A stretch of 64,000 nt of DNA from Limnobacter sp. (GTDB lineage: Bacteria > Pseudomonadota > Gammaproteobacteria > Burkholderiales > Burkholderiaceae_B): NCBI GenBank assembly GCA_029866125.1, contig JARWZZ010000009.1:1-64000 (forward strand), written 5' to 3'. The translations under genes were made by a program, and so were the position numbers. Positions 1 through 64,000 of this stretch are shown in pieces. Every line of letters starts with the position of its first letter. The stretch's first letter is position 1. Under the pieces are notes generated by a model that did not search any database, had not been told where the DNA came from, and saw nothing but the letters and a program-made list of their open reading frames with translations.

Positions 1-75
1 GCCTGAGCCGTTGCTGCTTGAAGGGCCTTGACTCCGCACACCCTCTGCCTGTCCATGCCCCGCACGCAACTCGCT

Positions 76-102
76 GAACCAGAACTTCCCAAGTTCTGGT
101 TC
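76..102. repeat. Perfect inverted repeat GAACCAGAACTT-CCC-AAGTTCTGGTTC (12-bp arms, 3-nt loop)
   Basis: Read directly from sequence. Confidence 0.85.
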
Positions 103-250
103 TAGCTCAAACATGCGTGACGCGGGGGCTCTTCAGCCTTGGGGCTGAAGACCAATGGACAGTTGCGAGGGCTTGGCGGCGGCCCTTCTTCAATCGCAGC
201 AAGACTTCAGGCTGACGGCGCGTAGGTGACAGCGCTGGGGACGACGCTGG

Positions 251-369
251 TGCCGATGCCGATGCCGAGGCCGATGCCGATGCCGATGCCGATGCCGATG
301 CCGATGCCGATGCCGATGCCGATGCCGATGCCGATGCCGATGCCGATGCCGATGCCGATGCCGATGCCG
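251..369. repeat. Hexanucleotide tandem repeat (TGCCGA)n, about 20 units, one variant unit (GCCGAG)
   Basis: Direct reading; translates as (Ser-Ala)n on - and (Met-Pro)n on +. Confidence 0.95.
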
Positions 370-448
370 CCAGCATTATCGCCGCCCCAAGCTGCCGCGC
401 AAGCGCAGGCAGGCTGAACCGAGTCTGCGATTCAGGGGACGCGCCGGG

Positions 449-780
449 CGACAAAACACATCTACACCGATGAATCTAAGCACGTTGTGGAGCCCGGAAA
501 CAAGCGGCACCAAGCAGACCGGTCAGTCGACTGCACTTGAGATAGGCAGCGAGAATCGACAAAACACATCTGCACCAATTAATCTAAGCACGCTATGGAG
601 CCCGGAAACAAGCGGCACCAAGCGTTCCGGTCTGTCGATTGTGATTGGGAACGGCAGCGAGAAGCGACAAAACACATCTGCCCCGATCTATCCAAGCATG
701 CTGCGGAGCCCGGAAAAAACCTACACTTAGCCTTCCGATCTGTCGATTGCGATTGCAAGATGCAAAGGCAAAGAAACACT
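449..780. repeat. Imperfect 108-bp tandem repeat, three copies (starts 449, 557, 665) plus a degenerate partial fourth
   Basis: CGACAAAACACATCT recurs at exact 108-bp spacing; AGCCCGGAAACAAGCGGCACCAAGC shared. Confidence 0.85.
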
Positions 781-781
781 T

Positions 782-1534
782 CTACACGCCCAGATGCTGA
801 TGGATGATCTCTGGCTGCGCCTTGAGCTGTACACTCGGACCATCAAACATCACCTGCCCTCGCACCATGATCATGGCACGATCGCAAATACTGGTCAGCG
901 CCCGATGATTTTTATCAACTACCACCGCCGCAATTCCTGTACTGCGAATGTGCTTCACAATTTCCCAAATTTCTTGAGCAATAATGGGAGCCAAACCTTC
1001 AGTGGCTTCGTCCAGAATCAATAGATCTGGATTGGTCATCAAAGCTCGACCAATTGTGAGCATTTGCTGCTCGCCACCGGACAATTGCCAACCCCCATTG
1101 TTGATGCGCTCGCCAAGCCTTGGGAATGTATTCATGACACGGTCGAAGTCCCAGTCGTTGCGGCCATTCATGCCTGTGCGGGCAGCCATCATGAGATTTT
1201 CACGCACATTCAGGTTGGGGAAAATCCCCCTGCCCTCAGGCACATAAGCCACGCCCAACTTGGATATCTTATAGGTGGGTGCTGCACTCATGTTTTGCCC
1301 ACGTACATGCACCTGCCCACTGCGCGCGCGAACGATACCCATCAGGCTTTTTAACAAGGTGGTTTTACCCATACCGTTGCGGCCAAGCAGTGCAATGCCC
1401 TCGCCTGGATGAATGCTAAAGTTAACATCTCTTAATATGTGGCTACGACCATAAAAGGTATTTAGTGAATTTCCCTTAAGAATGGGCTCAACCGATAAGC
1501 TTTTTATTGTGGACTTCAATGGGGTATCAAACAT
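782..1534 (-). CDS. livF: Branched-chain amino acid-type ABC transporter ATP-binding protein (LivF family)
   Basis: Walker A GRNGMGKTT, signature LSGGEQQ, LivF-like length; in operon with LivG/M/H/SBP. Confidence 0.85.
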   Translation of the reverse strand: MFDTPLKSTIKSLSVEPILKGNSLNTFYGRSHILRDVNFSIHPGEGIALLGRNGMGKTTLLKSLMGIVRARSGQVHVRGQNMSAAPTYKISKLGVAYVPEGRGIFPNLNVRENLMMAARTGMNGRNDWDFDRVMNTFPRLGERINNGGWQLSGGEQQMLTIGRALMTNPDLLILDEATEGLAPIIAQEIWEIVKHIRSTGIAAVVVDKNHRALTSICDRAMIMVRGQVMFDGPSVQLKAQPEIIHQHLGV

Positions 1535-2372
1535 AAACGGCCTCCTTGACTAAACCCAAATCATTGCGACTTTGAGTGTCACCTTCGTCTTCACCTAAGT
1601 ATGCAATTTTGACTTGCGGGCTGTTTCGAATGACTTCGGGCGAACCTGTTTCTAGCACTTCACCATTGACCATTACCGTGACATCATCAGCCACTGCGAA
1701 TACTGCATCCATGTCGTGCTCCACCAGCAATATGGCATGGCTACTTTTAAGTTCATTGAGTAACTCCACCATCCGAGCGGACTCGTGCGAACCCATACCG
1801 GCCAGTGGCTCGTCGAGCAAAAGCACTTTGGCATCTGTAGCCAGCACCATGGCAATTTCCAGTTGACGTTGCTCGCCATGGCTCAGCTCAGAGGCTTTGC
1901 GTAGTGCCTTTTCTTGCAAACCTGCACGCTCTAAGCTTTGCATGGCTTTTTCAACGGATGCCTTTTGATTCATTGCCAAGGAAAGCCATTTCCAAGCCTG
2001 TTGATTGCGAGACTGGGCGGCCAATCGGGCATTTTCCAGTACAGTGAAATCCAACATGATGTTGGTGCGCTGATAACTGCGGCCCATACCGGCCAAGGAG
2101 CGCTGAGTGGCGGTTAGGCTGGTGATGTCTTTGCCAAACAATTCGATACGTCCCTCACTCACAGGTAAATCCCCAGACAGCATGTTGATGCAGGTGGATT
2201 TACCTGCACCATTGGGGCCCAGCAAGGCATGCAAACGGCCTATGTGCAAAGTAATATTCAAATTGTTGTTGGCCACCAGTCCACCAAATCGCTTGGTGAT
2301 GTTTATTGCTTTGAGCGCAACGGGGTGGGTATCTGTAAGCTGATCGATGGTCGGATGGTTAACCTGCTTCAT
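1527..2372 (-). CDS. livG: Branched-chain amino acid-type ABC transporter ATP-binding protein (LivG family)
   Basis: Walker A GPNGAGKST, LSHGEQRQLE; start chosen at MKQVNHP, overlapping the livM stop. Confidence 0.85.
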   Translation of the reverse strand: MKQVNHPTIDQLTDTHPVALKAINITKRFGGLVANNNLNITLHIGRLHALLGPNGAGKSTCINMLSGDLPVSEGRIELFGKDITSLTATQRSLAGMGRSYQRTNIMLDFTVLENARLAAQSRNQQAWKWLSLAMNQKASVEKAMQSLERAGLQEKALRKASELSHGEQRQLEIAMVLATDAKVLLLDEPLAGMGSHESARMVELLNELKSSHAILLVEHDMDAVFAVADDVTVMVNGEVLETGSPEVIRNSPQVKIAYLGEDEGDTQSRNDLGLVKEAVYV

Positions 2373-3376
2373 GAGGAACTCCTTGAGTTGAACCAGTGTT
2401 TCATTTTCTTGATTTGACCAGGCAGGCCCATCAAACCACCGGGCAGAAACAGGACTGCAAATACAATGACTGTGCCCATTAGCAAGGCCCAATGCTCGGT
2501 GATGTCAGCGAAAAATTCCTGCATGGCAACAAAGGCGAAAGCCCCAAGAATGGCACCCATCAAATTGCCCATTCCACCCAAAATAACCATCAAAAGCACG
2601 TTACCAGACTCGTGCCAACTGAGTAATTCTGGCGTTACAAAACCAAACATGACTGCATACAAAAATCCAGCCAATCCTGCGAGTGCACCCGCAATCACAA
2701 AGGCGAGTAGCTTGTACCAGTAGGTCGAATAACCCAAGGATTGCATGCGATGCTCGTTGCTACGAATGCCCTGCAATACGCGACCTAGGGGAGATTCCAA
2801 CAAACGACTCAGGAATGCAAAAACAAGAAGGGCAAATACAAATACCAAGCCATAAAGATGAGACATTTCGTTCAAATCCAAAGGGTTGAATCCGAACAAT
2901 GTTGCACTGGGTTTGGCATTCAAGTAGATACCGTCAGACCCCCCACCCACTGGCGTGTCATGAAAAATGAAGAACAACATTTGCGCAAACGCCAGCGTAA
3001 CCATGATGAAGTAAATACCTTTGGTACGCAGTACGAATAGGCCCACAACCAAGGCAGTCAGAATAGCGGCACCGATGGACTGCAGCATGAGCACCCACAG
3101 ATTGGCGTCCGACTGGCCTGCACTAAGCAGTACAACAGCGTAGGCTGAAACTCCAAAATAGGCAGCATGACCAAAGCTGACCAAACCGGTATAGCCCACC
3201 AGAAAATCCAGACTCATGGCGAAAATAGCGAATACCAATACTTTGGCAACAAGCTCAATGTAAAAATTACTCAAACCGAATGGCACTGCAAGCAGCAGCA
3301 AAAGCAGGCTCAGACGAAAAAGAAGTGTAGACAATGGGGGCGAAACCATGGGTGCAGTAGATGATTGAATGTGCAT
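2369..3376 (-). CDS. livM: Branched-chain amino acid-type ABC transporter permease (LivM family)
   Basis: Hydrophobic, LivM motifs (GYTGLVSFGHAAYFG, GGMGNLMG). Confidence 0.85.
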   Translation of the reverse strand: MHIQSSTAPMVSPPLSTLLFRLSLLLLLLAVPFGLSNFYIELVAKVLVFAIFAMSLDFLVGYTGLVSFGHAAYFGVSAYAVVLLSAGQSDANLWVLMLQSIGAAILTALVVGLFVLRTKGIYFIMVTLAFAQMLFFIFHDTPVGGGSDGIYLNAKPSATLFGFNPLDLNEMSHLYGLVFVFALLVFAFLSRLLESPLGRVLQGIRSNEHRMQSLGYSTYWYKLLAFVIAGALAGLAGFLYAVMFGFVTPELLSWHESGNVLLMVILGGMGNLMGAILGAFAFVAMQEFFADITEHWALLMGTVIVFAVLFLPGGLMGLPGQIKKMKHWFNSRSSS

Positions 3377-3387
3377 GATGTGGCTCC

Positions 3388-4254
3388 TTAGCTTTTACTG
3401 AAAAGGCCTTCGGGACGCCACAACAGCACGATTGCCATTACCACGTACACCAACATACCTGAAAGTTCTGGCAAAAAGACTTTGCCGAATGTGTCTGTAA
3501 AACCAATGATGAGTGAGGCCAGTAGTGCCCCCCATACTGAACCTATCCCACCAATCACGACGACCATAAAGGAGATGATGAGCACATGCGAACCCATATT
3601 GGGAAACACAGAGGAAACAGGCGCAGCCAGTAAGCCTGAAAGCATGGCCAAGGCCACACCTAGCGCAAACACCAACCGGTAAATTTGATTGATGTTGATA
3701 CCCAAGGCCTGAACCATGGTGCGGTCGTGATTGCCTGCACGAATCATCATGCCCAGACGGGTACGCTGGATGAGAAAGTACATACCAACTGCCAAAACAA
3801 TACAAACACCTGAGATGACGAGTCGATAGACAGGGTAGCTTTGCACATCAGTCAGCTGGATAGAGCCTGACAGTATTTGTGGCAAAGGAACGCCATGCAC
3901 ATCATTGCCGATAATGAGACTACGTAGCTCTTCAAAAATTAGAATCAAGCCGTAGGTAAGTAGCACTTGTTCAAGGTGATTGCGTTTATACAAGTGGGAG
4001 ATAAGCAACCACTCCATGGCGGCACCGAATGCGAAGGCCAAAGGCACGCCCAACAACACGGCATAAAACAGGCTACCTGTGAGTGAAGTCAGTGCAAATG
4101 CCATATAGGCACCGATCATGTAAAAACTGCCATGGGCGAGATTGATTACACCCATAATGCCAAACACGAGAGTCAATCCGCTGGCAACCAAAAACAGCAG
4201 TAGGCTGTACTGGGCTGCGTTCAGCGTTTGAATGAGAAAGGAAATGAAATCCAT
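3388..4254 (-). CDS. livH: Branched-chain amino acid-type ABC transporter permease (LivH family)
   Basis: LivH motifs (MGVINLAHGSFYMIGAY, GGIGSVWGA); start at MDFISFL. Confidence 0.85.
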   Translation of the reverse strand: MDFISFLIQTLNAAQYSLLLFLVASGLTLVFGIMGVINLAHGSFYMIGAYMAFALTSLTGSLFYAVLLGVPLAFAFGAAMEWLLISHLYKRNHLEQVLLTYGLILIFEELRSLIIGNDVHGVPLPQILSGSIQLTDVQSYPVYRLVISGVCIVLAVGMYFLIQRTRLGMMIRAGNHDRTMVQALGININQIYRLVFALGVALAMLSGLLAAPVSSVFPNMGSHVLIISFMVVVIGGIGSVWGALLASLIIGFTDTFGKVFLPELSGMLVYVVMAIVLLWRPEGLFSKS

Positions 4255-4323
4255 GGTCAGCCTCCGTTCTCCCCTATTTCGGGACCGAACGATCAAAGGT
4301 CAGAAAGTATACTGATTTGAAAA

Positions 4324-4346
4324 ATAGGCTCAATTGATGAGCCTAT
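4324..4346 (-). terminator. Intra-operon hairpin plus T-run between SBP gene and livH (attenuator-like)
   Basis: ATAGGCTCA-TCAAT-TGAGCCTAT followed by TTTTTC on the - strand. Confidence 0.6.
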
Positions 4347-4357
4347 GAACACAACTT

Positions 4358-5581
4358 TTACAAACTACAACCGCGAGCTGGATCTTCCAGATTGGGTGTC
4401 GCAATGCTGCTGACTTGATTCAAACTTCCTTTGACTTCGCGCAGGTAGACATTCTGGATGGGGTTATTGGCTTTACTGAAGGCCATGGGGCCACGCGGGC
4501 TATCAAATTTCGCGGCTTGCATGCCGGCAATTATTTTATCCTGTTGGTCTAACTTTCCCGCCGCAGCCTTGAGCCCCGCTTCATACAATTGAGCAGCGTC
4601 GTAACCTTGCACGGCGTACACATCGGGCACCATATTGAAACGCTTTTGGTAGTTGGATCGGAAGTCTTTGTCCTCTTTGTTGTTCAGTCCATCGGCGTAA
4701 TGCAGTGTGGTCATCACTCCGGTAGCCGATTCACCTGCGGCTTGTAATACACCATCTGTCAAAAAGCCAGAGCCGTAAAGTGGAATGGATTTTTTCAGAC
4801 CAGCGGCTTCGTAGTCTTTGAGGAATTTGGCTGCACCACCCCCTGCAAAAAATACAAACACAGCGTCGGGTTTCAGGGCTGCAATTTCAGTCAGGAAGGG
4901 CTGGAATTCAACGTTGGGGAATGGCAGGCTCATGTCCTTGATTACCACACCACCTTTCTTCGTAAAGCTTTCTTTAAAGCCATCAATCGATTGCTTGCCC
5001 GCGGCGTAGTTCCAGGTCAATGTGACCACTTTTTTGAAGCCTTTGTCGGCCATGACTTTGCCCATGGCATAGGCAGGCTGCCACATGCTGAATGAGGTAC
5101 GGAATACATTTTTGGCGCATTGGGCACCCGTGATTTCGTCAGCGCCCGCGTTGGGCACAATCATCAGGGTTTTGTTGTCGCGGGCTACTTTGGCCATGGC
5201 CATTGCAACGCCGGAATGGACTGTTCCAACGAGTACATCCACCTCATCACGTTTGATCAATTTACGTGCATTCTCAACAGCCTTGGCGGGATTGGATTCG
5301 TCATCCACAATCGCATATTCCACTTGCAAACCGCCTAGCTTGCCGCCCTGCTCATCGACGTACTGCTTGAACCCGTTGGTGATGGCCGTACCCAAACCGG
5401 CATAAGTACCTGAAGAGGGTAGCATCAAACCCACTTTGACTTTACCTGCTGGAGTTTGGGCAAAAACTGCACTGCTTGTTGCAAGTGCAAAACCACCCAC
5501 AGAGGCCAAGGTGGCGACAAGGGCTTTGCTGCGGAACGCCAAAGTGGCCTGACTCAAACGGGATCTATCTGAACGTGACAT
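4358..5581 (-). CDS. ABC transporter substrate-binding protein (Peripla_BP_6 type), probable aromatic-acid binding protein
   Basis: Signal sequence, VKVGLMLPSSGTYAGLG, DDESNPAKAVENARKLI; leads the liv-like operon next to ben/cat genes. Confidence 0.8.
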   Translation of the reverse strand: MSRSDRSRLSQATLAFRSKALVATLASVGGFALATSSAVFAQTPAGKVKVGLMLPSSGTYAGLGTAITNGFKQYVDEQGGKLGGLQVEYAIVDDESNPAKAVENARKLIKRDEVDVLVGTVHSGVAMAMAKVARDNKTLMIVPNAGADEITGAQCAKNVFRTSFSMWQPAYAMGKVMADKGFKKVVTLTWNYAAGKQSIDGFKESFTKKGGVVIKDMSLPFPNVEFQPFLTEIAALKPDAVFVFFAGGGAAKFLKDYEAAGLKKSIPLYGSGFLTDGVLQAAGESATGVMTTLHYADGLNNKEDKDFRSNYQKRFNMVPDVYAVQGYDAAQLYEAGLKAAAGKLDQQDKIIAGMQAAKFDSPRGPMAFSKANNPIQNVYLREVKGSLNQVSSIATPNLEDPARGCSL

Positions 5582-5716
5582 CTCAACTCCTCCATTGCAT
5601 TTCTAATTTGATTTGAATTGAGAAAAGTCATACGTTTGGTGCATGACTACTCAACTTGAATCGAAAGGTAATGGAGAAGAATGTGACTAGTCCAAGACTG
5701 AATAAGTATTTATACG

Positions 5717-5731
5717 ATACTTTTTAAGTAT
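5717..5731. promoter_or_regulatory. LysR (BenM/CatM-type) box ATAC-N7-GTAT upstream of the importer operon
   Basis: ATACTTTTTAAGTAT; matches the established BenM/CatM consensus. Confidence 0.6.
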
Positions 5732-5796
5732 CGATTAGTGGAAAGTCTCGGTTTTATTGACTTGCTGAGCAACTATCCCATTCAGGTATGGAAAAA

Positions 5797-6720
5797 TCAT
5801 TCAATGCGATCATCGGGTTTGACATAGGGAATACCTTCGGCACGGTACAGGCTATACACCACATTCAAAAACGATTGAATGGCCTCAGAGCGATCAAAAA
5901 TGCGAGTACTCATGATGACGGGGGAGCTGAGATTTTCTTCGTTCAACGGCTTGTAACAAATGTCAGCACGCCTCATACCAGTGACACTTTTGGGCACTAC
6001 AGTAACGCCAGCACCCGCTGCGACCAGCAACAAAGCCACTTGCAAATCACGCGCCTCCTGAATGCGGTAGGGCTTTAAGCCCCTGTCTGTGAAGGCATCC
6101 AAAACTTGATCAGCAAAACTGGGACGCGGGCTTTTGGGGAACACAATCACGGTGTCTTCCATCAAATCAGACAACTTGAGCATTTCTGTAGACTGCGCAT
6201 ACCGATGCCCCATGGGCAGTGCCGCCACCAGGCTTTCATGGCGCAATACTGTTCGTTTTACTTTGGGGTCTTCCCGCCGGATACGGCCAATGCCCACATC
6301 AATCACACCCTCTTTCAAAGCTTGAATTTGCTCCATGGTGGTCATTTCATGGAGGCTGACCTCCAGCTTGGGATTGGCCGCCTTGAAACGCCTCACCACC
6401 TCAGGCAACAAACCAAACAAGGTGGAACCCACAAAGCCCAGGGAAAACTTGGACTCGATCTTGCCCAACCTGCGGGTCATGTTGACCAATTCGACTGACT
6501 GGGCCAACAAACGTACTGCATGTTCGTAAAAAAAGTGCCCCGCTTCGGTCAACTCCAAAGGTCTTGAACCGCGCTCAAACAAGGAAACTTCCAGCTTCTC
6601 TTCCAGCTGTTGAATTTGCCTGCTCAAAGGCGGCTGCGCAATATGCAAGCGCTCTGCAGCTTTGGTGAAGTTGCGCTCCTCAGCCACTGCAATGAAGTAT
6701 CGGATATGGCGAATTTCCAT
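5797..6720 (-). CDS. LysR-family transcriptional regulator (BenM/CatM/CatR-like)
   Basis: N-terminal MEIRHIRYFIAVAEERNFTKAAERLHIAQPPLSRQIQQLE; divergent from catB. Confidence 0.88.
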   Translation of the reverse strand: MEIRHIRYFIAVAEERNFTKAAERLHIAQPPLSRQIQQLEEKLEVSLFERGSRPLELTEAGHFFYEHAVRLLAQSVELVNMTRRLGKIESKFSLGFVGSTLFGLLPEVVRRFKAANPKLEVSLHEMTTMEQIQALKEGVIDVGIGRIRREDPKVKRTVLRHESLVAALPMGHRYAQSTEMLKLSDLMEDTVIVFPKSPRPSFADQVLDAFTDRGLKPYRIQEARDLQVALLLVAAGAGVTVVPKSVTGMRRADICYKPLNEENLSSPVIMSTRIFDRSEAIQSFLNVVYSLYRAEGIPYVKPDDRIE

Positions 6721-6725
6721 GCTTA

Positions 6726-6762
6726 ATACCTTTTAAGTATTCAATTGATACTAAATCGGTGT
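6726..6762. promoter_or_regulatory. Paired LysR boxes: ATAC-N7-GTAT (6726-6740) and ATAC-N7-GTGT (6748-6762) in the lysR-catB intergenic region
   Basis: Read directly; 22-bp spacing. Confidence 0.65.
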
Positions 6763-6836
6763 TGGACACCCTCATTTAGGACTTTTATTCTAAATCGAAA
6801 TTGCGATTCCGATGAAGTTTTCCATACCCAAAAAAT

Positions 6837-7952
6837 ATGATCAATCAAATTCAAGTGTACAAACTGGAAGTGCCAACCATACGCCCTCACCAGTTGTCAG
6901 TCGCCACGATGAGCAGCCAAACCATGGTACTGGTGCGGGTGATGTGCGACGACGGCCATGAAGGCTGGGGCGAGGCCACCACCATTGGAGGACTGAAGTA
7001 CGGGGAGGAAAGCCCAGACAGTATGGTGATCAATTTGCAAAAGTATTTGATCCCGATGCTGGTAGGCCAGGACGCGTACAACATCAACGCATGCATGCGC
7101 AAGCTGAACAGTTCCATTCGCGGTAACCGCTTCGCAAAATGCGCGATTGAAACAGCGTTGATGGATGCGCAAGCACGGCGTTTGGGCATTTCTGTAGCCG
7201 AGTTATTGGGTGGTGCACAGGTGGATGCCCTACCCGTGGCATGGACCTTGGCCAGTGGCGACACGGACACGGACATACAAGAAGCCCATAGCTTGCTGGA
7301 GCTTCGCAGGCATCGAGTTTTCAAACTCAAGATTGGTGCGCATCACGTACAACGTGATGTGAACCATGTGGTTGCAATCAAGCGCGCATTGGGTGACAAG
7401 GCCAGCGTTCGTGTGGATGTGAATCAAGCTTGGGATGAACCGACTGCCAACTTCGCCATTCCCCAATTGATTGAAGGCGGAGTGGATTTGATTGAGCAAC
7501 CCTTAGCGATTGCAAACATAGCGGGTATGGCGCGACTGACCCGCCGCTTCTCAGTACCCATGATGGCGGATGAAGCACTGATGGGCCCGCAAGATGCGCT
7601 GCGCTTTTGTAATCAAGCGGCGGCCTATGTCTTCTCAATCAAAATTGCCCAAAGTGGTGGTCTGACACAAAGCCGACTGGTGGCAAACCTGGCTGAACTG
7701 CATGGGGTGTCGCTCTACGGCGGAACGATGTTGGAAGGCCCGATTGGGACGATTGCCTCAGCACACTTGTTTTCTACATTCGATGACCTGCAGTTTGGTA
7801 CTGAGCTGTTTGGGCCTTTGCTGCTGACTGATGACATTCTGAAAAAGCCCTTGGAGTACCGTGACTTTTGTCTGCACTTACCCAAAGGGCCGGGCTTGGG
7901 TGTTGAGCCTGATTTGGAAAAAATTCAGAACCTTGCAAGCCACACGGCATAA
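6837..7952 (+). CDS. catB: Muconate cycloisomerase
   Basis: Enolase-superfamily motifs (KLKIG, RVDVNQAWDE, EQPLA, ADEALMGP); precedes catC and catA. Confidence 0.9.
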   Translation: MINQIQVYKLEVPTIRPHQLSVATMSSQTMVLVRVMCDDGHEGWGEATTIGGLKYGEESPDSMVINLQKYLIPMLVGQDAYNINACMRKLNSSIRGNRFAKCAIETALMDAQARRLGISVAELLGGAQVDALPVAWTLASGDTDTDIQEAHSLLELRRHRVFKLKIGAHHVQRDVNHVVAIKRALGDKASVRVDVNQAWDEPTANFAIPQLIEGGVDLIEQPLAIANIAGMARLTRRFSVPMMADEALMGPQDALRFCNQAAAYVFSIKIAQSGGLTQSRLVANLAELHGVSLYGGTMLEGPIGTIASAHLFSTFDDLQFGTELFGPLLLTDDILKKPLEYRDFCLHLPKGPGLGVEPDLEKIQNLASHTA

Positions 7953-7973
7953 CAGAACACACCAAACTGGAGA

Positions 7974-8270
7974 TTGAAAATGCTGTTCCATGTACGAATG
8001 ACAGTCAACATTCCACGCGACTTGCCACAGGAAGTTGCTGACCAACTCAAAGTCACTGAAAAGGCCCGTGCGCAAGAACTTCAAAAGCTGGGCAAGTGGC
8101 GGCACCTGTGGCGAATAGCAGGTCAATACGCAAACTACAGCGTGTTTGATGTGGAAAGCGTGGATGAATTGCACCAGCTGATCTCAACCCTGCCTTTGTT
8201 TCCATTCATGAGCATTGAAGTGGAACCGATTCTTCGTCACCCATCTTCGACGTGGGAAGACGATCGGTAA
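7974..8270 (+). CDS. catC: Muconolactone delta-isomerase
   Basis: MLFHVRMTVNIPRDL...; 98 aa; operon context. Confidence 0.92.
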   Translation: MKMLFHVRMTVNIPRDLPQEVADQLKVTEKARAQELQKLGKWRHLWRIAGQYANYSVFDVESVDELHQLISTLPLFPFMSIEVEPILRHPSSTWEDDR

Positions 8271-8383
8271 GCAGAAAGTAAGCGATTCAGAAGCACCCAG
8301 TCATTTTTAAATTCACTGTAAAAACCGAAGCAAGCCGAAACAAGCACTGCAGAAATCGGCAAATCCATTCCTAGGAGAAAGAC

Positions 8384-9301
8384 ATGAACCACCAAGACAT
8401 CAACAAACTGGCACGTAGCTACGTTGTGGACACCGCAAATGGTCCTGTGAACAAACGCGTACAAGAAATCACACTGCGTTTACTGAGTGATTTGATGAAG
8501 GCCATTGAGGACCTAGATATTTCTGCCAGTGAATTTTGGACAGGCGTGGACTATTTGTCCCAGACCGGTGCAAAGGGCGAAATGGCTTTGTTGATTCCTG
8601 GCCTGGGCTTGGAACGCTTCTTGGACATTCGCGCCGATGAAGCAGAGGAGCGTGCTGGCTTGGCGGGCGGCACACCTCGTACGATTGAAGGACCATTGTA
8701 TGTGGCGGGAGCACCCGTTGAAAAAGGTTTTGCGAGACTGGACGATGGCACTGAAGTCAATGATGGTGAAGTGCTGTTCATGAGCGGAACGGTGTACACA
8801 GACGAAGGCAAACCCGTTCCAAATGCAACAGTGGAAGTGTGGCATGCCAACCTGAAAGGTGGCTATTCGATTTTTGACAGCACTCAGACCCCTTTCAACC
8901 TACGCCGCTCCATCATTACCGATGAAAACGGCAAGTATGAGTTCCGGAGCATTGTACCCAGTGGCTATTCATGCCCACCTGAAGGACAAACACAGAAGTT
9001 GTTGACACAGCTGGGCCGACATGGACATCGCCCTGCTCACATCCACTTTTTTGTAACTGCGGAAGGCCAAGCCAAGTTGACCACACAAATCAATATTGAT
9101 GGAGACCCTTACTTGTGGGATGACTTTGCATTCGCCAGCCGCGAAGGATTAGTGCCTGCAATTAACCGGGTAACGGATGCAACTGAGATTGCCAAACGTG
9201 GCTTGGACAGGCCGTTTTCCTCCATCCACTTTGATTTCAATTTGCGTCCTGTACAAGCCAAAGCAACTGCCGATGTGGAACGCCCACGTCGCGCCGCTTA
9301 A
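8384..9301 (+). CDS. catA: Catechol 1,2-dioxygenase
   Basis: Intradiol dioxygenase motifs ([31 protein letters not shown]). Confidence 0.95.
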
Positions 9302-9330
9302 GTCCAATTTGCTTTGAAGGAGCAAAACAC

Positions 9331-10713
9331 ATGATTCCAATTTTCCCAGCCAAGGCAGGCAGTTTGAACTCGATTGATGAGTTCCTGGTTGAAGACGAAG
9401 AAAAAGGTGACTTCCGAGTGCACCGCAGCGCCTTTACGGATGAGCGTTTGTTTGAACTCGAAATGAAAACCATTTTTGAGGGCAACTGGATTTATCTGGC
9501 CCATGAAACCCAGATACCCAATAACAATGACTTTTACACAACGCACATTGGCCGCCAGCCTGTGTTTATTGCACGCAACCGTCAGGGTGAATTGAATGCC
9601 TTTATCAATGCATGCAGCCACCGCGGTGCAATGATTTGCCGCACTAAAAAGGGCAACAAGGCCACCTACACCTGCCCATTCCATGGCTGGACCTTCAACA
9701 ACAGCGGCAAGCTGCTGAAAGTAAAAGACCCAGAAGATGCAGGTTACCCAGACTGCTTTAACAAGGAGGGCTCACACGACTTGAAGAAGGTTGCACGCTT
9801 TGAAAGCTACAGGGGTTTCTTGTTTGGCAGCATCAATGAAGACGTACAAAACCTGTCCGATTTTTTGGGAGAATCCAAGAAAATTATAGACATGATTGTG
9901 GATCAATCCGAGGAAGGTCTGGAGGTGCTACGTGGCTCATCCACCTACACATTCAATGGCAACTGGAAACTACAAGCAGAGAATGGCGCAGACGGTTACC
10001 ACGTCAGTTCTGTGCATTGGAACTACGCAGCAACCACCAATGCGCGCAAACAGCGTGAGGCAGGTGCTGACCAAATTCGAGCCATGGATGCTGGATCTTG
10101 GGGCCGTCAGGGTGGCGGATTTTACTCATTCGACAACGGTCACTTGCTGCTGTGGACCAAATGGGCCAATCCACAAGACCGTCCAAACTGGAACAAGCGC
10201 GAGCAGTATGCCGAAAAATATGGCAAGGCCACTTCCGACTGGATGGTAGAGAACTCACGCAATTTGTGCCTGTACCCGAATGTGTATTTGATGGATCAAT
10301 TCAGCTCGCAAATCCGCGTACTGCGGCCCATTTCTGTGGACAAAACAGAAGTGACGATTTACTGCATCGCACCGAAGGGAGAGCCAGCAGATGCACGTGC
10401 ACAACGCATTCGTCAGTATGAGGATTTCTTCAACGTATCTGGGATGGCCACACCCGACGACTTGGAGGAATTCCGTTCTTGTCAGGAAGGCTACAAAGGC
10501 TTGGCCTCTGGCTGGAATGACATGTGCCGTGGCTCTGAGCACTGGATTAAAGGTGCAAATGAGGAAGCCGAAAAAATTGGCCTGAAACCCATCATGAGCG
10601 GTGTTCGCACCGAGGATGAGGGCTTGTACACCGTGCAGCATGCTTACTGGCGTGATGTGATGAAGCAAGCGATTCTAAATGAAGCTGAGAACAACACTGT
10701 GGAGGCCAAATAA
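9331..10713 (+). CDS. benA: Benzoate 1,2-dioxygenase large (alpha) subunit
   Basis: Rieske [39 protein letters not shown]. Confidence 0.93.
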
Positions 10714-10715
10714 TC

Positions 10716-11207
10716 ATGACCACCATTACACGCGAACTAGTTGAAAGTTTCCTGTTCAAAGAATGTCGTCTTCTGGATGACCAGAAATGGGATGAGTGGC
10801 TGACTTGCTACCACCCCGAGGCACAGTTCTGGATGCCTTCTTGGGACGATGATGGACAGTTGGTCAGCAATCCGCAAACTGAAATTTCGCTGATTTACTA
10901 CCCAAGCCGCAGTGGATTGGAAGATCGAGTGTTCCGCATCAAAACAGAGCGCTCATCGGCCACTTTCCCAATTTCCAGAACAAGCCACAACATCAGCAAT
11001 GTGGAAATCGTTGGGCAGGAAGGATCAACCGTGGAAGTGCGATTCAACTGGAACACATTGAGCCACAGGTCCAAAGTGGATTACTCGCATTTTGGATCTT
11101 CGAAGTATGTAATCGATTTTTCGGGATCATTGCCTTTGATCAAAGACAAGTATGTGGTCCTGAAAAACGACTACATCCATCAAGTGATCGACATTTACAA
11201 CATTTGA
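10716..11207 (+). CDS. benB: Benzoate 1,2-dioxygenase small (beta) subunit
   Basis: Ring-hydroxylating beta subunit; 163 aa; operon context. Confidence 0.92.
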   Translation: MTTITRELVESFLFKECRLLDDQKWDEWLTCYHPEAQFWMPSWDDDGQLVSNPQTEISLIYYPSRSGLEDRVFRIKTERSSATFPISRTSHNISNVEIVGQEGSTVEVRFNWNTLSHRSKVDYSHFGSSKYVIDFSGSLPLIKDKYVVLKNDYIHQVIDIYNI

Positions 11208-11243
11208 TTTTTGATCAAGCACGGCAATACGGAGACTTATAAC

Positions 11244-12260
11244 ATGACCTACACCATTGCGCTTCAGTTTGAAGATGGCGTAACTCGCCTGATCAATTGC
11301 AATGCCGGAGAAAAGCTCTCCGACGCCGCTTACCGCCAGAAAGTGAATATTCCCTTGGATTGCCGTGATGGCGCTTGCGGCACCTGTCGTGGCTATTGCG
11401 AATCGGGGAAATATGACATGCCAGAATCCTCTTACATCGAGGATGCCCTGACCCCGGAGGAAGCGCAAGCAGGCCATGTACTGGCTTGCCAAATGAAGCC
11501 CGTGAGCGATTGCGTTGTGATGATTCCCGCATCGTCTGCAAGCTGCAAAGCCAGTGTGGGTAAATTTGCTTCCCATGTGGAAGAAGTCAAGTTGTTATCG
11601 GACTCGACCATTGAGTTCACCTTGAATGTGAGTGGTGGTGCAGTGGAATTCCTACCCGGTCAGTATGCCAAGGTGGGAATTCCCGGCACTTCGCTGAGCC
11701 GTGCTTATTCATTCAGTTCAAAATCAGGGGCTCAACAAGTAAGCTTTGTTGTACGAAACGTGCCTGATGGCAAGATGAGTACATTCCTGACTGATGCAGC
11801 CAGACCCGGTGTGGCTGTGGACTTTGAAGCCCCGTTTGGCAGCTTTTACCTACGCCCAATCAGTCGTCCTACTTTGTTCTTGGCAGGGGGCACTGGTATT
11901 GCACCGTTCCTGTCCATGTTGAGAACGCTTTCTCCTGAAACTTTAACCCACCCATTGAACATGGTGTATGGCGTTACTAGAGATGAAGACTTGGTGGGTC
12001 TGGAGGAGTTGGAAGAAGCCCGTCAGCGTTTGCCGCTTTTTAACTATGAGTTTTGCTTAATAGAAAGTGCAAACTCCAACTTGAAAAGGGGCTATGTGAC
12101 CGAGCACATACAAAGCGATTGGCTGAACAACGGAGACTACGACGCTTACCTTTGTGGCCCTGTAGCCATGGTGGATGCGGTACGCAAATGGCAGGAGTCC
12201 TCAGGCCAAAACGCCAAAAACTTTTACTTTGAAAAATTTTCTGCCAGCACTGAGGTGTAA
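11244..12260 (+). CDS. benC: Benzoate 1,2-dioxygenase electron transfer component (2Fe-2S plus FAD reductase)
   Basis: CRDGACGTCRGYCESG ferredoxin motif; RAYSFSS; GGTGIAPFLSML. Confidence 0.92.
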   Translation: MTYTIALQFEDGVTRLINCNAGEKLSDAAYRQKVNIPLDCRDGACGTCRGYCESGKYDMPESSYIEDALTPEEAQAGHVLACQMKPVSDCVVMIPASSASCKASVGKFASHVEEVKLLSDSTIEFTLNVSGGAVEFLPGQYAKVGIPGTSLSRAYSFSSKSGAQQVSFVVRNVPDGKMSTFLTDAARPGVAVDFEAPFGSFYLRPISRPTLFLAGGTGIAPFLSMLRTLSPETLTHPLNMVYGVTRDEDLVGLEELEEARQRLPLFNYEFCLIESANSNLKRGYVTEHIQSDWLNNGDYDAYLCGPVAMVDAVRKWQESSGQNAKNFYFEKFSASTEV

Positions 12261-12265
12261 TCACA

Positions 12266-13051
12266 ATGAGCATCTATCCCCGTTTTACAGATCAGGTTTG
12301 CGTGGTCACAGGCTCAGCCCAAGGGATTGGCCGTGGTGTGGCACTGGCACTGGCTCAAGAAGGCGCCACGGTGGTTTTGGCAGACAGGTCTGAACTGGTG
12401 CATGAGGTGGCTCAAGAAATTCGTGAGCTGGGTATGCAAACCTTGGTTGTGCAATCCGACTTGGAAACATTCAAAGGCGCACATCAACTTGCAAAGGCCA
12501 CTTTGTCTACTTTCGGCCGCGCGGATGTACTGATAAACAATGTGGGTGGCACGATCTGGGCCAAGCCCTTCCAGGAGTATCAGGAAGAAGAAATTGAGGC
12601 TGAAGTACGCCGATCCCTCTTTCCAACTCTGTGGTGCTGCCGTGCATTTCTAACTGACATGATTGCGCGTCAAGCCGGTGTAATTGTCAACGTGTCTTCA
12701 ATTGCCACACGCGGCATTCACCGCATTCCCTACTCTGCATCCAAAGGGGGAGTCAATGCGATGACTGCAAGCCTTGCATTTGAGCAGGCTCACAATGGCA
12801 TTCGAATCAATGCTGTGGCCACTGGAGGTACGGAAGCGCCACCCCGTAAAATTCCACGCAATCCTAAGCCCCTCAGCGATCAGGAAAGGGTTTGGTATCA
12901 GGGAATTGTTGACCAAACACTTGAAAGCAGTTTGATGCACCGATACGGCACGATTGATGAGCAGGTGCGGGCCATTCTGTTTTTGGCCTCAAAAGAATCC
13001 TCCTACATCACTGGCACGGTACTGCCAGTGGGTGGTGGTGATCAGGGATGA
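12266..13051 (+). CDS. benD: 1,6-dihydroxycyclohexa-2,4-diene-1-carboxylate dehydrogenase (SDR family)
   Basis: TGSAQGIGRGVA, NNVGG, YSASKGG; operon context. Confidence 0.9.
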   Translation: MSIYPRFTDQVCVVTGSAQGIGRGVALALAQEGATVVLADRSELVHEVAQEIRELGMQTLVVQSDLETFKGAHQLAKATLSTFGRADVLINNVGGTIWAKPFQEYQEEEIEAEVRRSLFPTLWCCRAFLTDMIARQAGVIVNVSSIATRGIHRIPYSASKGGVNAMTASLAFEQAHNGIRINAVATGGTEAPPRKIPRNPKPLSDQERVWYQGIVDQTLESSLMHRYGTIDEQVRAILFLASKESSYITGTVLPVGGGDQG

Positions 13052-13085
13052 GAATCCCAAATCAAAAATAAATCGGAGATGTGAG

Positions 13086-13859
13086 ATGACTGAAGTTGTT
13101 GAAATCAACAAGCGAGATCGTGTTGAGAGCCTTGAGAAGGGTCTGAAAATCATTGAGGCGTTCAGCGACATCAATCAACGACTATCCCCTTCCACGGCTG
13201 CTCGTAGAACTGGAATCAATCGCACTGCTGCGCGTCGCCATTTGTTGACGCTTAAGCATCTGGGTTACCTAGAAAGTGACGGCCAAATGTACTGGCTAAC
13301 CCCGCAAATACTGCGTTTGGGTTGGTCCTATGTGGAGTCTGCAAAACTTCCAAAAACGGTTCAACCTTTCTTGCAGCGCATCAGTGCAAGTTTGTCTGCC
13401 GAGGCCTATTTCTCAGTACTCGACCAAAACGATTTGGTGGTGGTAAGCCGGAGCGGATTCATGAAAGAACACCACAGCAATGTGATGGTGGGTGCACGGG
13501 CCTGTGCACGGCATTTCGCAGCTGGGTTGGTGTTGATGGCGCAACGCACTGACCGCGAGATTGATCAGTGGTTGGAAAAGGATAAGCCCTTCATTGCACT
13601 GACCGCTCACACCTACCAAACCAGTGGGCAAATCAAGGGAAAGATTCAGGAAACTCGACAGTTTGGTTATTGCCTGTTGGAGCAACAAGTCGAAAACAAC
13701 GCACGGAGCATGTCGGTGTTGGTGCGCAACTCTGAATCCAAGGTGGTGGGCGCAATCAGCGTTCACATGTCCATGAGCTATGAAACGCAAAAGGAAGCGT
13801 GCAAACGTGTACTTCCGGTACTGGAAGAAACCATGCAGTTTTTGCAAGCAGTTCTATAA
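13086..13859 (+). CDS. IclR-family regulator (PcaR/PcaU-like)
   Basis: VESLEKGLKIIEAFSD...RTGINRTAARRHLLTLKHLGYL; sits between ben and pca genes. Confidence 0.88.
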   Translation: MTEVVEINKRDRVESLEKGLKIIEAFSDINQRLSPSTAARRTGINRTAARRHLLTLKHLGYLESDGQMYWLTPQILRLGWSYVESAKLPKTVQPFLQRISASLSAEAYFSVLDQNDLVVVSRSGFMKEHHSNVMVGARACARHFAAGLVLMAQRTDREIDQWLEKDKPFIALTAHTYQTSGQIKGKIQETRQFGYCLLEQQVENNARSMSVLVRNSESKVVGAISVHMSMSYETQKEACKRVLPVLEETMQFLQAVL

Positions 13860-13894
13860 GAAATGAGCAAAGAACACAAAAGAAAGGGAATGAA

Positions 13895-14596
13895 ATGATC
13901 AATAAAACACAACTGAGCATGGTGGATGCAATCGCTCAAATCAAAGATGGATCAACCATCATGATTGGTGGCTTTGGATCTGCAGGGCAACCCGCTGAAC
14001 TGATTGAGGCCCTTATAGAACATGGCCCACGCGACCTGACCATTGTCAGTAACAACGCAGGCAACGGCGACACAGGTCTTGCCCTGCTGATCAAAGCACG
14101 ACTTGTGAAGAAGATGATTTGCTCATTCCCTCGTCAACATGACTCTTGGCATTTTGACAGCTTGTACCGCGAAGGCGGCATCGAGTTGGAGTTGGTTCCA
14201 CAAGGTAATTTGGCTTGCAGAATACAAGCGGCAGGCTCAGGTTTGGGTGCCATTTTTACACCCACAGGTTACGGAACCTTGCTCGCAGAAGGCAAAGAGA
14301 CCCGCACCATCAACGGTAAAAACTATGTACTGGAAATGCCGATTGTGGCCGATGTGGCTTTAATCAAAGCCCAACAGGGCGACCGCTGGGGCAATCTGGT
14401 GTACCGGAAATCCGCTCGAAACTTTGGCCCCATTATGGCAATGGCTGCAAAAACCACCATTGCTCAAGTGGCAGAGGTGGTGGAGCTGGGTGACCTGGAC
14501 CCCGAGCAAATCATCACCCCGGGAATTTTCGTTCAGCATGTGGTATTGGCGCATCCAACTACAACACAACAACTCATCACAGCGAAGGCGGCCTGA
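13895..14596 (+). CDS. pcaI: 3-oxoadipate CoA-transferase subunit A
   Basis: GGFGSAGQPAELIEALIEHGPRDLTIVSNNAG. Confidence 0.9.
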   Translation: MINKTQLSMVDAIAQIKDGSTIMIGGFGSAGQPAELIEALIEHGPRDLTIVSNNAGNGDTGLALLIKARLVKKMICSFPRQHDSWHFDSLYREGGIELELVPQGNLACRIQAAGSGLGAIFTPTGYGTLLAEGKETRTINGKNYVLEMPIVADVALIKAQQGDRWGNLVYRKSARNFGPIMAMAAKTTIAQVAEVVELGDLDPEQIITPGIFVQHVVLAHPTTTQQLITAKAA

Positions 14597-14597
14597 T

Positions 14598-15305
14598 ATG
14601 AGCGGCAAATACATCAAAATGAATCGAGACCAAATTGCACAGCGTGTTGCTCAGGATATTCATGAAGGTGCTTATGTCAACCTTGGCATCGGCCTTCCCA
14701 CGCGGATTGCCAATTTCCTACCGGAAGACAAGGAGGTGTTTTTGCACAGCGAAAATGGCATTCTGGGTATGGGCCCAGCACCTGCGCCCGGCCAAGAAGA
14801 CGATGAACTGATTAATGCAGGTAAGGAGTACATCACTCTACTCAAAGGCGGAGCGTTTTTTCACCACGGCGATTCCTTCGCGATGATGCGTGGCGGCCAT
14901 ATTGACATCTGCGTGTTGGGTGCGTTCCAAGTGGCTGAAAATGGTGACCTAGCCAACTGGCACACAGGGGCACCGGATGCCATTCCAGCTGTGGGTGGAG
15001 CAATGGACTTGGCTGTAGGCGCACGCCAGGTGTTTGTCACCATGGACCACACCACAAAAACAGGCGAACCCAAAATTGTGGGGCGATGCAATTACCCAGT
15101 CACAGGCTTGAATTGCGTCAATCGAATTTACACCGATTTGGCTGTAATTGATGTGACGCCTGACGGCCTGCAAGTACTAGAAATGGTGGACGGACTTGAT
15201 TTTGAAACTCTGCAGAGTTTGACGGGCGCAAATCTGATTCCAGCCAAGTTGGGCAATGCCGATTCATGCACCTCCAACACCTCAAAATCAAAGGCTGCAG
15301 CATGA
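14598..15305 (+). CDS. pcaJ: 3-oxoadipate CoA-transferase subunit B
   Basis: VNLGIGLPTRIANFLP...SENGILGMGPAP. Confidence 0.9.
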   Translation: MSGKYIKMNRDQIAQRVAQDIHEGAYVNLGIGLPTRIANFLPEDKEVFLHSENGILGMGPAPAPGQEDDELINAGKEYITLLKGGAFFHHGDSFAMMRGGHIDICVLGAFQVAENGDLANWHTGAPDAIPAVGGAMDLAVGARQVFVTMDHTTKTGEPKIVGRCNYPVTGLNCVNRIYTDLAVIDVTPDGLQVLEMVDGLDFETLQSLTGANLIPAKLGNADSCTSNTSKSKAAA

Positions 15306-16516
15306 ACATAAACACGCAATATGCCTATATTTGTGATGCCATTCGCACCCCCTTTGGCCGGTACGGTGGCACGCTAAGCAGTGTGCGCGCGGACGACCTG
15401 GGTGCGCTGCCCTTGATTGAATTGATCAAACGCAATCCTCAAGTGGATTGGTCTGCGATTGATGACGTGGTGTACGGCTGCGCCAATCAAGCGGGTGAAG
15501 ACAATCGAAATGTGGCACGCATGAGCCTGCTCCTTGCAGGGCTTCCAGACACGGTAACTGGCAGCACAGTAAACCGCCTCTGCGGCTCTAGTCTGGATGC
15601 GCTAGGCATCGCCAGCCGTGCCATCAAAAGCGGAGAATGCAATTTGATGATAGCCGGTGGTGTGGAAAGCATGAGCCGTGCCCCCTTTGTGATGGGCAAA
15701 GCAGACAGCGCATTTTCACGTTCAGCGAAAATTGAAGACACGACCATTGGCTGGCGCTTGATCAACCCCAAAATGGCCAAAATGCATGGTGTGCACAGCA
15801 TGCCAGAAACAGCAGAAAATGTGGCCGAGCAATTCAATGTGTCCCGCGAAGACCAGGACCTATTTGCATATCGCAGCCAAAACAAAGCGGCTGTCGCTAT
15901 TGCAAACGGCACGCTGGCTGAGGAAATTTTTACAGTGAATGTGCCGGGCAAAAAAGGCACCATTACAGAATTTTCAGTGGATGAACACCCGCGCCAAACG
16001 ACGTTGGAAAAGCTGGCTGAGTTAAAGGGTGTAGTCAAGCCGGAGGGCACGGTCACAGCTGGCAATGCATCGGGCGTCAATGACGGGGCATGCGCCTTGT
16101 TATTGGGCTCTGAGGATGCCGTTAAACAACACGACTTAAAACCCAAAGCGCGAATAATTGCAGCCGCCGCTGCTGGTTTGGCACCGCGTATCATGGGCTT
16201 TGGACCGACACCTGCAATTCAAAAAGTGTTGACTGTGAGTGGCTTGAGCCTAAACCAAATGGATGTGATTGAGCTGAACGAGGCCTTTGCAGCACAAGCG
16301 CTGGCGGTGACCCGTGCATTGGGTTTGCGTGATGACGACCCACGAGTGAACCCCAATGGCGGGGCCATTGCCTTGGGCCACCCACTGGGTGCATCCGGTG
16401 CGCGTTTGGCCACTACAGCCATGTACCAATTGCAACGCACACAGGGCAAATACGCCTTGTGCTCCATGTGCATTGGTGTGGGCCAAGGCATCGCATTGAT
16501 TATTGAGCGGGTGTAG
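15302..16516 (+). CDS. pcaF: 3-oxoadipyl-CoA thiolase
   Basis: Thiolase motifs (VNRLCGSSLDAL, NPNGGAIALGHPLGASGARL, CIGVGQGIALIIERV). Confidence 0.92.
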   Translation: MNINTQYAYICDAIRTPFGRYGGTLSSVRADDLGALPLIELIKRNPQVDWSAIDDVVYGCANQAGEDNRNVARMSLLLAGLPDTVTGSTVNRLCGSSLDALGIASRAIKSGECNLMIAGGVESMSRAPFVMGKADSAFSRSAKIEDTTIGWRLINPKMAKMHGVHSMPETAENVAEQFNVSREDQDLFAYRSQNKAAVAIANGTLAEEIFTVNVPGKKGTITEFSVDEHPRQTTLEKLAELKGVVKPEGTVTAGNASGVNDGACALLLGSEDAVKQHDLKPKARIIAAAAAGLAPRIMGFGPTPAIQKVLTVSGLSLNQMDVIELNEAFAAQALAVTRALGLRDDDPRVNPNGGAIALGHPLGASGARLATTAMYQLQRTQGKYALCSMCIGVGQGIALIIERV

Positions 16517-16519
16517 ACC

Positions 16520-17308
16520 ATGCCACTGACACAGCAAACCCCGGTGGCGTTGAACTACCGCCTTGACGGCAACCCAGATAAACCAGCCCTCCTGTTTTTA
16601 AACTCCCTGGGTACGAATTTACACATGTGGGATGTACAGGTTAAAGCGCTGGAAAATGATTTTTACATGATCCGCATGGACACACGCGGACATGGTCAGT
16701 CTTCAGTACCTCAAGGCCCCTACACGCTGAACCAACTGGGACTGGATGCAGTTGAACTACTGGATGAATTGAAAATCAGTGAGGCTGCTGTGTGTGGCAT
16801 CTCAATGGGTGGAATCACTGCACTGTGGCTTGCTTTGAAATTTCCACACCGATTCAAGAAAATTATTGCTGCCAATACCGCAGCAAAAATTGGACATGAA
16901 CCTGCCTGGAATGAACGCGCCACACAGGTTATGGAACAGAGCCACAGAGCCATGATTGACTTGGCGAGTTCCGCCCCCCAGCGCTGGTTTACGGCAGAAT
17001 TTACACAGCACAACCCTGAATGGGTGGATGGCATTTGCAATATGTTAAGCAATACGCCACCCGCAGGATATGCAGCCTGTTGCCAAGCGCTAGCCGTGGC
17101 TGATTTAAGGGATACCCTAAGTCGCATAAGCGTCCCAGTGTGCGTGATTGCAGGGCAATTTGACCCAGTTACAACAGTGGAAGACGCCCAATATATTTGC
17201 AGTGCAGTACCCCATTCTTGCCTGAAGACTTTGAAGGCCTCTCACCTGTCAAACATTGAACAAGCGGACGCCTTCTCGCAAACACTCAGAGACTACCTGC
17301 ACAAGTAA
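16520..17308 (+). CDS. pcaD: 3-oxoadipate enol-lactonase
   Basis: Alpha/beta hydrolase, CGISMGG nucleophile elbow, NSLGTNLHMWD. Confidence 0.9.
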   Translation: MPLTQQTPVALNYRLDGNPDKPALLFLNSLGTNLHMWDVQVKALENDFYMIRMDTRGHGQSSVPQGPYTLNQLGLDAVELLDELKISEAAVCGISMGGITALWLALKFPHRFKKIIAANTAAKIGHEPAWNERATQVMEQSHRAMIDLASSAPQRWFTAEFTQHNPEWVDGICNMLSNTPPAGYAACCQALAVADLRDTLSRISVPVCVIAGQFDPVTTVEDAQYICSAVPHSCLKTLKASHLSNIEQADAFSQTLRDYLHK

Positions 17309-17360
17309 GCCAGATAAGCTGATTGCCCTCCAGATTCAGGATTCCTGTATCTGCCTCACA

Positions 17361-17397
17361 GACCGTATTCGCACCCTGCTGAATGCGGTCTTTTTTT
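17361..17397 (+). terminator. Rho-independent terminator after pcaD
   Basis: GACCGTATTC...GAATGCGGTC followed by TTTTTTT. Confidence 0.8.
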
Positions 17398-17579
17398 ATT
17401 GATTCACTCATTGAGGCTCATTTATTGAGCCCATCACGCATGTTCAAAAAGGTTCAACTCAACTGAGCGAGAAAAGCCCCTTTTGAACGCTCTGCGCTCA
17501 CAAGTCCACTTGCGCATCTAGGTGAATGAGGCTTTGAAAACTATCATTCTTCCTACTAGAACCAAAGGAGGAATACCCT

Positions 17580-18758
17580 GTGAAACCTACAAAAATTAGC
17601 CTTGCCTTGCTGTCAGGAGTGATCAGTCTGAGCGCTCAGGCTCAATCATCCAACGCAACCAGCAATGGCCCATTGTCGATGAAAGTCGGCTCCGCAAACT
17701 TCACTCTTTACGGTAACGTGGACTACTACCTAAGCTATCAGGAGAGTGACTCAGGCCGGTCATTTACCACATTGGAAGAAGGTGCATTTTTAAGGACTCG
17801 CTTGGGTGTTCGGGGGGACAAAGAACTGGCAAATGGCCTGACAGCCAAATTTACTCTAGAGCAAGGTGTTAAAGGCCTGAGCGGTGAACAAGCCCAAGCT
17901 GACCGCCTGTTTGACCGACAGGCTTGGGTGGGCTTGGCGGGTGATTTTGGTGAGGTACGTATTGGTCGTCAAAACACCCTGATTTTTGCTCCAACCGCCT
18001 TGTATCAGGATTTTACATACCGCTCGCTGGGTTCCTTGGCCAATTCCTTCTCATTTCCAGCTCGTCTAGATGATGACATTGCTTACATATCTCCCCGCAT
18101 CAATGGACTCAAAGGTGAAGTGCATTACTCCTTTGCAGACGATGATGGCGTAGCTGCAACCAGTGGTGCAGGCAACGCGACTGATGACAATGAAGATTTG
18201 GGCATTTACCAATATGGTTTGGATTATGAAAATGGCCCCTTCCGCGTAGGCTTTGCAGGTTTGAATGCAGACACACCGCCCTCTTACAAAAACCAGCGCG
18301 ATGCCTATTTTTACAATGCTTATGCCAACTACGATTACGGCAAAGGCAAAATTTATGTGGCGCACACGCAAAGTAACAACCGCAGCGCGGGTGGCCCTAA
18401 CTTCCCTTTGTTTCCATTGGGGGGTCAGAATGACGTAGCAACCCGCCTAAAAGACTACGGCATCACCACACTTTCAGCTGACTACAATGTCACAGACCGG
18501 CTGCGTATCGGTGCCTTGTACTCCACCATCACTGACGACACGGCAGGGACTGACGAAGCAGATGGCTATGCAGTTGGGGCCTACTGGAAAGCCGTGAAGG
18601 ACACTACCGTCTATTTGATCCTTGCTGGCATCGACAACGAAAATGGCGGAAGCTATCAGTTTGATGGTTCAGCACCCCTTCGCAAACGCTTTGCCGCCGC
18701 TGACGTAACGGGTCAGGGCCTAACCTCAGTCAACGTTGGATTTGTTTACAACTTCTGA
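17580..18758 (+). CDS. Gram-negative outer-membrane porin (Porin_4 type)
   Basis: Signal peptide, repeated beta-strand pattern, C-terminal NVGFVYNF; GTG start with AGGAGG. Confidence 0.88.
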   Translation: MKPTKISLALLSGVISLSAQAQSSNATSNGPLSMKVGSANFTLYGNVDYYLSYQESDSGRSFTTLEEGAFLRTRLGVRGDKELANGLTAKFTLEQGVKGLSGEQAQADRLFDRQAWVGLAGDFGEVRIGRQNTLIFAPTALYQDFTYRSLGSLANSFSFPARLDDDIAYISPRINGLKGEVHYSFADDDGVAATSGAGNATDDNEDLGIYQYGLDYENGPFRVGFAGLNADTPPSYKNQRDAYFYNAYANYDYGKGKIYVAHTQSNNRSAGGPNFPLFPLGGQNDVATRLKDYGITTLSADYNVTDRLRIGALYSTITDDTAGTDEADGYAVGAYWKAVKDTTVYLILAGIDNENGGSYQFDGSAPLRKRFAAADVTGQGLTSVNVGFVYNF

Positions 18759-18788
18759 TTTTTGAGCGAAGACTTTATTTCAGGCGGA

Positions 18789-18821
18789 GGTAGTTTGTTA
18801 AACTTCAGGTAACAAACTGCC
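18789..18821. promoter_or_regulatory. Inverted repeat GGTAGTTTGTTA-N9-TAACAAACTGCC upstream of quinone reductase gene
   Basis: 12-bp arms, one mismatch. Confidence 0.5.
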
Positions 18822-18840
18822 ATCCTCTGGAATTTTCAAA

Positions 18841-19542
18841 ATGAATGTATTGATCGTCCATGCCCACAATGAGCCGCAGTCCTTTTGCGCATCCATGAAA
18901 AATGTTGCCATTCAGGAGCTAGAAGCCCAAGGTCATGAAGTGGTGGTTTCTGACCTGTATGCCATGAATTGGAACCCGGTTGCAAGCGCGGCAGACTTTG
19001 GCAACCGCGACAATCCGGAGTATCTAACCTACGCGCTTGAGCAACGCTTGAACCACAAATCAGGCACGCTGGCAGCTGATATTCAAACAGAGCTGAACAA
19101 GCTGCTGAAGGCCGACTTGGTTATTTTTAGCTTCCCGATTTATTGGTTTTCAGTACCGGCCATTTTGAAGGGTTGGTTTGACCGGGTGCTGGTGTCAGGC
19201 GCCTGTTACGGTGGCATGCGCTTTTACGACAAAGGCGGCTTGGCTGGCAAAAAAGCCATGCTGGCAGTCACCATTGGCGGGCAACCTCATATGTTGGCGG
19301 AAAACGGTATTCATGGTGCATTGAACGACATGCTCAAGCCCGTGCTGCGCGGCACATTGGCCTACACCGGCATGAGTGTGCTGCCCCCGTTCGTGGCCTA
19401 CCACGTGCCTTACATCAAGCCTGAAGCACGGACTGCCATCATGGACGACTTCAAAAACTGCTTGAACAATTTGGATGCTCTGGAGCCATTGAAATTCGTA
19501 TCCATGGCGGATTTCGATGAAAAGCTGAATCCTCGTCACTAA
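18841..19542 (+). CDS. NAD(P)H:quinone oxidoreductase (flavodoxin-like fold)
   Basis: MNVLIVHAHNEPQSFCASMKN; FPIYWFSVPAILKGWFDRVL. Confidence 0.85.
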   Translation: MNVLIVHAHNEPQSFCASMKNVAIQELEAQGHEVVVSDLYAMNWNPVASAADFGNRDNPEYLTYALEQRLNHKSGTLAADIQTELNKLLKADLVIFSFPIYWFSVPAILKGWFDRVLVSGACYGGMRFYDKGGLAGKKAMLAVTIGGQPHMLAENGIHGALNDMLKPVLRGTLAYTGMSVLPPFVAYHVPYIKPEARTAIMDDFKNCLNNLDALEPLKFVSMADFDEKLNPRH

Positions 19543-19544
19543 GG

Positions 19545-19600
19545 TTACAAAACTAAGTTTACAAAACTAAGTTTACAAAACTAAGTCTACGAAACTAAGC
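19545..19600. repeat. 14-bp tandem repeat TTACAAAACTAAGT, four copies (last degenerate)
   Basis: Read directly; fills the space between two convergent genes. Confidence 0.95.
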
Positions 19601-20851
19601 CCTAACGTTTTTTAGCCAATCCAAAGCCCCCTGCCCTGCGGCCATGCCTGTTGCAAAACAGGCATTCAGCAAATAACCGCCAGTGGGGGCTTCCCAATCC
19701 AGCATTTCACCAGCTATGAATGTTCCGGGTAAATTGCTGACCATCAAGTTTTTATCCAGCCCTTCAAAGCACACACCGCCTGCGGTGCTGATGGCTTCTT
19801 CAATCGGGCGGGTGGCTGTGACCGTGATGGGAAGTGCCTTCAGGGCTGTGGTCAGCGCGGCCTCATCGGTCAATTGCTCAGCAGTTAACACCTCGCGCAA
19901 CAAAGCCATTTTAATGCCTTTGATACCCAGCTTGTTTTTGAGATAAACAGACCAAGATTGGGTGGTGCGTGATTTACCGGACACTTCGACTCGCACGCGT
20001 TCAAGGCTGCGGTCGGGCAACAAATCAAGAGTGAAAGTGGCACTGCCCGCCATGTTCAGTACTTGGCGTATTTCTCTGGAAAAAGCATAAATCAAACTGC
20101 CTTCCACACCATGCTGGCCAATCACCATTTCACCAGGGCGGCGTAGCCTATTTCCCGCTTGATCCACAAAAGTGAGGGCCACCGACTTCAAGGGCGATCC
20201 AGAAAACTGCTCACGAAATTCGTCGCTCCACTGCACTTCAAAACCGCAATTGGCACTTTCAAGCGGGGCAATTTGCACCCCCTTGCTTGTTAACCAAGGC
20301 ACCCAAGCTCCATCCGACCCCAGTTTGGGCCAACTTGCGCCACCCAGCGCCAACACGGTTGCATCGGGGCTCAACACAATTTCACCTTGTGGGTTGGATA
20401 GTGTTAAAGCGCCCTCGGTATTCCAACCTGTCCACTTGCTGCGCGCATGCAAGCGCACTCCCTTAGCCCGCAAACGGTGCAACCACGCACGCAACAGCGG
20501 TGCGGCTTTCATCTCTTTAGGAAATACGCGGCCCGATGTGCCCACAAAAGTTTCAACACCTAGCTTGTGAACCCAAGCGCGCAACATGTCGGGTGTGAAT
20601 TGATCTAATGCGTTTTGAAGATTGTTTTGTCGGTTGGCATAACGGGTGCAGAACTTGGCATAGTCCTCACTGTGCGTAATGTTCAAGCCGCCAATACCTG
20701 CCAATAAAAACTTGCGTCCAAAGGATGGCATGGCGTCATAAATATCTACCTGAATGCCAGCAGTGCTAAGTACCTCCGCAGCCATCAGGCCAGCGGGGCC
20801 ACCGCCAATCACAACAACATTGGGGCGGTGTGAAATGTTCATATCACTCAT
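19595..20851 (-). CDS. NAD(P)/FAD-dependent flavoprotein (HI0933/BaiN-like)
   Basis: VVIGGGPAGLMAAEVLS; GGVCFEGLDKNLM; AGEMLDWEAPTGGYLLNACFATG. Confidence 0.85.
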   Translation of the reverse strand: MSDMNISHRPNVVVIGGGPAGLMAAEVLSTAGIQVDIYDAMPSFGRKFLLAGIGGLNITHSEDYAKFCTRYANRQNNLQNALDQFTPDMLRAWVHKLGVETFVGTSGRVFPKEMKAAPLLRAWLHRLRAKGVRLHARSKWTGWNTEGALTLSNPQGEIVLSPDATVLALGGASWPKLGSDGAWVPWLTSKGVQIAPLESANCGFEVQWSDEFREQFSGSPLKSVALTFVDQAGNRLRRPGEMVIGQHGVEGSLIYAFSREIRQVLNMAGSATFTLDLLPDRSLERVRVEVSGKSRTTQSWSVYLKNKLGIKGIKMALLREVLTAEQLTDEAALTTALKALPITVTATRPIEEAISTAGGVCFEGLDKNLMVSNLPGTFIAGEMLDWEAPTGGYLLNACFATGMAAGQGALDWLKNVRA

Positions 20852-21449
20852 TGAATTTCAACTCATTGAGGTTTAATTCAATTCGCTTTCGGTTGTGCTC
20901 AACTTCAGTCATGGGCTCGGTTTCCACCATGGAATTGAAGCAGCGGCGGGTTAAGTCATGGTAGGCGGCAGTCCCCATCCGTTTGCCAGCCATTTCCTCT
21001 TCGGACAAATCCCTGACTTTACGGGCGGGTGCACCGGCCATCAACACACGGGGTGGAATAATCAAACCCGCTTTCACAAATGACGAGGCTGCGACGATTG
21101 CTGACTCGCCCACCACAGTTTGGTCCATAACCACCGCATTCATTCCGACAAGCGCATTCTGCCCAATTCGGCATCCATGCAGCACAGCGCCATGGCCAAT
21201 GTGTCCGTTCTTTTCGACCACAGTGTCCGCACCCAAAAACCCGTGAATCACACAAGTGTCTTGTACGTTGGCACCTTCCTCAAGGATCAATCGGCCAAAA
21301 TCTCCACGCAGGCTTGCACACGGGCCAATGTAGCAGCCGGGCCCAACAATCACATCCCCAATCAGCACGGCAGACGGGTGGACATAGGCACTGGGATGCA
21401 CCACGGGCGTAATGCCATCGATGGAAAAAACTCGCAACTTGTTTGGCAT
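20844..21449 (-). CDS. Gamma-carbonic-anhydrase-like hexapeptide transferase (CaiE/PaaY family)
   Basis: Hexapeptide repeats (VHPSAVLIGDVIVGPGCYIGP); start placed at MPNKLRV. Confidence 0.85.
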   Translation of the reverse strand: MPNKLRVFSIDGITPVVHPSAYVHPSAVLIGDVIVGPGCYIGPCASLRGDFGRLILEEGANVQDTCVIHGFLGADTVVEKNGHIGHGAVLHGCRIGQNALVGMNAVVMDQTVVGESAIVAASSFVKAGLIIPPRVLMAGAPARKVRDLSEEEMAGKRMGTAAYHDLTRRCFNSMVETEPMTEVEHNRKRIELNLNELKFNE

Positions 21450-21532
21450 GGTGCAATCACACTCCCGTGGCTTTTTTAAAACAAGTTGAATCATATCCTG
21501 AATGAATGAGCCCCATCGATTACAATCTGGAA

Positions 21533-22429
21533 ATGCACTTGTCCCGCTGGTTATCGCTGTTTACCCCCACCCTTGCACTGCTCTGCCTTTCCGGGTGTGG
21601 TGTTCTGTCTCCATTTGCTAGTGAGGCCAATGCCCCCATTTCTGCACGGGAGCAGGACAAAGTGTGCGTACAACTGGCTAATGCGGACTACCCGGCGGAT
21701 GCCTTACAGGCAACACAAGCTGCTCAACAAATCGCAGGCTCCACCATGGCCTTGCTGGATTCTGAGGCTTCTACTTCGGCAGACCCTATGTTTCATAGCG
21801 TCTTAAAGGATTGGGAGCACTTGACTTTTTTCCCCTTCAAAACCCCCACCCGCTACACCTTGCAGCAGTGCGACCCCGTCAGTGGAGATCGGTTTTTGTC
21901 TGTGGATGCCCAATCCTCTGCATCATCCATGGTCCGAATGGTCAACAAGGCAACCAATGAGCAAAGCCGTGTGCGCTGGAAATGGTGGGTATCCAAATCC
22001 AATCAAAAAGCCAAAACTCGGGAGCGTACGCTTGAAGACTCACCCATCCGTGTCGTGCTGTCCTTTGATGGGGACAAGAGTAAGTTAAGTGAAGAGGAAC
22101 AAGGGTTTTTGTCACGCATGGAAGTGGTAACACGCCGACCTGCGCCTTATGCAACCTTGATGTATTCCATTGGATCGGGTGTAGAAAAGTATGAAATCAT
22201 CACCCCCCAGTACACCAAAACCATACGAATTAAGGCGGTTCAAACCACCCACGAGAAAACCGGCCAATGGCGTGTTTTTGACCGCAATATAGAGAATGAT
22301 TTTTTGAAAGCGTTTGGTGAAAAGCCGGGCCGTTTGATGAGCATTGCCATCATGGGCGACGCAGACAACACGAAAAGCAGCAGCCGGGCTTTCATTGCTG
22401 ACTTGGAACTGCTGGGGTTGAACAACTAA
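21533..22429 (+). CDS. Hypothetical lipoprotein
   Basis: Lipobox LCLSGC after a hydrophobic N-terminus. Confidence 0.6.
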   Translation: MHLSRWLSLFTPTLALLCLSGCGVLSPFASEANAPISAREQDKVCVQLANADYPADALQATQAAQQIAGSTMALLDSEASTSADPMFHSVLKDWEHLTFFPFKTPTRYTLQQCDPVSGDRFLSVDAQSSASSMVRMVNKATNEQSRVRWKWWVSKSNQKAKTRERTLEDSPIRVVLSFDGDKSKLSEEEQGFLSRMEVVTRRPAPYATLMYSIGSGVEKYEIITPQYTKTIRIKAVQTTHEKTGQWRVFDRNIENDFLKAFGEKPGRLMSIAIMGDADNTKSSSRAFIADLELLGLNN

Positions 22430-22459
22430 AATACTCGCTTGGGATACTCCTTTTTGGCG

Positions 22460-23044
22460 TCAAAACAAGCCCATCGCCAACCCAAGTGCAATTGCCTGCC
22501 CAACTTCTCGGCAAGGCTGTAAATCTTCCTCAGTCAAACACTTGGTTTTCAAAATGGCTTCTGGGGTTTGCGCATGGGTGCACACAATCAAGGGTTCAGC
22601 TATCGCTTTTAAACGCCAACCTGTAGTAATTCGCTGGATTTGCCTCACCGCATTGCTGCCATCGCTACCCGCGCAAACCATTGCTGCGTAGGGCCGGCCC
22701 TGCACATGATTCATCACTGGGTAGTAAGTTCGGTCAAAAAAATCTTTCATCAGCCCGGACATGGAACCCAATGTTTCAGGCGTCACAAAAATGTATCCAT
22801 CCGCCTCCAATACATCCTCGAATTTCGTATCCGATGCATGCAGCATCCGAGTCTTGGTTTGAGGCTCCTGCGCGGCGCCCTCTGCTGCAGCACGCGCCAT
22901 TTGGAGTGACCCGCTAGTCATCGAATGGTAAACAATAAGCAATTTTTTCATTGCAGGCTGAATAAGGTCAAGGTGAATGAGATTAAGCCCGTTTGGGACA
23001 CTTCCACAATCTAACACTATGAGTGCCACCGCACAGAAAGCCAT
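22460..23044 (-). CDS. Flavodoxin / NADPH-dependent FMN reductase-like protein
   Basis: LLIVYHSMTSGSLQMARAA; PETLGSMSGLMKDFFDRTYY. Confidence 0.8.
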   Translation of the reverse strand: MAFCAVALIVLDCGSVPNGLNLIHLDLIQPAMKKLLIVYHSMTSGSLQMARAAAEGAAQEPQTKTRMLHASDTKFEDVLEADGYIFVTPETLGSMSGLMKDFFDRTYYPVMNHVQGRPYAAMVCAGSDGSNAVRQIQRITTGWRLKAIAEPLIVCTHAQTPEAILKTKCLTEEDLQPCREVGQAIALGLAMGLF

Positions 23045-23135
23045 CCCTCGTCTGCCTATTCTCTAGCTCATCATGAGTAGCCGGTAATACAACTGACCCT
23101 CATGCTCTACAACCGAAGTTATTTTTGGAGTTGCT

Positions 23136-23321
23136 ATGAACAAAGACCAAAAGGAAGGCCGTATCGATGAAGCAGTGGGAAAAGACAAGGAAGTGACGGG
23201 CAAGGACGTCGGCAACAAGGAGCTTGAAGCCGAAGGCCAACTGCAGAATAGCAAGGGCAAGGTACGGACCACGTTCGATGATGTGAAACAAAGTATCAAA
23301 GAGAAGGGGAAACAAAAATGA
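23136..23321 (+). CDS. CsbD-family stress protein
   Basis: MNKDQKEGRIDEAVGKDKEVTGKDVGNKELEAEGQLQ. Confidence 0.85.
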   Translation: MNKDQKEGRIDEAVGKDKEVTGKDVGNKELEAEGQLQNSKGKVRTTFDDVKQSIKEKGKQK

Positions 23322-23698
23322 TCAATCAAATCAATTCAAACACTCAAACTGTCCAAGGCAAGCTTGACTGCCGAGTTTTAAGTGCCAGCTCCCTTACTGG
23401 CGACGACGTTTACAATCCACAAGGCGAAAAACTTGGAAACATCAAGGAACTGATGCTGGACATTGAAAACGGCACTGTGTGTTACGCGGTGTTGTCGTTT
23501 GGCGGCTTCCTTGGCCTGGGCGAAAAACTGTTTGCAGTACCTTGGAACGCGCTGGAAATCGACACCATTAACAAGCGGTTTTTATTGGATGCATCGGAAG
23601 AGCGCCTCAAAAACGCCCCCGGATTTGATGCGGACCATTGGCCCAATATGGCCGACCCCAGCTGGGAACGGAGCATTCAGTCCCACTACGTCAACTAA
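23318..23698 (+). CDS. PRC-barrel domain protein
   Basis: LTGDDVYNPQGEKLGNIKELMLDIENGTVCYAVLSFGGFLG. Confidence 0.85.
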   Translation: MINQINSNTQTVQGKLDCRVLSASSLTGDDVYNPQGEKLGNIKELMLDIENGTVCYAVLSFGGFLGLGEKLFAVPWNALEIDTINKRFLLDASEERLKNAPGFDADHWPNMADPSWERSIQSHYVN

Positions 23699-23722
23699 AA
23701 CCAGCCTATTCTGGTGAATCCA

Positions 23723-23747
23723 AGCCCCGCATGTCGGGGCTTTTTTT
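23723..23747 (+). terminator. Rho-independent terminator
   Basis: AGCCCCGCATGTCGGGGCT followed by a T-run. Confidence 0.9.
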
Positions 23748-23841
23748 ATTGAGCACCCAACTTTATTCAGTGTGCATGGAATCCGATTGGCATTTCACTC
23801 CAGTATCAGTGGTGGACAAAACTGACAGGGTGGTGAGTGGT

Positions 23842-25185
23842 ATGCAAAGCAGTCGCACAACGGTGGCACTTCAATCTTTCAAGAAACTGGCTTTGGGTGC
23901 ATTTGCACTTGGATCCTCATTGTTTGCGGCCTCTGGCGCACTGGCGCAAAGCACGCAAGAATATGTGGTGGTGCTTAAATCCCCTCAGGTGATTCAAGAA
24001 GCGTTGGGCCTGCCTCAAACCAACTTGGGCACGGTGCTTCAAGCCACACTAGGCCAAATCGGCATTACTCAATCGGCAGTGACTCGCCAATTTGGCAACG
24101 TAATCTTCGGCTTTTCTGCGCAAATGACTGAAGCCACAGCCAAGCGCTTGCAGGCTCACGGGCTGGTCGATGTGGTCGAAAAATCAATCTCCTTCAAAGT
24201 CACTGGCGTGCAAAACAACGCGCCTTGGAACCTCGATAGAATTGACCAAAGCGCCCTACCCCTGAACTCCACCTACAGCTATCAGCAGGAAGGGGCTGGC
24301 GTACATATTTACATACTTGACTCTGGCCTGCGTGCTTCACACAGCGACTTCGCTGGGCGGGTGGGCAACGGGTTTGACGCGATGGCCTCCTCTGGCGGAA
24401 GCGGTGGCTTGCTAGGCGGCGCACTGGGGGGTGGGTTGCTGGGTGGCGGAGGCCTTCCATTGGGTGTTGGCTTTGGCGGCCTACAAATTGGAATGAACAC
24501 CAACTCAATCGTCCAAACCAAAGCAGACCCCTCCACGCTGGACCCATCCACCAACCCGTCAGACTGCAATGGCCACGGAACGCACGTTGCAGGAAACGCA
24601 GCGGGCAGTCGGTTTGGCGTAGCCAAAGGCGCAACACTACATGCAGTTCGAGTGGTTAATTGCAATGGTGTAGGCACTTCAACATCGGTATTGGCCGGCT
24701 TGGACTGGGTGGTGGCCAACGGGGTTAAACCTGCCGTGGTCAATATGAGTTTGGGCGGCTCAGCCAGTAATGTGGTTGATCGTGCAGTACGCAATGCCTG
24801 GCAATCGGGGGTACTTGTTGTGGCGGCATCAGGTAACGAAACACGCAATGCGTGCAATTCATCCCCAGGGCGCGAACCCCTCACCATCAATGTCAGCGCC
24901 AGTAACCGGTCAGACCAACTTGCAAGTTATTCCAACTTCGGTACCTGTGTGGACCTGATTGCCCCGGGTGACGGCATTGTGTCGGCAAGTCATCAGAACG
25001 ACAACGGCACAGCCACCAAGTCCGGTACATCCATGGCATCGCCCCATGTGGCAGGCGCTGCGGCCAAGCTGCTTTCAGCTGGGGTGCCAATGAATCAAAT
25101 AGAAGCGGCCTTGATTGAGCAAAGCTCCAAAGGGCGAATCAGCAACCCAAACGGCACACCGAACCGCCTGTTGTTCAGCAATTAA
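23842..25185 (+). CDS. Secreted S8 subtilisin-like serine protease
   Basis: Catalytic triad motifs ILDSGL, NGHGTHVAG, GTSMASPHVAG; signal peptide; inhibitor_I9-like prodomain. Confidence 0.9.
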   Translation: MQSSRTTVALQSFKKLALGAFALGSSLFAASGALAQSTQEYVVVLKSPQVIQEALGLPQTNLGTVLQATLGQIGITQSAVTRQFGNVIFGFSAQMTEATAKRLQAHGLVDVVEKSISFKVTGVQNNAPWNLDRIDQSALPLNSTYSYQQEGAGVHIYILDSGLRASHSDFAGRVGNGFDAMASSGGSGGLLGGALGGGLLGGGGLPLGVGFGGLQIGMNTNSIVQTKADPSTLDPSTNPSDCNGHGTHVAGNAAGSRFGVAKGATLHAVRVVNCNGVGTSTSVLAGLDWVVANGVKPAVVNMSLGGSASNVVDRAVRNAWQSGVLVVAASGNETRNACNSSPGREPLTINVSASNRSDQLASYSNFGTCVDLIAPGDGIVSASHQNDNGTATKSGTSMASPHVAGAAAKLLSAGVPMNQIEAALIEQSSKGRISNPNGTPNRLLFSN

Positions 25186-25210
25186 ATCACCATTTTGGTG
25201 CGATTGGGCT

Positions 25211-25226
25211 TGGCACTTTTTTTGCA
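25211..25226 (+). promoter_or_regulatory. Sigma54-type promoter TGGCAC-N7-GCA upstream of amtB
   Basis: TGGCACTTTTTTTGCA; GG and GC 12 bp apart; flanked by TTTTGGTGC / GCACCAAAA. Confidence 0.75.
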
Positions 25227-25269
25227 TGAGAGTGCACCAAAACCTGTCAACACCTAAAAAGACACCAAA

Positions 25270-26472
25270 ATGGAACAAATTCAACTCGCTTTAGACACTC
25301 TTTTCGTGCTAATTGGCGCCATCATGGTGCTTGCTATGCATGCCGGCTTCGCATTTCTGGAAGTGGGCACCGTGCGCAGCAAAAACCAAGTCAATGCGCT
25401 GGTTAAAATTCTGGCCGACTTTGCCGTAAGCGCAGTCACCTACTTTTTTGTGGGCTACATGGTCGCTTACGGGGTTAGCTTTTACAGCCCGGCTGCCACA
25501 CTCAACCTGAACAATGGCTACGAGCTGGTTAAGTTTTTCTTCCTGCTGACTTTTGCCGCGGCCATTCCTGCCATCATTTCGGGCGGCATTGCTGAACGTG
25601 CCCGATTTGGTACTCAATTGATTGCTACCGCCGTTCTCGTGGGCTTGGTGTATCCCTTCTTTGAAGGCATGGTGTGGAACAACAACTTTGGCTTCCAAGA
25701 CATGTTGAAAGAGGCCTTCGGGGCACCTTTCCGCGACTTTGCAGGCAGCGTCGTTGTGCATGCCGTTGGCGGGTGGATCGCCTTGGGTGCAGTGGTCATG
25801 TTGGGCGCGCGCCGTGGCCGCTACACCAAAGATGGCCGCATTTCCAGCCACCCACCCTCATCCATTCCATTCTTGGCCTTGGGTAGCTGGGTATTGGCTG
25901 TGGGCTGGTTTGGTTTTAACGTCATGAGTGCCCAAAAAATTGGCGGCATTTCTGGCCTAGTGGTGATGAACAGCCTGATGGCCATGGTCGGCGGTACATT
26001 GGCCGCCTTGGTAGCTGGCCGCAATGACCCCGGCTTTGCCTACAACGGCCCTTTGGCAGGCTTGGTGGCCGTGTGCGCGGGCAGCGACATCATGCACCCC
26101 ATCGGTGCACTGGTTGTTGGCGCCATCGCAGGTGGCATGTTTGTTTACATGTTCACGCTGACGCAAAACCGACTAAAAATTGACGATGTGCTGGGTGTTT
26201 GGCCCCTGCACGGCCTGTGCGGTGCATTTGGTGGCCTTGCTGCGGGTGTGTTTGGGCTGGAGGCCCTTGGCGGAATGGGCGGGGTCAGCTTCATGAGTCA
26301 GCTGATTGGCACATTGGCAGGCGTTGTGTTTGCTGGCGTTTCCGGCTTGGTGGTGTATGGCGTATTGAAGGCGACTTTGGGCATTCGCCTTGATGAAGAG
26401 GAAGAATTCAATGGCGCAGACTTAACTGTCCACAAAGTGAGTGCCACTGCAGAACAAAAGACGAGTTGGTAA
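25270..26472 (+). CDS. amtB: Ammonium transporter
   Basis: Amt motifs (FAFLEVGTVRSKNQVNALVK, DFAGSVVVHAVGGWIALGA). Confidence 0.93.
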   Translation: MEQIQLALDTLFVLIGAIMVLAMHAGFAFLEVGTVRSKNQVNALVKILADFAVSAVTYFFVGYMVAYGVSFYSPAATLNLNNGYELVKFFFLLTFAAAIPAIISGGIAERARFGTQLIATAVLVGLVYPFFEGMVWNNNFGFQDMLKEAFGAPFRDFAGSVVVHAVGGWIALGAVVMLGARRGRYTKDGRISSHPPSSIPFLALGSWVLAVGWFGFNVMSAQKIGGISGLVVMNSLMAMVGGTLAALVAGRNDPGFAYNGPLAGLVAVCAGSDIMHPIGALVVGAIAGGMFVYMFTLTQNRLKIDDVLGVWPLHGLCGAFGGLAAGVFGLEALGGMGGVSFMSQLIGTLAGVVFAGVSGLVVYGVLKATLGIRLDEEEEFNGADLTVHKVSATAEQKTSW

Positions 26473-26513
26473 TAAGATAGGCACTGAAGGCCCACTCACG
26501 AGGAAGTCCCCCA

Positions 26514-27371
26514 GTGCCTAGTTTTTCCATCAGTTCGTCGACCATCGGTTCTTCATTTTTCAGCTCGCTGCTTTCGCTGGTTGGTCTGGGTGCGCCCACG
26601 CCCACTGCGGTGCCAGATGTTTGGATAATGCCCAGCGCGTTTGTGGACCCAGTGGCCCAAGTGCGGCTGGGTGAAATCACGCTGATGGTGGGTTCAGGCA
26701 CCGATTACCCTCAGCCCGACCATGGCGTGTCGATTGACCGCAAAGAAAGTTCGCAATGTGCATCCAGCACTGGCAGCCTAAAGCACCACACCAAAGTACA
26801 CCCCAGGTTCGGGTTCATTGTTGAAGTGGACTCCTCCGAGGTGGTGAATGAAGGCTATTGCAGCGTCACCATAGAGCCCGAAATGCTGACCATGCGTAAG
26901 GTTGACGTTGAGGACTACCTTAAAAAGGAAAAGAACAATTCGGCGCTGGACGACTACCAACAATCCAAACAGGGAAAGGCCGGGCAGGACGTTCTAATGC
27001 GCCTTACCCAAATAGGCCGTGCGGAATTGTCCACACAACTGAGCAACCAGAAAAGTTTGTCCTCACTGGAAATCGTAGCCCGCACACCCGACCAAATTGC
27101 CAAAGCCAACACCACTTTGGAATTGATGGTGGTAGCCGGTGGCAAACCCCTTACCGAGCAATGGGTACAAATAATCAACAGCAAAGGGACCAGCGGTTGG
27201 TGGAAGCAGACGGATGCGCAAGGCCATGTGGATTTTGAAATTCCTACCGCTGAAATTTGGATGTTCCGTACATCCGTGTCGCGCTTGTCCACGGTCATTC
27301 AAAACGGAACGCCCATGCTTGAAGTGGACAGCACACGCAGCAGTTTGATTGTTCAGGCGCGAGGGGCATAA
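26514..27371 (+). CDS. Hypothetical protein
   Basis: Long ORF, codon usage consistent with neighbours; GTG start. Confidence 0.5.
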   Translation: MPSFSISSSTIGSSFFSSLLSLVGLGAPTPTAVPDVWIMPSAFVDPVAQVRLGEITLMVGSGTDYPQPDHGVSIDRKESSQCASSTGSLKHHTKVHPRFGFIVEVDSSEVVNEGYCSVTIEPEMLTMRKVDVEDYLKKEKNNSALDDYQQSKQGKAGQDVLMRLTQIGRAELSTQLSNQKSLSSLEIVARTPDQIAKANTTLELMVVAGGKPLTEQWVQIINSKGTSGWWKQTDAQGHVDFEIPTAEIWMFRTSVSRLSTVIQNGTPMLEVDSTRSSLIVQARGA

Positions 27372-27577
27372 CCCGATATGGCGAGCATCAAGCCGCAAAG
27401 AGTTACACCCCAATTCGATCACCTTATAGAGTTTATAAACACCCGTAACCAATCACCCGAAGCACCTCGAAGTGATTACAAAATCGATCAAATTGATTTG
27501 AATTCACTGTGCCTTCTGCCCCCTAGAAATAAACGTACAAGCGCGTATTGATTACATGTAAAAATTGCGGGCTTTGA

Positions 27578-28954
<1,377 letters not shown>

Positions 28955-28983
28955 ATCAGGTGTAATCTAAGTTTCTAGAAAAG

Positions 28984-31062
28984 TCACGGCGTCACGATGT
29001 TGAAGGCGCCTGTGGCTTTTTCCAGCAATCCAAAAAACTTGCCCAACTGAATGGTGCTGCCGTCAATCTTGGTTTGATCTGACAGCAGCATGTCAGCCGC
29101 ACCCGCCTCACCCGTCATCATTTCCAGAAAAAAGCCCTTGGTCAGGTTCAGTGTTGCCACTGCATCTTTGTCCTTGGGTGCTTTGCTGTGGTGAAGCACA
29201 CTGTTCTTCACGTGCAACACGTAGTTCTCTTGTGTGTCGGTAAAATTCAAGTTGATTTTAAGGTCTTGCCCTTCTGCCTTGTCTGCATTCAGCGAGGCGG
29301 CCATGGCTTCCATGAAGCGATCTGTCGGCGTGTGGCGCAGCATGTCAATCAAGCTTTTTCGGGCAAGCCCTTCAGTGGGTGCGCCATCACGCAACTCCTT
29401 GGCACCTGTTAAATACACATTTCGCCAAGGGGCCGATTCTGCCACGTAAGCCATTTGCTCAAAACTTTTGGCCTGCAATTCCTTCGCGCCTTTGTGGTCA
29501 GGGTTGCTGTAAATGGCATGTTTAACCAACTCGGCAGCCCAACGGTAATCACCGGCATCAAACGACTTTTGCGCGCTTTTAACCAATGCGTCAATACCAC
29601 CCGCAAGCTCCACATACCGCTTCGATGCTTCCACCGGCGGCAAGGGATTGAGGTTGGCGGGGTTGGCATCGTACCAACCCAAATAAAACTGGTACACCGC
29701 TTTGACGTTGTGCCGCACAGTGCCGTAATAGCCGCGCCCATTCAGGAATTGATCCAGCGCTTTGGGCATGGCAATTTCTTCGGAAATTTCGTTCGGGGTT
29801 TGACCTTGATTCATGCGACGCACGGTTTGGTCATGCAAAAAGCGGTACACATCCCGCTGTTTTTCCATGTGATTCAGGATGTTTTCACGCCCCCACACGG
29901 GCCAGTTGTGCTGGTTAAACATCACCTCCGCGTCGGCGGTGTAGGCAATGGCTTGGTCCATGTAGCTGGCCCATTTCAAGGCATCGCGCACTTTGGCCCC
30001 GCGCAAGGTGTACAGGTTGTGCAAGGTGTGGCCAAACAATTCTGCTCCACCAAAGGCTTTGTCATCGGGCATGTAAAACACAAATTCGGATGGGGCCTCG
30101 CTACCAGGTACGTTGTAAAACACGAAGCGTTTGCCATCCAAGTTCAACTCTTCGGATGGTTTTTCCACCAACACAGTGGGCGGCAAAATGCCGATGCTGC
30201 CATAGGCCACTGCCTTGCCCAAACCGTTGTCAATCAGGCCGCCCACATTACGTGGCAAAGTGCTGCCGTACATGTAGATGGAGCGGCGTGACATGGCAGT
30301 GCCCACCAACACGTTCTCGCTGGTGGCTTCTTCCATAAACCCAGCGGGTGCTACCACGGGTATGTTTTTGGCTTTGGCATCCTCGGCGGTTAATACCCCC
30401 AAGGCACCCCCAAAATGGTCGGCGTGGCTGTGGGTAAAAATCATGGCGGTAATTGGTTTGTCGCCCAAGTGTTGCCTTGCAAATGCCATAGCAGCCTGTG
30501 CAGTCTCTTTGGCGGTCAAAGGGTCCACCACAATCCAGCCGGTTTTGCCTTCAATCAGGGTCATGTTGGCCAAGTCAAAACCACGCAGCTGGTAAATGCC
30601 GTCTTTGACTTTAAACAAACCAATTTGATTGTTTAAAATGGCTTGCCGCCACAGGCTGGGGTTGACTGTTGCAGGGGCTTCGCCTTTGAGAAAGTCAAAG
30701 GAGTCGTAATCCCACACCACTTTGCCTTCTGCATTTTTAACTTGGCCAGTGGGTTTTGCAATCAGGCCGCGGGTGGCATCGCTGAGGCTTTGGGGGTCTT
30801 TCAGGTTTAAACTTGCAGCCAATTCGGCATTGTATTTTTGAGTGGTGCTTGAGGCGGCACTGCTGGGGTCAATTTGCAGATTGACGGGTGCTTCGGTTTT
30901 GGAACAAGCGGCTAAAGTGATGGATAGGCCGGCACCGATTGCAATTAGACCGATGACATTGAGGGGGGAGGCAAATGCGCCCCATGATGATTTGAGTTGA
31001 AGCATGAGGCTTGTCTCCTTGTTATAGTCACTGTGACAATTATTATTGAATAAGAGTAACAC
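28984..31062 (-). CDS. Alkyl/aryl-sulfatase (SdsA1-like, metallo-beta-lactamase fold)
   Basis: MIFTHSHADHFGGALGV; C-terminal SCP2-like region; signal peptide. Confidence 0.88.
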   Translation of the reverse strand: MLLLFNNNCHSDYNKETSLMLQLKSSWGAFASPLNVIGLIAIGAGLSITLAACSKTEAPVNLQIDPSSAASSTTQKYNAELAASLNLKDPQSLSDATRGLIAKPTGQVKNAEGKVVWDYDSFDFLKGEAPATVNPSLWRQAILNNQIGLFKVKDGIYQLRGFDLANMTLIEGKTGWIVVDPLTAKETAQAAMAFARQHLGDKPITAMIFTHSHADHFGGALGVLTAEDAKAKNIPVVAPAGFMEEATSENVLVGTAMSRRSIYMYGSTLPRNVGGLIDNGLGKAVAYGSIGILPPTVLVEKPSEELNLDGKRFVFYNVPGSEAPSEFVFYMPDDKAFGGAELFGHTLHNLYTLRGAKVRDALKWASYMDQAIAYTADAEVMFNQHNWPVWGRENILNHMEKQRDVYRFLHDQTVRRMNQGQTPNEISEEIAMPKALDQFLNGRGYYGTVRHNVKAVYQFYLGWYDANPANLNPLPPVEASKRYVELAGGIDALVKSAQKSFDAGDYRWAAELVKHAIYSNPDHKGAKELQAKSFEQMAYVAESAPWRNVYLTGAKELRDGAPTEGLARKSLIDMLRHTPTDRFMEAMAASLNADKAEGQDLKINLNFTDTQENYVLHVKNSVLHHSKAPKDKDAVATLNLTKGFFLEMMTGEAGAADMLLSDQTKIDGSTIQLGKFFGLLEKATGAFNIVTP

Positions 31063-31063
31063 G

Positions 31064-31270
31064 ATGCAAATTCAAGAAAACGCCACTTACCGACATTACA
31101 AAGGTGGCCTGTACAAGGTGCTTTTTGAGGCGACCGAGGAAGCCACTTTAAAAACCGTGGTGGTTTATCAAAACAGCAAGGGGACTTATTGGACCCGGCC
31201 CATCGAAGATTTTCTAGCGCAGGTGACTTTGCCCGATGGACGGGTCGTGCAGCGGTTTGAGGTGTGTTGA
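31064..31270 (+). CDS. DUF1653-family protein
   Basis: YRHYKGGLYKVLFEATEEATL..VVYQNSKGTYWTRPIEDFL. Confidence 0.8.
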   Translation: MQIQENATYRHYKGGLYKVLFEATEEATLKTVVVYQNSKGTYWTRPIEDFLAQVTLPDGRVVQRFEVC

Positions 31271-31271
31271 A

Positions 31272-31904
31272 TTAGTCTGGAGGAAAGCGTAGGCGTGAGA
31301 AATCCCTTCCAGCCAAGATTGCTTGACGTTCAATCTCGCTTGCAGAGTTGATCAAACCGCGCTGTTCCAGAAAAATCAAAAAAGCCCTGGTGCTGACTTT
31401 TCTGCAATCGTCTGGCAATACGAAAGTTGAACGCGCTATTTTATGGTCTTCAAAAAGGAACACGCCCTTGCGCATGGGTATTTGCAAAGCAAACTCATTC
31501 ATGACTTCTTGAATGGCCAGCTCTCCCAAATTGGACTTCTTGGGTTTTTCTTCAGGACTTTTTAGCTGGGCTTGACACCGATCTTGATACCGGGTGTGAA
31601 TGCGGGTGTCAACCACTGTGATTTTGCCCTTGGTGCCATTGCGAGTTTGGCCGCTCACCGTACCATTTACCCTGCCATTTACCCTGCCATTTAGCCAGTC
31701 TGCAATTTTCTGACTAGTCGGCGTGTTGTTTCTTGTGACTTCATGTAAAACCATGTCCACAATCGACACATCCCACCCCGGTTTAAATAGCAAGTCCAAT
31801 GCATCGGCGTACGCCAGGGTAATTAGCGGACCCGCATCAGGAAAAAGAATGGGGAGTGGAGAGTTGAGAGTCAAAGTGGTAGGTATAGACGAAGAGCAGT
31901 TCAA
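31272..31904 (-). CDS. PIN-like protein (putative VapC-type toxin)
   Basis: FPDAGPLITLAYADALDLL...VDMVLHEV; immediately downstream of RHH-like ORF. Confidence 0.6.
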   Translation of the reverse strand: MNCSSSIPTTLTLNSPLPILFPDAGPLITLAYADALDLLFKPGWDVSIVDMVLHEVTRNNTPTSQKIADWLNGRVNGRVNGTVSGQTRNGTKGKITVVDTRIHTRYQDRCQAQLKSPEEKPKKSNLGELAIQEVMNEFALQIPMRKGVFLFEDHKIARSTFVLPDDCRKVSTRAFLIFLEQRGLINSASEIERQAILAGRDFSRLRFPPD

Positions 31905-32242
31905 AGATTGTTCAAGTCATCAACCATTCTGTTTGTTTCACTTTCACTTAACCTAGGCATGGGCAGGTGGGCTTGGGCCATCAACAAAAAAAGGTCTTCT
32001 TGGCTGTCAATGCCTAACTGGATCATGGCTTCTTGGTCGTTTAAGCGGCCAAATGAAAAGCCAAGCAGCACAAAGTAGTTGTGGTTGCCAGAACGCTCAG
32101 CTGCTTCATAGGTTTCAACCAAATACCGCAACTCTGCATTAAAAAGTGCGTTGATTGAAGTGTCTGCTTTGGCGGCAATGACCTTGGCGCGCTTAAGCAA
32201 TTCCTTATCCACTGAGCCAGTAAAGTTGACTGAAGTTCCCAT
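31901..32242 (-). CDS. Ribbon-helix-helix-like putative antitoxin
   Basis: VNFTGSVDKELLKRAKVIAAKADTSINALFNAELRYLVE; overlaps the PIN-like ORF. Confidence 0.55.
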   Translation of the reverse strand: MGTSVNFTGSVDKELLKRAKVIAAKADTSINALFNAELRYLVETYEAAERSGNHNYFVLLGFSFGRLNDQEAMIQLGIDSQEDLFLLMAQAHLPMPRLSESETNRMVDDLNNL

Positions 32243-32294
32243 TGATGCACCGACCTACAAAAAGTCGCCAAGTGAATTATTGCAACCCACTATA

Positions 32295-32326
32295 ACACAC
32301 AATCATGTGTTACACACAATTATGTG
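32295..32326. promoter_or_regulatory. 15-bp direct repeat ACACACAATYATGTG x2 (17-bp period), candidate operator
   Basis: Read directly; ~50 bp upstream of the RHH-like ORF. Confidence 0.5.
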
Positions 32327-32338
32327 CTGGTTACTCGA

Positions 32339-32797
32339 TCAAGCACCCAATGCCTTCGCCGCTTCATGCACCGCTTGCCGGATTCTTGGATACGAGCCAC
32401 ACCGGCAAACGTTGCCGGATAAGGCTTCATCAACCTGTGCATCAGTGGGTTTGGGATTGGCTTTCAGCAATGCCGACGCCGCCATGACTTGACCGGGCTG
32501 GCAATAGCCACACTGGGCAACATCCAAGCTTACCCAAGCTTTTTTCACAGCTTCGGCGAATTTGTCTTGCGCACCTTCAATGGTGGTAATTGCCTTGCCT
32601 TGCACCGCCTCAATAGGCGTGACGCAAGAGCGAGTTGCCACACCATCCACATGCACGGTACAAGCGCCGCATAAGGCCATGCCACAGCCAAACTTGGTGC
32701 CAGTCATGGAGAGCTCATCCCTTAAAGCCCAAAGCAAGGGAGTGTCGGGGGTGCTGTCGAGGGCTTTTTCCTGCCCGTTTATCTGCAGTTTGATCAT
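32339..32797 (-). CDS. iorA: Isoquinoline 1-oxidoreductase-like alpha subunit (2Fe-2S)
   Basis: CGMALCGACTVHVDG; CGYCQPGQ...NVCRCGSYPRIRQAV. Confidence 0.85.
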   Translation of the reverse strand: MIKLQINGQEKALDSTPDTPLLWALRDELSMTGTKFGCGMALCGACTVHVDGVATRSCVTPIEAVQGKAITTIEGAQDKFAEAVKKAWVSLDVAQCGYCQPGQVMAASALLKANPKPTDAQVDEALSGNVCRCGSYPRIRQAVHEAAKALGA

Positions 32798-35067
32798 GCT
32801 GTTTTTCCAAGTTTCAAAGGCAGTTCTCTCAGGCGCTTGCCGGTCAAGGCAAAAATAGCGTTGGCCAGTGCGGGTGCCACAGGTGGCAAGCCTGGCTCGC
32901 CCACCCCTTCTGGCGGCAGGGCGCTGGGTACGATGTGGGTTTCAATGAGCGGGGTTTCATTCAAACGCAATAGCATGTAATCGTTGAAATTACCTTGCGT
33001 GGCCTGCCCCTTGTCAAAATCAATTTGGCCGTACAAGGCGGCAGACAATCCAAAAATCACACTGCTTTCAATTTGCTGCGCAACGGTGTTGGGGTTGACT
33101 GCAAAACCGCAATCAATGGCGCACACCACCCGGTGTACTTTAATTTCGCCTTGATTATTCACCGAGGCCTCCACCACTTGTGCCACAGCAGAGCCAAAGC
33201 ATTCATGCATGGCGATGCCACGCGCCATTTTGCTTCCATCTGGGGCCAGGCTCAAGGGCTGATCCAAGCCCGCCTTTTTTGCAGCAAGGTCAAGAACAGC
33301 CAACTCGCGCCGGCGGTTCAGCAACAAATTGCGGCGGAACTGGTAGGGGTCTTTGCCTGCGGCATGGGCGCATTCGTCGATGAAACTTTCTTTAAAAAAC
33401 GCTTGGTGCGAGTGCCCCACTGCACGCCAAAAGCCCACAGGGACGGGCAAGTCTACATTCACATGACCCATGCGTACATTGGGAAATTCATAGGCGGTGT
33501 CAAACCCGCCTTCAGCACTGGTTTTATCCGGACCTTTGACGGGCAGCCCTGCATTGCGGCTCATAAAACCGCCAGTAATGCCCTGCCCGGCTGATACATG
33601 GGTCCATGCCGTTAAATTGCCTGCCGCATCGAAGCCTGCTTTGAAGCGGGCCACACACGCGGGGCGATAAAAGTCGTGGCGCATGTCGTCCTCGCGACTC
33701 CAAATCACCTGCACGGGTTTGTTGGGGAATTGCTTTGCAATTTCTGCCGCTTGGGCAATGACATCAGACTCCAAGCGACGACCAAAACCACCGCCGAGGT
33801 ACGTCACCCGGACTTCTACTTTTTCTTTGCTTAAGCCCAGCGCTTTGGCAGCGGCATTTCTCGCAAAATCGGGCACTTGGGTTGGGGCCCACACAATCGC
33901 ATGGGTACCCAAATATTGCACAGTGCAATTCATGGGCTCCATGGTGGCATGGGCCAAGTAGGGCACTGCGTATTCAGCTTCCAAGCGTTTGGGACTGGCT
34001 TTGAGGGCGGCTTCGGGCTCGCCTTTTTTCCAAAAGCCAAAGCCGTTGCTGGACTCTAGTTCAGCCCACAAGGCGGTGTGCAATTCGGCAGAGAAAAAGT
34101 CTTTCATCTTGCCGTCATCAAAGTTGACCTGCACAAGTCCTAGCGCTTTTTTGGCTTTCCACCACCCATCAGCCACCACCGCCACACCGCCACTGCCCCC
34201 GTGTTTACCGCTGAACTGCACCACACCCAATACGCCGGGGGTCGATTTCAATGCTTGTGCATCGAAACTTTTAACAGTACCGCCGCGTGCAGGGCTCATT
34301 TTGACTGCTGCAAACACCATGCCGGGCGGGCGTACATCAATACCAAAACTGGCAGTGCCTTCCACTTTGGCAAGGCTTTCCAAGCGTTTCATGGGTTTGC
34401 CCAACAGCTTGAATGTTTTGGGGTCTTTGAGGCGAACAGTGTCAGCAGGCTGAGGAGAGGGGCCAACCCACTTCACCGCATCGCCCAAGGTGGCGGTCAT
34501 GCCTGCGGGTCCATAAAACTGGCCGTCAGTCAGGCCTACAAGGTCGGGGCGAATTCGCCATTTTTTTGCGACTGCTGCCAGAAGTACAGCACGGGTGCTT
34601 GCTGCGGCATGGCGCATGGGCAGCCACATGTCCCGCACACTGGCAGAACCGCCTGTCATCATAAAACCCATTTGTTGGGCAAATTTTCGCATCACCCAGC
34701 GGGCTGAATCTGCGATGACGCCTTCGTCATCTGACCGGAATGGCACGCCTTCAGCAATCGCCGCAATGTTGCCGTACAGGGGGTCAATCGGGGCTTGCTC
34801 CCAAGTCATTTGGGCCCAATCGCAATCCAGTTCCTCGGCGACCAACATCATCAATGCAGTGTGGACGCCCTGCCCCATTTCGGACCGGCACATGACGACA
34901 GTAACGGTGCTGTCTTGCCCTACTTTGACCCATGCATTCAACGCAATTTGATTGTTTGCAATCGGCAGGCGGCTTGCACGCAATTCCTGACGCGCTGGGC
35001 TGGCGCAACCCACCATCAGGCCGCCGCTGGCTAGGGACGACATGACTAAAAAAGACCGACGATCCAT
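32794..35067 (-). CDS. iorB: Isoquinoline 1-oxidoreductase-like beta subunit (molybdopterin-binding)
   Basis: Xanthine dehydrogenase-like; TLGGGFGRRLESDVIAQA; Tat-like N-terminus MDRRSFLVMSSL. Confidence 0.85.
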   Translation of the reverse strand: MDRRSFLVMSSLASGGLMVGCASPARQELRASRLPIANNQIALNAWVKVGQDSTVTVVMCRSEMGQGVHTALMMLVAEELDCDWAQMTWEQAPIDPLYGNIAAIAEGVPFRSDDEGVIADSARWVMRKFAQQMGFMMTGGSASVRDMWLPMRHAAASTRAVLLAAVAKKWRIRPDLVGLTDGQFYGPAGMTATLGDAVKWVGPSPQPADTVRLKDPKTFKLLGKPMKRLESLAKVEGTASFGIDVRPPGMVFAAVKMSPARGGTVKSFDAQALKSTPGVLGVVQFSGKHGGSGGVAVVADGWWKAKKALGLVQVNFDDGKMKDFFSAELHTALWAELESSNGFGFWKKGEPEAALKASPKRLEAEYAVPYLAHATMEPMNCTVQYLGTHAIVWAPTQVPDFARNAAAKALGLSKEKVEVRVTYLGGGFGRRLESDVIAQAAEIAKQFPNKPVQVIWSREDDMRHDFYRPACVARFKAGFDAAGNLTAWTHVSAGQGITGGFMSRNAGLPVKGPDKTSAEGGFDTAYEFPNVRMGHVNVDLPVPVGFWRAVGHSHQAFFKESFIDECAHAAGKDPYQFRRNLLLNRRRELAVLDLAAKKAGLDQPLSLAPDGSKMARGIAMHECFGSAVAQVVEASVNNQGEIKVHRVVCAIDCGFAVNPNTVAQQIESSVIFGLSAALYGQIDFDKGQATQGNFNDYMLLRLNETPLIETHIVPSALPPEGVGEPGLPPVAPALANAIFALTGKRLRELPLKLGKTA

Positions 35068-35125
35068 CTGACTCCACTCCTTTTGCTCTTGTGTGGTCAG
35101 ATTAACCCAAAAGAGGCATGTTGAA

Positions 35126-36790
35126 TTACTTACCCTTTGAAGTTTTATTGATCATTTCAAGCACCAAGGACCGAACAATCTGCCCTCTGCTGAGGGCACG
35201 CGCGCCCGGCGTCCACCAGCCGTCGCTTTGCATCACTTTGGCAGCTTGTACAAATCGGTTTTCAAACTCAGTGAAGTCTGAATCTGTAAAATTGTGGCTA
35301 AAAATAAGGCGCCCACTGCCCACCCAGCTGAGTAGCAGCCCTGCATCGCGCAGGTAAAACTGAAACATCCAGTGGTAGCGTGACGGGATGCTGTACACCA
35401 CCGTCCACACCGACACCATGTTGCGCACTTGCACGGGCAAACCCAAGGCAGTAAGCCGTTGATTAAGTTGCTGCGCGCGACCATCCCACAAAGCGTCCAG
35501 TTCAACCCCCCGCATTTGATGATGTTCGGTCACATGGTGCAGGAATTGATTCATGGCCAGCATCACATAGGGGTGGGCATTGAATGTACCCCGAGCAAAA
35601 CAGATGTCAGCAGGCTTTGCAGGCTTGTAGCGTGCCATGTACCGCGCCTTGCCGCACAGCACGCCCACAGGCAAGCCGCCACCCAGCGTTTTGCCGTAGG
35701 TGACCATGTCGGCCTCTACACCAAAATAGCCTTGGGCACCGGTTAAGCCCAAACGGAAGCCCAGAAACACTTCGTCCAAAATAAGAACAATGCCTCTGCT
35801 GGTGCACACTTCGCGCAGGTCGCTCAGCCATTGGGTGTAAGCGGCTTTGTCATACCCGGCGCGCCTTGTGCCGGTCACCAGTGAGGAATCTGAAGGTGCG
35901 TTGCCGTTGGGGTGCAAAGCCTGTAGAGGGTTGACCAACACGCAGGCGATGTCGTTTCGCGATTTGAGTACGGCCAAGGTGCGGGCGCTGCACTCTTTTA
36001 AAGTAAGGGTGTGCTGCGCATTGACAGGGTTGCCAATGCCAGGTTGGACCTCGCCCCACCAGCCGTGGTAGGCGCCAGCAAACCTGACAATGCGTTTGCG
36101 GCCTGTGTGGTATTGAGCAAGACGAACGGCCTGCATCACAGCCTCGGTGCCGGACATGTGGAAAGACACCTCGTCCATGCCGGATATGTTGCACAAGCGG
36201 GTTACATTGTCGAGTATGACCGGATGGTAATGACCCAGCACTGGGCCCAAGTCATGAGCCTGATTGTTGGCAACGCTTAAGAATTGTTTGTAAGCATCAT
36301 AGCCCAGCAAATTGCAACCATAGGAGCCAGTTACATCCATGTACTGGCGGCCCTCCTCGTCCCACACATTCACGCCACTGGAATGGCTAAGGAAGGGGTT
36401 GAGGGTAAGCTTTTCTGACACCAGCTTTCTGAATTGGAAAGGCACCCGGTACAAGCCGGTGAAACGGGAGTCCGACAGGTGATTTTTAAGCGTGTGGATC
36501 CGTGTAATGAGCTCTGGGTCTCTTATTCTCAAACGCTCTGCCAAGTTTAAAAAGCCTTGCTTGCGTTGCTTTGCTACTTCAGGGTTGGGTTGGTCTGATT
36601 CAAAAAACGCATGGTCTGCCAAACCATAGTATGGAATCCATTTGGACACCCGCTTGGCCATTTTGACATGCCCCACCAAGCCCGGCTGCTTGGCCAATGA
36701 AAGTTGTAGCCTAAGTGCGGCTTTGTACAGCAGGTACGCGGCTACGGGCAGCAGAGCGAGGAGTAACACTGGATTGGTGGTTTGCAACAT
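35126..36790 (-). CDS. Membrane-anchored class III aminotransferase (glutamate-1-semialdehyde aminotransferase-like)
   Basis: PLP motifs LILDEVFLGFR and TYGKTLGGGLPVG; N-terminal hydrophobic segment. Confidence 0.75.
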   Translation of the reverse strand: MLQTTNPVLLLALLPVAAYLLYKAALRLQLSLAKQPGLVGHVKMAKRVSKWIPYYGLADHAFFESDQPNPEVAKQRKQGFLNLAERLRIRDPELITRIHTLKNHLSDSRFTGLYRVPFQFRKLVSEKLTLNPFLSHSSGVNVWDEEGRQYMDVTGSYGCNLLGYDAYKQFLSVANNQAHDLGPVLGHYHPVILDNVTRLCNISGMDEVSFHMSGTEAVMQAVRLAQYHTGRKRIVRFAGAYHGWWGEVQPGIGNPVNAQHTLTLKECSARTLAVLKSRNDIACVLVNPLQALHPNGNAPSDSSLVTGTRRAGYDKAAYTQWLSDLREVCTSRGIVLILDEVFLGFRLGLTGAQGYFGVEADMVTYGKTLGGGLPVGVLCGKARYMARYKPAKPADICFARGTFNAHPYVMLAMNQFLHHVTEHHQMRGVELDALWDGRAQQLNQRLTALGLPVQVRNMVSVWTVVYSIPSRYHWMFQFYLRDAGLLLSWVGSGRLIFSHNFTDSDFTEFENRFVQAAKVMQSDGWWTPGARALSRGQIVRSLVLEMINKTSKGK

Positions 36791-36865
36791 GGTTTTAATT
36801 CCGACACACAATTGAAATCATCGACTGTTACTTTGTAGCCCTTGTGCATGACAGCGTGATTAAAA

Positions 36866-37705
36866 ATGGCCAGCGTGTTGGACGATTTGAGTTTTTTATT
36901 GACCAACCGCTTTCCGAGGTTGTTGGTTTCCAGCTTGATGGGGGTGATTAGCCGTTGGGAACACCGGTGGTTTGTCAAGCCGGCTTTGTGGGTTTGGAAT
37001 GCATGTGCAAACTTGAATTTGCATGAGGCTGAGAAATCAGAATTCACATCCATTCGGGATTGCTTTACCCGGGCGTTGAAGCCAGGGATGAGGCCCATTG
37101 CAAAAAACGCTACTTTTGTAAGCCCCTGCGATGGCATTTTGGGTGCACATGGCTTGATTGAAAAGGGCACCCTATTGCAAATCAAGGGCATGCCCTATCA
37201 ACTGAGTGAGTTGCTGCTGGATGATGAGGCTGCAGCCCAATTGGAAGGCTATCGATACCTGACCATTCGGATTACAGCCAGCATGTACCACCGTTTACAT
37301 AGCCCAGCGAGTTTGAAAATTCAGGGCATGCGCTGGATTACCGGAGACTGCTGGAATGTGAATCCGATTGCACTCCAACGCGTGCAAAAACTATTTTGCC
37401 GCAACCACCGGGCGGTGATTTTTACGGAATTAAGCACTGGCGAAACCTGCGTGATTGTGCCTGTTGCAGCCGTGCTGGTGGGCGCTTTGCGATTGCATGC
37501 ACTGGGCAAGGTGGTGGACCAACACACGGCACCTTTTGAGCTGAAGGTGAATGACCAAGAAGCAGACGCAGGTGAGGAATTGGGCTGGTTTGAACATGGC
37601 TCCACCGTGGTGATGCTGGTGCCCGCCCATTACCGCTTGGCCCAAGGCCTGCAGGAAGGCAGCGGTTTGAAGATGGGGCAGGTTTTGATGCAAAGGGCGC
37701 CATAA
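36866..37705 (+). CDS. psd: Phosphatidylserine decarboxylase-like proenzyme
   Basis: FVSPCDGILG, YHRLHSP, ELGWFEHGSTVVMLVP (processing-site-like GST). Confidence 0.8.
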   Translation: MASVLDDLSFLLTNRFPRLLVSSLMGVISRWEHRWFVKPALWVWNACANLNLHEAEKSEFTSIRDCFTRALKPGMRPIAKNATFVSPCDGILGAHGLIEKGTLLQIKGMPYQLSELLLDDEAAAQLEGYRYLTIRITASMYHRLHSPASLKIQGMRWITGDCWNVNPIALQRVQKLFCRNHRAVIFTELSTGETCVIVPVAAVLVGALRLHALGKVVDQHTAPFELKVNDQEADAGEELGWFEHGSTVVMLVPAHYRLAQGLQEGSGLKMGQVLMQRAP

Positions 37706-37773
37706 AGTGTGTTTGTTAGCACCGGGCTGGATTAAGATGATGGGCTGATTCGGCTGCCTTTTTTCAACCTACC

Positions 37774-38418
37774 ATGCTTCAATACCTAACCATACCCGTT
37801 ACCCAATTCGCTCAAAACTGCTCCATTGTTTGGTGCGACGAAACCCGAAAAGCAGCTGTCATTGACCCGGGTGGGGACTTGGACAAATTGCTTGCTGCGG
37901 TGAAGGCAGAAAACTTGGAATTGGAACAAATCTGGCTAACCCATGCACACATTGACCATGCTGGAGGCACGGCGGAATTGGCATCCCGTTTGGGCTTGCC
38001 TATTGTTGGCCCGCATGAGGGCGATCAGTTTTGGATTGATCGTTTGGCGGATCAAAGCCGAATGTTTAACTTCCCGCCGTCTAAACCATTTACCCCCAAC
38101 CGTTGGCTGAACGATGGCGACACCGTTCAAATTGGGCTATGTACCTTGAATGTACGGCACTGCCCCGGCCACACTCCAGGCCATGTGGTATTCCACTCGC
38201 CACAAGCCCAACGTGCATTTGTGGGCGATGTGCTGTTTGCGGGCAGCATAGGCCGGACCGATTTTCCGGGTGGCGATTTTGACACCTTGATTGACAGCAT
38301 CAAAGAGCGCCTGTGGCCCATGGGCAATGACACGGTGTTTATACCGGGCCACGGCCCAGAGGGTAGTTTCGGCGAGGAACGCAAACGCAATCCCTATGTC
38401 AGGGATTTGCAGTTTTAA
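37774..38418 (+). CDS. MBL-fold hydrolase (YcbL/glyoxalase II-like)
   Basis: WLTHAHIDHAGG; RHCPGHTPGHVVF; FIPGHGPEG. Confidence 0.88.
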   Translation: MLQYLTIPVTQFAQNCSIVWCDETRKAAVIDPGGDLDKLLAAVKAENLELEQIWLTHAHIDHAGGTAELASRLGLPIVGPHEGDQFWIDRLADQSRMFNFPPSKPFTPNRWLNDGDTVQIGLCTLNVRHCPGHTPGHVVFHSPQAQRAFVGDVLFAGSIGRTDFPGGDFDTLIDSIKERLWPMGNDTVFIPGHGPEGSFGEERKRNPYVRDLQF

Positions 38419-38419
38419 C

Positions 38420-39760
38420 TCATTGGGCCGATTCAGTGAGTCTGCCCACGCAATAGTAGGTAATTCCCTCCCGGCGCATTTTTTCAGGTTCAAACAGGTT
38501 GCGCCCGTCAAACAGCACGGGGGTTTTTAACTTGTTTAGAATCAAGTCGAAATCTGGCGCATGGAAGGCTTTCCATTCGGTACAAATAATCAAGGCATCT
38601 GCATCGCGCAAGGCAGTTTCTTTGGTGCCGCAAAGCACCAAGTCTTCACGGTGACCATATAAGCGCTGGGCCTCTTCCATGGCCTGTGGGTCGTAGGCTT
38701 GAACAATTGCACCGGCTTCCCACAAGGCTTCCATCAGCACCCGGCTGGGTGCTTCGCGCATGTCGTCGGTGTTGGGTTTGAAGCTCAGGCCCCACAAAGC
38801 AAAAGTGCGGCCTTTCAGTTTACCATCAAAATATGCGCTGATTTTGTCCAGCATGAATCGCTTTTGCTCTTGATTGCGCTGAGTAATGGCTTTGAGCACT
38901 TTGGCATCCAGCCCGCAGGATTCTGCAATCTGAATCAAGGCTTGTACATCCTTGGGAAAGCAAGACCCACCGTAACCAATGCCTGGGTAAATAAAGTCGT
39001 AGCCAATGCGTTGGTCGCTGCCGATGCCTTTGCGCACGGCTTCAATGTCTGCACCCAGCTTTTCTGCCAGGTTGGCCATCTCGTTCATGAAACTGATTTT
39101 GGTGGCCAACATGCTGTTGGCGGCGTACTTGGTCAGCTCAGCACTGCGCACGTCCATCACAATCATTTTTTCGTGATTGCGGTTGCTGAACGCATACAAA
39201 TCACGTAGCACTTCCAATGTGTGCGCATTGCGTGTGCCCACAATGATGCGGTCGGGCTTGCTTGCGTCGGCCACAGCGGAACCTTGCTTGAGAAACTCAG
39301 GGTTGCTGGCCACATCAAAGGTCAAATCGCGGCGATTGCGCTCAAACAGGATTTGCTCCATGCGATGGGCCACTTGCTCGTTGGTGCCCACTGGCACGGT
39401 TGAGCGGCAAATCACGATTTGATGCTGTTCCATCAAATTGGCAATGGTGGAGGCTACATCCAGTACATAACGCAAATCGGCGGACCCATCCGTGCAAGAG
39501 GGGGTACCCACAGCAATGAATTGCAAGTTGGAGAAGGCAACCCCTTCTGCCGCGTCGGTGGTAAATATCAAGCGGCCTTCGGCCAAATTGTCGCGCACCA
39601 AGGGTTCAAGCCCAGGCTCATAGAATGGAACTTGGCCTTGCTTGAGGCGAGCAATTTTTTCTTCATTGGTGTCCACACAACACACTTGATGGCCTGCAGT
39701 CGCCAACACGGCGGCATGCACCAAACCCACATAACCGATTCCGAATACTGTGACTTTCAT
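38420..39760 (-). CDS. ugd: UDP-glucose 6-dehydrogenase
   Basis: MKVTVFGIGYVGLVHAAVLA; GIGYGGSCFPKDVQAL. Confidence 0.93.
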   Translation of the reverse strand: MKVTVFGIGYVGLVHAAVLATAGHQVCCVDTNEEKIARLKQGQVPFYEPGLEPLVRDNLAEGRLIFTTDAAEGVAFSNLQFIAVGTPSCTDGSADLRYVLDVASTIANLMEQHQIVICRSTVPVGTNEQVAHRMEQILFERNRRDLTFDVASNPEFLKQGSAVADASKPDRIIVGTRNAHTLEVLRDLYAFSNRNHEKMIVMDVRSAELTKYAANSMLATKISFMNEMANLAEKLGADIEAVRKGIGSDQRIGYDFIYPGIGYGGSCFPKDVQALIQIAESCGLDAKVLKAITQRNQEQKRFMLDKISAYFDGKLKGRTFALWGLSFKPNTDDMREAPSRVLMEALWEAGAIVQAYDPQAMEEAQRLYGHREDLVLCGTKETALRDADALIICTEWKAFHAPDFDLILNKLKTPVLFDGRNLFEPEKMRREGITYYCVGRLTESAQ

Positions 39761-40923
39761 GAGCTGGCTTTTTGTATTGTTGATGTTTTGTTGGTCAATG
39801 CTTGGGGTGCTGTTGGATATACAGCTGCATGCACACGAATAATCCGAGTGTGATCAATCGGCTTGAGGTTATTGAAAAATTGCTGGCTGGCGGCAGGCCA
39901 AGAATACCGCTCGGCATGCTGACGCGCCTTTTCTTTGGGAATGTCCAAAGCCTGTATGCAAGCAATGTACAAATCTTCATCTAGAACGCCTGCGCCACTG
40001 TCACCCACCACATCCAAAGGGCCAGTAACCGGGTAAGCGGCAACGGGCAACCCGCAGGCCATGGCTTCAAGCAGCACCAAACCAAAAGTGTCGGTCAGGC
40101 TTGGAAAAACGAATACATCGGCCTGTTGGTAGGCATGGGCCAAAGTGTCTTGATCCAGCATGCCCAACCACTTCACGTCGGGGTATTTGGCTTCCAACTT
40201 GGCGCGCTGGGGGCCATCGCCTGCAACCCACTTTTCGCCTGGAAGGTCCAGCTTCAGGAATGCTTCAATGTTTTTTTCCACAGCCACACGCCCGGCAAAC
40301 AAAAACACGGGGCGCTTGGCGGGTTGCCACCAGTCGGAAGCAAATTGCTCCAGTCGCTTGTGGGTGGAAACCCCAAGTAAGCCTTGAGTTTCATGTGTCT
40401 TCGAATCACCCGCTGGCAAGCTAAAGCGTGCCAAGTCCACACCCCTGCTCCATCGCTTGATGTTTCGAAAACCATACTGGCTTAGCGTATTTTCCACTGA
40501 AGGTGTTGCCACCATGACTGATTCACTAGGCTTATGGAAGTGGCGCACAATCGCGTAGGTAAACCACAAGGGGATTCCAAACCGGGCCTTCACATATTCT
40601 GGAAACTTGGTGTGGTACGCCGTGGTAAATGGCCGGTTACTTTGAAGCGCGTAGGTGCGTGCAGCCCAACCCAGCGGGCCTTCAGTGGCAATGTGCAAGC
40701 AATCGGGATTGAACTGCTCAATCAATGATTGCATTTTGGCACTTGGCCGCCATGCCAATTGAATTTCAGGGTAAGTCGGACAAGGAAAGGTTTTGAATTG
40801 GTCAGGAGTTACCATAGACACTTCATGACCCAGGCTCATCAATTGAGCTTTGGTGTTCATTAAGGTTCTGACTACGCCATTGACTTGAGGGGCCCAAGCA
40901 TCGGTCACGATCATGATTCTCAT
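39757..40923 (-). CDS. GT4-family glycosyltransferase, Agt-like
   Basis: MRIMIVTDAWAPQVNGVVRTL; PSLTDTFGLVLLEAMACGLPVAA; adjacent to PlcP-like gene. Confidence 0.82.
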   Translation of the reverse strand: MRIMIVTDAWAPQVNGVVRTLMNTKAQLMSLGHEVSMVTPDQFKTFPCPTYPEIQLAWRPSAKMQSLIEQFNPDCLHIATEGPLGWAARTYALQSNRPFTTAYHTKFPEYVKARFGIPLWFTYAIVRHFHKPSESVMVATPSVENTLSQYGFRNIKRWSRGVDLARFSLPAGDSKTHETQGLLGVSTHKRLEQFASDWWQPAKRPVFLFAGRVAVEKNIEAFLKLDLPGEKWVAGDGPQRAKLEAKYPDVKWLGMLDQDTLAHAYQQADVFVFPSLTDTFGLVLLEAMACGLPVAAYPVTGPLDVVGDSGAGVLDEDLYIACIQALDIPKEKARQHAERYSWPAASQQFFNNLKPIDHTRIIRVHAAVYPTAPQALTNKTSTIQKASS

Positions 40924-41783
40924 GGTGTTACTCCTTCAGGTATTGCAGCCACTGAGGCCTGGTGTTTGACTTTCATTACCGGGGCGGCTTGGTGCCAATG
41001 CACAATCTGCAATTCACCTTCCACGGTTTCGACCAAGGCAGTGAGGCTTTCCACCCAATCCCCGTCGTTGCAGTACAGCACACCATCCACATCCTTGATT
41101 TCAGCATGGTGGATGTGGCCACACACCACACCGTTGAAGCCGCGATCCCTTGCAACCTTCACCAACTGTTCTTCAAAATCCAGTATGAAATTGACTGCGT
41201 TTTTGACTTTGAACTTGAGGTACTGAGACAGCGACCAGTAGGGGTAGCCCAGCTTGATGCGAATTTTGTTGTAAACCCTGTTTAGGGCCAAGGCCCAGTT
41301 GTAGAGGGTGTCCCCAAGGAATGCGAGCCATTTGGCGTAGCGGATGACGTTGTCATATTCGTCGCCGTGAACCACCAACAAACGCCTGCCGTCTTTGAGG
41401 GTGTGCACCGCTTCCTTCACAATCGGTATGCCACCAAAAAACAGGCCGTCAAACTGGCGGGCCTGTTCATCGTGATTACCGGGGATGTAAATCACTTTGT
41501 GCCCCTTACGAGCGAATCGCAGTACCTTTTGCACCACATCATTGTGGGCTTGGGGCCAGTACCAGGTTTTTCTGAGTTGCCAACCATCAATAATGTCGCC
41601 GACCAAATAAAGCGTATCGGATTCGTTGTGTTTCAGAAAACTCAGCAGGCTTGCCGCCTGGCAACCGGGTGTGCCCAAGTGGGTGTCGGAAATCCAGATG
41701 GCCCGGTAGTGCTTGCGGTCTTCTTTGTTTTGGAGATCATCGAGTTCGTGGCTCATGCCCTGCTCCGTGTTTTTATAGTTCAT
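40920..41783 (-). CDS. Metallophosphoesterase, PlcP-like (UDP-2,3-diacylglucosamine diphosphatase superfamily)
   Basis: ISDTHLG, GDIIDGW, PGNHDE, VVHGDEYD, GHIHHAEI. Confidence 0.8.
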   Translation of the reverse strand: MNYKNTEQGMSHELDDLQNKEDRKHYRAIWISDTHLGTPGCQAASLLSFLKHNESDTLYLVGDIIDGWQLRKTWYWPQAHNDVVQKVLRFARKGHKVIYIPGNHDEQARQFDGLFFGGIPIVKEAVHTLKDGRRLLVVHGDEYDNVIRYAKWLAFLGDTLYNWALALNRVYNKIRIKLGYPYWSLSQYLKFKVKNAVNFILDFEEQLVKVARDRGFNGVVCGHIHHAEIKDVDGVLYCNDGDWVESLTALVETVEGELQIVHWHQAAPVMKVKHQASVAAIPEGVTP

Positions 41784-41827
41784 GGAAGCATTTGAACTGG
41801 GCTGCTTTACGACTTGATGATGTTTTG

Positions 41828-41845
41828 ATGACGGGAATATGACAC
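41828..41845 (-). promoter_or_regulatory. Pho-box-like sequence GTGTCAT-ATTC-CCGTCAT upstream of plcP-like gene
   Basis: 7-4-7 repeat; 12/14 repeat positions match the CTGTCAT-N4-CTGTCAT consensus. Confidence 0.55.
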
Positions 41846-41892
41846 CCCTTGAGAGCCAAGGGGCATGAGGTTTGCAGAATATGAGAGATGAA

Positions 41893-42501
41893 TCAGAAGT
41901 GTTGTTTTCCGTGCTCGGGGTCGATAATTTGGCCCTTGAGCAGGTGAATTGGCGAGGACCAATACAGCTTGATGTCGTGCAAGGGGTCGGTGATGATTTT
42001 GATCAACCAAACCACGCCTGTTTCCAGCGATTGGGTCACAGTAAGCTGAGCCACGCGGAACAATGCACCCGCCACACCCAACCAAAACCACAGCCAACCG
42101 ACGTTGATGGCATAACCAATCAAATCATGATGGGGCTGCAGGTAATTAAGGAATGTGGGGTCGATCAATAGCATGACCGGCATGGAGGCCCAGATGGACA
42201 GAAGTACCACTTTACGTTTGAGGTTGTAGCCTACTTTCACAGCTTCTTTGAATTCGAAGCTGGCATCGTTGATGTGATCATAGCCTTTGGGTTCGAAAAA
42301 GAAGTGACCCACCTGCCGTGTGGTCATGGACACGCCCCATGCCACCAGCGCTGCAACCGCAGGGTGAATAAACAGCAACACATACGAAATCAGAAAACTG
42401 ATGGCGCTGATGAGGTGCAAGGTTTGATTGATGCGGCTGTGATGGTAATAGCGATGGTCGTCCCAACGTTGTATTTTAAGAGTTTGGAAAGCTCCGGCCA
42501 C
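41893..42501 (-). CDS. Membrane protein, possibly Mpo1-like (DUF962-related)
   Basis: YYHHSRINQTLHLISA and GHFFFEP His motifs; several TM segments. Confidence 0.5.
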   Translation of the reverse strand: MAGAFQTLKIQRWDDHRYYHHSRINQTLHLISAISFLISYVLLFIHPAVAALVAWGVSMTTRQVGHFFFEPKGYDHINDASFEFKEAVKVGYNLKRKVVLLSIWASMPVMLLIDPTFLNYLQPHHDLIGYAINVGWLWFWLGVAGALFRVAQLTVTQSLETGVVWLIKIITDPLHDIKLYWSSPIHLLKGQIIDPEHGKQHF

Positions 42502-42698
42502 AATGTTTCCCCTGTGAATGTTGACCTGTAAACCGGCTAGCTTGCCAAAGCAGTGTGACGAATGCGTGAATGTTCTCAGTTGCTGGAAAACGAAGGTTCA
42601 AAACCTTTGTCATAAAAACATCAAGAAATTGAAATAATCGATCAGGTACACATCTGGTATTATTCGGAAACTTAATTTTTGCTATCGGAAGTAATGCC

Positions 42699-42875
42699 AT
42701 GAAAGACAAACCGGACACACCCAAGCTGAAGAAAATTGTTGAGGACTTGGAAGCGCTGATTGAATCTGAAAAGTTTCATGGGCTTGAGATTGAGCTGAAG
42801 GACTTGAACGAAGCTTTGACCTTGATTAAATCTGTACGTAGACGAATCAAGGCCAAAGAAAAGCATCCTAAATAA
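42699..42875 (+). CDS. Small conserved-looking 58-aa coiled-coil/charged protein
   Basis: MKDKPDTPKLKKIVEDLEALIESEKFHGLEIELKDLNEALTLIKSVRRRIKAKEKHPK; absent from ORF track (below length cutoff). Confidence 0.55.
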   Translation: MKDKPDTPKLKKIVEDLEALIESEKFHGLEIELKDLNEALTLIKSVRRRIKAKEKHPK

Positions 42876-42886
42876 CTGAACCGCTT

Positions 42887-43405
42887 TTAGGCAAACAGGT
42901 AGGCACCGACCAACGCCAACACCGCGCCAGCCTTGCTTTCGGGTTGACGGGTTTTGAATCCAAGCAGAACGTCTTGCAACTTGGCTCCTAAAGCCTGCAA
43001 CAATGCTGAAGTCAGCACCATACCCAACAAATAGAAAGCGGGCTGCGCGGCGTGCGGCATTTCAAGCCCGTGTGCCAAACCGTGGTACATCGCAAAACCA
43101 AGTACAAGCGGCGCCTTGATAACATTTGGAATTTTGGCGTTTTGCATCAACACCGCACCCAGAATAATCAAAGACAAGGTGATGCCGGTTTCCATTTCTG
43201 GCAGACCAGCGCCGTGTAGGCCTAATATTGCAGCAAGCAACATCATCGGCACAAACAACAGGCTTGCGTATTTCATGGTGTTGGAAGAATTTTTGTACAA
43301 CATGCCCATGCCGAGCAAGGCCAACAGGTGATCCAAACCCAGTAGGGGGTGCAGCGCGCCAGCTTGTAAGCTTGCTAGGGATGTCATAAGTTGAGTTGTG
43401 TCCAT
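42887..43405 (-). CDS. ureJ: HupE/UreJ-family (nickel) membrane protein
   Basis: HPLLGLDHLLALLGMGML; downstream of ureG. Confidence 0.85.
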   Translation of the reverse strand: MDTTQLMTSLASLQAGALHPLLGLDHLLALLGMGMLYKNSSNTMKYASLLFVPMMLLAAILGLHGAGLPEMETGITLSLIILGAVLMQNAKIPNVIKAPLVLGFAMYHGLAHGLEMPHAAQPAFYLLGMVLTSALLQALGAKLQDVLLGFKTRQPESKAGAVLALVGAYLFA

Positions 43406-43419
43406 TGTGATTCTCCTAC

Positions 43420-44070
43420 TTAAACCACAGCCACTGCGGGCGGTAATTCTTTGGCCTCCAACATGCCTTCTTTGACGATGAATGCAATGATGTCGTCCAA
43501 CCCTTTTGCAACTTTCAAATTGCTGAATACAAAGGGCTTGTTGCCGCGCATTTTCTTGGCGTCTCGGTCCATCACTTCAAGACTTGCGCCGACCATGGGT
43601 GCAAGGTCGATTTTGTTGATCACCAACAAGTCTGATTTGGTGATACCTGGGCCACCCTTGCGCGGAATTTTGTCGCCTGCGGACACATCTATCACATAGA
43701 TTGTGAGGTCGCTCAACTCGGGGCTGAAGGTGGCACTTAAGTTGTCGCCACCGCTTTCTACAAACACCACATCCAACGCGCCGTGGCGGTTAATGAGTTC
43801 GTCCACAGCAGCAAGGTTCATGCTGGCGTCTTCGCGAATGGCAGTGTGTGGGCAACCACCGGTTTCTACGCCAATGATGCGGTCTGGGCTAAGGGCTTCG
43901 TGCCGGGTCAAAAACTCAGCGTCTTCTTTGGTGTAAATGTCGTTAGTGACCACGGCAATGTCGTAATGCTCACGCAGGGCAAAGCACAGGGATTTGGTCA
44001 ATGCAGTTTTACCAGAGCCCACTGGGCCGCCAATTCCAACACGCAGGGTTTGTTTGTTGATTTGATTCAT
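43420..44070 (-). CDS. ureG: Urease accessory GTPase
   Basis: [34 protein letters not shown]. Confidence 0.95.
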
Positions 44071-44093
44071 GTGGGTCCTCTTGCTTCGGTTGA

Positions 44094-44828
44094 TCAGGAT
44101 CTAAAAAGTCGGGAATACTGTGTTTCGTGCAATGCGCTGGCCATGGCCAAACCGGGTAGGCAGGCACCAATTTCGTCCTCTTCAATCAGGGTGGATTGAT
44201 ACACCGCTTCCGGAATGTCGGGCTGCAAGGCAGCAATCATGGCTTGTGCGGTGGTTTGCCCCAAAGGCACCAATTTGCTGGCGGCGGCCACTTGGTTTTC
44301 TACCCAGCTCCACAGGTAGCCTAAACAAGCCTCACGCACCGGCACATTCCATTGCAAGCAGGCTTGTGCAAACAAAACCACGAAGCTATATGCAGCCTGT
44401 TGCTTGTAAGTGCTGCTTGAATGAATGGCCTGAGGTATTGGATTTGCGCTGGGCAAAGCCAAAAAAGGGGCAACACCCAGGGTGGGCAATAGGCGGTGCA
44501 AGGCCTCGCCCATGGCGAGATCGGTCATGCGCAATTCTTTGCTTTCGCGGCAGGCCAAAGCCAAATCATTCAGTTCCTGAAGTCGGTCTGGCTGACTCAT
44601 GGCAAGGCGCAGAATGGGCAAATCCACTCGCGCCAATCCCTGAAAAATTTGTAACTGAATCCACTGCTGTACTTGTAGCGGGGTTTTAACCCAAGCCGCA
44701 TCAATTGCATATTCCAGCCCATGCGAAAACGAGTAGCCACCCACAGGCAAACTGACGCTGCACAAGTGCATGAGGCGCAGCATGCTGAGGTCAGAAAGGG
44801 TGTTGCGCTGAAGGTCTGGGGCGTTCAT
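44094..44828 (-). CDS. ureF: Urease accessory protein
   Basis: [21 protein letters not shown]; operon context. Confidence 0.92.
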
Positions 44829-45317
44829 TTAGGAATGGCTGTGGGGGTGACCATGTGCATGTGAATGTGCATGTGAATGTGCATGACCGCCACCTGCATA
44901 CGCGCCGTTCTCTGGAATAAACACCGCTTGCTGGTGTTGCGTCTCAAGGCCAAGGCCAAGCAGCATGTCTTCCAACACATGATCGGGCTTCATGCGCAGC
45001 CACAATTCACCGACTTGCACTTTCACATGGCGGTTACCCAAGTGGTAACAGGCGCGGGCAAAGGTTTGCCAATCCCGGCAGTGGGCCATGCACACGTCTT
45101 CCAGTGCGCCTTGCACCAACACATGTTGACCATTGGTGGCTTTCAGCAGCTCGCCCACCAACAAAGTTTTTCCACGGTCAAGAAATACACGTACTTCTTG
45201 GCCTGTCACGCTGGTCAATTTCAATCGGCCACGTTCACGTTGGTCAGAAGTCAGCACCACCACATCATCAATATCCGCTCGGGAATTGGTGCCCAAACGT
45301 TCGTACACTTCCAACAT
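44829..45317 (-). CDS. ureE: Urease accessory protein with His-rich tail
   Basis: C-terminal HAHSHAHSHAHGHPHSHS; operon context. Confidence 0.92.
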   Translation of the reverse strand: MLEVYERLGTNSRADIDDVVVLTSDQRERGRLKLTSVTGQEVRVFLDRGKTLLVGELLKATNGQHVLVQGALEDVCMAHCRDWQTFARACYHLGNRHVKVQVGELWLRMKPDHVLEDMLLGLGLETQHQQAVFIPENGAYAGGGHAHSHAHSHAHGHPHSHS

Positions 45318-45326
45318 GGCTCTCTC

Positions 45327-47075
45327 CTAAAACAGGCTGTACAACTGGGCCAAAGGCAGTTTGTCGGCGGGCTCGCAAGTCAACAACTCACCGTCGGCAA
45401 TGACTTCATAGGTTTGCGGGTCCACGGTGACCACGGGCAACCAGTCGTTGTGAATCATGCTGCGCTTGCTGATGTTGCGTGTATTTTTGCAAGCCACCAA
45501 GGTGCGCTTCAAACCCAACTTGTCGGGTAACCCAGCATCCAAAGCCGCTTGGCTGGTGAAGGTGACTGAGGTTTTTGCCGCAGCCAAACCCATGGCACCA
45601 AACATGTGGCGGTAATGCACAGGCTGGGGGGTGGGGATGGACGCGTTCGGGTCGCCCATGGGGGCGGCTGCGATCATTCCACCTTTGATAATCATGGACG
45701 GTTTGACTGCAAAGAACGCAGGCTTCCACAACACCAAATCAGCCAGTTTTCCCACTTCAATTGAACCGACTTCATGCGAAAAACCATGCGTAATTGCTGG
45801 GTTGATGGTGTATTTGGCAATGTAGCGTTTGGCGCGAAAGTTGTCGCAACCCAAGGCTTGATCTTCAGGCAAAAGGCCGCGCTGCACTTTCATTTTGTGG
45901 GCAGTTTGCCAAGTGCGAATGATGACTTCGCCCACGCGGCCCATGGCCTGCGAGTCTGAAGAAATCATGGAGAATGCGCCCCGGTCGTGGAAAATATCCT
46001 CGGCGGCAATGGTTTCTTTGCGGATGCGGGAATCTGCAAAAGCCACATCCTCGGGGATATTGCTGTCCAAGTGGTGGCACACCATCAGCATGTCCAAATG
46101 TTCATCCACCGTGTTGACGGTGTAGGGCCGTGTGGGGTTGGTGGATGACGGCAGCACATTCAAACGGCTGCAGGCTTTAATGATATCGGGCGCATGGCCA
46201 CCGCCTGCCCCTTCGGTGTGGTAGGTGTGAATCACACGGCCTTGAAACGCGTTCAGAGTGTCATCCACAAAACCGCTTTCATTCAGTGTGTCGGTGTGAA
46301 TTGCCACTTGCACATCGTATTTTTCTGCGACTGACAAACAGGTGTGAATGGATGCAGGCGTGGTGCCCCAATCCTCATGCAGTTTGAGCCCGCAAGCACC
46401 CGCCTCCAGTTGTTCTTCAAGTGCAGCGGGTAAACTGGCATTGCCCTTGCCCAAAAAACCCAAGTTCATGGGCACTGCATCTGTGGCTTGCAACATTTTA
46501 GCCAAGTACCACGGGCCGGGTGTGCAGGTGGTGGCGTTGGTGCCTGTGGCTGGGCCGGTGCCACCGCCAATCATGGTGGTGACACCACTCATCAAAGCTT
46601 CTTCCATTTGCTGCGGGCAAATGAAATGGATGTGTGCATCAATACCGCCTGCAGTCAAAATACTGCCTTCACCTGCAATTATTTCAGTGCCGGGGCCGAT
46701 GATGAGCGTGACGCCATCTTGCGTATCTGGGTTGCCTGCTTTGCCAATGCCTGCAATGCGCCCTTGCTTCACACCCACATCGGCTTTGACAATGCCCCAG
46801 TGGTCGATGATGAGTGCATTGGTAATCACCAAATCCATGGCTGTGGGGGCATCCGGGTTTGTAGGGTCAGGGTTGTTACACACTTGGCTTTGGCCCATGC
46901 CATCGCGGATGACCTTTCCACCACCAAACTTCACCTCATCGCCATAGGTGGTGAAATCTTTTTCCACTTGCACCCACAATTCAGTGTCGCCCAAGCGCAC
47001 CCGGTCGCCCACGGTGGGGCCAAACATTTGGGCGTAGCTGACCCGGTCGACACGGGTTTGGTCACTGGTGCTCAT
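45327..47075 (-). CDS. ureC: Urease alpha subunit
   Basis: [35 protein letters not shown]. Confidence 0.97.
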
Positions 47076-47395
47076 GGTTGGCCCCCATCCAATTGGCCCA
47101 TCACTTCACCGCGAAAGCCGTACACTTCACGCTTGCCTGCGTATTCGACCAAAACCACTTCCCTACCCTGCCCTGGCTCAAAGCGCACTGCTGTGCCTGC
47201 AATGATGTTCAGCCGGAAACCACGTGCCATGGCCCTGTCAAAGCTCAAGGCTGGATTAACCTCAAAAAAGTGGTAATGCGAGCCCACCTGAATAGGCCTA
47301 TCACCGGTATTTTCAACACGTAGCCGCACCGTCTTACGACCTTCGTTTAAGGTCAAATCGCCCGTGTTTGCAACCCGAATTTCGCCAGGAATCAT
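47072..47395 (-). CDS. ureB: Urease beta subunit
   Basis: MIPGEIRV...[22 protein letters not shown]. Confidence 0.96.
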
Positions 47396-47407
47396 GGCTT
47401 GTTGCCC

Positions 47408-47710
47408 TTACACAATGGGTTGATGAACAGTAACCAGTTTGGTACCGTCCGGGAATGTGGCTTCCACCTGCACCTCAGCAATCAGCTCGGGCACGCCCGG
47501 CATGACTTGGTCTGCAGTCAATACTGTGCGGCCGTGGCTCATCAATTCCGCCACGGTGCGCCCATCACGCGCGCCTTCCATAATTTCCATGGAAATGTAG
47601 GCCATGGCTTCGGGGTAATTCAATTTCAAGCCCCGATTAAGCCTACGCTCGGCCAGCAAGGCCGCGGTGAATATCAGCAGTTTGTCTTTTTCTCTAGGCA
47701 TCAATTCCAC
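47408..47710 (-). CDS. ureA: Urease gamma subunit
   Basis: [40 protein letters not shown]. Confidence 0.96.
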
Positions 47711-47741
47711 GAGACTCTCCTCTTCTTATGCATGTTGTTGC

Positions 47742-48644
47742 TTAGGTTCGCCATACCCTTGGCGGGCAGGCAATACGGCCCAGCAAGGCGGGGCGCAAGA
47801 TTTTCCAAACCTCAATCATCCAGCGCTTTGAAAGCTCACTGCATGAGCCTAAAGTTCGAACAAGGATGAACCCGCCCACCTCGGTCATACTGGTTTTCAA
47901 ACTGGGTTCCACTGGAATTTCACGCAAGTCGTCCAACAACTGGGCTAAACCACCACTACCGGGCTGGCTTACTAGTTGGCCTAGATGAAATGGCCCGGCT
48001 ACATACAAGCCTGTTACGGGCTTTCCCTGAAACCCGACTGGCAATTCAAATCCTGACCGTGTGCTTTCATCCATCACCAAACGCTCGCGGAGCAACAAGC
48101 GCCCTTGGGCGTAAATATTCAAGGTTTGCTTTAAACTACCCAAGTCAAAGGCCTGAAGGCTGGCGGGCAAACCCAGTGAGCAAACCTCCCACAGCATCAG
48201 CTTTGACCCCTCTTGCAAATGCACGGCGGTGTTCAAACTGGCCTGCGCATCTGGGTACACAATGGTTTCCAGCGGCAACCATTCCAAGCTTGAATCCACA
48301 CCCAAATTGAATACATTGATTTGCCTTTGTAGGGTGCGGTCAGGCCGCGCACGATACACACGGGCGGCACCGGGTGTGGTCATCAATGCCTGCGCCTTGT
48401 TACCCACATCCAACTGAACAGTCAGCTCGTCACCCGACACCAAACCACCCGGTGGGTGCAGCGGGTACACATGTGCCAGTTCAGGCCCTTCGGGGTAAAA
48501 AGCCTTTTGGACATACAAAGGGCCTTTGTGCACCACACTGGAAATAACCGTCTTGGGCGGCTCGCCCGGTGAGGTGGCCTTACAGGTCAAACCAATTTTT
48601 AAACCTGCTTTCCAGACTGAGCCTGGGTTCCAAATTGAGCCCAT
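47742..48644 (-). CDS. ureD: Urease accessory protein
   Basis: Position upstream of ureABC; YPLHPPGGLVSGDELTVQL; TTPGAARVYR. Confidence 0.93.
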   Translation of the reverse strand: MGSIWNPGSVWKAGLKIGLTCKATSPGEPPKTVISSVVHKGPLYVQKAFYPEGPELAHVYPLHPPGGLVSGDELTVQLDVGNKAQALMTTPGAARVYRARPDRTLQRQINVFNLGVDSSLEWLPLETIVYPDAQASLNTAVHLQEGSKLMLWEVCSLGLPASLQAFDLGSLKQTLNIYAQGRLLLRERLVMDESTRSGFELPVGFQGKPVTGLYVAGPFHLGQLVSQPGSGGLAQLLDDLREIPVEPSLKTSMTEVGGFILVRTLGSCSELSKRWMIEVWKILRPALLGRIACPPRVWRT

Positions 48645-49340
48645 TCAAACAGCCAAATGTTGCGCAATCAACTGATCACTCAGCTTGTCCATGGAGCCAC
48701 TGGCAACCACGCGGCCCTTTTCCATCAGCCGAAACTCCTTGCCAACTCTGCGTGCAAAACCCAACTTTTGTTCCACCAAAATCACGGTTAAGCCTTCAGT
48801 TTCATTGAGCTTGATGATCACATCCCCAATCTGTTTAACGATGTTGGGCTGAATGCCTTCATTCGGTTCGTCCAGAATCAGCACTTTGGGCTCTAGCACC
48901 AAGGCGCGACCAATCGCCAACTGCTGTTGCTGGCCGCCAGACAAGTCGCCACCACGGCGGTGCAACATGTCAGCCAATACAGGGAACAGCTCAAAAATTT
49001 TGTCCGGCACTTGTTTGGCTTTGTCTTTGCGCACAGGCAACCCTAGGCGCAGGTTTTCTTCCACAGTCAGCATCGGAAAAATTTCGCGGCCTTGTGGCAC
49101 ATAGCCAATGCCCATGTAGGGGCGCCTTTCGGCAGACAAGCCAATCAACTCTTGATCACCGATTTTGATGGAACCGCTGGCCACAGGCAGCAAGCCCATC
49201 AGGCACTTCAGCAAAGTGGTTTTACCCACGCCGTTGCGGCCCATGATGCAAGTACAAGAACCGGGGGTGACTTGCAAATCCAAATCCCACAGAATTTGGG
49301 TGCCACCGTATTTTTGATTGAGTTGCTGAATGGCGATCAT
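48645..49340 (-). CDS. urtE: Urea ABC transporter ATP-binding protein
   Basis: GRNGVGKTTLLK; LSGGQQQQLAIGRAL; context. Confidence 0.92.
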   Translation of the reverse strand: MIAIQQLNQKYGGTQILWDLDLQVTPGSCTCIMGRNGVGKTTLLKCLMGLLPVASGSIKIGDQELIGLSAERRPYMGIGYVPQGREIFPMLTVEENLRLGLPVRKDKAKQVPDKIFELFPVLADMLHRRGGDLSGGQQQQLAIGRALVLEPKVLILDEPNEGIQPNIVKQIGDVIIKLNETEGLTVILVEQKLGFARRVGKEFRLMEKGRVVASGSMDKLSDQLIAQHLAV

Positions 49341-50170
49341 GCTTCCTTCCCCAAATACACTTCAATCACATCCTTGTTGGACTGGATTTGGTCCATGGTG
49401 CCTTCAGCCAACACCGAGCCTTGGTGCAGCACCGTGACTGTTTTGGCGATGCTGCGTACAAACTCCATGTCATGCTCCACCACAATCACAGTGTGGTCGC
49501 CAGCAAGGTGAGTGAGCAGTTCAGCGGTGCGCTCGGTTTCTTGCGCAGTCATGCCCGCCACGGGCTCATCAATCAGCAGCAGTTGTGGGTCGGAGGCCAG
49601 TAGCATGCCAATTTCCAGCCACTGCTTTTGCCCGTGCGACAAAGCACCCGCCAGCATGTTGCGCTGGTCTTTCAAGCCAATGGTGGCCAACACATCATCA
49701 ATTCGGTCTTTCTGCACCGCTGACAATTGGGCAAACAAATTGAACCAGATGCCCTTGTTGGCTTTCAGGCTCATTTCCAAGTTATCCAGTACTGTGTGTG
49801 CCTCGAATACAGTGGGTTTTTGGAACTTTCGGCCAATGCCTAGGCGAGCAATTTCAGGCTCGCTGCGTTCCAGCAAATTGATGTTTTGCCCAAAATACAC
49901 ATTGCCAATGTCCGGCTGGGTTTTGCCTGTAATCACATCCATCAAGGTGGTTTTGCCCGCGCCGTTGGCACCAATCAGGCAGCGCAGTTCCCCGGTTTTG
50001 ACATACAGGTTCAAGTCATTCAACGCTTTAAAACCATCAAAACTGACAGACAACCCCTCCACATACAAAATCAGGTCGTGGGAAATATCCACCACTTCAT
50101 CTTCAGGTGCAACCGGCAACCAACGCGCTTGATTGGACACTTTGTGTTTGATTCGCTGGAATGCATTCAT
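49337..50170 (-). CDS. urtD: Urea ABC transporter ATP-binding protein
   Basis: GANGAGKTTLMDVITGKT; LSHGQKQWLEIGMLL. Confidence 0.92.
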   Translation of the reverse strand: MNAFQRIKHKVSNQARWLPVAPEDEVVDISHDLILYVEGLSVSFDGFKALNDLNLYVKTGELRCLIGANGAGKTTLMDVITGKTQPDIGNVYFGQNINLLERSEPEIARLGIGRKFQKPTVFEAHTVLDNLEMSLKANKGIWFNLFAQLSAVQKDRIDDVLATIGLKDQRNMLAGALSHGQKQWLEIGMLLASDPQLLLIDEPVAGMTAQETERTAELLTHLAGDHTVIVVEHDMEFVRSIAKTVTVLHQGSVLAEGTMDQIQSNKDVIEVYLGKEA

Positions 50171-51357
50171 ACTGTTTTCGACTCCATATTGGATTTCATG
50201 GAGCCCGCTGCCTTGAATAATCGATCACTTAAATTGAAGAACAAACCCGCCAAACCCTTCGGTAAAAACAGCGTCACCAACACAAACAATGCGCCCAGTG
50301 CAAACAGCCACGCGTCCGGCATAATGGCGGTGAATCGTGTTTTGGCATAGTTCACCAACAATGCGCCTGCAACTGCACCATACAAGGTTCCGCGCCCACC
50401 AATGGCAACCCAAATCACCACTTCAATCGAGTTCAAAGGAGAGAATTCACCCGGATTGATAATGCCCACTTGTGGCACGTACAACACCCCTGCCAAAGCA
50501 GCGATGAGCGCGGAATAAACAAACAACCACACTTTGTAATGGTCTGTGCGGTAACCGATAAAACGCACGCGGGGCTCACCATCGCGAATGGCAACAATCA
50601 CCTTACCCAAGCGGCTTTTCATGATGAAATGGCTGCTGAGGTACACCCCACACAAACACACTGCGGTGATCGCAAACAGCGCCACACGGGTGGTGTTGGA
50701 CTGCAAATCAAAACCCAGTAAATCTTTAAAATCGGTCAGGCCGTTGTTGCCACCAAAGCCCATTTCATTGCGGAAAAAGGACAGCATCAGCGCGTAGGTT
50801 AGGGCCTGCGTCATGATGGACAGGTACACCCCAGTTACCCGTGAACGAAAAGCCAACCAGCCAAACACAAAAGCAAGCAAGCCCGGCACCAGAAGGGCCA
50901 TCAACATGGCGAATGGAAACATATCCATGCCGGTCCAATACCAAGGCAGTTCCTTCCAATCCAGAAACACCATGAAGTCTGGCAACAGCGGGTTGCCATA
51001 CACACCCCGGTCGCCAATTTGGCGCATCAGGTACATGCCCATGCCGTAACCACCGAGTGCAAAAAACGCACCGTGGCCCAAACTCAAAATGCCGCAATAG
51101 CCCCACACCACATCCACCGCCAAAGCCAGCATGGCGTAACTGAGGTACTTGCCCAGCAAGGTGATGGTGTAGTTGCTGACATGAAACACTGAGCTTTCAG
51201 GGATCAATAAATTTGAAACCGAAGCAAACACCGTGAGGATCAGTAGCACGGCGACGAATGGACTTGCCCGCCCCCCAGGCTCGCGACTGGCGGTGAAGAG
51301 TTTTGAAAGCATGGACTGCTTGGATAGCTTGGAAGTGGTTGGGTCGAGCTTGCTCAT
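50167..51357 (-). CDS. urtC: Urea ABC transporter permease
   Basis: LivM-like; WGYCGILSLGHGAFFALGGYGMGMYLM. Confidence 0.92.
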   Translation of the reverse strand: MSKLDPTTSKLSKQSMLSKLFTASREPGGRASPFVAVLLILTVFASVSNLLIPESSVFHVSNYTITLLGKYLSYAMLALAVDVVWGYCGILSLGHGAFFALGGYGMGMYLMRQIGDRGVYGNPLLPDFMVFLDWKELPWYWTGMDMFPFAMLMALLVPGLLAFVFGWLAFRSRVTGVYLSIMTQALTYALMLSFFRNEMGFGGNNGLTDFKDLLGFDLQSNTTRVALFAITAVCLCGVYLSSHFIMKSRLGKVIVAIRDGEPRVRFIGYRTDHYKVWLFVYSALIAALAGVLYVPQVGIINPGEFSPLNSIEVVIWVAIGGRGTLYGAVAGALLVNYAKTRFTAIMPDAWLFALGALFVLVTLFLPKGLAGLFFNLSDRLFKAAGSMKSNMESKTV

Positions 51358-53096
51358 TCAGCGGCCCTGCCTTTTTGTGGGAACAAGCCTTTGGGCCTTT
51401 TCTGAATAAACAAAATGATGAACACCAAGATGATGATGCTGGCGAGTACCGCACCCGTCATGGGCTCCAAGAACTTGTTGGCAACACCCAGCGAGAAGGC
51501 CGCCACCAAGGTGCCCAGCAAGTTGCCCACGCCGCCAAACACCACCACCATGAATGAATCAATGATGTAGTTTTGCCCAAGGTTGGGGCCCACATTGGTC
51601 AATTGGCTTAACGCCACACCGGCAATACCAGCAATGCCAGAGCCCAAGCCGAAGGTCATAGCGTCTACCCAATCGGTGCGCACACCCATGCTTTTGGCCA
51701 TGTTTCGGTTTTGAGAAACAGCCCGCACATTCAGGCCCAGGGATGTTTTTTTCAGAATAATTTGTAGGATGGCAAACACAATCAAAGCAAAGATGAAGAT
51801 GTAAAGGCGGTTTAGGGTGATGGACAATTCGGGGTTGATCTCGACCGAGCCACTCATCCATCCGGGTTGGGACACTTGCCTATTCAGCGGTGAAAAAATG
51901 GTTCGCACCAATTGTTGAAGAATCAGGCTGATACCAAATGTGGCCAGCAAAGTTTCCAAGGGCCTGCCGTGCAGGAAGCGAATCACGCAACGCTCAATCA
52001 ACACGCCCACAGAAGCAGCCACCACAAAAGCCAGCGGAATAGCCACCCACAGGGAATAGTCAATTGCGGTGGGCATCATCAATTGCACCACATAGGTGGT
52101 GTAGGCACCCAGCATCATCATCTCGCCATGGGCCATGTTGATCACACCCATTACGCCAAAGGTAATGGCCAAGCCAATTGCGGCCAGTAACAAAACCGAC
52201 CCCAAGCTCAAGCCAAAAAACAACTGATCCAAAAACGCATACAACTTGGTGCGCATTTGCATGCCCTGTTGGGCTTCAAAGGCGGCTTTCAGTACCACGG
52301 GTTCCGTTTCAGAAAGAATCAATTCATCCAGCATGTTGCGTACCGCGGCCTGCTGGCTACCTGCCAATTGGGTCACAGCTTTGGCCCGTTCCAGTGGGTC
52401 TTTGGCGTTGCTCAAGGTGTACATGGCCAAGGCGGTGTCCATTGCTTTTTGCACCCGCTCGTTTTTCTCGGTTAAACGTACCTTTTGGATGGCGGCAATG
52501 GTGGGCTCGTCCAGCTCGGCTAGCAAGCCCAGCACTGCCTGTTCACGGATGCTGGCCTGGGGGTCATTGATTTGCAGGCGTGATACTGCGCCTTTCAAAT
52601 AAGTACGCAGCGCGTTGTTTACACGTATTTTAGTCAAGCTCATGGATTGAGCTTGAGAAGAATTTTCAGGAATAAGCTCACCCGTCAAAGCATTGCTGAG
52701 TGTGGTGCGGCCATCCTTTTCCACCTGCGCAACTAGCGCGGCGTCTTGCTCATTGAAATACAGGTTCCCATCTTGCAGGGTTTTGAACAAATTCAGCACG
52801 GGCCCAGTGGACTTGCTTTCCAGCGCAATCAGTAGCCCTTCCAACTCTGCCATCGGGGTGGTGGTTAGCGCTTTCAGTAACTCGGGTACTGTCAGTGTAG
52901 AGTAGTCAACGGGTGCGGGCTCGTCAGGTGTGTCATCAGCAGCTTCAGTGTTGGACTGGGCAAATGCCGCACCACCTGAATACAGGCACAGTGGGTCCAA
53001 CAGCGTTAAGCTTAGCAGCACTGCAAACACACTGAACAAGAGGAATCGGGGCGCAATCACAGTCGTTTCCTGAAACAAATGGTCATGAAATTTCAA
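51354..53096 (-). CDS. urtB: Urea ABC transporter permease with long N-terminal domain
   Basis: LivH-like C-terminal half; GVINMAHGEMMMLGAYTTYVVQ. Confidence 0.92.
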   Translation of the reverse strand: MKFHDHLFQETTVIAPRFLLFSVFAVLLSLTLLDPLCLYSGGAAFAQSNTEAADDTPDEPAPVDYSTLTVPELLKALTTTPMAELEGLLIALESKSTGPVLNLFKTLQDGNLYFNEQDAALVAQVEKDGRTTLSNALTGELIPENSSQAQSMSLTKIRVNNALRTYLKGAVSRLQINDPQASIREQAVLGLLAELDEPTIAAIQKVRLTEKNERVQKAMDTALAMYTLSNAKDPLERAKAVTQLAGSQQAAVRNMLDELILSETEPVVLKAAFEAQQGMQMRTKLYAFLDQLFFGLSLGSVLLLAAIGLAITFGVMGVINMAHGEMMMLGAYTTYVVQLMMPTAIDYSLWVAIPLAFVVAASVGVLIERCVIRFLHGRPLETLLATFGISLILQQLVRTIFSPLNRQVSQPGWMSGSVEINPELSITLNRLYIFIFALIVFAILQIILKKTSLGLNVRAVSQNRNMAKSMGVRTDWVDAMTFGLGSGIAGIAGVALSQLTNVGPNLGQNYIIDSFMVVVFGGVGNLLGTLVAAFSLGVANKFLEPMTGAVLASIIILVFIILFIQKRPKGLFPQKGRAAE

Positions 53097-53100
53097 TAAA

Positions 53101-53125
53101 GGCCTGCCCTATAAATGAGCAGGCC
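53101..53125 (-). terminator. Hairpin between urtA and urtB (attenuator-like)
   Basis: GGCCTGC-N11-GCAGGCC followed by TTTATTG on - strand. Confidence 0.5.
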
Positions 53126-53138
53126 CGGGGGTCAACAA

Positions 53139-54449
53139 TTAATAGTTTTGACCTGAACACTTCTTGGTTTTGGTGTTGTAGTTGCCGCATTTGATTGGGG
53201 CAGTCCAGTCTGCAATCAGGTCTTTGGAACCTGGCAGGTAGTCGGACCATGCATCACCTTCCACCACGCCTTTGGTGGCTGAAACCACTTCAAACTGGCC
53301 ATTGTCCTGAATCTCGCCAATCAACACGGGCTTGGACAAGTGGTGGTTTTTGTTCATCACAGCGGTGCCACCAGTCAGGTTTTTAACCTTCTGACCAATC
53401 ATGGCCTGCTCAACTTTGTCAGTGGCTGTGGTTTTGGCTTTTTCAACTGCCTGCACCCACATTTTGAAGCCGATGTAAGTTGCTTCCATCGGGTCATTGG
53501 TTACGCGCTTGGGGCCAGCAAAAGCTTTCCATTGCTTGATGAATGCGTCGTTTTCAGGACTCTTCACGCTTTGGAAATAATTCCATGCAGCCAAGTGGCC
53601 CACCAAAGGTTTGGTGTCGATGCCTGACAGCTCTTCCTCGCCCACAGAGAAGGCTACAACTGGAATTTTTTGTGATGTGATGCCTTGGTTACCCAACTCT
53701 TTGTAGAACGGTACGTTGGCATCGCCGTTGATGGTGGACACCACGGCAGTCTTTTTGCCAGCGCTACCAAACTTCTTGATGTCAGACACAATGGACTGCC
53801 AATCGGAATGACCGAAAGGTGTGTAGCTGATCATGATGTCTTCTTGCTTCACGCCTTTGGACTTCAAATACGCTTCCAACACTTTGTTGGTGGTGCGTGG
53901 GTACACATAGTCGGTACCTGCCAACACCCAACGCTTCACCTTCAAATCTTTCATCAGGTAGTCCACTGCGGGCACAGCCTGTTGGTTGGGTGCGGCACCG
54001 GTGTAGAACACGTTTTTGGAAGACTCTTCACCCTCGTACTGCACGGGGTAGAACAGCAAACCGTTCAACTCTTCAATCACCGGCAAAACGGATTTACGAG
54101 ATACGGAAGTCCAGCAACCGAAAATCACATCCACTTTGTCTTTGGTTAGCAGTTCGCGTGTTTTTTCAGCAAACAGGGGCCAGTTGGACGCGGGGTCCAC
54201 CACCACAGCCTCCAGCTTTTTGCCCAGCAAACCACCCTTCTTGTTTTGCTCGGCCACCATCATCAACACGGTGTCTTTCAACGTCGTTTCAGAAATGGCC
54301 ATGGTGCCCGACAAGGAGTGCAACACACCCACTTTGATGGTGTCAGCCGCGTAGGCGCTGGCCGTCATACCGATGGATGCAGCTGCTGTGGCAGCCATCA
54401 AGGCCAAATTCAGGCCCAGTTTTTTGAATTTCATAGGAAGTAACCTCAT
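53139..54449 (-). CDS. urtA: Urea ABC transporter substrate-binding protein
   Basis: DTIKVGVLHSLSGTMAISETTLKD; GCWTSVSRKSVLPV. Confidence 0.95.
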   Translation of the reverse strand: MRLLPMKFKKLGLNLALMAATAAASIGMTASAYAADTIKVGVLHSLSGTMAISETTLKDTVLMMVAEQNKKGGLLGKKLEAVVVDPASNWPLFAEKTRELLTKDKVDVIFGCWTSVSRKSVLPVIEELNGLLFYPVQYEGEESSKNVFYTGAAPNQQAVPAVDYLMKDLKVKRWVLAGTDYVYPRTTNKVLEAYLKSKGVKQEDIMISYTPFGHSDWQSIVSDIKKFGSAGKKTAVVSTINGDANVPFYKELGNQGITSQKIPVVAFSVGEEELSGIDTKPLVGHLAAWNYFQSVKSPENDAFIKQWKAFAGPKRVTNDPMEATYIGFKMWVQAVEKAKTTATDKVEQAMIGQKVKNLTGGTAVMNKNHHLSKPVLIGEIQDNGQFEVVSATKGVVEGDAWSDYLPGSKDLIADWTAPIKCGNYNTKTKKCSGQNY

Positions 54450-54693
54450 AAATGATCGGAAAGCGGAAATGCAATGGAATGCGGCAATTGGCTAAAGTAA
54501 TAAGGCCAGACCAGTGTGGGTTAAACCGCCCATTTGAGGTATGAGGCTTTTGACGCAACCGGGTACGTTATTTGACGTAGTCACAGGTGGAAACGGCTGA
54601 TTCAGGAACCTTTGACTCTGGAAGGTTACTGAAAGTCAGTTGGCAATTAACTCAAGAATCTTGACAAAAACACACACCCAGTGCTACCTTTAA

Positions 54694-55089
54694 ATGAAAG
54701 AAAAGTCTTGCCATGCATTTCGCGTATTTAAAACCAGATGGTTTTCAAAAGCTGCCAAAAAGGAATCAATTTCCGATTCGGAGTTGTGCTTAGCAATCAC
54801 GCAAGTATTGAATGGACAGGCAGAAAACCTCGGCGGAGGTGTATTTAAGAAGCGTCTCAACAAAAATATGCATAGAGCGCTTCTACTCACTCAGTCCAAA
54901 AATCATTGGGTTTATGCCTATTTGTTTGCTAAGAATCAGCGCCAGAACATTGATGATTTGGAGTTGATTGAATTTCGAAAACTGGCCGATCTGTATTCTT
55001 TAATGAGCGATAAAGACATAGCCAAAGCAGTGATGAACAAAGAATGGATTGAGATTTGTCATGACAAAGAAACAGAAATTCAAAAGTGA
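54694..55089 (+). CDS. RelE-like type II toxin (PF06296-like)
   Basis: FKTRWFSKAAKK...GQAENLGGGVFKKRLN...RALLLTQSKNHWVYAYLFAKN; overlaps HTH gene. Confidence 0.8.
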   Translation: MKEKSCHAFRVFKTRWFSKAAKKESISDSELCLAITQVLNGQAENLGGGVFKKRLNKNMHRALLLTQSKNHWVYAYLFAKNQRQNIDDLELIEFRKLADLYSLMSDKDIAKAVMNKEWIEICHDKETEIQK

Positions 55090-55384
55090 TGCGTTTGAAG
55101 CGATTTATTCCAGTGTGGAAGGATTGCATAAGGCCGGTGTAGTTAGCAAAGCAACATTGCGCAAATTTCAGGAGTCTTGTATTGAGACACCGCCACAATT
55201 TGAGCCCAAACAGATCAAGCGAATTAGGGAACTGAACAACGTCAGTCAGCCTATATTCGCCAAATATTTGAACACCACAGAATCCACGGTGCAAAAGTGG
55301 GAGTCTGGTGCCAAACATCCAAGCGGAATGGCTCTCAAGCTATTAGCTATTGTGAAAAAACATGGACTTGAAATATTGAATTGA
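55061..55384 (+). CDS. HigA/NadS-like helix-turn-helix antitoxin
   Basis: IKRIRELNNVSQPIFAKYLNTTESTVQKWESGAKHPSGMALKLL. Confidence 0.85.
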   Translation: MTKKQKFKSDAFEAIYSSVEGLHKAGVVSKATLRKFQESCIETPPQFEPKQIKRIRELNNVSQPIFAKYLNTTESTVQKWESGAKHPSGMALKLLAIVKKHGLEILN

Positions 55385-55504
55385 ATTGTAAAAGTTGAAT
55401 TTTCACCTGAAAGAAGGTGTTAAATCTGGGGGTCGTAATTTCGGCCAAAGCGGACATGAAGCTCTCGACTTATAGCGTCTCCAAGGTGATCTTGAACCGA
55501 CGTT

Positions 55505-55571
55505 GAATAACGCCCGGATTAACCAGCAAAAATGCGAAGCATTTTCGTCCGTGTTGAGCCTACAGTTAGGC
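55505..55571 (-). other. attC: attC-like site 4
   Basis: - strand GCCTAAC...AAAATGCTTCGCATTTT...GCGTTATTC. Confidence 0.7.
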
Positions 55572-55606
55572 TGGGGCATGGAGTGAAATTGGGTGAAATT
55601 CAGCTG

Positions 55607-56209
55607 TTATTCGTACAGGAGAACTTCTCGTATGTTTAGGGTCTGTATTGCCTGTTCTACTCTAGATCTCACCTCACTGGCTTCTGTGCACAGAGTGACC
55701 ATGGATATCCGATCTGGGACGTATCCGATCTCTAAGTTCACAGGATCAAAAATTCTCAGCGCAAACGTGTCAACTTTGGGTGCTTGAACTTGTACATGAA
55801 TTTCAGAATACGTCGTATAGGCACGCTCTGATAGGAGGTCGTCTAGCCGTTCGTCTATGTGCTCCCATGAGTTGCGTACAGCCAGAGATTGAAGTGTTGG
55901 CAGTTGAGGGCTGCCCAGAAGCGCGATTAGCGCCGTTGAGCGAGTTGCTGCCTTATGTGCTCTCTTGCCTTTCCGATCTCCTAGAAACAAGGAGCGAGAC
56001 ACCGCAGCAGCGGAAGTTAACAGTAGAGTGCAATCGGCGGCAATATCGATGGGTGGATAGGAGAGACCGTCGTCCACCCCCTGGTCTAATGCTTTCCAAT
56101 GTGATGCCGCTGCTTTAAGACGATCAGATGAGCTCGCGATATGCCGGCAACTGAGGTCCGCAGAAAGTAAGTGCATCAATGCCGGGAAATTTGAGCTGCG
56201 TATGGTCAT
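55607..56209 (-). CDS. Cassette ORF, hypothetical protein
   Basis: ORF between attC-like sites; start placed at MTIRSSNF to avoid upstream attC. Confidence 0.6.
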   Translation of the reverse strand: MTIRSSNFPALMHLLSADLSCRHIASSSDRLKAAASHWKALDQGVDDGLSYPPIDIAADCTLLLTSAAAVSRSLFLGDRKGKRAHKAATRSTALIALLGSPQLPTLQSLAVRNSWEHIDERLDDLLSERAYTTYSEIHVQVQAPKVDTFALRIFDPVNLEIGYVPDRISMVTLCTEASEVRSRVEQAIQTLNIREVLLYE

Positions 56210-56248
56210 GTTTTGCCTAGGAATAACCAAGACGTGTGTTTGCGAAAA

Positions 56249-56299
56249 GCATAACGCTTTGCTCACCGGAAAATCGGGAGCGTAGCGAATTGTTATGTT
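56249..56299 (-). other. attC: attC-like site 3 (short)
   Basis: - strand AACATAAC...CCCGATTTTCCGG...GTTATGC. Confidence 0.75.
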
Positions 56300-56302
56300 T
56301 CT

Positions 56303-56908
56303 TCATTCTCGAAGCCGCTCCTTATACATCTTTTCGACTCCGTCAACGGCACTTTGAATCTTCTGGGTAAATTCATCTTTGTCATTTACGTAGTAGACAA
56401 TTTTGTCGTTCGCCTCGACCCTTTCAGGGCTACGATCAACTTGTGCGCCTGGCCCGGCATAGGCGCCCTTCAGCCAAAAGTGGAGCCAAATCTCTGCTCG
56501 CAGAGTACCGATCAGATCCTGAATTGGCTGGAAGCAATCTGTAACTTCAGTTCCCCAAATTGCTCTCGCCTCAAGGGCGAGTGCTCGCAATTCAGATCGT
56601 TTTTCGTACAGGCTTGTCAGGCGCTCCGAATAAATACGCTGCTCTTCGTCAAGACTGCGTCCAGCTTCAACTTCCTCTTTGCGCAAAAACAGCATTGGGC
56701 TACGAACTGCCTGAATCGCATCTTGAATTTGATATGTAGTAATCAGGATATTCTTAGCAACCTGAAACTTGGATGTGCCGTGGAGTTGTCGACGCCATGT
56801 GCTTAAGCCCAGACCGCCTATGACGAGGGCACCTAATGTGCCAATAATCGCAAAGACGTCTTTGGTAAGACCGAGGTCCGCTGCGGTCAGGGTAAAGCAG
56901 ATGCTCAA
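56303..56908 (-). CDS. Cassette ORF, hypothetical single-TM protein (TTG start)
   Basis: Between attC-like sites; N-terminal hydrophobic helix; GGAG RBS. Confidence 0.65.
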   Translation of the reverse strand: MSICFTLTAADLGLTKDVFAIIGTLGALVIGGLGLSTWRRQLHGTSKFQVAKNILITTYQIQDAIQAVRSPMLFLRKEEVEAGRSLDEEQRIYSERLTSLYEKRSELRALALEARAIWGTEVTDCFQPIQDLIGTLRAEIWLHFWLKGAYAGPGAQVDRSPERVEANDKIVYYVNDKDEFTQKIQSAVDGVEKMYKERLRE

Positions 56909-56922
56909 CGGTCACTCCAAAA

Positions 56923-56996
56923 AACATAACGTAAAGGTGACCGGCACGTTGCGGCAAGAGGCCGCAACGTATCCGAGTCGACCGACCTGTTAGAGC
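56923..56996 (-). other. attC: attC-like site 2
   Basis: - strand GCTCTAAC...ACGTTGCGGC/GCCGCAACGT perfect hairpin...GTTATGTT. Confidence 0.85.
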
Positions 56997-56999
56997 TCG

Positions 57000-57530
57000 T
57001 CACATCACCCTCCACCGCACCACCCTGTATCCCTCAAAGATGCGAAACGTGACGTACACCGAGCGAAAACAGCCGAGATCATGTACTGCGGTCTGTGCCC
57101 ACATCTTCTCTACCAGCGCCATAGAACCTGAATTCAAGAACGGATAGTGAATGGAGACGAGCAAGTACCCCGGCCCGTACTTGTCTCTAAATGGAACGTA
57201 CCCATTTTTCTCCAACTTGGCCTTGACCGCCGCCACGAATTTCAGTGCGAACTCTTCATCCATGTTAATAAACGGGCCGTTACCTACTGAAACGTGCGCC
57301 TCGCCGGGAGTGGCGTACGAGTTCAAGTCTCGCGCATACGAGTCATTCCAGTACGCGGTAACGACTTCTGCCCACCGCGTAGTTCGGCCTGATTGAATGA
57401 TCGCTTCAGGCGGATCAGGCTCAGCAATGACACGATAGCTCGCGCGATGTCGACGATTCAGTTCATTGATAAGAAGTCCGACTTGAAATCGCTCGTGCTT
57501 TTCTTTGATGGTGCTGCGAGGGTTTGGCAC
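57000..57530 (-). CDS. Cassette ORF, hypothetical protein
   Basis: ORF between attC-like sites; GTG start, close to core site. Confidence 0.6.
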   Translation of the reverse strand: MPNPRSTIKEKHERFQVGLLINELNRRHRASYRVIAEPDPPEAIIQSGRTTRWAEVVTAYWNDSYARDLNSYATPGEAHVSVGNGPFINMDEEFALKFVAAVKAKLEKNGYVPFRDKYGPGYLLVSIHYPFLNSGSMALVEKMWAQTAVHDLGCFRSVYVTFRIFEGYRVVRWRVM

Positions 57531-57535
57531 GGAGA

Positions 57536-57613
57536 GCTCTAACGTTTGGTTAAGGGGCCGGCTTTAGCCGGTCCAGAGTGAGCGAAGCGAACGACTTGAA
57601 CCACTAGTTAGAC
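57536..57613 (-). other. attC: attC-like site 1
   Basis: - strand GTCTAAC-TAGTGGTTCAAG...ACCGGCTAAAGCCGGC...CTTAACCAAAC-GTTAGAGC; TGGTT(C)AAG pairs with CTTAACCA leaving one extrahelical base. Confidence 0.9.
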
Positions 57614-57624
57614 CAGCCAAGTGA

Positions 57625-58419
57625 TTACCAATTGCTGATTGCATAACCACACGCCTTGAGCTCTTTTGATACTTCAAATCTCCAGCCGCCAGCTGCATCT
57701 AAGTCAACATAGACCACCCCACTGATGTCATTCGGAGTTTCTATTTCTCCCTTGACCAAGGCGCAAACATTCTCCCTGCCTAGCTTTGCCATAAGATATC
57801 CATGTTCGAAAACAACGTTTTGTCGTGCTCTGTTTTTGGCAGGAATTTTTGATTCATGTACGCCCCGGCCGTGATCACAGGGTGTGTATAAAACTAGAGC
57901 AAAGTCAGCGTCGTTTGAATAGTGCTCAATTTTCTCGATGATGGTCATGCCTGAACTGGCTTGCTCATGAAGTATGATTGCTTTAAGGCCTAAGCTTTCT
58001 ATGAAGCGACTAACCTCATGTTTAGCCTCGTTATCTCTGCCATGAACAATAAAGACATTTCTTTTGTTTCTAGCTACCGACTTATTTGTCGCGCCTGATA
58101 TCGTGCTTTGAGTTTTTACTGGCGCTGCTGTTCCGAACTCTAGTGAGTCCAGTAGCGGTGTGAATTGCTCGGAAAGGTACGTTCTTCGTTCTGCATATGT
58201 AGAAAACTTTGGCTGTATAAAGCCCCAGAAAGAGTCCAGGTTTCTATGCAGCTTTAACCATGCTGGTAATTGATTGGAAATTTGGTGATTGCTAAGTAAT
58301 TCATAGCGAAGTTTTTCATATTCGCTAGAGTCTGCGGTTTTGCCTGTGGCATGAGCAATCAATAAATTTAACAGGTAACTTACTTTTTCAAAATCGTTTT
58401 TTAGGAAATTTGTGCTCAT
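57625..58419 (-). CDS. TIR-like domain protein (PF10137/CAP12-type) with AbiJ_NTD3-like N-terminal domain; putative defence effector
   Basis: NVFIVHGRDNEAKHEVSRFIESLGLKAIILHEQ...RARQNVVFEHGYLMAKLGRENVCALVKGEIETPNDISGVVYV; N-term DSFWGFIQPKFSTYAERR. Confidence 0.82.
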   Translation of the reverse strand: MSTNFLKNDFEKVSYLLNLLIAHATGKTADSSEYEKLRYELLSNHQISNQLPAWLKLHRNLDSFWGFIQPKFSTYAERRTYLSEQFTPLLDSLEFGTAAPVKTQSTISGATNKSVARNKRNVFIVHGRDNEAKHEVSRFIESLGLKAIILHEQASSGMTIIEKIEHYSNDADFALVLYTPCDHGRGVHESKIPAKNRARQNVVFEHGYLMAKLGRENVCALVKGEIETPNDISGVVYVDLDAAGGWRFEVSKELKACGYAISNW

Positions 58420-58448
58420 TCACGGAGTACCGGTTCAGTTTGTTTTAG

Positions 58449-58455
58449 GTCTAAC
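58449..58455 (-). other. Recombination core site GTTAGAC (attI- or attC-derived) at the start of the TIR cassette
   Basis: - strand AAATCAAGTTAGACC; matches GTTRRRY. Confidence 0.55.
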
Positions 58456-58781
58456 TTGATTTATCGAACAATAACGGCGATATCCATTTATCCGCGCATG
58501 GCAAATGTTTACATTAAATAAACTATTTCAAATATTTGCCAAGCATCGCATGAACACGATGAAAAATAAACCTTGGTTATTTACCACCAAACGTTGAGCC
58601 TGGAACTCGATTTCGAAGCTCAGAACCATCATCGACAACTGCCAAAGTTCTTAAGACTGCTTTTGCAAATAACTCAAACGCTTCGTCCATAAGTCCAAAT
58701 GACCGCTTCGGCCAAAATCTAGACGTTGAATACACTTATTGGGCCAAGGAATCCGTCTGCAATAGCTACCATGCTCACTTG

Positions 58782-59051
58782 TTATCGACGAGACTCTTGA
58801 ACATCTTTTGCCAGCCAAGCTTTGATAAGAGACTGATAGGGAATGTCTCTTTTGTTTGCTTCGATTTTGATGCTATCCAATAATCCTTCGGGAAGCCTCA
58901 ATGAAATTGTCTTGGTTGAGGGTTTAAGATTCGGAAATATTGCCCGCTGGGCCCTACTCAAATCGAGGTATTCACTTGAATCATGGCTTTCCCAGAATTC
59001 ACGTTCATCTTTCTCGGTTTCGAATTTTGGAAGTGACTTAAGCTCTTTCAT
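58782..59051 (-). CDS. brnA: BrnA-like (CopG/RHH) antitoxin
   Basis: FWESHDSSEYLDLSRAQRAIFPNLKPSTKTISLRLPEGLLDSIKIEANKRDIPYQSLIKAWL. Confidence 0.78.
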   Translation of the reverse strand: MKELKSLPKFETEKDEREFWESHDSSEYLDLSRAQRAIFPNLKPSTKTISLRLPEGLLDSIKIEANKRDIPYQSLIKAWLAKDVQESRR

Positions 59052-59140
59052 AAATCAGTTTTTCCTTTCTGTGCATATTCCGTGCAGCGGTTACACGAAT
59101 CAGGTTATCCATTTCCCTCATGGTAAACGTGATGCATGAA
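59038..59140 (-). pseudogene. brnT: 5'-truncated brnT toxin remnant (C-terminal ~32 codons)
   Basis: - strand frame SCITFTMREMDNLIRVTAARNMHRKEKLIYERA*, overlapping the brnA start; in-frame stop just upstream. Confidence 0.6.
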
Positions 59141-59154
59141 CCCCCTCAAAAACC

Positions 59155-60066
59155 TCACTGATTCCTACTCAACACCCTCAACGCAATCCCCGCCGCAGCA
59201 GTGCGGTTTTCAACACCCAGTTTGGGAAACACCTGCTCCAAGTGTTTGTTCACTGTACGTGGGCTCATTGCCAAAATTTCGGCCACCTCCCGATTGGTTT
59301 TGCCATTGGCAATCCAGTACAACACTTCGGCCTCACGGTCGGTTAAATTCAGTTGCTCTTTCAGCAGTGGGGCATCCATGGTTTTGTGGCCATCAATCAG
59401 CCTGAACAGTCGGTGGCCATTGGGTTCGCTGCCCACCAAGCGGATAAACAGGGGGTAGCCCAAGCCGCGTAGGGACAATTGGCTGTTTGAATCCGGTTCC
59501 TGCGACATCCATGTCCGCAATTGCTGGGACAAAATTTGGTTTTGCCAATCCTCGGTGGCATTGGCGTTGGCCAGTAAGTCGTAGGTTTGGGGGGTGGCCC
59601 ACAGCACTTGCCCCAAAGCGTTGGCTGTTAAAAGGTGCTGGCCTGCGTGGTCCAATGCAGAATACGCGCTGTGAGTTAAACGCGCATTGGCTAGGTGCAC
59701 TTTCATGCGGGCAATCAGCTCGTTGGGTTTGACGGGTTTAATCAAGTAGTCCACGCCGCCTACTTCAAGGCCGCGCACTATGTCTTCGGTGTCGGTCAGG
59801 CCGGTCATAAAAATAACCGGGATGCTCGCCAATGCGGGGTTGGCTTTCAGCAATCGGCAGGCTTCAAAGCCATCCATTTGCGGCATCAGGGCGTCCATCA
59901 AAATCAAGTCGGGGCGAATGCGTTGGGCAATGGTCAGCGCCTGTTTGCCTTCCAGCGCAACCAGCACATCCATGCCCGCATTTTCCAGCGTATCGTTGAT
60001 CATGCTGAGGGAGTCGGCCGAGTCGTCCACCACCAGCACCACGTCGCGGCGTTGTTTGCTCATCAT
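59155..60066 (-). CDS. Response regulator, REC plus LuxR-type HTH
   Basis: VLVVDDSADSLSMINDTL, LMDALMPQMDG; LTDREAEVLYWIANGKTNREVAEILAMSPRTVNKHLEQVFPKLGV. Confidence 0.92.
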   Translation of the reverse strand: MMSKQRRDVVLVVDDSADSLSMINDTLENAGMDVLVALEGKQALTIAQRIRPDLILMDALMPQMDGFEACRLLKANPALASIPVIFMTGLTDTEDIVRGLEVGGVDYLIKPVKPNELIARMKVHLANARLTHSAYSALDHAGQHLLTANALGQVLWATPQTYDLLANANATEDWQNQILSQQLRTWMSQEPDSNSQLSLRGLGYPLFIRLVGSEPNGHRLFRLIDGHKTMDAPLLKEQLNLTDREAEVLYWIANGKTNREVAEILAMSPRTVNKHLEQVFPKLGVENRTAAAGIALRVLSRNQ

Positions 60067-63000
60067 CGAGGAACCTCAGCCAGCAATTGGCTCATGCGCT
60101 CGAACTGGCACATGCGCGTTAAGTCCTGCAAATGGGTCAAGGTGGGCTTTGGCATGTCGGGTAAGTGTTCCAATTGTTCTAGAACAAGCAGCACACCCTT
60201 GCGGTAACCCATTTCAGCATTCACCTGCAACTCAGCCAGCAGGGCCGTTTTGGGGAAGCTCAATTTTTCATGAAAGGGCAAGTTGGGGCTCAGCCTGTGC
60301 GCCTCTGCGTCATTCTTGGGCAGGTATTCCCACTCCAAATCCAAGTGCACGCCAATGGTTTGCAGCAGCTTTTGGTTGTTAATGGGTTTAATCAAATATT
60401 CGCTGAACAAAAACTTGTCCTCATCCTGCCGGTGTTGTTCATTCAAATCAGCGGATAGCATAAGCACGGGCTGCGTGTACCCGGTTTTGCGCAAGTGGCG
60501 CACCAAGCTCAAACCATCCATCACTGGCATGGCCACATCCAGAATAAAAAGGTCAATGTTCTGAACTTCGCTTATGGACTCCAAAAGCTGCACACAGGCC
60601 TGCCCATTGTTGGCCTCCAACACCTGAAAGCCCAAAGGCACCAATAGGTCGGACAAAAAGCCGCGCAACACGGGGTCGTCATCCACCAAGCAAACCGTAC
60701 GCCTTGGGCCTTGGTAGCCCTTGATAAGCAGGGGCTCCTCAGGCAGGGCTTTGGGGCTTTGCACCCACGGCAACATCAGGGTGACAGTAAATGTACTGCC
60801 CTGCCCCACTTCGCTTTGCAGCTTCAGGTTACCGCCCATTACATCAGTCAGCAAACGCACAATCGTCAAACCCAAACCCGTGCCGGGTAGGTTCATGGTG
60901 TCTTGATTGCGAATGCGTTCAAAGGGCTGAAAAATCCGTTCTTGGTCATCGACTGAAATGCCAGGCCCTGTGTCTTGCACCTTGAATTCTGCCACTTGGT
61001 TGCGATAGCGTATTTGCAAAACCACCCCGCCTTCGCGGGTGTACTTCACCGCATTGGACAACACATTAATCAATATTTGCCGCAAACGTTTTTCATCGGT
61101 AGAAACCATGGTGGGCAAAGGGTCAAGCACCTCACACACAAAACGAATGCCCTTTTGCGAGGCTTGCAAGCCAAAAAGGGTGTTCATCTCAGCAATAAAA
61201 TCCGGCAGGTTTACTTGGCTTTTGTTCAGGCCCAGCCGCCCTGCTTCAATTTTTGAAATATCAAGCAAACCTTCAATCAAATCCGTCAAATACTGGCCAC
61301 TACGTTGAATGGTGTTCAGCCCGTCCCGGTGTGAAGGCGGTGTAACAGGGTTTTCAGCCAACAACTGCGCGTACCCCAAAATAGATTGCAGCGGCGTGCG
61401 CAACTCATGGCTAATGCCGCTGAGGTAACGGCTTTTGGCATCATTGGCACGTTCAGCCAACTCTTTGGCTTGTTGCAGCGCAAAGTCAGTCAGCTTGTGG
61501 GCTTCAATTTCTCGCACCAGTTTGCGGGTTTGACGGTTGGATTCTGTTTGCGCCACCAAGCGGCTTTCATGCGCCAGCAAAAATAGCCAAGCCACCACAC
61601 CCGATACAATCAGCAAAATAAAATACATCATCACCATGGCTTGGCTCAATAGGTGAGCCTCGGCCTGCGTGTCGGTTTGCAATTGGCGGTATACCACCGA
61701 CACCAGTGCCGCGTTCAGCATGCCCATCAACGCCCACAAACCCAAAAAGCGGCCAAAGCGTGAATTGATTCGTTTCACCCACCGGTGCGGGAACAGCAGA
61801 TGCATCAACGCAAGGGCTTGGTCTGACAGGCGGGCTTTGGGTTTGCAACTGTCCAGGCAACGAACATCCAGCGAGCAACACAGGGAGCAAATTGCACTTT
61901 CATACGCGGAGCAATGGCTCATGTCCGGGGATTCAAATTCGTTCTCGCAAATCACACACTTGTGAATCGATGTTTTGAAGCCGTACACATTGCGCTCTAC
62001 ACGCACGGGAATCATTTCAATGGATTGCCGGGCCAGGTAAAAACGGCTTTTGGTTAAAATGGCAATTGCAGGCACACTCACAAAGCACACCGCAAGGCTG
62101 ACGAAATGCGAAAGCTGCGCTGTTACTTCGCCAAACACCCCCAAATAACACAGCAAGCCCATGCTGGAGGCCAGAATCATCGACCCCACACCCACCGGGT
62201 TGATGTCATACAAATGCGCCCGCTTAAACTCCACGAATGATGGGCTTAAACCCAAAGGTTTGTTGATCAATAAGTCAGCCGCCAGTGAACCCAACCAACT
62301 CACAGCCACAATGGCAAAAACGCCTAGAATGGCCTCCAGCGCCTGATAAATGCCTAACTCCATCAGGATCAAAGCAAGCGTGACATTGAACACCAGCCAC
62401 ACCACGCGGCCGGGGTGGCTGTGCGTTACCCTCGAGAAAAAATTAGACCATGCAATGGACCCTGCATAGGCATTGGTGACATTGATTTTCATTTGCGACA
62501 CAATCACCATCAACCCGGCCAGCACCAGCGACACGGAAGGTGATTCTGTCAGGTAGGTGAACACCCGTTGGTACATGCGGGTGGGGTCGCTGGCCTCCAA
62601 TACGCTTGCGCCGGAAGTCACCGCAAGGTAAGCCAAGAAAGAGCCCAGCAGCATTTTAATCATGCCAATGAACACCCAGCCCGGCCCAGCCAACACCAGC
62701 CAAGTCCACCACTCTTTGCTGTTTTTGGCGTTTTTTTCGGGCAAGAAGCGCAGGTAATCCACCTGCTCGCCAATTTGGGCCACCATGGCAAACAACACAG
62801 ATGCAGCAGCACCAAACAGCAAAATATCAAAGCCGCCTTGCTGGGCTGCATCGGGCTTAAATTCAGTCCAAGCACCCACCTGCGGAAACTCATAAGCCAC
62901 CACCACAACAAGGGCGGTGCATTGCAAAACAATCCAAATACCCTGTGTGCCCACCTGAAATTTGCTGATGGCGGTGATGCCGTGCGTCACAATTGGAATC

Positions 63001-63491
63001 ACCGCCACGGCGCACAAAAAATAGCCCAATGCCAGTGGGATGTTAAAAAGCAGGTTCAAGGCCGATGCAAGAATGGCGGCCTCAATCGCGAAAAATAGAA
63101 AGGTAAACGACGCGTAAATCAGCGAGGTGACGGTTGAGCCCATGTAGCCAAACCCCGCACCACGGGTGAGTAAATCAATGTCCAAACCGTGTTTGGCAGA
63201 GTGGTACGCAATTGGAAAACCGATGATGAAAAACAGCGTACACACCACCAGCATGGCGGCCACGGTGTTGTAAAAACCATAGCTAAGCGTAACCGCTGCG
63301 GCAATGCCCTCTAAGGCCAAAAAGGCAGTGGCACCCAAGGCTGTTTTACCCACACGGGAAATGGGCATGTGGCGGGCTTTGCCTGCGGTAAAACGCAGGG
63401 CGTAGTCTTCCATGGTTTGGTCGGCCACCCACTTGTTGTAGTGGCGGCGAACCTTAAATACGCGCTGTGAAGCTGTCATGACATAAGCCAA
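60063..63491 (-). CDS. NCS1-family transporter-like / histidine kinase / REC fusion (hybrid sensor kinase)
   Basis: N-terminal ~470-aa multi-TM NCS1-like region; Cys-rich linker; H-box ISHELRTPLQSILGYAQ; N/G boxes; REC LFILDVAMPVMDG. Confidence 0.85.
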   Translation of the reverse strand: MAYVMTASQRVFKVRRHYNKWVADQTMEDYALRFTAGKARHMPISRVGKTALGATAFLALEGIAAAVTLSYGFYNTVAAMLVVCTLFFIIGFPIAYHSAKHGLDIDLLTRGAGFGYMGSTVTSLIYASFTFLFFAIEAAILASALNLLFNIPLALGYFLCAVAVIPIVTHGITAISKFQVGTQGIWIVLQCTALVVVVAYEFPQVGAWTEFKPDAAQQGGFDILLFGAAASVLFAMVAQIGEQVDYLRFLPEKNAKNSKEWWTWLVLAGPGWVFIGMIKMLLGSFLAYLAVTSGASVLEASDPTRMYQRVFTYLTESPSVSLVLAGLMVIVSQMKINVTNAYAGSIAWSNFFSRVTHSHPGRVVWLVFNVTLALILMELGIYQALEAILGVFAIVAVSWLGSLAADLLINKPLGLSPSFVEFKRAHLYDINPVGVGSMILASSMGLLCYLGVFGEVTAQLSHFVSLAVCFVSVPAIAILTKSRFYLARQSIEMIPVRVERNVYGFKTSIHKCVICENEFESPDMSHCSAYESAICSLCCSLDVRCLDSCKPKARLSDQALALMHLLFPHRWVKRINSRFGRFLGLWALMGMLNAALVSVVYRQLQTDTQAEAHLLSQAMVMMYFILLIVSGVVAWLFLLAHESRLVAQTESNRQTRKLVREIEAHKLTDFALQQAKELAERANDAKSRYLSGISHELRTPLQSILGYAQLLAENPVTPPSHRDGLNTIQRSGQYLTDLIEGLLDISKIEAGRLGLNKSQVNLPDFIAEMNTLFGLQASQKGIRFVCEVLDPLPTMVSTDEKRLRQILINVLSNAVKYTREGGVVLQIRYRNQVAEFKVQDTGPGISVDDQERIFQPFERIRNQDTMNLPGTGLGLTIVRLLTDVMGGNLKLQSEVGQGSTFTVTLMLPWVQSPKALPEEPLLIKGYQGPRRTVCLVDDDPVLRGFLSDLLVPLGFQVLEANNGQACVQLLESISEVQNIDLFILDVAMPVMDGLSLVRHLRKTGYTQPVLMLSADLNEQHRQDEDKFLFSEYLIKPINNQKLLQTIGVHLDLEWEYLPKNDAEAHRLSPNLPFHEKLSFPKTALLAELQVNAEMGYRKGVLLVLEQLEHLPDMPKPTLTHLQDLTRMCQFERMSQLLAEVPR

Positions 63492-63553
63492 TGCACCAGT
63501 GTGGGGCCAATTGGCTTTACTGATGCACGGACTATGCCAAGGGTAGTTGAAAC

Positions 63554-64000
63554 CTACCTAGCTAACACCTTATTTGCAGCGGGTGCCAAGGTTGATTTTC
63601 TGGGGCTTGATGAGGGGTTGATGCCCATGCCATGCACACTGACGGGGTCAATCTGATTCCGAAAACGTGGGGTAGGCAAGCGGGTTGCTTCGTCTTTTGC
63701 AAAACTAACCAATTGCATACCCAGCACATCCGGCGCGTTTTCTACGGTCTTGTTTTGCCACCAGCATTCAAACAGGGCCTTGTTGGCATCCAATTGCACA
63801 ATGCCGTAGCCATGCTCAACCCATTCCATGAATTGAACATGCTTGTTGCCTGCCAAAGTGGCTGTTTCAATCGCCCGGGTTGCAGCCACTTGCAAGGGGA
63901 ATGGCAAGCCGGGGGCCGCATTGGCCACCAACTCGTCCGCACCGCCTCGACCCATGGATGATGGAGCAAACTCGACCGCGGCAGACAATGAACGGGCATT
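63554..64000 (-). CDS. C-terminal part of a larger protein, possibly PhoD-type alkaline phosphatase; runs off the window
   Basis: AAVEFAPSSMGRGG...HVQFMEWVEHGYGIVQLDANKALFECWW. Confidence 0.4.
   Translation of the reverse strand, partial: NARSLSAAVEFAPSSMGRGGADELVANAAPGLPFPLQVAATRAIETATLAGNKHVQFMEWVEHGYGIVQLDANKALFECWWQNKTVENAPDVLGMQLVSFAKDEATRLPTPRFRNQIDPVSVHGMGINPSSSPRKSTLAPAANKVLAR

Follow-up and report, generated by a model that had tools for sequence, protein, structure and literature searches.

Gene content of the locus

The window analysed here, a stretch of 64,000 nucleotides from a Limnobacter sp. contig (JARWZZ010000009.1), carries a sensor kinase gene, a partner response regulator gene, and urtABCDE and urease genes, all on the minus strand (Table 1). 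The sensor open reading frame runs uninterrupted from 63491 to 60063, with 1142 codons counted from a TTG; the first-pass annotation had given this span correctly but without the strand. An ATG at 63479 is the likely start, since homologues begin there. The start of the regulator gene and the stop of the kinase gene share 4 nt (ATGA), and the regulator contains the receiver and GerE HTH domains of the NarL/LuxR type. The urea uptake and urease context noted earlier is real, with both sets of genes present in the window and the order of the urease genes conserved at loci L016 and L092. The names UreD to UreG were assigned by sequence and gene order, not by HMM scan.

Table 1. Coordinates of the genes, domains and predicted sites in the window.
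Feature	Position	Strand	Description
Sensor gene	60063..63491	-	NCS1-like domain, 8-Cys module, 2 TM, hybrid histidine kinase
NCS1-like LeuT-fold domain	62052..63374	-	~residues 40-480; 12 predicted TM helices (AlphaFold2 with Foldseek, hhalign)
8-Cys module	61845..61958	-	residues 512-549; C-x2-C-x11-C-x7-C-x2-CC-x5-C-x3-C
Predicted two-helix hairpin TM13-14	61557..61760	-	~residues 578-645; continues into DHp helix (predicted model)
HisKA/DHp	61239..61439	-	residues 685-751; phospho-acceptor His695 (SHELR)
HATPase_c	60771..61100	-	residues 798-907 (Pfam)
Receiver domain of kinase	60354..60695	-	residues 933-1046; Asp985, Lys1035 invariant
C-terminal helical tail of kinase	60078..60245	-	residues 1083-1138; no conserved His
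Partner response regulator	59155..60066	-	receiver and LuxR/NarL HTH; recognition helix SPRTVNKHLEQ
Predicted operator	54564..54579		TACGTTATTTGACGTA; 7-2-7 inverted repeat, 1 mismatch to family consensus
Predicted target operon urtABCDE	48645..54449	-	
urtA	53139-54449	-	
urtB	51354-53096	-	
urtC	50167-51357	-	
urtD	49337-50170	-	
urtE	48645-49340	-	
Urease genes ureDABCEFG	43420..48644	-	continue in urt direction

The reading of the protein as a hybrid histidine kinase was borne out: HisKA, HATPase_c and the receiver all scored above the Pfam gathering thresholds, and the catalytic His, Asp and Lys residues are in place. The C-terminal tail was considered as an HPt domain and is not an evident one, because a conserved His is absent. 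Artefactual fusion of two frames was rejected because hundreds of genomes carry the identical fusion.

An NCS1 domain in place of the usual sensor

The N-terminal half is a divergent NCS1 domain of the CodB/Mhp1 type. Since the full-length model returned only kinases among the matches listed by Foldseek, a separate N-terminal model was used, for which CodB and Mhp1 took ranks 1-5 (TMt 0.61-0.69). Profile-profile comparison with six NCS1 proteins using hhalign gave a probability of 98.9 (E = 1.9e-17) over 397 columns, and an intermediate NCS1 protein (L115) matched both the sensor-family profile (7e-44) and PF02133 above gathering. Together these results uphold the earlier proposal that a full-length NCS1-like domain takes the place of the usual sensor. 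No transporter family emerged from Pfam, NCBIfam and PDB sequence searches with the N-terminal half; PF02133 matched neither the window protein nor 43 homologues, and TIGR00800 was absent among the matches listed for the window protein. The assignment lies below Pfam and TIGR detection and came from fold and profile-profile comparison. SLC5-STAC membership was also considered and rejected, with NCS1 structures outranking every SSS structure in Foldseek. Where a STAC four-helix domain would lie, the model instead predicts a beta-rich Cys module followed by a pair of long helices.

Pocket residues, assigned by alignment, are nearly invariant across the sensor family. CodB Gln105 corresponds to Thr130 in the window sensor (Cys in divergent copies of genome G177), and CodB Trp108 to Phe133, which keeps the aromatic. 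CodB Phe204 falls at Met236/Val237, and the family has a non-aromatic Met/Leu236 or Val237 there, so that one of the two aromatics of the NCS1 substrate sandwich is lost. Both CodB Na2 ligands, Thr278 and Thr279, are replaced by Lys335 and Ile336, which are invariant among the kinases. This replacement suggests that the pocket is sodium-independent, in which case transport, if there is any, would be coupled to protons, as for CbrA.

Urea can be released by allantoin and purine catabolism, and a domain of NCS1 homology might have kept a purine, pyrimidine, allantoin or hydantoin ligand, the kinase anticipating urea by sensing its precursor. We regard this as unlikely. One base-sandwiching aromatic is lost (Phe204 to Met/Leu or Val), the other is Phe, and Gln105 has become Thr (PMC9379551); moreover, the genes nearby encode urea/amide importers, formamidase and amidase, with purine catabolism genes lying outside the systematic search. 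Urea and short-chain amides are favoured over purines and allantoin because relatives are linked to formamidase or amidase. The first-pass suggestion of urea or a nitrogen-rich precursor is refined accordingly, with short-chain amides added to urea, and purines and allantoin less favoured.

An invariant eight-cysteine module

All eight cysteines of the module are invariant in 112 of 112 family members, and the module was not found outside the family. Its pLDDT in the predicted model is modest, about 60-73. Matches of the segment to CRIPT, zinc-finger-183-like and treble-clef proteins were at or near chance level and were rejected. The earlier view of a probable metal site is supported; the metal would probably be zinc. 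The segment had been described as a Cys-rich linker, and it is present letter for letter as quoted. A role as a linker alone did not hold up: stand-alone transporters without a kinase terminate in the same segment, which places the cysteines within the transporter module. One such transporter adjoins a formamidase and also keeps the pocket (L097), and another adjoins an amidase (L138).

Absolute conservation, and a window target cluster that ends in nickel-dependent urease, could instead point to the module as the real sensor, of redox state, zinc or nickel for urease, with the transporter only anchoring or supplying it. The presence of the module on kinase-less transporters argues against this, as do clades whose link is to formamidase and not to urease (FmdA within 10 kb of the kinase in 48 of 62 loci with full flanks, urease genes in 3 of 62), and we consider it very unlikely.

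Distribution and gene neighbourhood

The sensor family comprises at least 559 loci. Far above chance, it recurs among class genomes (16 of 274) and phylum genomes (53 of 399); no relatives were found in the viral collection searched. A NarL/LuxR regulator accompanies the kinase in all 62 loci with full flanks, and a urtA-type urea/amide importer lies within 10 kb in 54 of them, with urtA or urtB absent from the flanks in 8/62. UrtA is encoded in 13 of 16 kinase genomes vs. 59 of 258 others (Fisher p = 3e-6, kinship between genomes ignored). Three kinase carriers (G177, G280, G303) have no urt genes in the whole genome, and the range of ligands may therefore be wider. Kinases of this kind are tabulated next to urt genes in two genome papers, both silent on function (PMC2907700, PMC13296017).

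The tight linkage to urtABCDE would also be expected if the transporter part were a ligand-free signal converter reading UrtABCDE activity or nitrogen status through protein contacts, and some other kinases do read transporter state. A converter of this kind would not need the nearly invariant pocket residues, however, and G303 lacks UrtA, with a stand-alone paralogue occupying its place. This explanation is quite unlikely in our judgement.

A predicted operator upstream of urtA

A site about 115 bp upstream of urtA in the window resembles the family consensus, a NarL-type 7-2-7 repeat (TACGTCA-N2-TGACGTA), and is likely the operator of the partner regulator. Allowing up to two mismatches, the repeat was found in 32 of 63 kinase-adjacent urtA promoters vs. 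0 of 40 from kinase-less genomes; at up to three, it was found in 40 of 63 intergenic regions vs. 13 of 1260 shuffles. At L097, it precedes the stand-alone transporter-formamidase operon. Random matches with at most one mismatch occur ~0.5 times per genome, so the window site is convincing only through its position. A sigma-70 promoter scan upstream of the window urtA found none. Operator type covaries with the recognition helix (GTCA-type with Asn, 34/34; GCAA-type with Asp, 16/16), a pattern that stems from essentially one lineage change (Bradyrhizobium/Afipia). Synteny across many families, the urtA operator and this covariation strengthen the earlier idea of control over urea uptake, and urtABCDE is the predicted target of the kinase and its regulator.

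Proposed mechanism and significance

Taken as a whole, an NCS1-type transceptor kinase that responds to urea or short-chain amides and activates urtABCDE through its regulator and the 7-2-7 operator is the probable explanation. We infer the direction of regulation and the signal path as follows. Urea or a similar short-chain amide would bind in the central pocket of the divergent NCS1 domain. The ensuing conformational change would travel from where the 12-TM bundle ends, via the cytosolic, probably zinc-binding 8-Cys module and the two-helix hairpin, into the DHp helices. The signal would determine how far His695, and through it the neighbouring NarL-type regulator, is phosphorylated; the fused receiver (Asp985) would serve as a relay or a brake within the molecule. 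Once phosphorylated, the regulator dimer would bind the operator and activate urtABCDE, probably together with the urease genes behind it.

To our knowledge, it is not clear how external urea is sensed at the bacterial membrane, and urt genes are usually discussed under general nitrogen control. Our literature search found no published description of an NCS1-kinase fusion or of a urea/formamide sensor kinase. We tentatively raise the possibility of a distinct transceptor class: an NCS1-derived amide/urea sensor with an 8-Cys metal module and a Lys for sodium, derived from undescribed free-standing sodium-independent amide transporters and dedicated to a single operator before a urea/amide importer. 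Transporter-kinase transceptors would then extend from SLC5 and Amt to NCS1. The analysis provides a candidate dedicated urea sensor with its regulator, operator and target; carriers number in the hundreds among Pseudomonadota, with species of Pseudomonas and Bradyrhizobium among them. It also brings to light an unrecognised family of putative amide transporters in which the 8-Cys module is conserved.

Comparison with known systems

Target operons of clade B resemble Methylophilus fmdCABDEF in combining an amide/urea ABC importer with FmdA formamidase; the parts of that report available to us describe no NCS1 sensor kinase for the cluster (PMC10781810). CbrA of Pseudomonas (SLC5-STAC; PMC13022988, PMC7096432) is likewise a LeuT-fold transporter fused to a kinase whose partner regulator governs nutrient-use genes, and its K196 occupies the Na2 site; in the window sensor, Lys335 aligns with a Na2 ligand. 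However, CbrA belongs to SLC5, senses histidine, and has a STAC four-helix linker and PAS where the window sensor carries the 8-Cys module and an additional pair of TM helices. CrbS/CrbR and RpuS/RpuR (PMC5715377, PMC9100948) also pair a transporter-type sensor kinase with uptake genes among the targets, and CrbR, a regulator of the LuxR type, acts through an inverted repeat; their sensors differ in being SLC5-STAC proteins for acetate or pyruvate, with an ACTU-motif operator and no Cys module. Ks-Amt5 (PMC5764959) joins an uptake transporter to a histidine kinase and senses a nitrogen source, ammonium, through an Amt fold, which has no relation to NCS1. The NCS1 transporters CodB and Mhp1 (PMC9379551) share the fold of the window sensor with recognisable homology, including Asp213-x-x-Arg216, Asn280 and Tyr285, whereas the sensor has lost the sodium ligands and one stacking aromatic and gained the Cys module and the kinase.

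Conserved Neighborhood of the Sensor Kinase

The first-pass annotation had described an NCS1 transporter fused to a hybrid histidine kinase. The span was a single open reading frame (1142 codons from TTG; sensor homologues start at an ATG at 63479), and Pfam recognized all three hybrid kinase domains. The sensor stop and the start of the adjoining regulator gene overlapped by 4 nt. The urea uptake and urease context also held, with urtABCDE and ureDABCEFG farther along the sensor strand and a UrtA above the TIGR03407 cut-off. The helical tail after the receiver was conserved, with an invariant Gly1095 and no conserved His.

Coordinates of the sensor system and of related loci
Feature	Location	Strand	Remark
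Sensor gene	60063-63491	minus	read 63491 to 60063
Cys segment	sensor residues 512-549	minus	
HisKA	sensor residues 685-751	minus	Pfam match
HATPase_c	sensor residues 798-907	minus	Pfam match
Receiver	sensor residues 933-1046	minus	Pfam match
C-terminal tail	60078-60245	minus	helical
Regulator gene	59155-60066		next after sensor; receiver, LuxR-type HTH
Island	54694-59051		between regulator and urtA; RelE-type toxin and HTH antitoxin, CAP12/Pycsar-type TIR protein, CopG antitoxin, unknown genes
Predicted operator	54564-54579		TACGTTATTTGACGTA; ~115 bp upstream of urtA
L097 (G303)	9093-10943	plus	stand-alone transporter
L138	1378-3123	plus	second stand-alone type
L113	5502-8183	minus	fusion without receiver
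L114	5666-8362	minus	fusion without receiver
L115	7949-9436	plus	NCS1 protein
L116	6842-8710	plus	truncated kinase
L099 (G177)	5852-9526	minus	one of a divergent pair with L100
L100 (G177)	8023-11838	plus	one of a divergent pair with L099
Second operator-like site	G005:C12:223858-223873		near-perfect

At least 559 sensor-encoding loci were confirmed in GTDB genomes. Within 10 kb of the kinase, the 62 loci with full 10-kb flanks among the best 80 carried the regulator (62/62), a UrtA-type gene (54/62), and formamidase (48/62). Clade A (the window, Amphritea, Oceanobacter) had kinase, regulator, urt, and sometimes ure genes on one strand; in clade B (Pseudomonas, Alcanivorax, Bradyrhizobium, Methylomicrobium) the kinase was transcribed away from a second operon of urt type that included fmdA. 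In an even class sample, UrtA occurred in 13 of 16 kinase genomes vs. 59 of 258 others (p=3e-6, phylogeny ignored). In the tree, the window sensor nested among Oceanospirillales; it was ~64-76% identical to proteins of its own genus and of Oceanospirillum/Amphritea relatives but only ~50% to one from the same family (G024). This pattern (43420-63491 vs. L009-L021 and L092-L095) suggests that Burkholderiales and Oceanospirillales have exchanged the sensor-urt cluster horizontally.

A Predicted Operator Upstream of urtA

A dyad search of 49 non-redundant urtA-kinase intergenic regions returned TACGTCA-N2-TGACGTA in 31, whereas in shuffled regions the best dyad never exceeded 10. Its 7-2-7 layout is that of NarL sites (PMC7419079), as expected for the regulator's family. 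Allowing three mismatches, the consensus occurred in 40/63 regions vs. 13/1260 shuffles, and in none of 40 urtA upstream regions from kinase-less genomes; at two or fewer, kinase-adjacent and kinase-less urtA promoters differed with p=2e-9. In clade A the operator position followed urtA, and in L097 the operator had the kinase on one side and the transporter-formamidase operon on the other. The window's site was the only one with ≤1 mismatch in its genome; since chance alone would give ~0.5 sites of this quality per genome, its position is what counts. In G011 (L092), regulator and urtA were directly adjacent without the island, and the operator stayed with urtA. One relative (G005) had a second operator-like site, possibly marking another target gene.

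In Bradyrhizobium and Afipia, half-sites were TACGCAA and the regulator's recognition helix had Asp for Asn. Asp went with TACGCAA in 16/16 cases and Asn with the TACGTCA type in 34/34, three of the latter read by eye from listed helices. This covariation amounts to about one evolutionary event, but points directly to the adjacent regulator. We consider urtABCDE very probably the regulatory target of the pair.

An NCS1-Like Domain with an Altered Pocket

Pfam matched no transporter family in the N-terminal half of the window protein or 43 homologues, even at loose thresholds. Three other lines nevertheless agreed on the annotated NCS1-like domain. The best five PDB matches of an AlphaFold2 model (residues 1-670, 43 sequences, pTM 0.77) were the NCS1 proteins CodB and Mhp1 (E 2.4e-9 to 1.8e-7), with Nramp, SLC5, and SLC6 structures ranking below; hhalign of the sensor family against six genuine NCS1 proteins gave a probability of 98.9 (E 1.9e-17, 397 columns); and L115, from another genome, matched both the sensor-family profile (7e-44) and PF02133 above gathering. 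L115, with Arg at the position of the kinases' Lys335, probably connects classical NCS1 with the sensor family. It lacks the Cys module and adjoins a carbon-nitrogen hydrolase.

The pocket was compared through the hhalign alignment and published CodB residues (PMC9379551). Thr278 and Thr279, the two hydroxyl ligands of sodium in CodB (PMC9379551), became Lys335/Ile336; Trp108 became Phe133, Gln105 became Thr130, and stacking Phe204 became Met/Leu236 or Val237 (a one-residue alignment gap, non-aromatic either way). Asn280, Tyr285, Asp213, and Arg216 were kept as Asn337, Tyr342, Asp245, and Arg248. Glu137 aligned four residues past Trp108, its Mhp1 counterpart being Gln121. These positions hardly varied across 112 relatives. 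That the pocket lost its sodium chemistry and one aromatic that stacks on the base speaks against a classical nucleobase/sodium symporter and would suit a small hydrogen-bonding ligand. A lysine also occupies the Na2 site of the SLC5 sensor kinase CbrA, where transport is proton-driven (PMC13022988). The divergent pair in G177, a genome without UrtA, had Cys for Thr130 and possibly a different ligand; one copy adjoined genes resembling RuBisCO/cbbQ/cbbO, judged by eye.

The Eight-Cysteine Module and Stand-Alone Transporters

The Cys-rich segment, annotated as a linker, does lie between transporter and kinase, but belongs to the transporter, being present on stand-alone proteins. Its pattern, C-x2-C-x11-C-x7-C-x2-CC-x5-C-x3-C, was invariant in 112/112 members. 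Used alone against 249 genomes, the module matched only sensor-family members and one marginal partial hit (7.6e-4). It was modeled, with modest confidence, as beta-rich with a short helix. Because 12 predicted TM helices precede it, it should be cytosolic, making metal binding, most likely zinc at two four-Cys sites, more plausible than disulphides. L116 kept a module remnant only, its transporter part lost.

The L097 protein has the sensor-type pocket and eight Cys, ends shortly past them, and lies upstream of a formamidase gene (FmdA, NF045496 equivalog), divergent from the kinase; its genome had no UrtA match, and the arrangement recurs in the genus. L138, which also carries the eight Cys, lies upstream of an amidase (PF01425). 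Both types are candidates for an undescribed amide-transporter family. In a tree rooted on L115, a single and distant outgroup, stand-alone proteins branched below all kinases, which is at most suggestive. L113 and L114 join transporter and module to a plain histidine kinase.

Proposed Mechanism and Known Systems

The NCS1 domain would most likely bind urea or a short amide, a ligand class we favor with some confidence; that the sensor itself transports its substrate seems somewhat doubtful. The ligand-induced change would pass through the Cys module and the predicted two-helix hairpin into the DHp helices, His695 would phosphorylate the regulator, and the regulator would switch on urtABCDE; in the phosphorylation step the fused receiver would serve as a relay or a brake. 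We assume activation as the direction of control on the basis of the Methylophilus fmdCABDEF cluster (PMC10781810).

A literature search for NCS1-kinase fusions found no describing paper; two genome papers tabulate similar kinases beside urt genes (PMC2907700, PMC13296017). The sensor is related to NCS1 transporters, yet scored below family cut-offs and failed sodium-site tests. Its way of working resembles that of the SLC5-STAC kinases CbrA/CrbS/RpuS and of the Amt kinase Ks-Amt5, although it is a member of neither group.
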